A stretch of DNA of 64,000 nt from Saururus chinensis (Eukaryota > Streptophyta > Magnoliopsida > Piperales > Saururaceae), in contig CP141147.1 of assembly GCA_035235625.1 (NCBI GenBank), positions 13,753,001-13,817,000 on the forward strand, read 5' to 3'. Below, in pieces: positions 1 to 64,000 of the stretch (position 1 is its first letter; each line of letters begins with the position of its first letter). The notes beneath the pieces were generated by a model that was given only the letters and a program-made list of their open reading frames with translations, searched no databases and was not told the origin of the DNA. The position numbers were made by a program, and so were the translations under genes.

Positions 1-1390
1 GTAATATCTCCAATGTTATTTTAATAAGATTGGATACAAACATAGTTCTACCTAAAAACTAATGTCTTTTAAGAAACATAACATCATATATACAATGCTT
101 ACATATTTACAATTAAATGTGGAATCATATGTCAAAGTTGACTTAGAATAATAAAAGAGTCGATAAATCAGACAAAACATTCTTTCACAAAATTCAATAA
201 ATCATTCAAAAAATTGAATAAATCAATCATTCACGGAATCTGATAAATCGAAAAAATTATTGGTAAACAAGATTGGATAAATCATTCATTGACAAATGTC
301 ATCGATACTGAAGTGACATACATATGTGCTTGTGGGGAAACATGATCAAAATGATATAGATCTTCCCATGGTAACCTGATTTATGAGCGCACCAAATGCC
401 TCAATAAGCAGGGATCTAGGACTCATAATTCTAATAGCTTTTAGGCTTATACTAAATAACTACCTTTCAAATCCTATCATTGAAAACCATTTGAAATATC
501 ATTCTAATGATATAATAACATTTTAAAGTCCATATACTGAAAAGTCTGAGACCCAAACCGATGAAGAACTCATCAAATATTCATAAGTCATTCAACATCT
601 TTTTAAAACATGCATTCGTGCATAAATTCGAAACCATACAAGTTAACTACTTAAGGAAAACATATATTCATTTAAACAAGTAGGCATCAAAGCATGCTCT
701 ATTTTGTTTATTTTAGAAAGTTATGCTTATACTCTTAAATCACATTTTACACGCTTGAAACTTGTAGGAATATAATTTTATGATTTATTACATGTAATCT
801 TAGTGGGATATCTTTAACTAAGCATATTTTTTAAAGCATGACAATTGAGTAATTTTTAACGTTTTATGATGGATCTTTATGCTTGGCTATTACTTGAAAA
901 AATTGGGATAAGTGTGTAATGAAAAAATGAATGAAAAAAATGTTGATTTTTTTTTAAAAACTTGATTGATTGAAAAAATGATGATGATTTAAAAAAAAAT
1001 GAGAATAATGGTTTGTTTCACTTTTCACCTAGTAATCAGGCCTCATGCTTGGGCAAGTATAGGGGTTCGCATCAAAACATGAACACTTGAAATAAATTCT
1101 TTTATGACAATAAGATTAGATACAAACATAGTTGCAAAATAGGAGAGCAGAACAACAAAGTTGTAGGAAATACACTTTCTTTTATTAATATTACTTGATG
1201 AGTTCATTACATAAACAAAATGACCTCAATATCTAGTAAAGATACAAGATTGAAGTAAAGTTGCGTAGTTGATTACACGATCAACTACCATAGATTACAT
1301 GATTGCGAATGAAATTAAAATAGTTGAATGAACTTTATAAATTGTATATCGGTATAGAGATTTAAAAAAAAGTAAAACTTATTACATTTC
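1..1390. repeat. Diverged LTR-like remnant and AT-rich sequence
   Basis: No convincing gene. The first ~120 bases resemble, with many differences, part of the family B LTR near 29.45 kb (shared words such as GATTGGAT, TAGTTCT and CCTAA in the same order), so this is probably an old copy of that family. A perfect 9-base inverted repeat (GTAGTTGAT, 6-base loop, ATCAACTAC) lies near 1265-1288 and contains ACACGAT, the core of the palindromes in the introns at 15-18.6 kb. The rest is A+T-rich with no recognisable feature. Confidence 0.35.
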
Positions 1391-1500
1391 ATCTGATTCT
1401 GGATTGAATTCCTAATTGATTCGTCCGCGAAGAATGGCAGCACAAATTTGAGGCCTGGCCAATTTTGTGATCTCCACTTAGGTAAAATCTGGTTGAAGGA
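1391..1500 (-). pseudogene. 3' end of C48 peptidase-like gene, cut off by the retrotransposon
   Basis: Read on the minus strand, this continues the last exon that stops at 14904. Removing the element and one copy of the CTCCT duplication places this stretch directly after the DCGVF-containing exon, and the frame then runs on with residues such as EITKLARPQ and AAILRGRIN before a stop. That is the usual C-terminal tail of transposon-associated Ulp1-like proteins. Two in-frame stops interrupt the tail. Assignment rests on continuity of frame and on the duplicated target site. Confidence 0.6.
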
Positions 1501-1505
1501 CTCCT

Positions 1506-2491
1506 TGTTGACATAAAAAAAATTAAAAAAAAACAAAAAAATTAATCAAATCAAAATTCAATTGCAAAGATCTCGGAGCTTGACTAGCTTCGGATAACTC
1601 TAAATTTTCAAAATGGACAAAGTCTCAAAAATGGGCAAAGTCCAAAAAAAAAAAAAATTTGAAAATGAAACAAATTCTAAAGTTATACACATGGTAATGT
1701 GTTAAAAGAAAAAATTAAAATTCAAAGGCAAGAGTTCGGAGCTTGACTAGTTCTCGATAATACTAAAGTCTCAAAATGGACAAAGTAAAAAAAAAAATTA
1801 TCACCAAAATCTAAAGGCCAAGATTTCGGAGCTTGACTAGCTCTGAGTGAGACCAAATTTTTAAATGGACAAAGTCTCCAAAGTGGACAAAGTCCAAAGA
1901 TAAAAAAAATGAGGAGGCAAAATCTAATCCTACACATGTAGGAATAGACTAAGGCTTCCAACAAAAAAATTATATTATGAGAGGACTTCATGGGGGCCTC
2001 TTTACATTCAAAATTACACAGTTAAGAAAGGCTTTGTAAGCCTCACATGGCCACATAAAAAAAATCCAAATTGCAAAGGACTATGTGAGACCCCATAAAT
2101 CTTACACCAAAATAGCCATAAAACCAAAAGGTTAAGTGACACTCGTGGACCCCACAATAAGTTTTGTTAAAAAAAAAATTAAGATGAATAATGATGTGTA
2201 AAGAGAGTGATGAAGTGGAGTGGACCAAGTCAAAGGTATAACGCCCGATCTTCTCTCACACTTCCCACTAACTTACACTTCACACTGCCCACTTCCTCCA
2301 CTAATCAAGCCGGTTCTTACCAACCCTCCCACTAACCCATTTTCCATCTCCCACTAATTCACTCTCCATTTCCCATGAACTACCTTTCCAACTCACCCCA
2401 CCACTTTGCTTAACTGTACAACCCCCATCCTATAAATACCCCTTCGTTTTTATAAGAAGGAGCTTTTGTCTTTCAAGTCTACGGAACCTCC
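1506..2491 (+). repeat. 5' LTR of the Tat-like element, truncated at its 3' end
   Basis: This is nearly identical to 13432-14441 over its whole length, with scattered substitutions and A-run length changes. Similarity stops abruptly after AACCTCCAA, where the 3' copy continues for another ~460 bases and this copy passes into integrase sequence. It holds a TATA-like motif (CCTATAAATACCCC, near 2430-2443). High identity to the 3' LTR indicates a fairly recent insertion. Confidence 0.85.
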
Positions 2492-3480
2492 AAGGCCTAC
2501 CATGATAAAACATTGTATGGAATATGCTAAGAAATGTCAAGCATGCCAATATCATGCAAACTTTATACATCAAGCACCTGAATTCTTGCACCCTACATCT
2601 GCTTCTTGGCCTTTCGAAATGTGAGGAATGGATATCATAGGTCCAATTACCCCTAGCTCATCTAAAGGTCATAGGTTTATAATCACGGTCACTGACTACT
2701 TCTCAAAATGGGCAGAGGCTACAGTACTTCATGAAACAAAAATGAAAGATGTATTAAAATTCTTGAAGACTCATATTATTTATAGGTTTGGAGTCCCGAG
2801 AAGGTTTGTGCATGACAACGGACCTCAATTTGCAAACTATAAATTTTACCAATTCTGTGCAAAGTATGGCATTGAGAGTGTAGCCTCACTGCATACAATC
2901 CTACTGCTAATGGGCTTGCTGAAGCTTTCAACAAGACTATATGTAAACTCGTAAAGAAAGTTATATCAAAGAATAAAAGGGATTGGCACGAAAAATTGCT
3001 AGAAGTATTGTGGGCTTATCGCACCACAGTTCGAAATGCAACTCAAGCGACACCTTTCTCCCTTGTTTATGGATGTGAAGCGGTCTTACCTTTAGAAATT
3101 CAAATCCCATCATTGAGAGTGGCTTTGGCAAATCAATTAACAAATGATGAGAATATCAATCTACGCCTACAAGAACTAGAAATTCTTGACGAAAAAAGGT
3201 TACAAGCCCAGCAAACTACAGAATTGTATCAGGCAAGGATGATTGGGGCTTTCAATAAAAAAGTTAAACAAAGATCTTTCAAGAAGGGCGATTTGGTGCT
3301 TGCCGTTAAATGACCCATGGTTTTCACGCTTAAGTTAAAAGGCAAGTTTGAACCTAAATGGGAAGGGCCATACGTTGTTGAGACGGTTTATTCAAATGGA
3401 GCTTACCAACTCTTGACACAAGAAGGTGATCAGTGTTTACTACTGATCAATGGAAAATTTCTAAAAAATATTACCCTTAG
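2492..3480 (+). pseudogene. Retrotransposon integrase, C-terminal part of pol
   Basis: Integrase inserts reverse-transcribed DNA into the genome. Visible here are the CxxC half of the zinc-binding domain (CQAC, near 2540), the first catalytic Asp in GMDIIGP (2631-2633), the second in HDNGPQF (2814-2816) and the third residue, Glu, near 2921-2923 in an NGLAEAFN context. That is a D-D-35-E spacing once a one-base frameshift before 2921 is allowed for. The C-terminal part shows GKFEPKWEGPYVV and GAYQLL, usual in Tat/Athila-type pol. Breaks: TGA at 2622-2624 where Trp is expected, the frameshift between the second Asp and the Glu, and TGA at 3311-3313 where Arg is expected. No RT or RNase H precedes it. 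Not functional. Confidence 0.85.
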
Positions 3481-3550
3481 AAATGGAATCAAATGATACA
3501 AAGATGTAAACTCAAATGCAAGGTTTTAGTTAAACAAAAAAAAAATGGGG

Positions 3551-6500
3551 CTAAAATTTGAGGCTATTAAAAACTTCATTCATAGCTTGTTCTGCTTTAT
3601 GCTTCATAGCTATTCTAGCTTCTTCGCTAGAAGAAAAGGATCGCTCCAAGTCTTTAATTTTTTTATGCAACTTGCTTACTTCCCCAACTTTGACACTGAT
3701 CTTTGCATCCAATTCTTTAAGCCTAAGGGATGAATCTCTGAGCTCCACTTCAATAATTGATTGTTCCCTTGAAACTCCATGAATCTGGTTTTCAAGTTCT
3801 TCCTTCTTTTTAAGAAGAGCCTCTATTTGACCCTCCACCTCAATATGCTCTTGCTTTAGAGAAATCTGATAATCCATGAGTTTATTGAGATAGGCATATT
3901 TCAAAGAAGACTATGCTTCAATACCTTTCCCCTCTGATTTAAGTCCTTCAAGCTCATTTAACAATTGAGACTCTACCTTTCTCTCCTCATCTAATTTCAC
4001 ATATATGAGACTTGGTCCACATGCTCTCTTTATTTCATTGGAAGTTGTGATTATCTTATCCAACGCAGAACAATAAGGATTTGTGTCAACTTCTTGATAA
4101 TCTAGAAGGCTTAATAAGTTTTCTAATTCAGCTTTCCTTACAGCTATCATGGTGGGAGTCATCTTAATCAGAACCTCCAGTGTCTCTTTAAATGTTCTAA
4201 GAAGAGAATATATAATCATCATTTGAACACATACATTTTCCACATCATCTTGTTCATGGGAAGAAGTAGCCGCATCGACATGTTGATTTGAAACACCTTT
4301 GCTCAAGATTAGGCCTTTGCTATAAGAGGAGCTTTTACTAGAAGAAGAATTAGAACTCAAACTGTCAGCTGCTGAAATGTCTTTTAAGGCCTCAATTCTT
4401 TCCACCCTAGATGTAATACCCGTTTCTAAGGGTGGTGAAGTAAGTGTGGTGGGAACCTACAAGTCAAAATTTACAAAAATTATTAAAAAGAAAAAAGAAA
4501 AAAAAAGAAAAAAATGGAATTAAAGAAGAAGAACCAAAAGATATACCCGAGCAAACCGAGCAAACCCCAATTATGGGTTAGTCTCATCTCTAGTTGTTGT
4601 GCCTTGGGCTTCTGTTTGGATTATACCACTTAAGTTTTCAAGTATAGAGCCTAATCCTTGAGACTCTAATGGATTCACATCCTTTAAGTTTCTACGCATG
4701 GGGCCTAAACAAAGAATATGAAATGAGTGAGCTATGCAACTATTTAAAAAAAAAAAACCTTACTTGATAAAGAAGGGACAACTTCATTCACATCAAGTTC
4801 ATGAGTCCATTCTTGAATTCTTGATAAACTTGAATTATTAAGGGTGCCTAATAAAAAAAAAGAGGAAGATAATTTTTTTTAAAAAAAAAAAAGAAGAGAG
4901 AGGTGTGTTTAGTATACCTTCAAAAATAATAATGTCTTCCGTATTCACATCATCATCAATTCCCTCCACAAAATTTACCAAGCTTTGAGAATTCACATCA
5001 CTTGCGTGACAAGAGGATGATGAAACTTCTACATACAAGGAGAACAATGAGTTAAAAAAAAGGGGGGGGGGATGTGGGGAGAATAATGAATTAAAAAAAA
5101 AGTCAAGATATTTAAACCTTGAATAGTAATGTCTTCATTTCTCTTCTTCTTCCCAAGACGAAGAGCTTTTGACTTTATCCTAGTTCCCTTACCAAAATCA
5201 TCTGATTTAGGTGAAAGTGGCCTTTTGTTCGAATCAGCAATGATGAAACGGAATGAAGGTGCATTTGATATATCTACATTCAGGTAGTTCTCAGTAGCTC
5301 TTACCCACCAATTAGCAAAACACTCAGTGGAGACAGTGCTTTCATCTGGATAAATGAATTTTGTTCCAGTATTACATTTTATAAAGTGATACCAAGCACA
5401 AGCAGCATCACAAATTTCTCCATGTCGTTTCCATTGAAGGTTAGGGTTTCCCACCATACCTTACGAATATCCAAACTATACAGCAAATCGGCTTGGAGTA
5501 TACGGCTCAAGTTCTATTTGAAGCACACTTCGATAAACTAAAGTACTGGGGCGGATGTTGATAAGCCAGATAAATGCAGCATCATCCAATTTTTTTACAC
5601 TAGCAAGGGAAGAACAATCTATCATCATTCCTTCATCGTTAAAATGGGGAAGACTTCCAAGATGCCAGTTTCCATGAAAATGGATTTTCTCCCGTGCTTC
5701 TTTTAAAGATAATTTTTTTAAAGAACCTACTGCTAATCTTCCCAAGAAGGCTTCTCCCCTATTAGCTTGAGGAGCAGGTGGATGGTGTAGAGATGGACAA
5801 TGCATGACATACCAACCATAGAAGAAATGGGCAGGATAAGCCTTCAATTTGTACTTCTCCAAACCAAGATGCTTTATATGATCACGTAAACCAGTGCATA
5901 GACGAGCTACCATGGCAGGGCAAAGTGCAAAACGTCTACCCAATGCCATGGGGGCTGCAACCAAGAATAAGGAGGGGTTGAGTAGTCGAGGATTCTTGCT
6001 CGGGAATATACAATGGCGGAGCCATGCAACAAGGTATGCAGCGAGGAAAGTTTCTCTAAGCATGGTATAGCCATCAGCTCGTAATGCTCGAAGCCCTGGC
6101 TCTTCACTTTCAGGCACTAGTAAATCTTCCAAGCTAATGGAATCTTTTCTTGCCTGTGCTTCAATATCTGCCTTGGTAAGAGGATTCCGAGTCTTATATC
6201 TCAAAGATTTCTCACTACTCTCTATCTCGGCCTATGTTTGGCTAAATTCAACAATGTTAAAGAAATGGCTTGTCCACTGTTGAATGAGAACACCTTTGGC
6301 ATGAACTTGTTTCTCTTTTGCAATAATGGTAAAGTGAAGAAACAGTTCAGCTACAATCCTGTATAAGTCAGGCTCTGCCTCTCGAATCAACTCTAACTCT
6401 TGGTTGCAGGGAATATACTCCTCATAAACCTCCCCGAAGCCTGGAAGAGCTGAGATGTGTGTCATCTCACTTAAAGAAAACCCATACTCACCATTTGGAG

Positions 6501-7364
6501 AAAGACAAGTATTTGTTGCAAGACAAAAAGACTCCAGCATAGCAATGTAAACTTGCTTATTGAATGTTATTCCTCTTTGTGTAGCCAACACTGCTGCCAA
6601 CAAACCATTTCTCTCCAGTCTGGATGCAAATGAACCTACAATCTTCCCAGTAAGAATAGACCAATGCTTTGAGTCATAAGCCCATCTACTTATGTAGTCA
6701 AAGTCATTATATGAAGACCCTTTCGCCATAGATTGAGTCAAAAGTATTTCCAACTGAATATACTCTTCTCTATTATTCGAAGATGTAAGAGTACTTGGAT
6801 ATAATACTCGACGTTCGATGTCTCCATATCTTCACTCGCTGAAGTCTCTACTATCTTTTGTGAATGCCACAAATTTGACACCGCTAGAACGGTGAGTCAA
6901 TTCTGAAGAGCATCCTAAAAATAACTCCTTGGATGGAATTCCTCTTGAAGGGGAACCTTCAGAGCAAACTGTATATTTATAAGATCTAATGAATAGATCG
7001 CGCTCAAAAGACATGTTGGTGGAAATAACTTCCCCATATATATGAAAATGTCGATTTGCTTTCGTGGGAATCCATAAGAAAAAGAACTGCCTTTGCCACC
7101 ATCTCCGCATATGTAGGCAGGTTTTGGAAATATCCACTCTCTATTAGTTATTAGAGTCCTTTCGAGATCTGGAACCATTTTTTTTAAAATGGAAGTCCGC
7201 TTGTGTTGGTTATCAGCACCTAAATCTTTTATTGTTCTAGAGATGATTTGTCCGTCCAAACGAAAAACTGGGAATCTAGAACCGCCTGACGTATCTTCTT
7301 CAGATGCTTGGCTTTGGACATTCACATGAGAAGAAGAAGCTATTTCTGGAAAAAAGTCTTTCAA
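3551..7364 (-). pseudogene. Antisense spliced gene inside the retrotransposon: plant-mobile-domain-like protein with coiled-coil tail
   Basis: Five exons can be modelled on the minus strand: 7364-5118, 5028-4918, 4847-4764, 4704-4547 and 4456-3551, all with GT-AG borders. Exon phases (1,1,1,0) agree across all four introns, which is hard to get by chance. The first exon encodes a ~700-residue region resembling the plant mobile domain (aminotransferase-like) family, with W/F-rich helices and an HFFYGWYVMH segment; the last exon encodes a Ser-rich stretch and a long Glu/Lys heptad-rich coiled coil. Antisense extra reading frames between pol and the 3' LTR are known in Tat-lineage elements. Breaks: a frameshift near 7085, and in-frame stops at 6832 (TGA), 6232 (TAG), 5476 (TAG), 5461 (TAA), 4571 (TAA) and 3911 (TAG), mostly explained by C-to-T in CGA, CAG or CAA codons. 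Function of this family is unknown; here it is decayed. Confidence 0.7.
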
Positions 7365-7429
7365 ATAAACCTAAAAAATAATAAGAAGAAGAAGAGAAGT
7401 TAGTAAATAATAAAAAAAAGTTTTCATCA

Positions 7430-10400
7430 AAAAAAAAAGCAAGTCTAAAGTTCTCAATCCCCTCGGAAAGAGATATAATGAGACCTGCATCTCTCTTTTG
7501 AAATAAAAAATAAAAAAAAACAAACAAATCAAAATCAAATAGAGCAAACCTAAAGTTCTCAATCCCTTCGGAAAGAGACATAATCAAACTTGCATCTCTA
7601 TTTTGAAAAACGAACAAAACAAAATCGAAAGAAACAAGTCAAAATCAAATAGAGTAAGCCTAAAGTTCTCAATCCTCTCAGAAAGAGACATAATGAGACT
7701 TACATCTCTCTTTTGAAAAACGAACAAAACAAAATCGAAAGAAACAAGTCAAAATCAAAGAGAGTAAGCCTAAAGTTCTCAATCCTCTCGGAAAGAGACA
7801 TAATGAGACTTGCATCTCTCTTTTGAAAAAAAAAAAATCGAAAGAACCAATAAAAATCAAAGAGAGCAAGCCTAAAGTTCTCAATCCCCTCGGAAAAAGA
7901 CATAATGAGACTTGCATCTTTCTTTTAAAGAACGAAAAAAAATAAAATAAAATAAAACAAACAAATCAAAGTCAAAGAGAGCAAGCCTAAAGTTCTCAAT
8001 TCCCTTGGAAAGAGACATAATGAGACTTGCATATCTCTTTTGAAAAAAAATTAAAAAAAAAAACAAATCAAAATCAAAGAGAGCAAGCCTAAAGTTCTCA
8101 ATCCCCTCGGAAAGAGACATAATGAGATTTGCATCTCTATTTTGAAAAACAAACAAAACAAAATTGAAAGAAACAAGTCAAAATCAAAGAGAGTAAGCCT
8201 AAAGTTTTCAATCCTCTCGGAAAGAGACATAATGAGACTTGCATCTCTCTTTTGAAAAACAAAAAAAAAAATCGAAAGAACCAATAAAAATCAAAGAGAG
8301 CAAGCCTAAAGTTCTCAATCCCCTCGGAAAGAGACATAGTGAGACTTGCATCTCTCTTTTAAAGAATGAAAAAAAAATAAATCAAAGTCAAAGAGAGCAA
8401 GCCTAAAGTTCTCAATTCCCTTAAAAAGAGACATAATGAGACTTGCATATCTCTTTTGAAAAAAAAAATTGAAAAAAATAAACAAATCAAAATCAAAGAG
8501 AGCAAGCCTAAAGTTCTCAATCCCCTCGGAAAGAGACATAATGAGACTTGCATCTCTATTTTGAAAAACAAACAAAACAAAATCGAAAGAAACAAGTCAA
8601 AATCAAAGAGAGTAAGCCTAAAGTTTTCAATCCTCTCGGAAAGAGACATAATGAGACTTGCATCTCTCATTTGAAAAACAAAAAAAAATCGAAAGAACTA
8701 ATAAAAATCAAAGAGAGCAAGCCTAAAGTTCTCAATCCCCTCGGAAAAAGACATAATGAGACTTGCATCTCTCTTTTGAAGAACAAAAACAAACAAATCA
8801 AAGTCAAAGAGAGCAAGCCTAAAGTTCTTAATTTCCTCTGAAAGAGACATAATGAGACTTGCATATCTCTTTTGAAAAAAAAAATCGAAAAAAACAAACA
8901 AATCAAAATCAAAGAGAGCAAGCCTAAAGTTCTCAATCCCCTCGGAAAGAGACATAATGAGACTTGCATCTCTCTTTTGAAAAACGAACAAAACAAAATC
9001 GAAAGAAACAAGCCAAAATCAAAGAGAGTAAGCCTAAAGTTCTCAATCCTCTTGGAAAGAGACATAATGAGACTTGAATCTCTCTTTTGAAAAAAAAAAT
9101 TCGAAAGAACTAATAAAAATCAAAGAGAGCAAGCCTAAAGTTCTTAATCCCCTTGAAAAGAGACATAATGAAACTTGCATCTCTCTTTTGAAAAACGAAA
9201 AAAAAAAAAAACAAATCAAAGTCAAAGAGAGCAAGCCTAAAGTTCTCAATTCTCTCGGAAAGAGACAAAATGAGATTTACATATCTCTTTTGAAAAATGA
9301 ACAAAACAAAATCAAAAGAAACAAGTCAAAATCTAAGAAAGTAATCCTAAAGTTCCCAATCCTCTCGGAAAAAGACATAATGAGACTTACATCTCTCTTT
9401 TGAAAAAACGAAAAAAAAAATCAAAAGAACCAATAAAAATCAAAGAGAGAAAGCCTAAAGTTCTCAAACCCCTAGGAAAGAGACATAATGAGACTTGCAT
9501 CTCTCTTTTGAAAAATAAAAAAAAAATCGAAAGAACCAATGAAAATCAAGGAGAGCAAGCCTAAAGTTCTCAATCCCCTCGGAAAGAGACATAATGAGAC
9601 TCGCATCTCTCTTTTGAAAAACAAAAGAAAAATTCTCGAAAGAAGCAAGTCTAAAGTTCTCAATCCTCTCGGAAAGAGACATAATGAGACTTGCAAAATA
9701 AATCAAAATCAAAGCGAGCAAGCTTAAAGTTCTCAATCCCCTCGGAAAGAAACATAATAAAACTTACATTGCTCTTTTGAAGAACGAAAAAAAAAATCAA
9801 AATCAAAATCAAAATCAAAGAGAATAAGCTTAAAGTTCTCAATCCCCTCGGAAAGAGACATAATGAGACTTGCATCTCTATTTTGAAAAAATGAACAAAT
9901 CGAAAGAACCAATGAAAATCAAAGAGAGCAAGCCTAAAATTCCCAATCCCCTCGAAAAGAGACATAATGAGACTTGCATCTCTCTTTTGAAAAAAAAATC
10001 GAAAGAAATAATGAAAATCAAAGAGAATAAGCCTAAAGTTCTCAATCCCCTCGAAAAGAGACATAATAAGACTTGCATCTCTCTTTTAAAAAACAAAAAA
10101 AAAATTGAAAGAAACAATAAAAATCAAATAGAGCAAGCCTAAAGTTCTCAATCTTATCAGAAAGAGACATAATGAGACTTGCATCTCTCTTTTGAAAAAG
10201 GAAAAAAAAATCGAAAGAAATAATGAAAATTAAAGAGAGCAAGCTTAAAGTTCTCAATCCCCTCGGAAAAAGACATAATGAGATTCGTATCTCTCTTTTG
10301 AAAAACAAAAAAAATCGAAAAAAATAATAAAAATCAAAGAGAGCAAGCCTAAAGTTCTCAATCCCCTCGGAAAGTGACACAATGAGACTTGCATCTCTCT

Positions 10401-10645
10401 TTTGAAAAACAAAAAAAAAATCGAAAGAAACAATGAAAATCAAAGAGAGCAAGTCTAAAGTTCTCAATCCCCTCGGAAAGAGACATAATGAGACTTACAT
10501 CTCTCTTTTGAAAAACGAAAAAAAATTCTCGAAATAAGCAAGTCTAAAGTTCTCAATCCCCTTAGAAAGAGATGTAATAAAACTTGCAAAATAGCAAAAA
10601 AAAAATAATTAAGATTCTCAATCTTCTTGAAAAGAGAATTAGAAT
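7430..10645. repeat. Tandem array, about 31 units of ~103 bp
   Basis: The marker AAAGTTCTCAATC recurs about 31 times from 7445 to 10550 at intervals of roughly 75-115 bases. Each unit reads roughly: AAATCAAAGAGAGCAAGCC, the marker, a CCCTCGGAAAGAGACATAA block, GAGACTTGCATCTCTCTTTT, then a variable A-rich spacer (AAAAACRAAAAAA, sometimes CGAAAGAA). Units differ mainly in A-run length and a few substitutions; the last ones are degenerate. CATCTCTCTTTT faces AAAGAGAG in the next unit, so units can pair with neighbours. Short frames open on both strands only because the period is near-regular; there are no codon signals. The position between the antisense gene and the 3' LTR matches the hypervariable 3' region of Tat/Ogre elements, which seeds satellites in other plants. 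Confidence 0.95.
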
Positions 10646-10809
10646 TGCAACAATTTTTTATATGTCGTTATATAAGTTATAAAGTTAAATTTTAAGTTCT
10701 TGGATGTCCATAAATTACACTCCTCTATCTGGCAGAAAGAAGAAGACTTGCTCCAATCCCAAAGTAGTCTTCAATCTATAAAATTAAAAAAAAAATTAGC
10801 TTCATAAAA
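10646..10809. other. AT-rich spacer after the tandem array
   Basis: It links the array to the GC-rich segment. I see no gene or repeat in it apart from poly-A runs. Confidence 0.5.
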
Positions 10810-12310
10810 AAAAAAACTGGTGGCGGCTCTTCCTAAGCTGAGCTCAGCCGGACTTGAGCTTAGCCAAACTCAGGCTCATGGCAAGCCGGATTTAAAAAAA
10901 AAAAAATCAATTCGAATTGCAGCCATTGATTTTCCTGACTAAATCAGGACAACTCATAAAAAAAAATCATCACAGCCATTGATCACCATGGACAAATCAT
11001 GACCATTGATGTCAAATCCCTAATACCCCTTCCTCTCCTTCCTCCATCCCATTCCTTTCCGATCACCTCCAGCCACCCCTTCTCCTCTTCCCAGTCCAGT
11101 TCCCATTCTGCCGTGGGATCCGCCGTTCTCCCCACCGCCACCGGCCGACGGTCTTCCCTGCCGTGACTCCACCGTCGCTGTTCTTCTTCGGTTATCTCTA
11201 CTCGCTGCCGGACCTCACCTAGCTGCCTCCGCCCCTCTCGCCAGATCGCCATCTCTTCTTCCTCCGCTGCACCTCACACTAACCAGTCACCGCCCCTTTT
11301 CCCTCTCCTTCGAGCATCAACCCTTTTCTCCACCACCCTCACCCTCAGTCTCGATATTCTTCCACCACATTCTCCCTCGCCGGCCATCGCTCCCTCTTCC
11401 TCGCCAGATCTCCTCTTCTTCTTTGTCCATCAACCCACACCTCGCACCGTTGCGCTCCTCTTCCTCTCCAATCACCTCCGCTACACCAATCTCTGCCATC
11501 CCCTTCTTCTTCCATCAAGCCTCTCCTCCGGCCGCCGCTCTCTAGTCCCTCTTCTGCCATCTTCTTTCACCGGATCGCCACCCCTCTCATCTTCCACTCT
11601 CCACCACCAAATCTCCGTCCTCAACTACAAAACTGATTTTCCCTTTTCCGGCTCTTTCTTTCTTCCCCGTCAAGGATGGTAGAGACGGTGAATGCATCAT
11701 AGATAGCCGACGGACAAGGGCCGCTAGTCACAAGGTTCGTCGTCTTTGTTGTGCTTGTTGTATCTACTGTCACAAAGTCACATCCTTGACGACTTAGGCT
11801 CTCCAAATCCCTATCTCCCAGTTCCAGAAAGCAAGGAACCGAGGCTCCTCTTTGGTGCAGTGAGAATGGCCCTTCCTCGGACCTCCGCCAGTCGTCAGTA
11901 TTCCCTCGGTCCCTGACCCCCTCCACATCCGATTCCGAGTCCATCGGTCCAAGTCTTCATTGACTGAAGGCAGAGGGCATAGCTTCACCCTTCGTAGTCT
12001 GCACACCGCCTCTCCAGTCGCCTACACATCTTCATACTACATCTAATTTGCCATCACTTCTCCCTGCCCGGCCGCCACCACCTCTCTCACTCTCTTCCCT
12101 CACTGCTTTCAATTCACCAGCCCTTCTCCCCAATCCGTCCCACAAATCAACACGGCTTTTCCATCCCTCTCTGTATGGCTCCGACGCCTCTGTATTTCTC
12201 CCATTCTCTCATCGTCCAAAGAGTAAAAGAATAAATACAAAATAGATAAATAAAAGAGAGAGAGACAACAACCTTGAGCAATTTCCACCAACGCGTCCTC
12301 ACAAATCAAT
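10810..12310. other. GC-rich, pyrimidine-strand-biased segment within the element
   Basis: The composition changes sharply from AT-rich to C/T-rich on the + strand (repeated CTCC, TCTTC, CGCCAGATC, GCCGGC words). Near 10838 there is a palindromic AGCTGAGCTCAGC. Several overlapping frames stay open on both strands because stop codons are rare in such sequence, but none has recognisable domains or convincing splice borders. On the minus strand it lies upstream of the antisense gene, so it could be that gene's leader and promoter region; it could also be a captured host fragment. Neither is proven. Confidence 0.5.
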
Positions 12311-13084
12311 AGAGATAGAGTAGTAATTCAAAGGAAGAAGACGACCTTCGGCGATGGAGAAAGAAGAGTCTTCACCAAGTTATGTACGAAGAATAACAAT
12401 AACCTCAAGCAGAAAGAAAAAAAAATCTTAAGAAAATCCGTTCAATTAAGATTTTAATCTATTTTCAACTTAACAAAGTTTCTAAAAATTGGGCAAACAA
12501 CCTTAAGTCAGTTTCTAAAAAAAATATATTATTATTATTTTATTTTATTTTTTATTTTTTTTGCAGAAACAAAGACAATGCCAATTTTTAGTTTAACATA
12601 GCAACGAATTCTACCAATGGTAGAAGTTAAGTTGTGATAGGAATGAAGAAGCAGATTTAGCTAGAACAATTAGGATCGAGTTTCTTAGATCAGATAGAAC
12701 AAAATTCATTGAAAATCTTTCAAGATCAATTAGGATTTTATTTTCCGACCTATTCTCCTCTGAGATAGAATCCTTTAATATCTTACGGTCGATGAAGAAT
12801 TATTCTTCAATATCTTACAGCCGATGAAGGATTTTGTTTCTTCTAGGTCAAAATAAGCCGACAATTGATTGACACTGATCTAAGCAAAAAAAAAATTGAC
12901 AAGGGAATGAAAGTGTTTAGGTGTGCGTGGATTTTGCAACAATGGTAACAAAAAAATTCCAAATTGCAAAAAACACTCGCACCCTTACAATTTTTTTATG
13001 AAGATTATATTAATAAATAATAATAATAAAATAATAAAAATGATGATTAGAGAGAAATCTATTAGTGCAGAATTTCTTCCCTAA
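12311..13084. other. AT-rich internal region of the element, no gene seen
   Basis: Low-complexity ATT and TTTTA runs lie at 12520-12560 and 13005-13045. Two imperfect copies of a short motif (GATGAAG plus TTC-rich flanks) occur around 12780-12840. Nothing else is recognised. Confidence 0.4.
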
Positions 13085-13351
13085 TCAATTCTTCCTAACA
13101 TCTTCAAGAAAAACGATACGCCTATTGTCTAAATCTTCGGTGTAGAAGAGATATCCATGTGCAAGGATAAAGCTTGGAAGGGGTCCATCCATTCGACGAG
13201 CTTCAATGACATCCTTGTGTGCACTCGTTATTATCTCCACAGCTCTATCAATTATAACTTTGGAATTCCCATTAAAATTTAAACGGGTTCCATATGAAGC
13301 AATTTGAATTGCAGGCAACTCAGTAGAAGAAGTTAATGGGAAATCAAGCAT
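13085..13351 (-). CDS. Short unrecognised frame near the 3' LTR
   Basis: An 88-residue minus-strand frame with ordinary-looking composition, not a repeat translation: it contains ASYGTRLNFNG, a DRAVEIITSAHKD helix-like stretch, and ILAHGYLFYTEDLDNRR. I do not recognise the family. It lies upstream of the antisense gene in the same orientation, separated by the array and the GC-rich block, and could be a 5' exon of it, but I found no decisive donor site. It ends about 80 bases before the purine-rich tract of the 3' LTR. Confidence 0.35.
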   Translation of the reverse strand: MLDFPLTSSTELPAIQIASYGTRLNFNGNSKVIIDRAVEIITSAHKDVIEARRMDGPLPSFILAHGYLFYTEDLDNRRIVFLEDVRKN

Positions 13352-13431
13352 TGCTCTAACAATTTTTTTTTCCGATGGGTGACAATTCCATTTATAATGT
13401 TACTCCACTGTCACCCCTCGGAGGGGCTGTT

Positions 13432-14903
13432 TGTTGACAAAAAAAAATTCAAAAAAAAAATAAAAAAATTAATCAAATCAAAATTCAATTGCAAAGATCT
13501 CGGATCTTGATTAGCTCTGGATAACTCTAAATTTTCAAAATGGACAAAGTCTCAAAAATTCGCAAAGTCCAAAAAGAAAAAAAAATGAAAATGAAACAAA
13601 TTCTAAAGTTATACACATGGTAATGTGTTAAAAGAAAAAAATTAAAATTCAAAGGCAAGAGTTTGGAGCTTGACTAGTTCTGGATAATACTAAAGCCTCA
13701 AAATGGACAAAGTCCCAAATTTGGACAAAGTAAAAAAAAAAAAAAACATCACCAAAATCTAAAGGCCAAGATTTCGGAGCTTGACTAGCTCTGAGTGAGA
13801 CCAAATTTTTAAATGGACAAAGTCTCCGAAGTGGACAAAGTCCAAAGATAAAAAAAATGAGGAGGCGACATCTAATCCTACACACGTAGGAATAGACTGA
13901 GGCTTCCAACAAAAAAATTATATTATGAGAGGACTTCATGGGGGCCTATTTACATTCAAAATTACATGGTTAAGAAAGGCTTTGTAAGCCTCACATGGCC
14001 ACATAAAAAAAATCCAAATTGCAAAGGACTATGTGAGACCCCATAAATCTTACACCAAAATAGCCATAAAACCAAAAGGTTAAGTGACACTCGTGGACCC
14101 CACAATAAGTTTTGTTAAAAAAAAAATTAAGATGAATAATGATGTGTAAAGAGAGTGATGAAGTGGAGTGGACCAAGTCAAAGGTATAACGCCCGATCTT
14201 CTCTCACACTTCCCACTAACTCACACTTCACACTGCCCACTTCCTCCACTAATCAAGCCGGTTCTTACCAACCCTCCCACTAACTCATTTTCCATCTCCC
14301 ACTAATTCACTCTTCATTTCCCACGAACTACCTTTCCAACTCACCCCACCACTTTGCTTTACCATACAACCCCCATCTTATAAATACCCCTTCGTTTTTA
14401 TAAGAAGGGGCTTTCGGCTTTCATGTCTACGAAACCTCCAAAGAGAAATCCAGAAGTCCATCACACACCAAAAGACACAGAAAATTCCCAAAAAGCCTTG
14501 ACCTTTTGAAAACTGAAGAAGTTCAAGGAGTCGGAAGACAAGCAGAAGCATTCAAGAAGGAAGAGGAATTCGTACAAGGGAGCTCTCATTCTTCCAGAAG
14601 AAGTTTCTTTGTTTCTTCTTTTCTCTTTTCTAAACTTGAAAATTGTAGCCACTTCTCCTAGCAACTCTCTTTTTCTTATTTTAATAAAATTGCAGTTGCT
14701 TCTTCCATTTTTCCAATTAATCGAAGGGATTCAAGAATTGGTTAATCACTACTACTCACTCTAAAGTGCAAAGAGTAGTCTTGATTAATCAAGAGAAGGT
14801 CATCCCACATAAAAAAAAAGGGTTTTCTCTATCTCTTGCAAGAGAGGATCATTTGATCATTTCTCTTGTCTTGTGCTTAGAGAACTACCGAAATCCCCCA
14901 ACA
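13432..14903 (+). repeat. 3' LTR of the Tat-like element, full length (1472 bp)
   Basis: It starts TGTTGACA directly after a purine-rich tract (CGGAGGGGCTGTT) and ends CCCCCAACA, followed by CTCCT, the same five bases that precede the 5' LTR. A TATA-like motif (CTTATAAATACCCC) lies near 14380. The part after 14441 is missing from the 5' copy. Confidence 0.9.
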
Positions 14904-15069
14904 CTCCTTCGGCCAGCTTCACTACAAAATACATGAGAAACACACCACAGTCTTCGCTCATCTCTTGATATGGCCATTTGTTGATCTTTATCAATGGCCA
15001 CTTTGTTGCACCCTTTATGTGCAGGATCCTCTCCATTTCTGTGGAAACATGTTTCCGAATATGGCCCAC

Positions 15070-15400
15070 CTCTACAAAGTGGTGATTGTGGTCATTCTTT
15101 AGTGATAACATGACATACGATACATTATGTTGGTACGAACACGACACATGAATTTATTGTGTAACTGATAACATGACATAAAATATGTTGTGTGATCACA
15201 AATACGTTAGTTATACACGATAATATCATTTTAAAATTATTGTATTATTGATACAACAATATGTGGATGTTTCATATTATCAATAGCGCAATAAACAGAA
15301 GTGGCCTTAGCCACTTTTCACATATCGTGCGATTCATAACACACTATGTAATGCAGTGTATGTTCAAGAACACGATAATTAACTATTTACTAATTATTAC
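15070..15400. repeat. Palindrome-rich intron 4 of the C48-type gene
   Basis: Between donor GTAATA (after 15401) and an AG at 15070-15071 lie several imperfect inverted repeats built on ATCGTGTTAT/ATAACACGAT: for example near 15210-15235, 15255-15295 and 15320-15380. No coding potential. Same motif class as the other three introns. Confidence 0.65.
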
Positions 15401-16241
15401 CTCATTTTTTATGCACTCCTTTATAAGCAGAGACACATAATCAATGTGGAAAAGCGTCACAATGGGCCATTCCTTTTGTGGTTGCACCAAAAAGTCTTGA
15501 AGGATCTCTTGATCTTCAACCCATAAAATCTTCATGTGGAACACGAAATATAGATCAAGGTAGTTGTGTAGCACCATAGCGACCTCCTTCTCATCTATTT
15601 TCTCCTCAGTGTGCTCTTCAACGTCTATCACATATCAGATACTTTCTCGTAGTTCCTGATCAACTTGATCAGGATTATCTAATTTAGTGGTATTTTTGGA
15701 AGTAACATTTGAGCCCACCATTTTTGGGGTCGGAGACTTTGCAGAAAATGCCTCTCATGCATGGATAATATATGGGGCAGGGACAGATGCCAATGGAACT
15801 TCATCCCTTGGTTTTGCCTTCTCCTCCTCCCTTGCCGGGCGATTCAACTTTGCAATCTTCTCGGCAATGTAGTTGCTATATTCCTTTGGATTCTTTACGC
15901 CCAGAGCAGCCACTTTCTTGGCTGGTTCCTCCCCCTTTGATACATGAACTGTTAGATTAGTCACTCTATACCTTGTCCTCCTAGGCATGAGAGGTAGTAG
16001 GGATGCGATGGGGCCAACATCTGAAGCTTTCTACTTCTTTATCTTCATCTTTATTTGCGTTAGTGGCAATTCTTCCTTCACCCTACCTTGACCTAATTTT
16101 TCCTCCCAAGATTGTACATTTTCCTCCACCTGGGATTGAACCACTTCCTCATTAATTTTCTTGAGGAATATGGTGATTACGGTCCTTTCAACCTTCAAAT
16201 CTTCTTCTTCTTTGGGGAGCTAGCTTTCAGCTCCCTTTTCT

Positions 16242-16500
16242 TTGCATATAACATGTAATAATTCGTATTATTTAATACATGACATGCAAACAATGTGTGT
16301 TAATGATGACACAACATGTCCACCTATCGTATTGAAACTAATACGTTAATATATATATATGGTCGTGTTATCAATCACATGACCACTGCCATATCATTTT
16401 CTTATAAAACAATATTGTATGTTTGCATGTTATCGATGACACGATGACCTCAAAACTAACACAATAATAGAAAAGGTCATGTAATAAAAAATATACTTAC
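16242..16500. repeat. Palindrome-rich intron 3 of the C48-type gene
   Basis: The donor GTAAGTAT is at 16500 downward and the acceptor TGCAAAG ends at 16242. The sequence between holds repeated ~20-30-base imperfect palindromes (around 16260-16290, 16295-16320, 16330-16360, 16362-16390, 16420-16445), each a pair of AACACGAT-like arms around a short centre. Confidence 0.65.
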
Positions 16501-17199
16501 GCAAAATGAAATTCTCATCGACAGACTGAGGGATAGATTTTCTTTGCTCTTCACGAGTAGATTGGTGAACAACTTCACTTGATTTGAAAGCTCTCCTTTG
16601 ATTGTTGACGGAGGGGTTGCTGCATGCCGGATCTCTAGTTGAGGGGGTTCATGCGTCTGCTCGGTCTTCGGTTAAGGTGGGGGTTGCATATGTTCTATTA
16701 AGATCGTTGCCACCTCGAGAGCATTTTTAACCCTCTCGAGTGCAACTTGCATAATGTCTATGCTCCAACCCCACTCCCCGTAGAAGATGACCTTTTCCAA
16801 TACCACGTCAATGATCCCAATCATGATATCTGCTAGCATGATGAAGCTGTCAATGACGCCTTTGCCGGATTGGAATTGACCTGACATATGTCCATGATGG
16901 GCTTGAACAAGAATTGTTTTCCTCTGTATCGTGGTATGCATGGTTGCCTTCTTCTCCTTCGAGGCTAGACTTTGGCCATCGATCAAGTGAGCCTCTTTGG
17001 TAATTGGAGTTATTTGCATAACCACTTGTGAATATACCTTGAGCCGCACGAGTATGTCCTTGTACCACTTCCTCATCCTATAATGAGCCAACAACTTCTT
17101 CCTCGACTTTTCATCGGCCAAGTCAAGTTTAGCGGCTTTCTCCACATCCATCATCAGTTGCATAAACCCGGGTCACCTCTTGCACCTCAAGCTACATGG

Positions 17200-17529
17200 A
17201 GGAGAACTCAGATCCCATATAGAAGTATGCTAAAAAAACTACACCTAGTGGACAAGGCAAAACAATTCCGTTAATAGTGATCACATGTCATGTCGTGTCA
17301 TGGATAACACGTTTATTAAACTCATCGTGTTATTGATTACATGCAATTCTTGCATCGTGTAATTGACTATACACGATATAGTACTTCATCGTCTTACCGT
17401 TAACACGATACATACACTTTCGTGTTACATAGCATGTTTTCTTAAACACGATATGTACACGATATGAGAATTCCAGCGATGGCGGAGCACTCATCTTATC
17501 TGCTCCTGATGTTTCTGTGGGCTGATGAT
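17200..17529. repeat. Palindrome-rich intron 2 of the C48-type gene
   Basis: This has the densest set: at least six arms of the ATCGTGTTA/TAACACGAT type between 17280 and 17475, spaced about 25-45 bases. Splice borders are less sure than for introns 3 and 4. Confidence 0.55.
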
Positions 17530-18192
17530 ATGCCTCGAATCAGCATGTCATGAATGGCCCCAGCCCAATTCTACCTTCCCACAACTGTCAAGTCATCTAT
17601 GAAGTCACACAAAGATGGGGAGACAAATCAGTTTCTCTGTGTGAATAAAATGAGGACCCCATGTGCACAATGGCCAACCATGCTTGGTCCTCGTCGGAGA
17701 CAATCAGTCAATTGTATGCGACTTCTTTCAAAATATTTTCAATGAGACTCTTCTCTGGCCACTTCCCTGCGAAGAACCTTTTGAAGAATTGCCCCTTGCC
17801 TTGTGCACCCTTCCCGTCGCTACTGTCCAACTTCAACAGGTTCCCTTTCGCACTCAAACCCATGATCAATGTGACTTCTTCGACTTTGAGGAGTAGTATT
17901 TTGCCCCGAATACTGAAAACTTCTTGTGAATTGTCCCAACACTCATCGATTAGAATGTCCAAGAGTGGCCTGAATATAATTGTTGGCTCGCAATCGTATA
18001 CTAGGTAGAACCCAGTCTCCTCCTAGATTACCTTGCATCCCAAACTCGATTCAACTAGGTCTTTTGATAGTCTATGTCCAACGGGGAAACTGTTAGTTCC
18101 AAGATCCGGTCTCCTCCCATAAATTCTCTTCTTCATCTCTTTTGATGCCTTCGCTGATTCCGCCATTTGACTGTATTCTTGTAGCTCTTCGT

Positions 18193-18595
18193 CTATTAAA
18201 GATGTTATACATATGTATATCAACAATGGGTCATGACAAAAATGAAAGAGTTGTGTTGATTCACATTATGTAACTAACATACAAATACACGGTAAATTCA
18301 TATATCGTGTTATCAGAAACATGATATGATGCCTTCTAAGACACGATAGCACAACAATTGAATGTCATCTTTTGCATATCGTGTTATTAATAACACGTTA
18401 TGTATGTTGTGCCTAGACAAGAGGAGGACATCTATATCGTCTATCTTATTATCGATAACACGATATATTACATATTGTATACTTGATAACATGACAAACA
18501 ACTGAGGGGATGAAATTACGTCATGTGTTTCACAACATGATACATGAAAAATCGCGTATATGAACCTACGATGTAGAGCAAGAGAAAGCCATTAC
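18193..18595. repeat. Palindrome-rich intron 1 of the C48-type gene
   Basis: The donor GTAATG follows 18596 and the acceptor TTTAATAG ends at 18193. Clear inverted pairs occur near 18305-18355, 18375-18400 (CGTGTTATTAATAACACG, a perfect 18-base palindrome) and 18440-18500 (TATCGATAACACGATA). Confidence 0.65.
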
Positions 18596-18763
18596 CATTA
18601 AAATTGATCTGAGCCGGATTAACCCCTCGATCGGCAGGTATTTTTCACCAAAGGTCACTGCTTTATTGTGATCGCATAAGTATACACTCAGATGGAACCT
18701 CACTTCACTGCCGAAACTCGCTTTGGGGAGGAAAATTTCAAGATCGCCCATTGGAAAAAGCAA

Positions 18764-19319
18764 AAACCGTGTGTTGCAAAGTTTTTTCGCACCTCACTAA
18801 TCATACTTTGGAAATCAATTGTCGGTTTTTGAAAAGAGCCGATGGGATGGATCGAAAATTGGAACTCACACTACATATTTGCTTCTCACTGATTGGACTG
18901 TTGAAATCGTCGGTCGGTTTGGTCATTTGTGTGTAAATGTGATGGTGTAACAAGTTTACATGGTATAAACCCTAACCCAGGGATATTTTTGTCCAAAATT
19001 TATTCAATACCGTGTAAGTCCGAGTTCAATGGCATTTTGTGAAAAGACAAGGAATATGGAATATTCACTTCTTTGGCAAGGTAATATGGAAAAACTCTTG
19101 TTAATAAAGAATGAAATTGTATGACTACAGGTTTCTACACTTCATGTTTTTGAAATGTATATATGTAGTTGTACAATTATTTCCAAGATGAGGCTATAAA
19201 ATGGATGATTCCTTACTTGAAAGTGATCAGATCGAATTTATTTACTTGAGACAAGTATTCGTGGTTGGTTCTTTTTAAAATTAGTTATGTATTTTTAAGA
19301 GAAAATTATTTTTTACATT
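18764..19319. other. Upstream region of the C48-type gene, no gene seen
   Basis: It probably contains the promoter or terminus of the transposon that carried the C48-type gene (a GGGATATTTTTGTCCAAAAT stretch near 18980 is of the kind found near transposon ends), but no terminal inverted repeat could be matched to the other side. Confidence 0.3.
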
Positions 19320-20743
19320 TTTGTTTTCTTGTTTTGTTTTATTTCTTTTCGTAGGTTTCGATATTTGTGGGGATCATTGTTGCAAACCCTCACGAGACAT
19401 AACTCATCTAACTAGGAACACCTAAGGGTTTAAAGGCTTATTTCGTACACTAAATGCAATCGTGATTTCCTACAAAAGTGGCATCTATGTATTTTTCTAT
19501 ATTAGTTTGTTTTACATTGTTTTGCTCGAGGACCAACAAAATATATGTTTGGGGGTATTTGATATGTATAATTAAAATATGTGTTTTACCCTTAATTATT
19601 CTATTTTTTAGTCTTATTTAAGAGTTAATATAACTTAAATAATTTAGAATTAAGGTTAATTAGGTTAGGGAGAACTTGTGTAATGTTTTGAAGTAAATTG
19701 GCTAACTTGTGTGTTTTTGTGCAATTTCTTCATTGGCGTTTGAATGAGGTATAGGGCCATTCGAACAGCTACACGCGATTTTGAAAAAAAAATAGAAACA
19801 GTTATAACCTTCGAACGGGCATGCATAGTGTTAAAATGGCACAACGCGTAATTATCTATTTTGAGCCGGTTTTGAATTCTTATTAGAACATCTCCTACGA
19901 TTCTTATGCTTATATAAAGCCATACAAGGCTTAAAGTTGATGAATTCCAATAGACTTTCTGAACAGAATTAGGGAGAAGAAGATGAAGGAGCATTCAAAG
20001 CTTTCACTGGAGATTCAAGAGTCATCTTCTACCATGCAAGGCTATATTTTCTTTTACTTGGGAGTTGATAAAACTATTGATAAGTTTCAATTTCTTTTTC
20101 TTTTTAGTTTAGATCTTAGTTATGATTAATGACAATTGTAAGATAAGGATTTTATTTTTAATGGAAGAGCTTTTCAGGTTTATTTAATTCTATGTTGATT
20201 TATTGTCTTGTAGATAATAGATTGATGTGGTTTTGATATTACATCGATTCTAATTTTTATGATTTAGATGAGATGGTCATGCAATAGTTTTAATGTTCAT
20301 AGTATTAATGAATTGGATGAGTTATACTAAGATTAGACGAGTCATGCCTATAATTTAGTTTAGTGTAGATGATTTGTGCTATTATCGAAGATAGTTCATG
20401 TCATGGATTTAATTAATGATTATTTCTAAAGTAATTCTAGCTTGAAGCAGAGAATATTTATTCATATTCACACTAGATTTAGATTAAAGGTTAAGAAAAT
20501 TTTATGGTTCTATAATGAATTCGATTTCCTAAGTAATTTTCATTATATTGATCTCTTCCTTTTAGTCTAGTTGCTTATTTTCTTTGTTAAATTTAAGATT
20601 AAGTTCTTTTAATTTTCAATCAACAAATTCTTCACTTAGATTTAGTGATTAATTCATCTGTTCCTAAGGTTTGACAACCCTTAAATACTTATGCTAGTAC
20701 AATTACCTTGTACGCTTGCAAAGAGTTTAATTATAAACAATCA
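19320..20743 (+). mobile_element. 3' LTR of a gypsy-like element (family C) with a short internal tail
   Basis: The LTR spans 19560-20743, begins TGATATGTATAATT and ends ATAAACAATCA (TGAT/ATCA). It follows a purine-rich tract (GTTTGGGGGTATT), so 19320-19559 is the 3' untranslated end of the internal region. It aligns end to end, in inverted orientation, with the solo LTR at 38891-40062. No matching 5' LTR or coding region is present. Confidence 0.75.
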
Positions 20744-20889
20744 AGACCTTAAGCGCCATTGAACCAATTAGCTCAAAATGGTTCGAACTGGGCCTAAAAC
20801 TCATTTATGGGCCCAAAAGTTTTATTTTCAAAAAATTTAAAATTGCTGGTTGTGAGAAAAACTCTCGATGAGCTCTATCAAATGAGACT

Positions 20890-21428
20890 TGCCACAGAAA
20901 CTTCATATCACCCAAAATCGTTAAAAGAAATATGCTGATCAAAGAAAGATGGATTTGGAATTTGAAATGGGAGACCATGTGTTTTTGAAAGTTTCACCAA
21001 CTAAAGGAGAAATGAGATTTGGTAAAAATGTAAAGTTGAGCCTAAGATTTGTTGGACCGTTTGAGATCTTGCAAAGAGTTGGACCTGCATCCTATAAACT
21101 AGTCTTGCCCCTAACCTTGTTAAAGTTCATGATGTGTTCCACTTTCTATGTTGAGAAAGTACGGACCTGATCCTACTCATGTGATTGATGTGGCAATTGT
21201 GGAGCTTCAACTTGATCTTACCTTTAAGGAGTCACGCATGTTAATTATGGATAGAAAGATCCAAACCTTGATGATTAAGGAAATACATATGGTAAATGTT
21301 TTATGAAAAAGTCAAGCTAACAAGGAAATGACTTGGGAAGCTGAAGCTGAGTTAAAGAAAGCGTATCCCCACTTATTTACTAGCGACACCAAATTTTGAG
21401 GACAAAAATTTCTTCAAGAAGGGAAGGA
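20890..21428 (+). pseudogene. Chromovirus integrase C-terminus and chromodomain region (Ty3/gypsy)
   Basis: The frame around 20949-21170 shows DLEFEMGDHVFLKVSP, then GPFEIL..VGPASYKLVLP and TFYVEKVRT, the signature linker between integrase and chromodomain in plant chromoviruses. After a frame change, 21180-21400 carries the chromodomain-like tail (MTWEAEAELKKAYPHLF). The chromodomain directs integration to particular chromatin. The sequence then reads AAGAAGGGAAGGATG, a polypurine tract, directly before the LTR. Upstream pol is missing; a TGA at 21303 interrupts the frame. Confidence 0.8.
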
Positions 21429-22270
21429 TGTTGTGAATTATTTTGTGTATTTAACTACTATAGGTATTCTATGAATTGATATTTTGATTCTTGTGTGTTG
21501 AATCCGTCAGTGTCATCTTTGACATATCAACAAACTCATTCATGAAGATTATACTTCTAAGTAATAAACTCAAGAAAGTAGAAGCAATGATAAATTTAAA
21601 ATAGGAAATAGAAGTTGCTTCTTTGAATGCTCTACCTTTTTGGAACAAAAAGTTTCTATCACTATCGGCCGGATCCTACATGCCGATGAATGCATCAACA
21701 AAGTGTTGAATTCACAGTCTATGAAATATCGATGCATCGGTGAGTCTGGGTGCGACTTGCCGATTGTGCAAAACTACTGTGTAGGCCACTTTGTGCGGTT
21801 TCTCGCTCTGTTTTGCACCAGATTTTTGTTATTTTCTCTTCCATATAAATACCTTTGAATCATTATGAACTGAGTCTTTTGGAATCTCTGACTTTGAGTC
21901 AAGGAGGAAGGATTAGGGCACGTCAAAGTCTAGAGAAGGAGGAGAAGAGGCTGGATTTCAGAGACCTTTCTTTTTGTTAAACAAAACTAACCTTGGTACC
22001 ATTAAATGGTTTTGAAGTGATGATTTCGCATGTTTATATGGGTGTTGATGAGCATGAAAGCATGTTGTAGTGAACTTTGAAAGTGACGCCATGTTTATGT
22101 TATGAGATAATATTTTTCCCTTTTATGATCATTACATGTTAGTAAAAAGATTGTTTTTCGTTATGGGATGGATTATAGTGTTATGGATTGAACCATGCTA
22201 TGATTTTGGACTGATTTGGGTAAACCAAAGCAGTCACTATTGTTTTCCTTCCGTTCACTGACATATTGGT
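21429..22270 (+). repeat. 3' LTR of the chromovirus (family D)
   Basis: It begins TGTTGTGAATTATT immediately after the polypurine tract and holds a good TATA box (CATATAAATACC, near 21841). The 3' end is not certain; a change of character near 22270 is used. No second copy in the window. Confidence 0.5.
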
Positions 22271-24471
22271 AACAACGTCGGTGGAAGGAATCGATTGGCA
22301 TTTGCAAGATCTATAACTTTAACTTGGTTTAATTTCCATTGTGAATTGTGTGGTTTTGCTTAATTGCCAATTTGATTTGATTTTGGGGTTAAGAGTTAGT
22401 AAATATGGCTTAAATAAGGTCTAATTTCATTTTTATAAGTATTAGTGTCAAACTTGATTTATCCAATTTTAATGGATTTCATCATAATTTTTCTTAATTA
22501 AGGGTGCGGACCCCGTTGTAGGCCCCAAGTCCATATTGGATGACGTGCAACCCACTTGACCCTCTAAACTTCTATTACTTCATTTTAGTGGGTTTGGGTG
22601 TGATTAAATTCATTTTAGACAAAAATAATCCTATTAGCTACTTAGGGCATTTTTAACCTATTTTACAGCCCAACAATTTATTTATCCAACCCAAAACTCT
22701 TACTATTTAAAGAAAACCCTAGACATTTACCCAAATAGGGAAGAGTTGTGCTAGGAGAAAGGAGGTGTGCTATCCTCATCTCCCAAAGAAGAAAAATGGA
22801 TTAAGGTGTGTTTTCTTGCCCTTATCACCCCTAATCTTTCGATCTTGGTCTTAATCACTCTTATCTTCATTTCTCCCAATTTGATTCTTGATTTATTTCA
22901 TTAAAAATCTTATTTATAATTTTGATTTAAAACCCTAAATGGGTGATTTTCATTTTTAACCAAAGGTTATCTTTGATCTACCTATTTTCAAGTTGATGTT
23001 AGTCTAGTAGTTAATTTTAATTAAGTTTTAACAAAAACCCTAATTTTTGGGTAGGATTTCTTGAAGCTTGAGACTCTTTCATGGATCCAAAGGCTTCATA
23101 AAGCTAAGGGAGTTTTTCCTTGTGTAGTTTTGTCCATTGGAATGCACGATTGTGGATTTGTGTGGGTTCTTGCTTCATTTTGAGGTTTAATGTTGATTTG
23201 TTAAAAATATGTTATTTATGACTATTTTCTTATGATTAAGCATAAAAATGACTAGATCTATGATGTTCTAGGGTTAGATTTTGATTAGATGATGTTCTAT
23301 GGTGATTTTTTAATTTATCTAGAATTTTGGAATGTTTTTTGTTTAAATTTTGGAAGCTTAAAGATGAACCAGAAAAGTGAACCATTTAGGGCATTCGAAC
23401 GGACCAACAGGGAGTTCGAATGACCAGCTGTTCGAATGGCCTATCTTGGCCGATCTAACGACCAAACAATAGTTTTGTGATTTGACCTTTTTTGTGTATT
23501 TTCAGTCATTTCTTATTCTCTTCTCATAAATCTAATTCTTTATGATTATAATGACTTATGAATACCCATAAATACTACTGTGATTTCATGAGAACAATCT
23601 TTGATTTATGATTTAGCTCAAGCATGAATAGGGCTATACTTGTTTGGTATTAGTATGATATTCTACTTATTTTAAATTCATGATTGATGACTTCTTCATA
23701 ATTACTTGATGATTCCAATAGGCATTAACCATGATAATGTATGTATGCTTGCACATGTTATATTCTTTTTTGGCGATTTACGTTTCACATGTTTTAGCTT
23801 GAGTATAGATATGTTTATACTTGCCTAGGTCTAGCATGATGTTATACTTGTCTTAAACCCGTATTTCGATATTTTCTTTACATTTACTCCATGATTTCAG
23901 TTAGATAGGACTATGGTAAAATTATAGATGTTTGCAAATATAACATTGTTTATAGTCGTTCAATCTTCACACATTTTAGCATAGGTTTGAACACTACCAC
24001 TTATGTACACTTTTGAATAGACATTTATGATTTTATTTGACACAAATGGACCATGTTTCATGCCAATATGGACTGATTTGAGTATGTTTACTTATACTTG
24101 GACTCTTATCATTTGCTCATGTATGTATCATGTGGCATGCATCATCAAAATGATTTATAAACAAGGTTAATTGTGATTAGCCGTGATTGATAGATTGGAT
24201 GAAATTGGATGCCATTGGATGTCGAATTAATCATTCGGAGGCTTATCAAATCGGTTTTGTGTCTAAAAGGACATGGTTTTGATTTGCGTTCCTTCAAGGA
24301 CATGTTGCCTCCTCGGGTTGAGATGAGTTGATTGCTATATGAGTTATTTGATAAGTTATCTGGACCTTGAGAATCTATGCTAGTTTGTCCGTGTGCACCA
24401 GCTTACTAGGGGTAGTTTCCCAGTTAAGGAACTTATCTAAACTACTTAGGACTTCCTCTTTAGGATTTTCA

Positions 24472-24610
24472 GGGTGAGCAGGTCTGCTTAAGTTATGCCA
24501 GGGTGAATAGTAGGTCTGCTTAGGCTATGGTCAGGGTGAGTAGTAGGTCTGCTTAGGCTATGGCTAGGGTGAGTAGTAGGTCTTCTTAGGCTTTGACCGG
24601 GGTGAGCAGG
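24472..24610. repeat. Minisatellite, 4 units of ~33 bp, in LTR A1
   Basis: The unit is approximately CAGGGTGAGTAGTAGG followed by TCTGCTTAGGCTATGG. Four units lie in a row, the first and last diverged. LTR A2 has only about one corresponding unit near 28600, so the array expanded in this copy. Confidence 0.8.
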
Positions 24611-24889
24611 ATTGTTTTTCTCAATTGCGAGACATTCACTATTGAATGTTGCATGTGTATAAGAGATAATGCTCATTGACACAGGTTGTGTAGGAACAAT
24701 GAAGCTTATGTTACACATGTGATTATTTTGCATGGATATGCAGGATGGTGTGTGGATGATACACTTGATTTTACAGGGTGAATGTTTATATTGAGAAATG
24801 ATTATGCATGATATGAATATTGAGAATTGATTCATGCAGGATGTGATTGCTATAATGATATTCATATGTTTAGACATGATGTGTATATG

Positions 24890-25140
24890 TTTTATGAGCT
24901 ATGGATGGACCCATGATGCACGGTGGTATGATATGTACTTATGAAATGTGGGTTATAGCAAGATATGCAGGTGGCATGACTATGTGTTTATGGAATATAT
25001 TATATATCATGATATGCAGGTGGCATGATTATGTGTATATGGAATATATTTGATATGATGCACAAGTGGCATGAGTATATGCTTATGGAATGTAAATTAT
25101 GACATGATGCACATGTGACATGAATATATGTGATTTGTCC
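24890..25140. repeat. Imperfect ~60-bp tandem repeats in LTR A1
   Basis: Units share ATGATATGCAGGTGGCATG and TTATGGAATATA words. A related but separately amplified array lies at 44650-44890 in copy A3. Confidence 0.65.
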
Positions 25141-25676
25141 CATGATGAATGGGCATGGTGAATGATTATATGATGAATATTATGTTGATAATGCCTGTGA
25201 TGTCATTATGAGTTTACTTTTTGTATTAAAACCCTTGCTAAGCATTATCTCATCCTTCTTTGTTTTGTGATTTTGTTTTGGGGTTGCATGTCCTATCATG
25301 CAGGTTCTTCATATGGGCTCTATGTTGAGCATGAGGATGGCACCAGACATTGAGAGGGGTTTATTGGTTTTATATTAGTTGATTCCATGTTATGTTGAGC
25401 TTATACAATTGACTATACTTCACACTTTGTTTAGCCATTATGGGCTTGTTTTAGTTTATGACTAGTTGATGTGGGTGTGAGTGGACTAATACATGAATTA
25501 GTAGTCTTTTATTTGATCTATTTGCTTTTGTACAAAGTGTTCATGTGCTACTCTGTTGTGTGTTCACCCAAGGATGGGTTTAGTCTTCTGCAATTCAACT
25601 TCACTTGGTCGTGCTCCATAATTGGTTACTCCTTGGACTGGGTTCGGGTCAGGGTGGCATGTGTTGGGGTGTGACA

Positions 25677-26243
25677 ACAGTAGTGTCATCGACATGTTGT
25701 GGTGTGTTGGTATTCATGTGGTCACTGCAGTGAGATTGACGTGTTAGTATGACATCAATGAGGTAGGCTTTTATGACTAATTTACTGTCGGTGAGGGCTC
25801 AACACATCGTTGGGTTGTTGATGGTCATCAACACTCTAGTTGACACGTTAATGTGTCTATTGATGATATATCGGTGTTGTGTATTCTCAAGCATAACTTA
25901 CAATGAGGTATATGCTATTATTGGGAATTATAATAGCATGACTTCTTATGCATATGAATGCATAATTGTACGATGTTGAGAATGTTTATGTAGAGGTAGG
26001 TAAACCCTATTGTGTGTATAAATCCTTGTAATGGATTGCACCCTGGACCGGTGATATTCGACACTTAAGGATAAATATCCTAGTGGTTGATTGACTTCTT
26101 AAGTGAGTCATTTAGCCACATAGATGGAAGAGTATGATACATGATCATGGTCTTCTAGCTCCCTAAGGGTGGGAGTTGTATATAGAGCTGCTCCCTTGGC
26201 CTGGGAGTTAGGTTCGAATAGATCAAAGTATAAAAAGATGATT
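25677..26243. other. Spacer between family A LTRs 1 and 2, no gene seen
   Basis: It shows internal echoes (GTGTTGG, TGTCATCGACATG, GTTGACACGTTAATG). It is too short for a retroelement coding region; if A1 and A2 are the two LTRs of one element, almost everything between them has gone. Confidence 0.35.
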
Positions 26244-29200
26244 TGTCCTATAAGATCTCTAATTTATTTCCTTTTTAATTGTGTGAATTTGTTAGTTAGT
26301 TAGTTTGATTTGATTTTCTTGGAGTAATAAGTTAGGTTATTTATAAATTTCTTAAGGTTTAATTTTATTTTAGTTTAGAGTATTAGTGTCAAGCTTGATT
26401 CACCTAAATTTTTACCTATATAAATACATTTTTTTTAATTTTTCCTTGGTCAAAGGAGCGAACCCCACCATGGGACCCATGTCTGTGTGGGATGACGTGC
26501 TACCCATTTCGGTCGCCAACCTTCTTTTGATTTTTCTAAGTGGGATTAAATTCATTTTTGAGTCAAAAGTACACTTGAATGGTCACTTATGACATTTTTT
26601 CCTATTTTACAGCCCAATAATTCAACTCTAACCCATAAGCCTTGGTATAAAAAAAAAAACCCTAGTCATTTACCAAATGGGGAAAGACTGAGAATAGGAG
26701 GGAGGATAAGCTCTACCCCATTTCCTAAAGTAGAAACCATTCTTAAGGTAAGATTTTCCCCCTTAATCACCCCTTGGTCTTTCAATTTTTGTCTTAATCA
26801 ACTCTATATTCACTTCTCCTATTTAAAATTCTTAGTTTTCTTCTATCACAATCATGTTTTTAATTCCTATTTAGAACCCTAATTAGGTTATTTTTGTTTT
26901 TCACCTTAAGAGGTTTTGAATCTATTATTTCCTAGGTTCATTTGAGTTTATTAGTTAGTTCTAATTAGGACTAACCAAAAGCCCTAATTTTTTTAAATAG
27001 GATTTCTTGAGGTTGAAACTCATTTAAAGGATTCACAAGTTTGATAGAGGTCAGGGGTTTTCTTTCTAAGAGGGTTTCTTCATTAAAATGTCATTATTGT
27101 GGGTTTCTTTGAGTTTTTGATTTATCTTGATGTGTAATAGTGATTTATTAAAAACATGTGATTTATTGTTATTTTTGTATATTTAAGCATGAAACATGTT
27201 AGATATATCTTATTTTAGGCTTAGGTAAGATTTACATGATGTTTTTGGAATTTTTATTGATTTTTAGAAGAATTCCGGTTCATTTTCGTGAGGTAGAAGA
27301 TGACTATTTTGATAATTTTATCTGATCACTTGTGGGATCGAATGGGATGATAAGCCGTTTGAACGACCAGCCATTAAACGGTCCACCAAGTTGTCCAAAC
27401 AACCAATATAGCTCTCTATTTTGGATTCATAACTATGTTTAAGATGCTTTTAATTTTGATTTTTATATCAAATGTTTTTTTGAGAATGGATTATTATGTC
27501 TAAATTACATCCTAATATTTCATATTTTTCTAGATTAATATGTATTTATTAGATTTTTTGGAATATGTACTATATAGTAAAACAACTCTCTATTTTTGTG
27601 TTTAGATCCATATTTAGGGATGAAAACATATGATTTTTGGTTTCTTCTTTTTATGATGGATTGATATATGTGTTATGAGCATATTATTGTTAAAGTTTGA
27701 AGTTGTTTAAAGTATGATAAGTCAATGGCATAGTCGTAAATTTGAAGATCAACAATTCTAATAGAACTGCATAGTCACATTAATTAAATCCCAAAAAAAA
27801 TTGTATTTACGTTCATCTGATATTTATTTACGTATTAATTAAGACTATGATGTAGGTCTATGTAAATTTTCACAATTATTGGAGTTCATTTGCTATTTTT
27901 CCTAAAATGTACAAGTTACAAGTTGTGATTATGCTAAAATATCTACTTAAGCTAGTATGGGATAAATGAGTATATGCATAATTTTAAGTGGGATTTTAAT
28001 GATTTCTTCATATTTACTCAATGATTCTAGTAGATTATGACCATGATGAATTATGAATACTTGCACATGTCACATTACTTATATATGAATCATGTTCCAC
28101 ATGTTTTGACTCAAATATGAACATGATCGTGTAAGTATATTTTTACTCATGCTTATATGATCTTATTTATCACAAATATGTTTCATGCATATTAGAACTG
28201 ATTAGAGTATGTTTATGTACGTTTACATTCATTAAATATTTTTCACATGTATCATGTCACATGCATCATGAAAATGACTTGTAAGCGAAGATTACTCGTG
28301 TTCAACCGTGATTTATCGATTGGATGTCGTAGTTTTCTGGATTAGCCACATCAGAGGTTTATCAAATCAGTTTTACTTCCAAAAGGATGGGGTTTTACGT
28401 TCATTGAGGATGGGTTTTCTCCCTGGGTGAGAAGAGCATAATGCTATAATGAGTTAAATAAATGAGTCTTTTTGGACATGAGAATCCATGTTGGTTTGTC
28501 CATGTGAACAGGCATACTAGGGGGTACTTTCCTTGTTAGGAATTTACCCAAACTGCTCTAGTTTTTCTTTATAAGAATTCAAACTTCCAAGTTAGGATTT
28601 TTAGGTTGAGCAGGTCTGCTTATGCTTCGGCAAGGATAAGTAGGGTTATTTTCTCTATTGTAAGTCATTCACCAGATTATTTTTACATGTGTATGGATTA
28701 TAATGCTCGTCAAGGACAATGATGCTTATGTTACACATAATGCGTATGAAATGATTACACTTGAACATGCATGATGAAATGTAGTTTGATACACTTGATT
28801 ATGCAGAGTAAATATGAATATTGATACTTGCTTCATGTAGGATGTAAATGAACCATGAAACTTAAATGATTACACATGGTATGCATGTGTGATATGAATC
28901 ATGAATGAACCTATGATGCATAGGTGGTATGAATGTGTATATATAAAATGTGATTTATCTCATGATGCAAATGTGTAGAGATAGATATGTGATGTATGTT
29001 TAAATTGACTTTTATGGGAAGAATGCATGTGGTGTTATCATAAGCTTATGTTTCATTCTAAAACTCTTATTCAGTTAAGCTCACCCATATTTTGTTTGTA
29101 GTTTTGTTTTGGGGTTGTATGTTGTGTCATGCATGTGCTCTAAATGGTCTTTATGTCAAGTTTGAGGATGGGCATGTATAACACCCTGACCCAAAAAACT

Positions 29201-29739
29201 GACACAAACCAGGTTGTATTCGAAAAACAAAATCAGAATTTATTAAATTAAACAAAAAAATTAAAACGAGACCAACCAGGAGTGGCAAACTCTACGTGTG
29301 AGAGCCATAACGTTCCTCTACACACTACGGAGCCTTAGTGCTTAGTTGTGGGTAGGCCAAAACAAACCTAACTTTATAATTAATTTGGATCTGGCCAACG
29401 TCGCCGTGCCATTGGTTGCCTACGTACATATTGGATAACATTACAATATTATTCCAATATGATTGGATCTGAATGTAGTTCTGCCTAACGGCCAATACAT
29501 GAATCAGGCATCACAAAACCATATATGTTAAAATACGTATATCCTTATATCCGAATAAATCATTTGGAGCCAAACAAAAATTTCATAAATCTTTAGAGTA
29601 GAACAAACACCAATAAATCAGCGGAATCACATGTCTCACATAGATGAGTAGAACATTAGCAGAATCACACATCCCACGTTATCACAGAGCGGAGTAGAAC
29701 ACACAACAGAGTAAATTGGATCATATCAGATTTCATCCG

Positions 29740-29885
29740 ACCATAACCGATCATATCAGATCATATCAGAGCATATCAAATCACAATAGAGCATTTCATA
29801 GCATATCAGATCACAACAGAGTATATTAAAGCAGATCGAATCAGAACATATCAGCATATATCAGATCATAGCAAATCATATATCT
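29740..29885. repeat. Short-word repeat (ATCATATCAGA type) in LTR B
   Basis: Words such as ATCATATCAG, AGCATATCA and GATCACAAC alternate for ~140 bases. Low complexity, no coding. Confidence 0.7.
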
Positions 29886-29994
29886 TAATTAGTATATTAA
29901 TAACACTAAGTAAGATGTGCATGCATATAAATCATATTAAATTGGAAGATCATAAACACTTACTCCCATGTAGTTCTGGAAGTAGAGACGTTCA

Positions 29995-30480
29995 GAATTG
30001 CTCATTTACCCAGAGCGTCATCCCTTTCAGGTCCGGAGATGGCGGGCAAAACCTCCTCTAGCTTCGAAACATCTTTCTCATTATGTCTGAAGGTGGCGGA
30101 TAGACACTCCCTTTAACCCAGGACGTTTCCCTCATTGTGACCCAAAGGCAACTAACATAACCTCCCCTAAACATGGGACATTTTTCTCTCTACGCATTCG
30201 TAGATGACAGATAGACCTCCCCCTTTCCTGGAGACACTTTTCTCTCTACACGTCCATAGACAAAACCTCCTTTTACTTCGGGCCACTACGTGGCCCTTCG
30301 GTGGAGGACGGAGACTCCCCTACACAGGGCCACTTCCCTCGTTATGGCTCGACGACAGAGGATAGAGCCTCCTTTTACTTCGGGCCACTTCTCTCTCTTA
30401 GGGGCTCGAGGGCGACAGGCAGAGTCTCCTCTTGCCCTGGGGTATTTCCCCCTTATGAAGTTGCTAACTCGGGGAACAAA
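29995..30480. repeat. Minisatellite of ~57-60-bp units in LTR B
   Basis: About eight diverged units each contain a GGCGACAGAYAGA-like block, CCTCC, and a GGGCCACTTYYCTCTC-like block. The three overlapping open frames here on both strands come from this repeat. Confidence 0.7.
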
Positions 30481-31552
30481 TGCTTCCATTGCATAGAGCA
30501 CCATTGAATTAGCTAAGAATGCCTTTTGAACGGAAGAAAATGAACTCAGAACGACCCCAGAAACTCTTCTAAAAGTTTTGACAGAAGTTAGAATTTATAA
30601 TAGAAAGACGTGCAAGCGTACGGTGGAAAAGGAATACGCGTGCAATGACACATGGCACATTCTAATTCGACTGAAATTGTGGTCGGCGCAGCTGACGCGC
30701 GCCCGGAAAAGGATTATGCGGTCACTGATGATTGCATACACCATGTGATCACGCGGCCCTGTGATGCGCGGATGGCCGTGATGAAGTGGTGCGGTGCTGA
30801 TGGTTCGGCTCTAGCTCGGCTCGGCTTGCTGGTGTCATCTATTCAATATTTTATTATTATTTCATTCAAATACAATTCTAATTTCAAAACGTGATAATTT
30901 CTTATCCCGAAGTCGGAATCACACGTTCTTGGTACTGATTGACTCATATTAACGAGCCCTTCGAAACTAGACTCCACATGGGTAAATTATTCTGCACTTT
31001 TTAAGTGGGTCTCACCCTTGTGGCATGCTTCTCGAGGTTATAACTTTCGCTCCTAACCTCCGTTTCGAGTGTTCTTTAAATCATTATGCTTGTTACTTCG
31101 AGCTATACTCATATAACTAGGATTCTATCCTTTGAAACCCCTTAAAATTTAACTAAAATTATATAATTACCCCTAACCCTCCGAGTTAAGCGTAATCGGA
31201 ACACGAGGTGTTACATCATGTGCCATGAGAGGGGGCTAGATGCTTGGGTTGTTTTAAACATGTCATGATGATCTTAGACTTGACTTTATTTCATACTTTG
31301 GTTATCCTATGATAGCTTTAAACATGTTGCAGCCTTAGGGCTTGAGACTATGTTCATTATAGATTTTGTGGGTGTTGTGTTGGACTAAGATGGTTAATTA
31401 GTCTTTTTTACCTTCTGTTATTTGCTTTTTCACAAAGGGCATGCGTTGGGTACTTCGATGAGAATCCGGGATGGGTTAGTCTTCCGCTACATCACGTCGC
31501 ATCCCACCTTCTTAAACCAGGCTGGGACAAGGGGGTGTGGCGGGGTGTGATA

Positions 31553-33600
31553 GGTCTAGCATAGTGCAATACATGAGGTTTCAATGATCATGGTAGTTGA
31601 GATCTCAATCACTTAGGTCCATGAGCCCTTGTGGACCTTAGCTTCATGGCGTAAATAGTGCACGTAGGCTTTAGGAAAATTGAAGTCGAGTTTGTGAGTA
31701 GTCCATGCTCTAGTGAGGAAGAAGGACTCGTAGACGTGGCTACTGTGTCATAAAGGAAACCCTTTGCGGCTTGCACTTAGTAAGAGAAATGGACTCCCGA
31801 GTGTTGTCATGGTATCAAAGTAATGATACTCTTGTGATATTGTTTTATTGATGACTTTACAATTATTTGATGAAATTACATTTATTGCTTGCTATTTTTA
31901 CTATATTGCTATTGAATTGTTGTTGTATGTTGCCATTTTACAGGGTTCTTATTTAATATCCGTGTGGTACAGGTTCATAGGAAAAGTGATGAGGCATGAA
32001 CTATAGTGTTCGAGAGAAAAGACAAGTGACTACATAGCTTAGGACACTTGAATTTATTAACTAGTATGTGTGTATGTTGGTTGGTGATATGATTTGGCCT
32101 TGGTTAATGTGATACTCTCCTTTGAATATGAGTGTGTTCAAAAACGAGTAAGTCGTGACTTGAGATATCTTGTTGTGGTTTTGACAAAATGTTTTTGCAA
32201 AAAAAAAAAAAAAAGTTATTTCTACTTTGATATTTATGGAAAAATGAATTTAAAATTCTTGGGGTGTGACATCTCTAATTAAGGTTAGAGGTGTAACCTA
32301 ATGAAGTTCTATTCATGTTTCATTATTGCTTTCAAATAAGTATTGGTTATTTAAAATAATTTTATCTAATATTATTTTTTTTCTTATTTTTTGTGAACTT
32401 AATACATAAGATGCTTGAAGGATTTCCTTGATTTTTTGTAGTTTTGATATATAGAACTCTTGAAGAAACAATTGTTTTGATATTTTATCTACCCAAAACA
32501 TTATCTATTTTAATTTTGCCTCTAATGTTCATGTCATCCAGTTAGATAGAAATTTCATCTGATTCTAACCAGCATAACATGACACTTCAAGAACATCATT
32601 AGACTTTACAACTTACAATAGCCCTCAATGCCTTTGTGTTTTATCTTATTGGTTTTCATCTAACATTTTATTGCCTTAATACTCTTTTCTCCCCTCCCCC
32701 TCTCTCGTTTTTTATTTAATCTTTCTACTTTGTAACCATTATCATAGTCATACAAAGGCAATCCCTATGGATTTGACCTTTCAAGACTATAACTACTTGT
32801 GCACTTGCAAGTAATACAACTATATAGATACTTATACCCCGTTTGGCAATGTTTTCATCCCCAAGATATAGTGCACTTAAATTTTTGTCTCAAAATTTGA
32901 AATTGGTGGCTTCTAGGTTTTGACCTATTTGGTAGGACTACTAATTTGAAAAAATGTAAAAAACCTGTTTGGAAGAGTACTCAATATTTTAATATGAACA
33001 AGTAATTTTATGAAGGGATGTAAATACAGTAACAATATACAAACTAGTAAAAAAACTAATATGATGTCAAAAGCAAAGAAAACCTTCCTCACACATCAAT
33101 ATTAACTATCCCAAACTCAATACTCAAAAGATGTAGTAAAATGCATGGTGAAGTTTAAAATTGAGCATGTTGTTCTATGTGAATTTAAGAAAATAGATAC
33201 ATCAACAACAAACATAGGACTACACAAGCTTTGAAAAAAACACATACAGAGCTAGAGATCCTAGTAGCTAGAGATCTCTAAAATCCCTCCTACGGTCACA
33301 CTGAAAAGTTTCCTGAAACATAGTTGGTGTAACGGAGGTGCGGGAAGAGGACATTCTTTGGGGAAGTATTTCATCAAATAGCTGGTAGGTGCCTTCACTT
33401 CACATTACACCACCTCCAGTTTAGGGCTCCAGCACTACACAAGCTCCCTCAACTATGCATGTATGCCAAACATTCCATTCAGCTACAGTGGGTCGAATCC
33501 TCCAGCCAGTGCTGGCTTCTAGTTTCGCGTGCTCCACAAGTGCCACATCCAGTCAACCTTGCCTCTCAGTCACAACTGTTTGCCAGTTTTTGTAAGCATA
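31553..33600. other. Degenerate LTR sequence, no gene seen
   Basis: At 32261-32271 the end word GGGGTGTGACA recurs, so 31553-32271 may be the tail of another family A relic. TGGTATCAAAG at 31810-31820 resembles a primer-binding site for initiator Met tRNA but is not placed directly after an LTR end. The remainder is AT-rich with no recognisable feature. Confidence 0.35.
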
Positions 33601-35970
33601 TAAATATCCTTATGTCATGTATTGGCTTATTGTCATGATCAAAACAATGTCATGAAATGTGTATTTTGAGTTAGTTTACAGTCTGAAGATGAATTTCTGA
33701 AGGTGGAATGAAAAGAATACTCAAATCAGTGTTTTTGTCAAGTAAAAGCACACATACACATATCACATTCACACACTTAAGGGTAAAAGAGACCTTAGTG
33801 AAAGAATTGTGAAATTTAGATATTTAAAAGTGAAAAATAAAAAAATTGACAGAAGATCGATCAGCAACTAAAATCGTTATGTGTAGAATGAAGCATAGAG
33901 TTAGCGATTGATCGGCTTGTTGAAGCATTTGATTGTCTGAAGAGTCGTGAAGAGAAATACAGGGAGCGATTTATTGTCATGTGGAAATGATCGATTGCTA
34001 GAGCGGTAGGTTGCCAAATTTAAGATTTTTTAGTTTGGTTACAATTCTAAATTAGAGACCTTTTCCATTTAGGGTTTAAGAGTATATAAAAAAGCATTGG
34101 AATGTGATGGAGGAAGAGAGAAGACCTAGAAAACCTTGAGAGCTTGTGTGGGGTCTTTTAAATGGAGTTTTGAGAGAGTTTTCTAAATTGAGAAAATATC
34201 TACTATAAATAAAAAAGAGTGACTAGAGGTGAGATTAGCGCATAAAACACTATGTGTTTGTTGAAGCTTATTGCTAAGAAGATAAAGTGAATAAAAGATT
34301 CATTTTAAGGGGGAGATGAAAAATCTATGTTGATCAAAAGGACACAAAGGAGAAGAAGATCAAGCTATATATGGTCGGTAAACAACCAAGGAGTGGTTGA
34401 TTCAGACTTTAAGAGTGGTATAAAGAGTCGGCCGGTTTGTAGAAAAAAGAGCTTTTAGTCTATATAATCGGTAATTTTGTAATCTTGAGTTTACATAGTG
34501 CATGGTTGATTTTCTCAAAGTATTCCATAATTTTTCCCTTGTCAGGTTTCACGTAAAAATTCTTGTGTATTTCGGTTGCTGATCTGATAGTAATTTTTTT
34601 GTTAGAACACATTAGAATTAGGAACATTAAATTGATCAAATTCTAGGTTTAATTTGTTTAAAGGGGGAAAATAAATCTTGTAACTTAATTACAGGTTAGA
34701 GGCACTTTATTTTCTCAGTTTGCCTATGTCACACACATTGTCTAACAGACCAACAGGTTTTGCCATGCATGGGAAATGGGAGGCCTTTGGTATGCCATCT
34801 ATTGGGTTCTTCCATAGCCAATTTCAGTGGAGGAACCCCTTGTGGTGTAGGATATGAATGCAATCAAGGCACTCTCAGTGCCTCCCATTTCCCAATCATT
34901 ATTGTCGGTCTTAGCTATCGTTGTTCCTCCCAGGGCTCTTCGGCCTTCACCCCAATCCCGTACGAACTCCTTTGGTGTCTCTAACAACTTGTTGGTTCTA
35001 TACACCTTGGGGTACTCGGACGAGCTGGCAACGTCAGTGTCCTCACACTAGTGATGGCGGGCGAGGCCGACGCGATCATGTTCCCCCTTCTACCTCCATG
35101 GTCTCTAGCTAGTTAAGCTTCTATAATTCGAACTCCAAAGGAAGGAAGAAAAGAAGAATAGCAGGTTGGAAAGAATAGACCCGACAAAGCCCAACCCAAT
35201 GTTTTTGATAAAATTGAAGAAGTTTAATGAGGTGAACGGGGCCGCGAAAGAACCCAAAGCCAAAACGGGTTTTCTTACCATCTTTCTCCCCAAATTTAAA
35301 TCCTAGGAAGAAAATGAGGAAAATATTGTTTGGGAGCTATTAATTTATTTTTTAATGCATTAGTCTTAAGTATAACAGTGCGCTCCATGATGCAAAGTCC
35401 TTCGACACATTTGTCTTAGCCAACCTATAACTTAACATTAAGTCCATGAGATTTGGACTCTCATTTGCCTACTACAAGTGTATATGAGTTAGTATAGTGC
35501 TTATATTTGCATGTAATTTATGATCATTATTATGAGTAACTAACTGTATCATGGAAGGGAAACCTTTTATGTTTACATGCATAATACATGTTCATTCTTG
35601 CTAATAAATTATAAAAATAAAACTCAATTTTGGACAAATTCTAAATTCCCAAACAATGGTTTCATATCTCACTCTTAAAATTACATCATTCTCAAATACT
35701 AAACATCTCAAATACAAATCTCATATGTCATGTGATTTAAAATAATATGATTCAACATTAGACCTTTAAATCCAAATCATGGTTGCCAAAAACACCTTTA
35801 TTCTCTAGATTGAAGGTGCGAAGATAATAATGGCTCTTTTAGATCTTTGCAAAATGGAGGGAAGAATAATAACAACCAAAAAGAGTCTTTAGGGCATTTT
35901 GTCCCACTCACCCTATAAATGTCTATTTAATATGACTTATAATTATCTCTAAAGATAGTTTATTTAATTA
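33601..35970. other. Possible copia LTR remnant and unassigned sequence
   Basis: 34540-34570 (GGTTTCACGTAAAAATTC, then CTTGTGTATTTC) resembles the R/U5 part of plant Ty1/copia LTRs, and 33850-34740 has the look of such an LTR, but termini and target duplication were not found. A moderately GC-rich patch at 34750-35280 has short frames without recognised domains. Nothing else supported. Confidence 0.35.
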
Positions 35971-36555
35971 CTCCCTCCATTATGAAATAAGTGTCTTATT
36001 TGAAACAATAATTTGTCCATAAATAAGGATCTCATTTGCTTAGATCTCAAACTTTTTTTCTTTCTTAAGCAATTTTTATATATGAAAAAGCTAACTAGAG
36101 TTGCAACTCACTATAGCTATGGTTCCTAGGCCGACAGTTCATGTTCTCAATCCTAAGAGCCATAGTTATTATATACTCTATTTGTCCTATATTAACAGTT
36201 ATATTTATAAAAATAATAGTTTTTATTGAATGGTGAAACCTAAATTTAAGAGAAGCGAAAATAAGTATATGATACTATTTTTTAAGTATTTAATAATTTA
36301 AATTTAACAAAATTGAGCTATTATTATTGAGTAAACTTTTTTGTCAAATGGAGTGAGAGGGGGGAGTATTTTTTTAAACATCTTATAGAATTAATTTTTT
36401 ATGTAAAAAAATAATTCTATAAATAATTTAAATTGAACAAAATAAAACTATTATTATTGAGTAAACTTTTTTGTCAAATGCAGTTAGAGGGGGGGAGTAT
36501 TTTTTTAAATATCTTATAGAATTAAATTTTTATGTAAAAAAATAATTCTATAAAC
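35971..36555. repeat. Stowaway-like MITE material with an internal ~128-bp tandem duplication
   Basis: It begins TACTCCCTCCATTATG, the conserved Stowaway/mariner terminal motif after a TA. A second terminus-like start (CTATTTGTCCTATATTAACAG) occurs near 36178. GTGAGAGGGGGGAGTA-type right ends occur at ~36352 and ~36482, because the block around 36290-36420 is repeated at 36418-36553 with few differences. Several MITE copies may be nested. Confidence 0.6.
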
Positions 36556-36659
36556 TTTTACATGAAATTAGATAATTTAAAAGGAAAATTATACAAATAA
36601 TATTAAAAAATAATTATTAAAATAATAAAAAAATATTTACTGATATAGTGTTGTTTTTT

Positions 36660-37898
36660 GCCATGCACCAGCGGTGTGTGGTTTTTTTTTTTAAATCTTT
36701 ACCTTCTTAAAGGTGATTTTGTTCATCCTTCTAAATGATAGAAAGTTGATTTCGTTGCCCTTTTATCCTCCAGCCACCTCTCCTCGTCTCTCTGTTTCCG
36801 CTTTGATCCCAAGCCCTTTCTCTCTGTCTCCTCTTCGATCCTCAACCCACCCTGCCCCTTCTCTCTGTCCTCTTTGATCCGGAGCTTCTAAGGGACGTGG
36901 TGGCGCGGCTGGAGACGAGCAAGAGCACTTGGCCGGACCAAGATCAGCAAGAATCTCACCTTTCCCATCTCGTTGAAGTTGTATTTTTTGGCTTTTTTTG
37001 GCATTTGTGGGGGCCATGTTCTAGCTCTGATTCAGTTGTTATTGAGCCCCCTATTGTGGATACAAGGTTTGGGTTGTTATGGATTATTGTTCTTGTCAAT
37101 TGTATAATTTTATGCATTTTCTTTGGCTTTGGGTGTGTTTTTGTTTTCTTTGGATTTTGTGTGAGATTGGCCTTGTCTGATTAGTTTTTGGTCGTGGGAG
37201 ACAAATCTTGTGCTTGTCTGATGTTGTTGCATCTTCTGATGAGAAGGGTTTTCTGTTTTTGTCTTTTCTATGTTTAGTAAAGTGCGGCCAGTTTGTCGAA
37301 GCCGTGAGTTGAAACTTGAAGTTTGGATAGGCTTTCGTTGGGACTATGAATTATGTGGGGTTTTGGGTTTTACGAAAACCCTTTTCAGTTAATGTTTGGC
37401 TGTAATTTCCTTCAGTTATAAAAATTAGCCACCCCTTTTTCCAGAGTTTTTAGATTTAATGGATTCGGGGTGGCATACGGGGGAGGACTATTAGTGTTTT
37501 GCTTATCTAATGACGTCTTTGTGAAATTTCGTTGCTCATATTGATGGGAGAAGTTGAATTGGGATGGGTGAGGTCGTGGGCGCTGACTTTTTGGACACAA
37601 TTTATTGGTACTGTGGATGAAATGATTTTTTTGGTATTTAGGTGATTCTAGGCGGACAGATGGAGTAATTTATCCTTTTGGGGTTTCTGATCTTTATTTT
37701 TTTAGATTTTTTGCAGGTTGAGATAGCCTGGGGCGGTTTAGAAAGATCTCTACTAGTACTCGGGGGAAGAAATGGCTTTTTTACATAGAGTAAATTGTGG
37801 AGTGGGTTGTTTTCCCTTATAAAGGCCATGCAAATAATGTTTATTGTGTAGAGTGGCTGATAAGTAGAAGCGTGGTGGTCCTTTGGCCAAGGAGGAGG
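36660..37898. other. Possible 5' part of a lost host gene
   Basis: A C/T-rich stretch (36770-36890) followed by a moderately GC-rich segment and then a T-rich, intron-like stretch resembles a plant leader exon plus first intron. No protein domain is recognised, and the copia LTR begins at 37899. It could equally be ordinary intergenic sequence. Confidence 0.3.
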
Positions 37899-38857
37899 TG
37901 TAGAGCATAAAAATCCAATCTTTACAATGATTAACTACACAAGAGACATACAAAAATAATTACATAAAAAATAAATCATCTAATCAAGGGTATGCATATA
38001 ATCAAATTGAAATAGCGGAGCAATTATGCACTGACCTTGGGCTTATCAGCCCCTTGGACGTCCTCTATCCTTCACGCAATTGTTTCATTACAATTGTAAC
38101 ACAATTGAATAAGCAAGGGATGAGATTTTTTACTTCTTATGTGTAGATCCCTTTTTACCCTTCTTCTTGGATTGAAATCTCAGTAAGGAGGGTGTGTCAA
38201 GCCTTGTCTTTGAAGCCCCAACCAGCAAGGAGAGAGACAGAGATCTCCTTCAAGCACCACATCCAAGAGTGGAAGAGAGGAGAGGGGTGGATAGCAAGGT
38301 TTTTCCCAAAACCTAGAGGGGAGGCCGAACTAGACAAGGGAGAGGGGGCAAATTGGGGAGAGAGAAGAGGGAGGGCGGACCACTTAGGGCACTTCTCTCC
38401 CTCTTCTATCCCTTTTATACCCCTCCTCCATCTTTGTTAATTGAGTTTCTTAAGCAGGCTTAATTAATTGGACCCTTACTGAAATTTTGTGGTTATTAGA
38501 GGGTTTGACACAATAGGAGCGGGCTCTGCTCTTTAGAGCCCACAGGGGCTTGGACCCCCTGCACATGGCCAAGCCCGCTACGGGGTCAACCCCTCGCTAA
38601 CCATGGGTCCAACCATCGATACTTAATTCATGAATCGGGACCTACAACATGTTAATGCACATTGTAGTCACATGCTTAGTGTGTGTGTGTGTGTGTGTGT
38701 GATGAATGTAGGTCCCATTAGAATTCGTGTCACGCTGGATCATGTGGGCTCGGCACGACCGTCCCCACTAACCTTGGACCCCGTGGCCAGTACCGGCCCA
38801 CCCGAACTGTGAATAACGTGGACCAAAATGGGTCCAAGCCTATACCCTGGTCCAACA
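37899..38857 (-). repeat. 3' LTR of the copia element
   Basis: On the minus strand it starts TGTTGGACCAGGG immediately after the polypurine tract and probably ends TGCTCTACA at 37899. It contains a (GT)11 microsatellite at 38679-38700. With no second LTR, the low end is a judgement based on a TG/CA terminus and a change of character. Confidence 0.65.
38679..38700. repeat. (GT)11 microsatellite
   Basis: Eleven perfect GT units inside the copia LTR; likely length-polymorphic. Confidence 0.95.
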
Positions 38858-38890
38858 TCCCCCACTTTGGGTGAAGGCTCATATGGTCCA

Positions 38891-40062
38891 TGATCGTTTA
38901 TAATTAAACTCTTTGCAAGTGTACAAGGTAATTGTACTAGGATGAGTACTTAAGGGTTGTCGAACCTCAGGGACGGATGAATTATTACTAAATATAAAAA
39001 GAAATTTATTGATTGAAAACTAAAAAGAACATAAACTTTAATTAAGTAAAGGAAAAGAAATCAACTAGTTTAAAGGTAAGAGATTAATGTGATGGAATTT
39101 ACTTAGGAAATTGAATCCACTATAGAACCATAACAATTCCTTAACTTTTAATCTAAATCTAGTGTGAATATGAAGAAGTATTCTCAGCTACAAGCTAGAA
39201 TTACTTCAGAAAGAATCATTAATTACTTTCCATTGCATGAACTATCTTCGACAATAGCACGAATCATCTACACTAAATAGCTATAGGCATGACCCGTCTA
39301 ATCTTAGTATAACTCATCCAAGTCATTAATTATCTGAACATTAAAACTATTGCATGACCATCTCATCTAAATCACAGAAATTAGAATTGATGCAAATATC
39401 AAAACCACATCAATTTATCATCTACAAGACAATAAATCAACATAGAATTGAATAAACATGAAAAACTCTTCCATTAAAAAGGAAATCCTTATCATACAAT
39501 TGTCATAATTCACAAGTGAGATCTAAATTAAAAAGAAAAGAAACTGAAACTTATCTATAGCTTCATCAACTCCTAAGTAAAAGAAAAGTTTAGCCTTCCA
39601 TGGTAGAAGAAAACACTTGAATCTCCATTGAAAGCTTTGAGTTTTTCTTCATCTTCTTCTTCCTTCTTCTCTTCAGAAAATCTACTTGCTAACCCCCAAT
39701 TTCGAGCCAAATATGTCTTTATATAGCCTAAGATCCGTAGGAAGGAGTCCAATATGAAAAAGACTCGAAATTGATTGAAATAAGGAAACTGCGCGTTATG
39801 TCGTTCGAACGCCTTGCATACCCGTTCGAACGCTTGAACTGACTTTTCTTCAAAATTACGTTATCCCGATCGAACGGTAAGTGAGGCCGTTCGAACGCCA
39901 ATGAAGAATCTGCAAAATAAGTCAATTTAATTCAAATCATCATGGAAGCTTTTTCTAACCTAATTAAATTTAATTTCTAATTATTTAACCTATATTAACA
40001 CTTAAATGAGACTAGACAGTAAAATAATTAAGGGTAAAATAACGTATAAATTATACTGATCA
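38891..40062 (-). mobile_element. Solo LTR, family C (1172 bp), inside the copia element
   Basis: The minus strand begins TGATCAGTATAA and ends ATAAACGATCA. GTCCA is present on both sides (38886-38890 and 40063-40067), a perfect 5-base target duplication. Removing the LTR and one GTCCA rejoins copia sequence just upstream of its polypurine tract. It aligns end to end with 19560-20743. The lone LTR implies loss of the body by unequal recombination. Confidence 0.92.
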
Positions 40063-42836
40063 GTCCAACAGCGACTTGCACCAGTTTTGTCGAAGACCAA
40101 TACTATGAGCGTGCTTAGAAAATAGATCTATCGTTAAGGCCTTAGTGAACGGATCCGCCAACATCTCAGCAGTAGGAATATGACTCAGAGTCACTTTTCC
40201 TCTATGTAGCATATCGAAAATGTAATAGTAATGCACCTCTATATGCTTACCCCTAGCATTGATCTCCCCATTCTTAAGTGTTGACTATGTTGCTAGATTA
40301 CCCCTGGACAGGAGCATCAATCTAGTTTTCTAGCCCCAATCTTGCTAGAAATTCCTTTATCCATATTGCCTGGGAAACTACAATACTGCATGCATAAAAC
40401 TCAGCTTCCATCATAGACTTAGAAACACTCTTCTGTTTTTTGTTATCCCATGATATAGCCCCGCCTTAAAACATAAAGAAAAATCTGGCAGTGGATTTCT
40501 TGTCATTTAGATCCCCTGCATAGTTTGAATCACTATATCTAGTTAATGACAAACTCTCCGCCTGAAAAGTGAGTTTTAAATTCTTAGGCCCTAGAAGGTA
40601 CCAAAATACCCTCTTCATTACTTGCCAGTGTTGAAGTCCAGGGTCTGCATGGTAATATCTCAGCAAGCCTACCACAAAACTCAAATCAGGTCTCGTACAA
40701 GTTATAACATACATCAAGCTGCCAATAGCTTATGCATATGGCACTGACTCCATCCGGAGCTTGTATTTGCAGTCTGAGGATTCTTAGACAACACTATAAC
40801 CTTGTGTATAGGGGACTCAATGGTCTTCCAACCAATGACATTGAAGCATTTGAGAACGCTCTTTATGTATGATTCTTGAGATATACTAAGCTTTCTAGCC
40901 TTTCTATCTCTATGAATTTTAATCCTATGGATGTAGGATGCATCACCCATGTCTTTCATCTCAAACTAGGTTTTGAGCCATTCCTTTAGACTGACAATCA
41001 TACTTAAGTCATTCCCCATCAAGAGTATGTAATTTACATATAATGACAACATCATATACCTAGTCTCATCCCAAAAGGTCTAGACACAATGATCGTGCTC
41101 ATTCACTATGAACCCATACTCACTAATCACCTTGTGAAAAGTGAAGTATTATTGCTTTGGATATTGTTTTAGACCATACAATAATTTTATCATCTTACAC
41201 ACCTTGTGTTCCTCTCCAGAAACTACAAAACCCTTAGGTTGTTCCATGTAAATCTCATCCTTTAAATCTCCATTTAGGAAGACAGTCTTTACATCCATCT
41301 AGTGTAGCTCTAAATCAAAATAAGCAACACATGCAAAGAGAAATATGATAGAGTCAAATCTTGACACATACAAGTATGTCTCTTTAAAATCCATCTCATA
41401 CACCTGGGTGAACCCTTTGGCCACTAATCTCGCTTTGTACTTATCTATTGACCCATCTGCCTTAAGCTTCTTTTTGAAGATCCATTTACACCTTATGGGC
41501 TTCCGCCCTTTAGGTGGAACCACTATCTCCCAGACCTTGTTCTTTAGAAGTCATCTCCTCCTGAATAGCATTCTATCATTCTTGAGCATATGGAAGACTC
41601 AAAGCTTTCTCAAGTGTAATTGGGTAATCTAGAACGGGTTTATCTAACGTGACATTGTCTTCCCCTAGCATTGTATAAAAGTCCATCAACCGTGTTTAAG
41701 GTCTTCTTTCCCTCAATGCCCTGGGTTCCTGTTCAGTTTGGTTTTGACCTGATCCAATTACTTCCTTTGGGGTAGTATTAGGACCAGTCTCCTTTACAGT
41801 CTCAAATAAATCTAGTCTTTTATTATGTATTCTGGGGTTTAATTCCTCTTCCAAGAAATAAGTGTCTCTAGTCTCAATTACCCCCATCGTCTCATTTGTG
41901 TGGTGAACCACAAATCTGTACCCCTTAGAGTGATCATAGTAACCAATAAAATTATACTTTATGGTCTTAGGGTCCAGCTTAGACCTACGTTGGTCAGGTA
42001 CCCTTACGTGTGCCTTGGACCCCCACACTCTAAGATGCCCTAAGTTGGAACATCGACCCATCTATAACTCATAAGATGTCCATTGGACTACATTTGTTGG
42101 TACAAGATTAAGGATGTACACGGTGATGTCTAAAGCCTCACCCCAAAAGTTGGTTCCTAACTCATAGTGATTTAACATGGACCTTATCATGTCCATAAGC
42201 ATCCTATAACGCCTTTCTGCCACTCCATTTTGTTGTGGAGTGTACGATAGGGTGTACTGATGCACTATTCCCTGATCGGTACAATAATCTTTAAACATGT
42301 TAGAGGTATACTCGCCACCCCTATCAGTCCTCAGGATCTTTACTTTCTTGCCTAACTGGGTTTTTTACCTCAGCTTTAAATTCCTTGAATTTATCTAAGG
42401 CTTCTGATTTCCTGTTTATTAGATACATGCACATGTATCTTGAATAGTCATCTATAAAGGTGATGAAATAGGTCATCCCTGGGTGGCTCTAAACATTTAG
42501 AGGCCCACAGTTATCAAAATGAACTACCCCTAATAGTTCATTTGTCCTTTGTCCCTTTTGAAATGATTGCCTCTCATCTTTCCCGATAAGTAATCCTCAC
42601 ACACTTGTAGGTCTTTGGATATTTTGGATAATAACCCCTCATTCGACATCCTATGTAGTTTGTCTACATTTACATGACACAAACACACGTGCCACAATAG
42701 TGCATCATCCACAGACAAAACAATATAATCAAAAGAGCTTATTTCATTAGCAATGAGTGAGTCCATTACATCTAAACAATAAAGTCCATCAACTAAAGAA
42801 GCAGTAAAAAGCACTGAGACACCCTTGCCCACAAGC
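40063..42836 (-). pseudogene. copia pol: GAG-pre-integrase, integrase, RT, RNase H
   Basis: Order on the minus strand: 42832-42530 GAG-pre-integrase (LLWHVCLCHVNVDKLHRM); 42298-42062 integrase core with YTPQQNGVAERR, where the last catalytic Glu sits; 42061-41696 integrase C-terminal part; 41523-41299 RT N-terminal part (CKWIFKKKLKADGSIDKYKA); RT core to ~40959; 40959-40466 RT C-terminal part and connection (TRPDLSFVVGLL, the copia hallmark); and RNase H (EAEFYACS region near 40400). Where the RT active site YVDD is expected, codons near 41030-41041 read YVNY, so both catalytic Asp are lost. Together with the stops and frameshifts this is a dead polyprotein. Confidence 0.88.
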
Positions 42837-43249
42837 CCTAGATCTAAGTTTTTTCATTAGGGTTTTCTATGTTAAATCGGTTTTAATGGAGTTTAATTTA
42901 AACTCTATGTCTTTGTAAGGTTTTCAAGAAGGGTGACCATCAAATCCAAGCCTAATCAAAGGATAAGGTAATGGACTTTCGAAATTTCAGTTTTCCTATG
43001 GTAAAACTCTTGATTTTGTGGTTTATTTTGAGTGGATTTACTTGATTTAGTGCTTTAATGACATGATTAGTAAATGGTAATCTTTAATCTCGATTTCATA
43101 GGGTTTTATCTTGTTATGATGTGAATTAGCTTTCTGCAAGTTATGGTGATGTTTTAATGGCATTTGAGTTGTTAGATGGAGATTTTAAGATTTATCAATA
43201 GAGTTTCGGTTTGAAAAATTGAAACGAAGAAGATGACCAAAATTGCTTT

Positions 43250-43440
43250 GTTGGCGTTAGAACGGCCCTGCAGGGCGTTCGAAGGGCAACACTACAGTTT
43301 TGGCATTTTTCCTGTGTAGCCGATCGAACGGCCCTACAGGGCGTTCGAATGGCGACACTACAGTTTTGACATTTTTTATGTTTAGCCGATCGAACGGCCC
43401 TGCAGGGTGTTCGAACGGTTACACTGTAGAATTTGACAAT
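43250..43440. repeat. ~66-bp tandem repeat, 3 units, each with GATCGAACGGCC and CGTTCGAA motifs
   Basis: Each unit reads GATCGAACGGCCCT, CAGGG, CGTTCGAA, then ACACTACAGTTTTG and a T-rich end. Units are ~90% identical. The first unit lacks the exact GATCGAACGG start. They sit where A1 and A2 carry single, more diverged copies of the motif. Confidence 0.85.
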
Positions 43441-44649
43441 TTTATGTATATTGCTTATTTCGACATATCTACTCCCAAATATCATTTTTATGTTTATGTG
43501 GAGTATTTTGATTTATAATAAGCTACTTGAAGAACATTCTATTGATGTTTAGAATTTGTGGTGTATATTTAGTGTTATGTAGAATGGCTTGTGGTTGGAT
43601 ATATGATGTTGGAATTGCCATCTTGAAGTTATGAATGGTTGATTCTCTATGGTTATGTATATTTTCAATAGAGTTACAACATACTGACGGACTGATATGT
43701 CATGGTAGGATGTGGTTAATTGATGTGTGAATGTTAGTGAATGTCATGGTTCAAGGATGAAGTGAATGATCTTATACGTGTTTAACTTGTGGTTAAGCTT
43801 TGATTTGAGTTATGATTTTAATGATTCTTCTCCTATGATTTCCGTTGGAATTCATGATTAGATGTTAATGCACATGTGTAGTGTGATGGTGATTTAATTA
43901 CAAAGCATATTGATATACATTGAGTGAGGTGCTTCTACTATGTACACACACATGTGGGTTTAATGATTATGATGAGGCTTGATATTATGATTATGAATGA
44001 TGCATGAGGGGCTAATGAGAGCACTTATCATGAATTAGGATTCATGTATGCCTTACCCACGTATGTACCATGTTGCATGCATCATGAAAATGGATTTTTG
44101 ATTAAGGCTTTATCGAGATTAATCGAATTTGACCGATTGGATGCAATGTGGTGAAATTGCATGCCGGATTAATCGGTCGTGGCTTAATCGAAACTTGATT
44201 GGTCCGAAAGGACATGTTTTGATTTGAGTTCCTTCGTGGAACATGTGCACTCCTTGGGTTGAATCTAGTTAAGTGGAATTATATGGGGGACGAGTTATGT
44301 ACTTGTCTTGCGATTTGAGATTATTATTGTCTTCTGGACCCTGAGAATCCAGTATGGTATGCTCTTTGCACCAGCTACCATGTGTTCGTGGGTTTCCTAT
44401 GTAGGAAGTCGAGCTCTTCCCCATCGCAGGAGATGTCCCAAAAGAACACCCCTGCTCTAGGTTCTCTTCGTGAGAATGTGACATCCTTGGCCAGGATCGT
44501 TTGGGGCGAGTAGCCTTAAGGGATTGACAACCCTGAACTTCTTAAATTCTTGTGTGGAATTTGGACCACGACACGCCTTCGTGGCCTCGTCTATGTTCCC
44601 GTCTATGTGACACTAAATTGTGATTATTCATTGATGGAGGCATTCTTTA

Positions 44650-44890
44650 TATGATGTGATGCATGACTTGATATGTATGTTGGAGATACATCTCATGCAG
44701 GTTGATATGATATGATGCATGATTTGATATGTATGTTAGAGATACATTTCATACAGATTGATATGATGTTGATGCATGATTTAATATGTATGTTGGAGAT
44801 ACATCTCATGCAGGTTGATATGATGTTGAAGCATGATTTGATATGTATGTTAGAGATACATTTCATGCAGGTTGATATGATGTGAATGAC
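44650..44890. repeat. ~58-bp tandem repeat, 4 units, in LTR A3
   Basis: The unit contains GATTTGATATGTATGTT, GAGATACAT and CATGCAGGTTGATATGATG. Four units with few differences. Related in position and motif to 24890-25140 in A1. Confidence 0.9.
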
Positions 44891-45534
44891 ACTATGTGGA
44901 TTATACACAATGATGCAGGTTTAAGTGATGTGCATGTATGATCAGAAAATGATACATCTTGTCAATCTTTGCTTTGATTAGTTATGATGCTATGCCGTCG
45001 TGTTTCTGATGATGATAGTATATTAGAAAACTATTGCTGAGTTTATTAAACTCTCCCCTCTTTATTGTGTTTTGCTTTGGGGCTGCGTGGCGTGACACGC
45101 AGATGAACAAGATCTCCTCTTTGAGGAAAGGTCAGAGACGACTTGGGAGTGATCGTTGAGTCCTCTTATGTACTTACTTTCCTTGGTTTATGCTTTGTGT
45201 TTAGAACCTTAGTGTAGGGTTCTCATTTTGATTTATGCTACTTTATACACATGTGTTGTTTAAGACCTATTTTGGAGCCTATAGTGGGCTATGATTTGAC
45301 TAAGCTTGTGGGTTTGAGACTTTTATTTATCTTGAGTTAAAGCAACTCTCTTTCTTTTCTACTTATTTACTCTTGCTCAAAGTGGTGTACATACTTCGTA
45401 ATTTTGATAGACCGCCTGTGATTAGGGCATAAGTCTTCCGTTAAACCGTATTTCAATTCTCCTTATCGCCGCCGTGTGCTTGACCGGCCCCTGGACTGGG
45501 TTCGGCTCTGGTCGGGCAGTGCCGGGGGGTGACA

Positions 45535-45707
45535 TTATTACCCCCAATAGCAATAAGAAACTTGATCGCCCACGCTTTATCCGCATTAGGAATATAATGA
45601 ACCACGTGACCATAGAGAGAGATAGTAGAGCAGGTTATAAATGTGGGAGGTGCAAACAATCTAGGCATAATAGTAAAAGATGCACTAACCCTCCCGTTGA
45701 TTGGTAA
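45535..45707 (+). pseudogene. C-terminal zinc knuckle of a Mutator-like transposase
   Basis: The frame shows RPRFIRIRN, a degenerate GRPRK.R basic motif, then CGRCKQSRHNSKRC, a CX2CX4HX4C zinc knuckle followed by TNPP. This is the usual C-terminus of MULE transposases. The upstream transposase body is not here: LTR A3 abuts its 5' side exactly, so the insertion cut the gene. Confidence 0.75.
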
Positions 45708-45916
45708 ACATATGATTATATTGTGTAATCTTTTTATTTAATCTTCTTTTTAGATGTGACAATTTGTTCTTGAAGTACTAATTTCATTACATATCATATG
45801 GATCATGTTGACACTTTATGTGGTCTAGGCCCCATGGATGAGTTCTACTTAACATGTCTTTGATTTCATTTGTTATGAAATGATATATTGGTTTAATCTA
45901 TTTTAACTTATTGTAG

Positions 45917-46350
45917 GACCCTGAGTGCCTCGAGTGTATTGAGTATTTCACCAGCCTCCGACATTGGGAGAGAGATGAGTGTATTTTGCCATATATTGAG
46001 TGGGCTGCGTTTGGACATGTCATCAATTTATAGTACCTTCAACTGGATAGGCCTTTGATTACAATTCTCGTCTTGAGATGGTTGAGAGAGACACATACAT
46101 TTCACTGGCCTTATGAGGAGATGTCCATCACCCTTATGGATGTGGCAGAACTTCTTGGACTTCGCATAGATGACCATGTGGTGACATGCATGATAGGAGG
46201 ATGAGATGCTATCATAGATTTAGTAGTTGGACTCCTCGGTAGAGCACCTCCTCTTTCAATATTGCACAGGAGCCAAGTAAGCTTGAGCTAGTTATTGGGT
46301 GAGTTTCGTGCCCTCCCAACTGATGCCATGTAGATAGTTATCAAGCAACA
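45917..46350 (+). pseudogene. Plant mobile domain (PMD) remnant
   Basis: One frame carries the PMD hallmarks: ITILVLRWLRETHTFHWP, EEMSITLMDVAELLGLRID, then LSILHRSQVSLS and LLGEFRALP. At least three internal stops occur (near 46030, 46204 and 46289), plus one at 46333. It lies ~200 bases downstream of the MULE zinc knuckle in the same orientation, with an intron-like AT-rich gap between, so a MULE-PMD composite gene is likely. PMD proteins are found both as transposon cargo and as host silencing factors; this copy is dead. Confidence 0.75.
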
Positions 46351-48464
46351 TGTGTGCACACATTTGCTTTATCTACTTATTGTTATTATATTTGCTAATA
46401 ATACTAATAGTCATGTGCATGTAGTGTACCTCACCCTTCTAGCGGATTTCGACTTGGTGGGCACTTACGCATGAGGCAGTATTACCCTTGCGTACTTATA
46501 TCGATAATGAAAAACTTGTCAAGTTATGACCTCAAGGATTGCTGACTTCCTGACACTTCTTCATGTAAATAAATTTGTTGAAATATTTTTTCCCATACGT
46601 ACAAATTTTTCTAGTTTTTAATATTTGCTTTTATGATATTTTATGCTACAACTATGGTCATAAAAATATTTACATGTTGCATGACCAACTATTGAGATAA
46701 GCTCAGTAGTGGAGGGTGCTGTATTAGGAGCTATGTACATATTTTTTAAAATTATTAAATTTTTAACATAATTTTATGTGGACGTGTTAAATTTAACTTC
46801 TTAAGGTAGAATTTCGGATAAGAAAAACCCCAAATTCACAAGGAGTATACAGAGGAGAACTGGACCACGAGGGCTTTTATTAACTATTTATATTTTATTA
46901 CATCACATGTAACAGAAAAAATATTTTATTATATTTTTTATTAGATTGCAAGATTATTTATGCCTAACAAATTCGTAAAACGAGCTTACTCTGCACGTTT
47001 GCCTTTAAAATTATAGGAAAATAATTTTGTTTTAGGCCATTAGCAATGTCGTCTTACTCGCTATGAAAATTTTTCTTTATTTGATTGTAAAATAATTGTT
47101 ACTTGACTTCTTGTGTTATCAGGAGTCAGAATTTGGGTTTGAGGACTCAGTGGGCCTGAAGTCATGCGGCGAGGAGAAATTGACGACCCAATCGCAAAAA
47201 TCGGCCCTGTTCGTCGCGGGAAAGAGATGGGTACTCACTAGTGAGAAGCAGCACTCGCGGTGCTATGATCTTCCCCACCGGCCTGCCTCTGCTCCAGCGA
47301 TCCCACGCTAGTTGTCCGCGCTGCGGAAGCTGCGGTTTTGGACATTGAGGGTACCTTCAATCATACCTTTGGGTTTGCTACAGGGTAACTTTTACTCCCA
47401 CTCAATCTGTTCTTATGATTTACTTGATGGTGATAACTATTTTTTTAGGGAGTATTAAAGCTCTGCTGCTGCGCTTTTTTTTCATAAAATTTTTTTTGTC
47501 AGTAAAAGGGGTCTTGAGCCCATCTATTAATCAAAATGCTAGATACAAAGAGAGAAAGAAACAAAATAGTTTACAGAATAGTTGGGCTAGTTTATGTGGC
47601 TCATTCTTGTTAATTGGTTCAATTTATAACGTTGTTAATTTGATCGGTGGCAAGGTTCCTTTACCAACTCTTTGTTTCATTAGTTTTCTTTCACTGCGAA
47701 TATTTCTTTTTTTGAGAGAACAAAAAAGTTGGCATATCAGTGCCGTGGCAGGTTACTTGTTTACAGAAAAAGCTGGTTTCTAAATGAAAATCTTGTATTC
47801 ATTGCACTGCTTCATGTATTCTACAATAGTTATGATAAAGAGGATTTTGATTGGACATTGAAATCGATATAAAGTTATGTACCTTTGATTTATTTGATAC
47901 CATTTATGTGAGGACCAAGATTAAGCTTACAACATATACAACGGCAATCTGTCCCCCATTGTTTTTTTTTGTGGAAGCAAGTAAAAGTAAAGGTTCTACA
48001 TATAGTGAAGCATCACCCTGGGGTACAATTGCACAATTATCTTATTGAAGACAACAAAGTTAATGTGTAATCGTGTGCAGTATAAATTTGGTTGCATTGT
48101 TTCATTGACTGTAAACTTATTTGAAAGGCGGCCTCTGTAGCAGAAAACCTTTTCTTAATTAATGTCTTTTTTCTCTTTTTGTATCACCACATTGAACAAA
48201 TAGTGCCAATTATATATATGTGTGAGTTATTGTTGATTTAAGATGTGTGACACATATCTGACTGACCATATGGTATAAAATACTAGAAATCTTCCGACCA
48301 TGCAAACCAGTAATTGACTAGGAATTATCCATAAGCTTTTGTAGGCTCATTTGGCTTCACTCGTTAACTTCAATTCCAGCTATATTCACCTAGCCAGATA
48401 ATTTGAAATTCTCATGAAGTAACTGACAGCAGGCGAAGTAATTGACAGCAGGAGCAACTCTTGA
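46351..48464. other. Mostly empty; one GC-rich exon-like island at 47120-47385
   Basis: Around 47120-47385 the sequence becomes GC-rich with CpGs, is preceded by an acceptor-like TGTTATCAG and followed by a donor-like CAGG|GTAACT, and stays open for 72 codons in one frame. No domain is recognised. The remainder is AT-rich; 47400-48050 has only short frames. Confidence 0.3.
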
Positions 48465-48605
48465 ATTGTCCTAAAAAGTGGAAGAGAAAGACCAAGGAAA
48501 ACCTGGATGGAATCAGTAAGAAAAGAAAAGAAAGTAGACATCTCCAATATGGCATACTAACTAGCTTGATGGAAGAATTGGACTGTTACTGACCCCAAGA
48601 AATAG
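48465..48605 (+). pseudogene. C-terminal fragment of an RTE-type LINE
   Basis: The frame gives RPRKTWMESVRKE, then a diverged stretch ending WKNWTVTDPKK. RTE-clade plant LINE proteins end with a GRPRKTW.E...D ... A.DR..WR..I.VADP block, and this matches in order and spacing. One internal stop. 5' end not found. Confidence 0.5.
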
Positions 48606-50598
48606 GATGTGGTGGTGCTAATGATGATTATGATTAGTGGACACGGGAGAAAATGTAGGGTTCATAAAAATGGTATAAAAATTAATATGAGATTGGCTAG
48701 CTGCGCATGTGGTGTGCACAGTTGGAGTGTGAGCTATTGTGGCTCACCTCCTTTCTTTCTTCCCTCCTGGGTGTGCCACACCTGTGAACGCCTTGTAAAC
48801 ATGGGTAGTGTTCAACTGCTGGGGTTGAGTTTCTCCGCCTTAACCAATTATGGTGATGCATTTACAATGTTTTGTGCAAATAAGACTTTGCATGTGGAAG
48901 TGTAACCTGGATTCCTGTATCTGGATCAAACCTTCAAATATCAATTGTAGACTTCATAAGGCAGATTTCCACCGGAAGCTTATGTAGAAGAAACTTTATT
49001 GTGATTGTTGCTTTGTCAAGTCAGGGATTTTTCGATTATATTAGTGCACAGATTATTGACAAAATTATGAAGGTAAAGCAGAACGACAGCTCTTTTGGCA
49101 AGTTTCTCAACTGGGCAGCATTCAGGTCTGGAAATTGGTTGCATCAAGACATGATTTGAATTTTTTTTTAAAATAAAAAATGAAAACGCCATAAAAATGG
49201 AACTGAATTAACAATTGGAACAAATATTATATAGTTACGTTAATTTATTAATTAGTTTGTAGATATTTGCTGGGGAGTGGAACATCCTATGTGGGATGTC
49301 TTAATAGATCTTGAGGTAACCTTAGTGGAGAAGTTCACAGATTGACAACTAACTATTTTCATGATTAATATAACCAACAGTATCATTCCATTTGCATTAT
49401 TCTTGAATAAAATATTATGTGGAAGAAGGCAGGTGCCGGAGTTCTCAGTAACTTGATCTTCAACTTGAAGCTTTTTTATTGATAAACATAAATTGATCTT
49501 CTAGCATATGTAGGATATGTCTGTCAGCATCCATTTCTCGTTCCTAACTGTGACTTCTGACATTCAATCTTTGCCCTTTTAGTAATGTTTTCAGTTGCAT
49601 TCTATAATTGTGACTCATACTGCTTTTTAAGTGAACCATTCAGGTAAAAAATTCATTACTAGTATTCACTTGAGGATGTGTCTAAAAAAATGCTCCAAAA
49701 AGGAGCATTTGGCAGTTAAGACATGTCACAATATTTAAATGGATGGGCTACTGTGTAACAAATAACGATTTCGGAGATGAATTTTTTACAAGATTTCCCA
49801 TATATTTGTAGTTCCATCTCCTTAATTTATACTCTTTCCATGTCGTTTTTGCTTATAGGCATCTAGAATTGAGTTATAAACAATGGGTGAAGAGAAGAGT
49901 GCACTGGCCATTTGAAAGCTGGTGTCTATGTGAGTATTACCGGTGATCTTGGCAGCAAAGTAACTGCTTTGGGGTGGGGGGGCGGGGGCGCGGGGGAGGG
50001 GATTTCACCCTTTCCATTAACTCTATTCTCGGGACTTCTCTTTTTTCCTTTCTTTAGTCTCTGCGTTCTTGGGTTCCTCCTTTGCTTATTTGACAACATG
50101 GCATCATCTTCATTGATAAAAGGTTTTCTTTGTGAAATCTTTTGTCTCAATCCCAAAATAATCACAAATGCAAACCTCTCTCGTTGCCCGAAGATAAAGA
50201 ATCAAAGAAGCATCACCACTGAAAGACGAACTTTTGGAGAAAGAGGGCGAAAAATGGAAGCATACAGTGGTTGATTAAATTCTTGGTAAAAGATCATACT
50301 ACATGGGTCCTAAGAATGCAATTGGTTGTTTGTGGAATTCCAGGGATGCGATTGAAATCCTTTCTCTATCAGATGAGTTTTTCTATTAAAGTTTGCAGAT
50401 GAAGATTATTGTAAAAAGGCTGCTTAGATTCCTAGGGCTGCCTCTCTTCTTGGTATCCTTTGGTTTTGTGTGTTAAAGTCTCATTTCAAAGTTGCAGAAG
50501 GCCCCATGCTGTCAGTTATCAGTCCTTGCTGGTATGCATCTCTATTGGATTATTTCTTTTCTTTTACCGTTGAAAGTATGTAAATAATTGGAAAAAGT
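48606..50598. other. Unassigned, with one G-rich tract
   Basis: Only short frames without domains are present. A run of G-tracts lies at 49971-50001. A 120-codon frame over that tract (49912-50274) has a composition set by the G-run and no recognisable domain. Confidence 0.35.
49971..50001 (+). other. G-quadruplex-prone tract
   Basis: Six G-runs of three or more lie within 31 bases (GGGGTGGGGGGGCGGGGGC and onwards), satisfying the G3+N1-7 four-run rule several times over. Confidence 0.85.
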
Positions 50599-50829
50599 AT
50601 GTCAAAGTTTTTATGGAGGCAGAAGGAAAATGACAAGTACCATCCTTTCAAGGAGAGCATAGCATGTATACCTAAGCAAGTGGGTGGTCTAGGACTGCGA
50701 GCTTTGCAAGAATGGTGTAAGGTTGGCCTTTATCAACTATTTTTGAGGTTGAGTACTGAGAAAGAAGGATTGTGGATCAGATGGATAAAAAATATTATAT
50801 GTATGATTCTTCCATTTGGATGGCTCTGA
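50599..50829 (+). pseudogene. LINE fragment, region after the reverse transcriptase
   Basis: The frame MSKFLWRQKEN ... IACIPKQVGGLGLRAL matches the conserved FLW...C.PK..GGLG.R block that follows the RT of plant L1-type LINEs, with an LWIRWIKN end. No RT or endonuclease is attached. The surrounding 49.9-51.6 kb may be further LINE sequence too decayed to read. Confidence 0.65.
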
Positions 50830-51996
50830 TAACGGCATTGACTCTGTTTTTTTTGTGGAGCCTGGAATGAGGAACGTGCAGAACCTGCAATGACAAGTGA
50901 TTGAAGATGCATAAAGTCTTGTTTATAAGACCCACATAGTGCATGGTGGAGATAGTTGGAGATGCTGAAGAAATATGGAACATGCCACAAAAGGGAAATT
51001 GTATCAATTAAAAGAAATTGGATAGACCCACATAGGATTTGGATGAAAAATCAGGAGCGCACACAGAGTCCCACTTGTTGCAACATACCAATTCTCATGG
51101 CTCAATGCCTCTTCCCCTCTTCGTAAGGATCATTTGTACAAAATCAATTGGATGTACTTTTCCAAGAGTTTTAACTAATAGAAGTCCCAGGTAAGGGACC
51201 TTTTATTGCCAAAAAACTAATGAATTTGATTGGGCCTTATGGTTGTTGCTAGCCCTTATAAGACACTAGGGTGAAGGTTCGGGTTGTGAAGAACCATATG
51301 GAATTAGAGGACCCCTGAGGAAGGAGATCGAGTCCATTTTTGACATGACATTGCAGAAGGAAGGCTCCACCGTGCATATAGCAACATTGAGTTCATTGGA
51401 AATGTCAATGGAGATGGTTGAACAACTAATGGCTTCTGATTTACTGTTGTTGAAGTTGGCATTGATCGCAGAGTGGCCAACTGGGTGGCCAAGCGTGGAA
51501 TGTAGCTTCGGGTAGAGGTGTGGACAGAAAAACCTTCCAGAGATGCTTCCTCTTTCTTCTGGTACATGGAAGTTGGTGACCATATCAAAGATGTGGCTGG
51601 AGGTTTTGCCGTGGATGATGGGTAACAGTTGATGATGACTGCGAGTTTAACTATGGAGAGGATGGAGAAATGGTGCTAGAAAGGTGGAACGAAATCACAA
51701 ACCTAAAGTAGTTCTTGATGAATTTCTATCTCCTGCCTGAGAGAGAGAGCAAAGGGGGGAGTCGGGGCTTAGGCTGAGAGACTGAGTTCTGGGAGAAAAT
51801 CACTTTCATTCAACCAAAATTACTGAATTACATAAGTGCTGTTTTTTTTATAATAAAGCCTAATGACCTCATATAACCAAACTAATTGAAAATGACAACT
51901 GCGTGCTACCAACTTTAAGACTAAAATTACCCTAGTAGCAATAAAGAAAACAACTACTATTAACCCTAAATGTTGAAACCATCTAGTGTGTCTGCA
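50830..51996. other. Unassigned; probably LINE tail and 3' end of the chromovirus
   Basis: Short frames at 51266-51588 on the minus strand show no domain. The part from ~51740 to 51996 is directly downstream (minus strand) of the chromodomain remnant and is likely 3' untranslated or LTR sequence of that element. No LTR partner exists in the window. Confidence 0.3.
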
Positions 51997-51999
51997 TCA

Positions 52000-53100
52000 A
52001 TTCCCGCTTGCTGAAAAGAACTCAGCCTCCGAAGAGTCAGAATCGTGATACTTCTTCGGGATAATAGAATCTAGGCAACGAAACATCCTCCATGATCCGT
52101 GATGCGTTAGAGTTGAACCGACCAAAACAAACAAAATAGTGCTGACAACCACCACCACTAGAGGTAACAATCTCACGGTCAAGGACAGTGACAGTTTGGT
52201 CATCAGGTGGGAGCACAAGTGGGGGCAAATGAGGTACTGGAGCCTTAATGCTATTGGTAGGAATGACAGAGGGCTAAAAGTGCCACTTTAAGGGAACAAG
52301 TTTTCAATATTTCAAATGCGGCTGATGTGAAGGCCATGGCAAATCAATGGAATGGACATAAGGACCAAGTTTGCAAAGATTCTGGTAAGGCCCTATATTA
52401 CAGACATGAAGTTTCTTGACTGAAATTTTGGGGAATGTTCAGGGCACACACATACCATTACATAACCACCTTCATTGAATTCCTGTTTCCTACTATGTTT
52501 GTCAGTAGCAAGTTTACAGTTAGCATTACTCATGGCAAGTTTACATCGAATATCAGCATGCAGTTCATGCATATCATGGGCAAAAGAATCGGTAGAAGCA
52601 AAAGGGCAGTCGTCAGTGGGTAAAGGGTTGAAGTCAATTGGTTGGTGTGGGGGTAGGTCATAAACAATTTCAAAAGGACTTTTTTTATAGATAGATTGAG
52701 GGAACTATTGTAAGCAAACTCGGCTGTGGGTAGCACTGAATCATCAACGGTTTTACTATAGGCAATGAAGGATGCCATCTTAGAGAACCTATTTACCACT
52801 ATTAAGATAGAACATGACTATGCTGTGTTCTGGGCAACCCAAAGATAAAGTCCATCCTAACGTCTTGCCAAGGAGTGTATGGGCAACCATAGGTGTGTAC
52901 AACCCAATGTTCTATTTACAAACCTTAGCCAATTGGCAAGGACAACATGGGACACAATTTGATCAATCTGCATTCAAAGATGGCTTAATAAAATCTATCT
53001 TCCACTCGGGTAATAGTCCTATCTTTTCCAAAATGGCCGGCTATACCTTTGACATGCAATTCCCTACGAAGAGTTGGAACTGCAAAATAGGTAACCGTCA
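52000..53100 (-). pseudogene. gypsy integrase with internal deletion and chromodomain tail
   Basis: MDFIFGLPRTQ (first catalytic Asp) lies near 52845, then VNRFSKMASFIAYSKT, which jumps straight to LPTAEFAYNSSLNLS: about 100 residues with the second Asp and the Glu are deleted. 52228-52037 reads LVLPPDDQTVTVLDREIV and then a chromodomain-like stretch. Chromodomains bind modified histones in related elements. Confidence 0.7.
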
Positions 53101-53169
53101 TGATTTATGAAATCTAAATGGTCTCGATGGTTACCCTCTTGAGTCTCTTGAAAATAGTACCAAAGTCAG

Positions 53170-53970
53170 GACACTAGAAGTAGTCATCTTTTAGTCTTTC
53201 AAATCCATGGAAACTACTAGCCTTACTAATGGATGCTGACATTGGCCATTCTCGAATAACCCGCAGTTTATCAGGGGTCAGGAGCAATATCATGTGCAAA
53301 TATAATGAAACTAAGGAAGAACTTTAATTTCCATGAAGGAACACTTTTTGAGATTGACATACAATCTCTGACATGAAAGTAGTAAGAACCTCAGTAAGAT
53401 GGCACAAGTGTTCCTCCTTTGACTGACTACAAACCAATACATCATCAAAATACACCACCAAAAATTTACCAATGAAAGGATGTAGGACTCGAGTTATGAC
53501 CCTCATAAATGTACTAAGAAAGGCTGAAGGGCATGACTAACCGCTCCTACAGTTCATCTAGCATTTTAAATGCAGTCTTCCATTCATCAGTGGTCGAATT
53601 TATATTTGGTGATACCCACTGTGCAAATCAATTTTTGGAAAACCATTTAGAGCCGGCTAACACATCTAACATGTCATCAAGATGGGGAATGGGAAACATG
53701 TAATTGCTTGTAATTATGTTGATAGCTTGGCTATCAACACATTCTTCGCAAACTATCCTTCTTTAGAGTTAAAAGGGCTGGGACAACACAAATACTAAAG
53801 TTTTCACAATCCTGAATATTACTCATGCATGACAATTTATTTGGCGACTCTTCTGGTGCCACATCACTATGCTTTGTCAGCAATGGGATGATATTAGGAG
53901 GTGGCATCAGTGTGCCATCTAATGAATTGAGGAGTGTTACTTTTAACAACCAAGGCTGACACAATACGCG
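53170..53970 (-). pseudogene. gypsy reverse transcriptase
   Basis: Motifs appear in order: [16 protein letters not shown] (family P.L..KKDGSWRMC); [18 protein letters not shown] (family FPIPRLDDMLD.L.G) near 53700; a decayed YHQ...DE.KTAF region near 53560; and the active site VVYFDDVLVCS at ~53440-53449 with both Asp intact. Stops and frame changes separate the motifs. Confidence 0.82.
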
Positions 53971-53999
53971 ACTTTTGTCCTTCTCCTTCTCAAATTCAT

Positions 54000-54027
54000 T
54001 GTGGGTGTGGGTGTGGGTGTGGATGTG
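54000..54027. repeat. GTGGGT simple repeat
   Basis: About four and a half GTGGGT units, slightly interrupted. Confidence 0.8.
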
Positions 54028-54639
54028 GAGAGATTTTTATTGGGGAGGTTGGGTAGGGGTCTGTTGCTTTTCATGCTTTACCTTTGTGGTGGGTTGAGCT
54101 GGGGTGAGTATGATGCATTTACCCTTATGGGTGAAAATATAGGTGTTGGTGCGAGTGACATTATTATGATAAAGCCATGGTCTACTGAGTAATATATGAG
54201 TCACATCCATAGGAAGGACATCACACCACAGTTAGCAGTGTCGAAACCCATCTGTAGAGGGTCCAAATACCTCTTGAAAATAGGTCAGGACGTCCTGTCA
54301 ACCCAAGCGACCCTACAAGGCTAGGGTGTGACTCAGACTGTAATTTTATTTGTGCAACTCCAGATGTGGAGACCCATTCATAGTACTTCCCCAATTAATG
54401 ATAAATTTGCAGACTTTATCCCCAAATTTGATGAAGTTGTGTAAAACAGAGGCGTATTTCTAATCATCATGCTCATTTGGGGTAGACAAGATACACCTCA
54501 TGATTTTCGCGTGTGTGGATATCTCAATCCTGTCCTCAATCTTCTCTCCCAAAACTAGAGGCTTGACTAGAGGGTCAAACACCTCATCCACTTTGTCATG
54601 CTCAACATCATCCTCATGACCTACAAGTAATGTGCAATT

Positions 54640-55949
54640 AAGGCAACTAGAGGTGACATGACGGATACCATGACAGGAAAAGCATCAAATAGAGGACCCA
54701 CTGGGGTTGAAAATAGTGGCACTAGACTTCAGTATGGAAGAATTGCTGGGAACCAATGGATCAGCACAAGAACTTGCATTTGAGGTAAACTTGTTGGTGA
54801 CTCTAGGTATCAACTTGGACATTTCCCTAGACTGCTCCAGGGGGTTAGTTTGCAATTGCTGGAAGGGCAACCTGTTGAGCTTTTCAATCTCCAATGCCTT
54901 CTGGAAGGCCTCCTCGGGCGTGTCAATAGATTGAAGATTGACCTCTGTTTTAACCACGGGTTTCACGCCATTTATGAATTTGGTGATGGTAATCCAAGGC
55001 TGTTCTCTAATGCGACACCACATGAACAACTCCTCAAACTGGGACATTTAATCAGCTATAATCCACGGGTCATGCCTCAAATTCAACCATTGATCGAACA
55101 TTTGTTTCCTATAGTAGTTGGGGAGATATTTTTCCTTTAGTTTATGTTTCATTTCAGCCCACCATGTAATAGTAAGTTCATCAAAACATGCCAGATTGAT
55201 TTAGAACCATTTGCAAATAGCAGTTGGAAGAGCCAATAAGCTTCATTTTGGCAACAAGGATGCGCTCTATATCCAACATGTCATACCAATCATAGAAGTC
55301 CGCCATGTTGTTGAACCACTCAAGAAAGGCATTCAGGTCCAACTTACCATCAAAACTATGGGCCTCAACTTTAACCTCTTTGTGATATCCCTATTGCCAT
55401 GCTGGTGATTGGGAGGGTTGTAATTATTGTGGTGACGCCTATAGTGATACTACCCACAGTTTGGAAATTGGAAAATGGGGGGGTGCATCATCTAGCTCAT
55501 CATCGGATACACCGTGGTATCCATGTTTACTATGAAAAGACCCCTCACACTGGTTCGGATTAATTGGCTGGGCATTAGGACTATCCTAAGAAACAATTTT
55601 GGGTTGGGGATGAGTGGATTGTTTGTCATTGTCGTTAAGACTATTCTGAAACAATTTTTGGTTGACGACAAGTGGATGATTCATCATCATTGTCGTTAAT
55701 TGGACGTTTTCCTAATGACACAGAAATTTGGGACACTTGGTGGGTCAATCTAGCTACAGTTATGGCCTGTGCATGGGTTTGTGCCTGGATTTGGAATTCA
55801 TGGTGTGTGGTTTGTGCTTGAGTTCGGTGATCATGGCACAGAGTGAAGCTCACATTCCATTTTTGGACTGGGCATCCATGAGGTCTCAAACAGTCATTAG
55901 GTAGGGGATGGGTCTTGGGTAAATGGTACGCAAATGGAAGGGTTAGCAC
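54640..55949 (-). pseudogene. gag with CCHC zinc knuckle
   Basis: 55047-54685 encodes the retrotransposon gag core (FEELFMWCRIREQPW, then FINGVKPVVKTEV, then EEAFQKALEIEKL). It is followed, after a TGA at 54688-54690, by CFSCHGIRHVTSSC, a CX2CX4HX4C knuckle. The N-terminal part near 55949-55641 is linked by position only. Gag packages element RNA; this copy is broken. Confidence 0.75.
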
Positions 55950-56330
55950 CCTTGAAATTCAACCAATATTAAATTTAGAAATGGCCCAAGTAATACTCAC
56001 TATAAATATGTACTGTACATGTGCAAGTATAAGGAAAATAATGGAAGTAGCTATGCAATTGACTTGCACAATCAGCAGTAAAATGGCAGCAAGCGCATAT
56101 AAAAGGCAGCAAAGTAGGGGTATAAATTGTGAAGGGTAAGATGGTACCTTTTAGAAGAATTGCCATGTTTTCTTGTTTGGTAGGGGTCTATAGACAACTG
56201 ACCTGGTTGTAAGGTAAATCTAGCCCCAAATTTATGAGTCAAAGTGTATCCTCTAACCGGGATTAACCCAAAACTGAGTATTCTTTCCACTTCCCACAAC
56301 AGATTTGAAGCGACGGAGAAAGAATCTCTC
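55950..56330. other. Unassigned, upstream of the chromovirus gag
   Basis: Only short overlapping frames on both strands; possibly the 5' untranslated part of the chromovirus (minus strand). No LTR recognised. Confidence 0.3.
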
Positions 56331-57020
56331 AACAGAATAATCTTCTTCCATCCCTAAGATGATTGCCGATAGTATGAGACAACCAAGATAGTAGATTGAT
56401 GGATGTAAAAGGCATATGAATCCACTGGACTCACCAAAGACTCCTTATCTGCAATATTTTCCAAAATAATTTGGTCAACCCCACAAGACCCAATGATGAA
56501 TGACTCTAATTCCTAAACCTCCCTCCCCCTCTGGGCCGCACAAAGAAAACCATTCAAAAGGTTAAATCTTTCAAAGAATCACCACACGACCAATGAAACG
56601 AATTCATCATTTGTTCCAACTCCTTCCAAACTTTCTTGGGCAACAAAAAACGACATAGACCAATAAAAGTGTATACTGGTTGGTTTGAATTGATTTGATG
56701 AGTTGGAGGGGGCCAGCAGAAGAAATAAGATTCATCTTCCATCCAGATAAAGCATGCTGAAATTTAAGGAGATGGTGGCACATGGCACATGGAGCATCTT
56801 AAGGATCCAGTGAAGAGAGGGGTTTTGGGGGAGGTGAAAAAGTTGGATGAAATAAGAAATTTAGGATTTTAAGATAATTTGAGGGTGAAAGTTGGATGAA
56901 GGGGATCATCTCTGGGGCCTGAGAGGTCCGTTCCTAAATGATTTCAGGTTAAAAATCCCTCTTAGAACTCTAGCCGATTGAGAGGAGGGGAATTGGAGAA
57001 GATGACTACTCAAACTAACT
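56331..57020 (-). pseudogene. LINE fragment, copy 1 of a duplicated block
   Basis: On the minus strand 56742-56554 reads FLLPKKVWKELEQMM.SFHW, the FLLPK.V..EI.....FLW block after the RT of L1-type plant LINEs. Further down, traces of RP.GGG and KLFWKILQIRSLW continue the family order. The block 56593-57020 is repeated at 57078-57498. Confidence 0.6.
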
Positions 57021-57052
57021 CAATTTTAGTTAGTTTGAGTAGTCATCTTCTC
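56996..57052. repeat. Perfect 25-bp inverted repeat with a 7-base loop
   Basis: The left arm 56996-57020 (GAGAAGATGACTACTCAAAC plus TAACT) is exactly complementary to the right arm 57028-57052, with loop CAATTTT. The left arm is part of the duplicated LINE block (copy 2 has it at 57468-57492 with one base changed); the right arm is an extra inverted piece at the joint between the two copies. Confidence 0.95.
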
Positions 57053-57498
57053 AAACTAACTGGAGTTGGAATGAAAGATGAAACAAATCCATCATTTGTT
57101 CCAATTCCTTCCAAACTTTCTTGGGCAACAAAAAATGACATAGACCAATAAAAGTGTATGTTGGTTTGAATTGATTTGATGAGTTGGAGGGGGCCAGCAG
57201 AAGAAATAAGATTAATCTTCCATCCAGATAAAGCATGCTGAAATTTAAGGAGATGGTGGCACATGGAGCATCTTAAAGATCCAGTGAAGAGAGGGGTTTT
57301 GGGGGGGTGAAAAGTTGGATGAAATAAGAAATTTAGGATTTTAAGATAATTTGAGGGTGAAAGTTGGATGAAGGGGATCATCTCTGGGGCCTGAGAGGTC
57401 CGTTCCTAAATGATTTCAGGTTAAAAATCCCTCTTAGAACTCTAGCCGATTGAGAGGAGGGGAATTGGAGAAGATGACTACCTAAACTAACTCAATTT
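57043..57498 (-). pseudogene. LINE fragment, copy 2 of the duplicated block
   Basis: On the minus strand: LSGWKINLISSAGPLQLIKS, FYWSMSFFVAQ or, in the next frame, HFLLPKKVWKELEQMM, the thumb/connection region after the RT of plant L1 LINEs. It is ~95% identical to copy 1, with two small deletions (for example one of two GCACATG repeats). Direct orientation. Confidence 0.65.
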
Positions 57499-58264
57499 TC
57501 CATTCATTAATCAACCATTGAAACTAGAGCTTTGCCTGCATATTTATAGACTTTGAAAGTAAGAATCTTAATCCTACTTAATAAAGGAACAACAGATACT
57601 ACAAGAAATAAGATTATTTTAACTTAAGAATTGAGCAATCAACTATCACTTAACAACTAAGCAACCTAACAATTGGCCTAAACGTGGGTCATAATTTTTC
57701 AGGTTTTGCAAAAGAAATGTGGTAGCTGGAAGCCTTCTTAAATACCTTCTTTGCACCACCGTTTCACTGAGAAAAAGAGTTAGAAATGCAAGGGATTTTC
57801 TTGGCGAAGAACAACACAAACATTACCTTCTTGACTACATTGAGAATGAAGTCTGCACCTACATTTTAGCATCCCCTTTCTTCTCAAAGTCTCTTTTGGC
57901 TTTTTGTCATCTTAAAACCTAATGGCATATGTGATTTTCCTTTTTGGTTATTTCATTGACTCATTGCATTTGGTTTTTCTTTTATTATTGATGATTAATG
58001 TTTTGGGCCTGAGGCGAAAGCTTACTGAGCAAAGAAACAAAAAGGAGTTGAGTCATTGAAGTTGTTTCTGTGTATAAACTTAATATTGGGACAAATGTAT
58101 TTACTTACTCTATGTTGGTAGAAGGATGGAACTTTAATAGCTTAAAAATTCTGTGATCGGATTGATTGTCATGTTTCAAAACCAACTTTTGTAGAAAATG
58201 TTTCCAATGCGTTCATAAGCATGCAAATTATTGGCTTTTGTAACTTCTACGATTATTTCTTTAG
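57499..58264. other. Upstream region and probable 5' UTR intron of the MUSTANG-like gene
   Basis: No gene is supported. A pyrimidine-rich tract ending ATTTCTTTAG at 58264 is a good splice acceptor 17 bases before the start codon, so the leader is probably spliced. The first exon and promoter were not identified. Confidence 0.45.
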
Positions 58265-58281
58265 GTAGGTCTCCCTGTACC

Positions 58282-60678
58282 ATGGTTGAAAAGATAACAA
58301 TTGTCATATGCCACTATGGAGGGCGTTTTGTAACAAATAAGGATGGTTCAATGCATTACATGGGTGGAGGTGCCAAGGCATTTGATATCCAACGAAGTAC
58401 TACTGTGCTTGAGATGACATCGGAACTGGCTTCTGAAATGAAATGTGATCCTATCACTCTTAAGTTGAAGTATTTTCTCCCGGGAGATACCGAAACCCCT
58501 CTGAACATTGTGATTGATAGAGATCTCCAGCGTATGGTTGATTTCCATGGAGATTCAAAAACAATACATGTTTATGTCTTATCTGAGGATAATGTGGATT
58601 GTGAACCCTCTCTAGTGATTGATGGCGGGTAATGTTGGCTACTCTTAACTTTCATTTGGGTTTTTTAATGCTTATTACTGATTTATTTGATAAATTGGTG
58701 AAAAGCATATGAATTGGCTATATTTTCACTTTGTTAGCTATAATGCCCAAATAGTCCCTAACAAATTTTCTTGTCTTGCAGGCAAAATAAAGCAGTTATT
58801 GGAGACTGTACAAGCTCTGCAGGTCCAAGTTCTTCGCCGTTGAAATGTCCTATGGGAGAGAACTTTAATTTAAGCAGTCCAGGTGATGGTAAGCAATTGT
58901 TGAGTAGCTCATGGGATAAAGTCATAATTGGAGTTGGTCAGGAATTTCGAAGTGTCAAAGAGTTTCGCTGTGCCCTGGGTAAGTTTGCTGTTGCCTGTGG
59001 CTTCCATTTCAACTTTGTCAAAAATGATTCAAATCGTGTGACTGCAAAGTGCAGTGCTGAGAATTGCAAGTGGCGTCTTCATGCGTCAAAGTTGCCCAGA
59101 ATGCAAATTTTCAAGATAAAGAAGTATGAAAGCTCTCACACATGTGACAGTGGTCCCAATGTGGTGAAACAGCCACAGGCTACAAAGCACTGGGTGGCAG
59201 ATTTGATCAAGGACAAATTGATTGATTCACCTCATCTAAAACCTCGAGATATTATTAAAGAATTACATCAAGAATATGGAATTGAGTTAAGGTATCACCA
59301 GGCATGGCGGGGGATGGAGCTAGCTAAGGAGCAGTTACAAGGACCAGCTCCAAAGGAATATGTTAACTTGCCACGTATTTGTCAGATGATAATGAAGACA
59401 AATCCCGGAAGCCACACTGTTCTGAGGACTACTGAAAAATCAAGGTTTAAGAGCTTATTTATATGTTTCTACGCTTCTCAGTTTGGCTTTAATGAAGGTT
59501 GTCGCCCTGTGCTATTTCTTAATAGGACAATTTTAATGGATGGTCATCAGGAAACATTATTGAGTGCAATCTCCATAGATGCTGACGATGGTATGTTCCC
59601 TGTCGCATTTGCCATAATTGACTCAGAGAATGAGCCCAGCTGGACTTGGTTTTTGAATGAATTAAAACAAGTTATGAGTGTAAACCGTAGAATTACTTTC
59701 ATTATTAATCGACAGATGGATTTGGTGAATGTTATTCGTGAGGTGTTCCAAGATAGTTACCATGCATTTTGTATGAAACATCTGTGTCAATGCTTTAAAT
59801 ATGAGGTGAATGGAGGTATCTCAGCAGAGATGAAGGAGTTTATGGTGGACCAACTGTGGAAGGCTGCTTATGCAACCAATATCTTTGAGTTTGATAAAGA
59901 GATAAATGAAATTAGCAAAATATCAGAGGAAGCTGTCAACTGGATCCAACTAAGTCAGCCTGATCATTGGTCCAATGCTTTCTTTGAAGGTAATCGGTAT
60001 AATCATATGACTTCTGATGTCACAAAGTTGTTCAGCGAGTGGGTACTTGAGGTGAAAAACCTGCCTTTGTCAGAGATTATTCATCAAATAGGTTTTAAAA
60101 TAATGGAGCTTATGTATGGACGCCACCTGGAATCAGAAAAATGGCAAACAAGGCTAGTGCCTTCAGCAGAGATGTACCTCAAACGTGATATATTGGATTC
60201 ACGGATGAAGCAAATTTTGCGTAGTTCTGGTGCTCATTATGAGGTTAGTGACATTGCAATCAGAGTTGTGAGTATAAATGGCTGGACATGCAGCTGTAAG
60301 CAGTGGCAAATACTAGGTCGGCCTTGCTCTCATGCAATTGCAGTGTTAAACCAAATTGGTCGTAGTCTATATGACTTCTGCTCCCCATATTTGACGACTG
60401 AGATCTATCGTTTGTCGTATTCAAGCTTAATAAGTCCCATTTCTGACTATGGAATTTGTGCTGAAGTTGGGGAACAAACACTCGTACAACCTCCACGTTT
60501 GAAACGGAGACCTGGGAGGCCGAGGAAACATAAGTTTGAACATGTTGTGGAATCTAGAAACGTCCATTGCAGCAGATGTGGTGGTAGGAAGCATAACAAA
60601 TTAACTTGCAAAGAACCCATGCGAGAACTTCTTCAGCCTGTGCAGAACTGTGCACTCTTATCCGTGGGCTTAATGTAG
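58282..60678 (+). CDS. MUSTANG-type domesticated MULE transposase with N-terminal PB1 domain
   Basis: Two coding exons: 58282-58628 and 58782-60678 (donor GG|GTAATG, acceptor TTGCAG), giving 747 residues with no internal stop. Domains: PB1 (~3-101; YGGRF start, acidic DRDLQRMVDF loop), MuDR-type zinc domain (~160-240; C206, C211, H235, C237), MULE transposase core (~355-530), SWIM zinc finger (C619, C621, C631, H633), an AT-hook-like RRPGRPRK (~691-698) and a CCHC knuckle (C712, C715, H720, C725). The PB1 plus MULE layout matches the B clade of plant MUSTANG genes, thought to be host regulators derived from transposase and acting in the nucleus. The expected catalytic residues read N363, N425 and K531 instead of D, D, E by eye alignment. 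AATAAA signals lie at 60837 and 61046. FAR1/FHY3-type is less likely because of the PB1 domain. Confidence 0.9.
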
Positions 60679-61686
60679 TTGAAATGCCTCGGTATCTACA
60701 GCAGTATCTACAGTTGTTCTGCGGCAAGTTTCTTCTTAATAGATGGATCTCCCGTGCCTACTTGCCCGGTTAACTTGTATCCCTATGGTGCAGCTTTTAG
60801 AAACTGGGCAAACTAATGATTGTTGTTTTCTTTGTTAATAAATAGTTTATGTAAATCTGACAGAGCACGTCGAAAAGTATCGGGAACACTAACAGTGTAA
60901 ATGTCTTTATCCTAGCCTTGATATTCATTTTCATTCCTTTTGTCTTTCGTTTTGTCTTTTTGCTAACATGCTCTTCCTATTCACCGGAATCTCAAGCCAA
61001 ATCTTGTGGAACGTTATGACAATTCCCTTTTTCTTCTTCCTTTCCAATAAAGAATGGTGATTACGTTTTTAAATGACAATTTTTTGACAGTGACCTTTCA
61101 GCACCTTCATGCATGTTACAGCATGTATGCATCTTCTTGATGGATGGCAGTTATTCATCTTCATCGAAATATGTTGAATAATCAAGAGTTAGAAGGTCTC
61201 CGCAAGTATAAACCATAGTAGGGTGTCTAGATAAAGATACGTGATACAACAACTATAGTAGGGGTTGGACAGAGTTGTAAGGCTGCAGAATAGCTGTAAA
61301 CTTTTACAAATAAAGCGCGAGAGGCTTGGTCTTGGGATGAGTAGTTCACCACCCCTTCTCTTAGCTAGCTCACCCCTAAAACATGGTCAGTGGATATTCA
61401 CAGTCCGTGCATAGAGAGGATCCATCGTCTCTGTATAGAAGGGTGGGCTTTCCTACTGTTAGACCTTCTCTTTAAATCTATATTGTGCTCAAGAACAACT
61501 GATTATCAAAACGTTGAATGTGTCACTCTTTCCTTTTACCTGGAAAAGCACCAATTGGTTGTTGGGAATACATACATGTACATCATCCTTGTTAGTTGAA
61601 CTGATCGATATATGCCTTTTGGTCGAAAGCCCAAAAATATTGCAATGTCAAATTAGCCAAATAAATATTACTTTTTACAGATGCGT
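60679..61686. other. Intergenic space between the two convergent genes
   Basis: It holds the 3' UTR of the MUSTANG-like gene (poly(A) signals AATAAA at 60837-60842 and 61046-61051) and the 3' flank of the PnsB2-like gene. Short frames at 61390-61789 partly overlap that gene's last exon and show no domain. Confidence 0.5.
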
Positions 61687-63618
61687 CTACAAATTATCAT
61701 GCTCGATCACTTGGGCCCCTCTCCATCCCTCACCGGGATTTAGGTCCACAGGCACCAGCATGGAAGCTGGTCCAGTGCAGATAAAGTAGCTCTTGCCATA
61801 CTTCTCTGACAAGGAACCAGGGCTGGACAAGTAAATATCATCATAACCCATTCTTATTAACCTAAATACCAATCCACTGCCCTGCAAAGTCAGATAAAGA
61901 CACAATCAGTCCACCCACAAACAACGAAAAGACACAAAACAAAATGCTGCTAAATCATTGAACTATCTCAAATTATGCAGAGGCTAGCACTGTAAAGCAA
62001 TTTAGTTCAATGAAACACATAATTTTTGGGAAAAGTTATCATGAGTCTGCATATGAGCTCGGGCATTATGAGCCGTCAGATCAACATCCAATAGTGCTCG
62101 TTAAGGGAGGAGGATCCTCCCCGAAGAATGTACACCATCAGATTGAAATTCAACTATGTGCGATGCCTCAGCTCATGCAGTGATGCCTAAGCCCAGCCTC
62201 ATATAGATGGACTCATAATCTTATTATGCCGTTCACAGTAGTCTTTGTTTAAAAAATACTGACTTGTTCATTCTTAAAGAAAGGCTTCTTCATCCCAACA
62301 CTTGCTGCTGCTTCTTATTGTTCTAATGCTGGTCCATATGGGACTTAAAAATTGGTTACTAATGAATATTCCTCTGTCCCAAATTAATAGCTTCATTTGG
62401 AAAAAAAATATTTCTCTTATATTAATAGCTCAATTTGGATCAATTTAAGAATCTTGGAAGCTTAATTTCCATTCTCTTAGCTGTGAGTCTCACTAACTAA
62501 TAAAAATCACTAGTTTTCAAAATAAAACTATTAATATGGGACAGAGGGAGCATTACTGATGCCAATTTGTGTCTTGTCTCCTGGTTTGCTCTTCATTTGA
62601 TTTCTTGAAAAAAAATTGGAATTCAGAAATCTGATGCAGTACCTGATCAATTGCTTCATACTTGGAAGGCGGGGTCCGATAAACTCTCTTTGATCTCTCT
62701 GCCGGCGGAGCAGTGTAGACTCTGCTGAGCTTTCCCCTCAACATGGTGAAAATGTTGTCTTCTACAGTCCAGGGATCTTTCTTGTTCGACTCATCTCCAC
62801 CACCATAGAAAAGAGAATTAAGAAAAGGAGGACTTTCGGTTTTCATGGCTTCAGCTGGGGACATGATTCCAAAGCTTGAAGACAATGGCGGATGGGTGCA
62901 GTAAGAACAGCCTTTCAGTCCTTCAATGGCAGAGCCATTTCTGCTCTTAACCCTCAGATGGCTCAAAATTGCACTCGTGATCTTAATAGACCTCGGCCCA
63001 TTGTTCTTCACTGAAACTGCCGTTGACATGCTCAACGGGAAGAGGGAGACGACATATTTGATCTCCAGTGTACGCTTCTCATTCGTACAAGTCAATTCCA
63101 CCTGAAATGAAAGTAAACATTCAGCATTCGTGTTGTATATTGTGAATGCATTTGGTTGCAGAAATGAATCATGAAGCTACCTGGACTGCGTCAATGGAGT
63201 CGGAGTCGACATCCTTGACAACCCAATCGGAAAAACAGCAGGGAGAGGAGGGTCCAGCCATGTCAGGGACCTCATTGAGCACCAAGCCGACCCCGCCTCT
63301 GGAGGCAGAGGAGGGCCCAGCAGGCACAGTGTACAGAACTTCATGGAACATGTCGTCCTTCCAGTGGACCTTGGGCTTGTAGGAGGTGATGAGCGCGTCG
63401 GAGAGTCGGAGGGAGAGCGAGCTTCCATTGCGGACGGTGAGCTCCACCGCCGGGAGGCTGTCAGCAGACTGGGTGAACTTGATGCCTTTCCTCCCGAACT
63501 TCTCCTCGAGGGTCAGGGCCAGGGGCTGGGCGGGCGGGGGAGGGGAAGTGGCAGCTGAGGCTCTTGCGGAGTTGGTCTTGGGGGTGGGTGGGGAGAGTGA
63601 GAGGAGTGCAGCGGCCAT
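61687..63618 (-). CDS. PnsB2: Photosynthetic NDH subunit of subcomplex B 2 (PnsB2/NDF2-like), chloroplastic
   Basis: Three exons on the minus strand: 63618-63181, 63101-62643 and 61881-61687, all GT-AG and all phase 0, giving 363 residues. The start at 63618 is preferred to an in-frame ATG at 63678 because it opens directly into an Ala/Ser/Pro-rich, acid-poor transit peptide ([11 protein letters not shown]...). The mature part begins around [12 protein letters not shown]. The body is an all-beta, galactose-mutarotase-like fold ([41 protein letters not shown] end) in a family lacking known enzymatic activity. The Arabidopsis homologue, NDF2/NDH45, belongs to the stromal-side B subcomplex of the chloroplast NDH complex, which drives cyclic electron flow around photosystem I. 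Exon 1 is GC-rich, the rest is not. Intron 2 carries a MITE. Confidence 0.9.
62370..62556. mobile_element. Stowaway-like MITE in intron 2 of PnsB2
   Basis: The left end CCTCTGTCCCAAATTAATAG is the near-complement of the right end CTATTAATATGGGACAGAGG; the right side reads CTCCCTCTGTCCC when inverted, the standard Stowaway terminus. About 185 bp, no coding capacity. A TA duplication is likely but not unambiguous. Confidence 0.75.
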
Positions 63619-63960
63619 GAGCGCTGCTGCGGATGGTGTTGCTCTTCTTTGCTCGGATGCGCGGTCCACTCCACACATACTTCACTTCATTCGGGAGGCT
63701 GTTATCTTTATTTCTAGCGCTAATTTTCATCGTGCCAGCAGCTTGATGACCACTTCGTGTGCCAGTCAGTGGGAAGCCTTTTTAACAATGGCGCACGAAA
63801 TCGACACGATGTTGCCGGTGCATTTTCCCTTTCCTCCGACCTTTAAGGAGCGAAAACGTGAACTACGGCCAAGAAAACTTCTTTAGGATGGGCAAAGCTA
63901 GTTCTTTACTTTCAAAGTATTTCAGATCCTATTGTTGTCAATTTATGAGTTCTTAATGTT
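63619..63960 (-). promoter_or_regulatory. Leader and promoter region of PnsB2
   Basis: Upstream of the start on the minus strand is a purine/pyrimidine-mixed leader. Around 63690-63710 lies AGATAAC, an I-box-like GATAA core of the sort common in light-regulated plant promoters, next to an A/T-rich AAATAAAG. This is suggestive only; no start site can be fixed. Confidence 0.35.
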
Positions 63961-64000
63961 TCCTCTCTCCTATTAGTAGTTACATTTGCAAAAAATAGTC
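63961..64000. mobile_element. Probable MITE terminus cut by the window end
   Basis: CCTCTCTCCTATTAGTAGTT resembles the Stowaway-type terminus at 62375 (CCTCTGTCCCAAATTAATAG). Only the first ~40 bases are inside the window. Confidence 0.4.

Follow-up and report, generated by a model that had tools for sequence, protein, structure and literature searches.

Experiments in Arabidopsis have demonstrated that transposons can counter silencing in a sequence-specific way. In the available parts of one report, the motifs of VANC21 and VANC6 form arrays in introns and in intergenic and terminal non-coding DNA, with DUF1985 present in VANC (Hosaka et al. 2017, PMC5735166). VANC genes that carry Ulp1 are counted among the Ulp1-carrying Mutator-like elements (MULEs) in the accessible portions of two further sources (PMC2528002, PMC13317346). 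The absence or degeneracy of terminal inverted repeats (TIRs) describes the original VANDALs and is not strict; a clade table gives TIRs of 46-174 bp (PMC6446971). An element-encoded protein that counters methylation of its own family, an activity we infer here, is also described for Spm TnpA and maize MURA. These are other proteins, and MURA is said to act on TIRs, as far as the part of the source at hand goes (PMC10398659).

The locus described here lies in a window of 64 kb, the whole stretch of Saururus chinensis DNA that was analysed. A tree of a single PNSB2-like gene places the window outside Arabidopsis + spinach (92% UFBoot); the grouping with spinach is not rejected (AU p 0.11), and the host may fall outside the core eudicots. 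As with VANDAL21-VANC21 and VANDAL6-VANC6, to the extent that the available sections of the reports describe them (PMC5735166; Sasaki et al. 2023, PMC10398659), the element is Mutator-like and its family combines a transposase with a DUF1985 protein. Also as in VANDAL/VANC, a short motif is densely arrayed in introns, between genes and in further non-coding sequence and is nearly absent from coding DNA, each family has a separate motif, and the motif extends to elements without the gene. An initial annotation, made from the window's letters, knew of no named element of this kind; this was too strong, as the VANDAL target motifs of VANC behave alike in the part of the source available (PMC5735166). 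Against the 8-9 bp motifs given there for VANC, the putative target here is an 18-22 bp CpG palindrome spaced at 31-32 bp, and VANC21 motifs stand in one orientation, unlike this palindrome. The element also departs from VANDAL/VANC, as described in those sections, in its TIRs of about 115 bp and in the C48 domain of its protein. The TIRs thus do not fit the description of the VANDAL clade as having none or degenerate ones. The orientation of the C48/Ulp1 gene opposite to the transposase recalls KAONASHI and other Ulp1-carrying MULEs (PMC2528002); in the portions of the sources at hand, KI-MULEs are described as non-TIR, unlike the element here, and without a described palindromic target (PMC2528002, PMC13317346).

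The gene, annotated initially as C48-type, is the DUF1985 + C48 (Ulp1) gene of a Mutator-like transposon. Its parts are given below in the order of the minus strand; paired counts are matches to the half-motif ATCGTGTTAT at no more than one and no more than two mismatches.

18984-19097, minus strand: TIR of the Mutator-like element, whose outer end is 19097; compared with the TIR of non-autonomous copies it is 74% identical across 113 bp (E 3.9e-15)
18193-18595, minus strand: intron 1, GT donor and AG acceptor; half-sites 4 and 8
17530-18192, minus strand: DUF1985 exon, open over 17708-18022 with stops elsewhere; homologous to loci with PF09331 hits
17200-17529, minus strand: intron 2, ends approximate; half-sites 4 and 8
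16501-17199, minus strand: exon with a 166-aa open frame at 16672-17172; 68% identity to the L042 copy over 66 aa
16242-16500, minus strand: intron 3, GT donor; half-sites 2 and 5
15401-16241, minus strand: exon; 66% identity to the L048 copy over 125 aa
15070-15400, minus strand: intron 4; half-sites 1 and 6
14904-15069, minus strand: part of the C48 (Ulp1) exon, Pfam PF02902 profile positions 150-189, E 1e-3, 19.4 bits, just below the cut-off of 20.7 bits
1506-14903, no strand assigned: LTR retrotransposon of 13.4 kb inside the C48 exon, LTRs 94% identical over 1012 bp; it disrupts the system and is no part of it
1386-1505, minus strand: continuation of the C48 exon past the LTR retrotransposon; aligns without a break to J 4791-5248 of the longer copy, at 82% DNA identity
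1244-1385, minus strand: the segment that follows, presumably non-coding; the motif is matched at 1272 and 1294, and homology with the longer copy extends as far as 1244

The initial intron boundaries held in part. At the proposed ends, GT donors are present in introns 1, 3 and 4 and AG acceptors in introns 1 and 4. Intron 3 has its acceptor AG two bases beyond the proposed end, and neither end proposed for intron 2 is a splice site. The DUF1985 assignment comes from homologues of the exon at seven loci (counted by eye), which overlap Pfam PF09331 hits. The homologue L049 has a direct PF09331 match (E 9.5e-6, 26.1 bits, below the cut-off). The window exon itself has no Pfam match, and a PDB sequence search with two DUF1985 pieces gave none at E<=1.

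At intron 4, the alignment has a gap in the window: some 300 bp that the longer copy retains, a portion of the C48 exon among them, are missing. The LTR retrotransposon is flanked by a 5-bp target duplication, CTCCT, at 1501-1505 and 14904-14908. Past this insertion, homology with the longer copy picks up again at 1505 and continues to 1244, so positions 1265-1310 lie inside the gene, in its next, presumably non-coding, stretch, and not beyond its 3' end as originally placed. The related hairpin noted at 1265-1288 does form 24 bases with a motif-like centre; its outer arms, GTAGTTGAT and ATCAACTAC, are not motif. The window element keeps one TIR, its left end was not found within 4 kb beyond the window, and no MuDR-type transposase was found in this copy. 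With its stop codons, C48 deletion and LTR insertion, the window copy is dead.

The intronic repeats are inverted repeats. On both strands of the 64 kb, ATCGTGTTAT has 15 matches at <=1 mismatch, and 11 of them fall within the four predicted introns (1.3 kb), which bears out the initial description of palindromes packed into these introns. The others are one exonic match (16928), one at 1272 and two in 19501-64000; the 13.4-kb LTR element holds none at this threshold. At <=2 mismatches the window has 77 matches, with 27 in introns, 2 in exons and 43 in 19501-64000. Enrichment in introns over exons is significant at both thresholds (Fisher p = 1e-4 and 1.4e-10, respectively). The exons, first described as motif-free, are nearly so: both exonic matches, at 16820 and 16928, are carried by the exon 16501-17199. 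Intron 1 holds the perfect 18-base palindrome reported earlier, now positioned at 18380-18397. Chance and AT-richness as sources of the motif were ruled out by shuffles and reversed controls. A literature search with the motif letters returned no title on plant transposons among the matches listed.

Genome-wide, the core dyad CGTGTTATNNATAACACG has 901 exact occurrences, against 0 for the reversed control; the motif is thus not equally common in random intergenic DNA, the outcome that had been named as fatal to the initial idea. Twenty motif-bearing stretches were picked from 100 listed motif sites, all on one chromosome. Eighteen belong to one non-autonomous family of ~2 kb with central arrays and the remaining two are transposase or C48 pieces of relatives, so that this transposon family or relatives are present in 20 of the 20. 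Where both distances were measured (e.g. L014, L015), the arrays lie ~600 bp from each end. TIRs of ~115 bp are common to gene-bearing and non-autonomous copies; none was found in L012 or L013. Exact dyads reside mostly in non-autonomous copies, and the link to gene-bearing copies is the common TIR and motif: of the 50 exact dyads listed, none has a listed Pfam DUF1985 hit closer than 3 kb, and by eye no exact dyad is near DUF1985 hits on the same chromosome. Both ends were found in 14 of the 18 copies, and the ~9-bp target site duplication expected of a MULE matches at the exact ends in at least 7 of 9 positions in 6 of these 14. The figure is 12 of 14 when each end may shift by 2, a shift that raises chance matches. 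With this duplication and a MuDR-type transposase, the family is identified as Mutator-like.

The transposase is found in a longer copy, which has a DUF1985-C48 gene on one strand and encodes a MuDR-type transposase on the opposite one (in L048, DBD_Tnp_Mut PF03108, E 1.3e-4, 21.9 bits, short of the curated cut-off of 25). Opposite orientation of C48 and transposase is seen in L042+L048 and in L013, with the C48 match just below cut-off. The far end of the longer copy was not found. Here, the motif lies between the coding blocks of both genes and intergenically: at <=1 mismatch there are 20 matches in 6366 non-coding bp vs 3 in the 3158 bp treated as coding (p 0.045), and at <=2 mismatches 56 vs 7 (p 8e-5). 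In each of the seven best-scoring other close copies, the DUF1985 exon has motif clusters to either side, at similar distances. The motif follows non-coding transposon DNA rather than introns as such.

The putative target, a palindrome of 18-22 bp, contains three CpG positions and has arms 2 bp apart. Arrays repeat it at 31-32 bp; the window gene by itself shows this spacing weakly, in 5 of the same-strand pairs listed. Among 308 dyads, which were chosen for closeness to the motif, inner A/T positions are conserved at 0.96-0.99 and C/G positions at 0.68-0.81. The C/G replacements are of the C-to-T type, in CG and non-CG context, a drift that suggests heavy cytosine methylation in the past. CpG observed/expected in arrays is 1.56 with half-sites masked, that is, high even outside the half-sites. 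Variants in the two arms show no significant correlation (chi-square p 0.16, 280 of 308 dyads, those with CG, CA or TG in both arms), with TG-TG pairs somewhat over expectation (23 vs 15.8).

The same genome has a distant DUF1985 family; at ten of its loci this motif (motif A) is almost absent, and these loci have an array of their own (motif B). Motif A has 78 matches in eight window-like loci, the window included, and 1 in the ten distant loci; motif B has 6 and 120, respectively. Motif B is a direct 8/16-bp repeat and motif A a palindrome. Of the 100 listed motif-B sites, 50 (in clusters, 29 of 60) have a listed DUF1985 hit no more than 3 kb away, where 0.2% is expected with 150 of 957 DUF1985 candidates scored. 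All 50 of these proximal sites are upstream on the same strand, and 5 of them belong to loci used for finding motif B. The motif therefore differs between DUF1985 families, two having been compared.

The palindromes are probably a family-specific array of binding sites for the element's own DUF1985 + C48 (Ulp1) anti-silencing protein. A VANC-type reading is proposed because non-coding arrays of a single motif for each DUF1985 family, spaced at 31-32 bp, are what VANC systems look like. The suggestion in the initial annotation that the hairpins are functional sites of the gene-carrying transposon is well supported as far as distribution goes. Like VANC of VANDAL, the DUF1985-C48 protein would bind arrays of its motif wherever they lie: in introns, between genes and in non-autonomous copies. 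Once bound, it would lift host silencing (DNA methylation) at the arrays, allowing transposase to be made and the family to move. A site with dyad symmetry suggests that the protein binds as a dimer; at 31-32 bp, or three helical turns, adjacent dimers would sit on one face of the DNA. The sequences themselves establish the motif with its location, spacing and family specificity, the genes carried and the TIRs; from these we infer each of the activities (motif binding, dimerisation, demethylation). Exons may lack the motif because coding sequence is not free to drift into it. Counting against this reading are the dead state of the window copy, the C48 and transposase matches below cut-off, the lack of a Pfam DUF1985 match in the window exon, the distance of the listed exact dyads from DUF1985 hits, the high CpG outside half-sites and the weak spacing in the window gene.

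An unlikely alternative is that the palindromes are sites for the transposase (MURA), internal repeats that aid synapsis or transposition like the subterminal repeats of other DNA transposons. The motif does share an element with a MuDR-type transposase gene and is present in non-autonomous copies, which necessarily moved in trans. However, the arrays are central in those copies and run through the non-coding DNA of both genes rather than concentrating at the ends, and the second family links its own motif to DUF1985 genes, in elements that may also encode a transposase. It is less likely still that a host factor or chromatin pathway reads the arrays, as small-RNA sources or silencing targets, with no gain to the transposon. 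RdDM targets VANDAL non-coding regions, in the part of the source available (PMC10398659), and the C-to-T drift at motif cytosines suggests heavy methylation; yet passive targets need neither regular spacing and a separate motif in each of two DUF1985 families, nor the retention of inner A/T at 0.96-0.99 in dyads selected for motif closeness.

Two further readings start from the introns. A role for the repeats as RNA hairpins, whether in splicing or in making small RNAs, fits inverted repeats located in introns and is very improbable: with 2 bp between them, the arms leave no room for an RNA loop unless some pairs open, the motif also makes the central arrays of copies without genes, and the lack of significant covariation between arms (p 0.16) led to rejection of this candidate. 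The initial annotation also proposed a very small palindromic element as the source, or a repeated invader, of the introns. This proposal draws on the density of the motif there, and we consider it extremely improbable. It was rejected on the similar placement of motif clusters around the DUF1985 exon in 7 of 7 other close copies and on the motif filling intergenic and central array DNA as well; arrangement in arrays at 31-32 bp also counts against it. No terminus, target duplication or unit that would belong to such an element was noticed in passing.

Returning to the array as binding sites for an anti-silencing protein, a more specific version is possible and advanced tentatively: a DUF1985-Ulp1 dimer might read the 18-22 bp palindrome, with its three CpG, phased every three helical turns, in a VANC-type system with another mode of reading. 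If so, each motif would be both protein site and methylation target, and host methylation and C-to-T decay would therefore erode the element's defence directly. Two DUF1985 families with unrelated targets would also be evolving side by side in one genome. Already on the main reading, this would be a VANC-type system with new features, its target being long and palindromic and containing CpGs. The DNA side of such an anti-silencing system, with its exact sites, family motifs, arrays and methylation-like decay, can be read from a plant genome alone. The outcome is a concrete candidate pair of protein and motif, unusual in that the target is palindromic, together with a simple search rule for other plants: a DUF1985 gene together with an over-represented motif in the non-coding DNA of that gene.

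The palindromes lie in a minus-strand gene of the window that is, judging by domain matches under curated cut-offs, a DUF1985 plus C48 gene. This assignment follows from its C48 match, from loci shared with DUF1985 matches, and from a direct DUF1985 match in one homologue. Window exon 17708-18022 has no Pfam match of its own. A genome search with this exon gave 1494 candidates, 150 of them scored, and a search with DUF1985 (PF09331) gave 957, of which 150 were scored; comparison by eye of the best 150 of 1494 with the best 150 of 957 places overlapping matches at at least seven loci. One fetched homologue of the exon gives a DUF1985 match itself, at E 9.5e-6 and 26.1 bits, short of the 35.1-bit cut-off. 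The features of the gene and its element are:

1386-1505, minus strand: continuation of the C48 exon past the LTR retrotransposon
1506-14903: LTR retrotransposon interrupting the gene; LTRs 94% identical over 1012 bp, CTCCT target duplication
14904-15069, minus strand: Peptidase_C48 exon; Pfam match just under the curated cut-off
18984-19097: terminal inverted repeat (TIR), the same as that of a non-autonomous family described below; match E 3.9e-15

As read from its sequence, the window copy is dead; relative to a longer copy (L042+L048), ~300 bp are missing, including part of the C48 exon, and stops are also present. The left LTR of the retrotransposon is the shorter one, and tandem units of ~104-110 bp occupy 7438-10526 within it. 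Elsewhere in the window are a 66-bp tandem repeat with a nearly palindromic GC-rich block, GAACGGCCCTGCAGGGCGTTC (43260-43447); long open frames (58219-60678), which we take to resemble domesticated Mutator transposase; and a host gene (62553-63681) matching PDB chains of the photosynthetic NDH subunit PNSB2, presumably those of barley, Arabidopsis and spinach.

The initial annotation had proposed that palindromes are packed into the introns of this gene and absent from its exons. Concentration in the introns is borne out: the half-site ATCGTGTTAT, at ≤1 mismatch on both strands, has 15 matches in the 64-kb window, 11 in introns, one in an exon, one at position 1272 and two in 19501-64000 (intron versus exon, Fisher p = 1e-4). 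At ≤2 mismatches there are 77 matches, 27 intronic and two exonic (p = 1.4e-10); the exons are thus depleted relative to introns rather than free of the motif. The perfect palindrome reported at 18379-18396 is present, at 18380-18397. Of the modelled introns, 1, 3 and 4 have GT donors, and the ends proposed for intron 2 are not splice sites. CpG observed/expected is 1.17 in the introns, 0.60 when half-sites are masked, and 0.52 in the exons.

This palindrome (motif A) is widespread in the 516-Mb genome (11 contigs): the exact dyad CGTGTTATNNATAACACG occurs 901 times, against 0 for a reversed control, the 20-mer TCGTGTTATNNATAACACGA 63 times (control 0), and an initial non-symmetric pattern, on both strands, 868 times versus 1. 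In the longer copy, whose exon limits are approximate, ≤1 mismatch gives 20 matches in 6366 non-coding bp versus three in 3158 presumed-coding bp (p = 0.045), the latter all within one transposase block (9138-9236); ≤2 mismatches give 56 non-coding versus seven coding matches (p = 8e-5). Motif clusters flank the DUF1985 exon on both sides, at similar places, in 7/7 other close copies. A more diverged copy (L049; 68% identity to the window exon, 60% to the L042 copy) still carries the motif after its DUF1985 exon.

Twenty 10-kb stretches were fetched, all from the first chromosome and hand-picked among 100 listed motif sites; these are mostly multi-site clusters, and single sites are little sampled. 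One element family is common to 18 of them, with TIRs starting GAGTTTTTTCC and, in the middle, a motif array some 0.5-1.3 kb long. Both ends were located in 14 of the 18 elements, which measure 1.9-2.5 kb. At least 7 of 9 positions of a 9-bp target duplication are identical in 6/14 with exact ends and in 12/14 with a shift of ≤2 per end. Inside the 18 elements, tblastn (E≤1e-3) found no match to DUF1985, C48 or transposase; transposase matches lie outside the element in two stretches, L015 and L028. In the other two stretches, L012 and L013, there are transposase fragments with 54-65% identity to the longer copy, and L013 additionally has the C48 gene (53%); a search for the TIR in them found none, so they may be relatives of the family rather than members.

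Like the window, 5/7 of the other close copies (L042-L046) carry the family TIR, as far as their examined flanks extend. In the longer copy, the DUF1985-C48 gene lies just inside the TIR, with a MuDR-type transposase on the opposite strand (PF03108, E 1.3e-4; its 21.9 bits fall below the cut-off of 25). In L015 the family TIR adjoins transposase, which we take to be the other end of a gene-bearing element. This stretch also holds a non-autonomous copy (4069-5971) ~0.8 kb from the transposase end (6792 onward) of the gene-bearing copy of the same family.

In motif A, the two 10-bp half-sites start 12 bp apart. A partner (≤3 mismatches) occurs at offset 12 for 25/46 forward half-sites in gene-bearing copies (next-best offset, n=5), and for 160/211 in non-autonomous stretches (runner-up offset 43, n=62). 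Successive dyads in the 20 stretches are spaced by 31 or 32 bp, about three helical turns, in 166/288 cases (spacings <200 bp); next come 87 bp (n=33), outside helical register, and 104 bp (n=28). In the window gene alone this spacing is weak. Across 308 dyads, conservation is 0.96-0.99 at the inner A/T positions (4 to 17) and 0.68-0.81 at the C/G positions, where replacements are of the C-to-T type in CG and non-CG context alike. The outer A/T positions are more variable (position 0, A 0.92; 1, T 0.45/G 0.44; 20, A 0.57; 21, T 0.94). Choosing dyads by closeness to the motif inflates conservation in general, yet the C/G versus A/T contrast is also present at counted positions 5 and 16. The half-site CG reads CG, CA or TG 340, 153 and 127 times in non-autonomous arrays (n=672) and 15, 16 and 13 times in the longer copy. 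CpG observed/expected is 2.18 in the arrays and 1.56 once half-sites are masked; the flanks of these elements stand at 0.65. No significant correlation links the state of one dyad arm with that of the other (chi-square p 0.16), which disfavours RNA pairing.

A different DUF1985 family carries a different motif. Eight window-like loci, the window included, hold 78 motif A matches versus one in ten distant DUF1985 loci (L029-L038, best Pfam matches). Motif B, AAAACTATAA, has 120 matches in these ten versus six in window-like loci; shuffled-sequence controls for the comparison have means of 2-11. Copies of motif B follow one another as direct repeats in steps that are multiples of 8 bp, and 115/120 are on the gene's strand; there are 0 matches inside DUF1985 stretches. 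Since it was discovered in those ten loci, its genome-wide behaviour matters: a 23-mer occurs 145 times (control 0), and 50/100 listed sites (29/60 clusters) lie ≤3 kb from one of 150 listed DUF1985 matches (expected 0.2%), all 50 upstream and on the same strand. Of these, 5/50 belong to the discovery loci; the remaining 50/100 have no DUF1985 match nearby among the matches listed. Exact motif A dyads lie ≤3 kb from Pfam DUF1985 matches in 0/50 listed cases, and by eye near no window-exon match on the same chromosome, among the matches listed; they are mostly in non-autonomous copies. Upstream of the gene, the direct-repeat motif of the distant family (AAAACTATAAAACTGGAAAACTA) keeps an 8/16-bp register; some copies, L036 and L037, have an acidic Glu/Asp-rich stretch downstream. 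DUF1985 matches at C8:21687598, C2:398799, C3:50979850 and C6:17378832 have identical scores and alignment ranges, perhaps marking a recently active family.

These features resemble VANC proteins, the anti-silencing proteins of Arabidopsis VANDAL elements. VANC21 targets YAGTATTAY and VANC6 targets AGTTGTCC/AGTTGTAC; both bind introns, intergenic and terminal non-coding DNA, exon probes are bound poorly, and DNA methylation is lost over the element (Hosaka et al. 2017, PMC5735166). VANC proteins contain DUF1985 (PMC5735166, figure legend), and some VANC genes carry Ulp1 (review, PMC13317346). The same VANDAL non-coding regions are targets of host RdDM (PMC10398659), which fits the C-to-T decay of motif A. 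As with VANC21 and VANC6, each DUF1985 family compared here has its own motif, arrayed in the non-coding DNA of gene-bearing and gene-less copies. Unlike in the Arabidopsis cases as described there, the target here is long, palindromic and CpG-bearing; the main texts of PMC5735166 and PMC10398659 do not mention a palindromic target. Clear TIRs also differ from the original VANDALs, described as lacking them, and a VANDAL-clade table gives TIRs of 46-174 bp (PMC6446971).

Given the likeness to VANC21 and VANC6, the Ulp1 in some VANC genes and the fit with RdDM, we propose that the DUF1985-C48 protein would read the palindromes: it would bind them as a dimer and counter silencing, with demethylation. 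In their abstract, Sasaki et al. 2022 reportedly describe how DUF1985, DUF287 and Ulp1 were gained and lost, as well as motif density along with helical periodicity in eudicots; non-autonomous VANDALs are said to be covered too. The mechanism as such is of a known kind.
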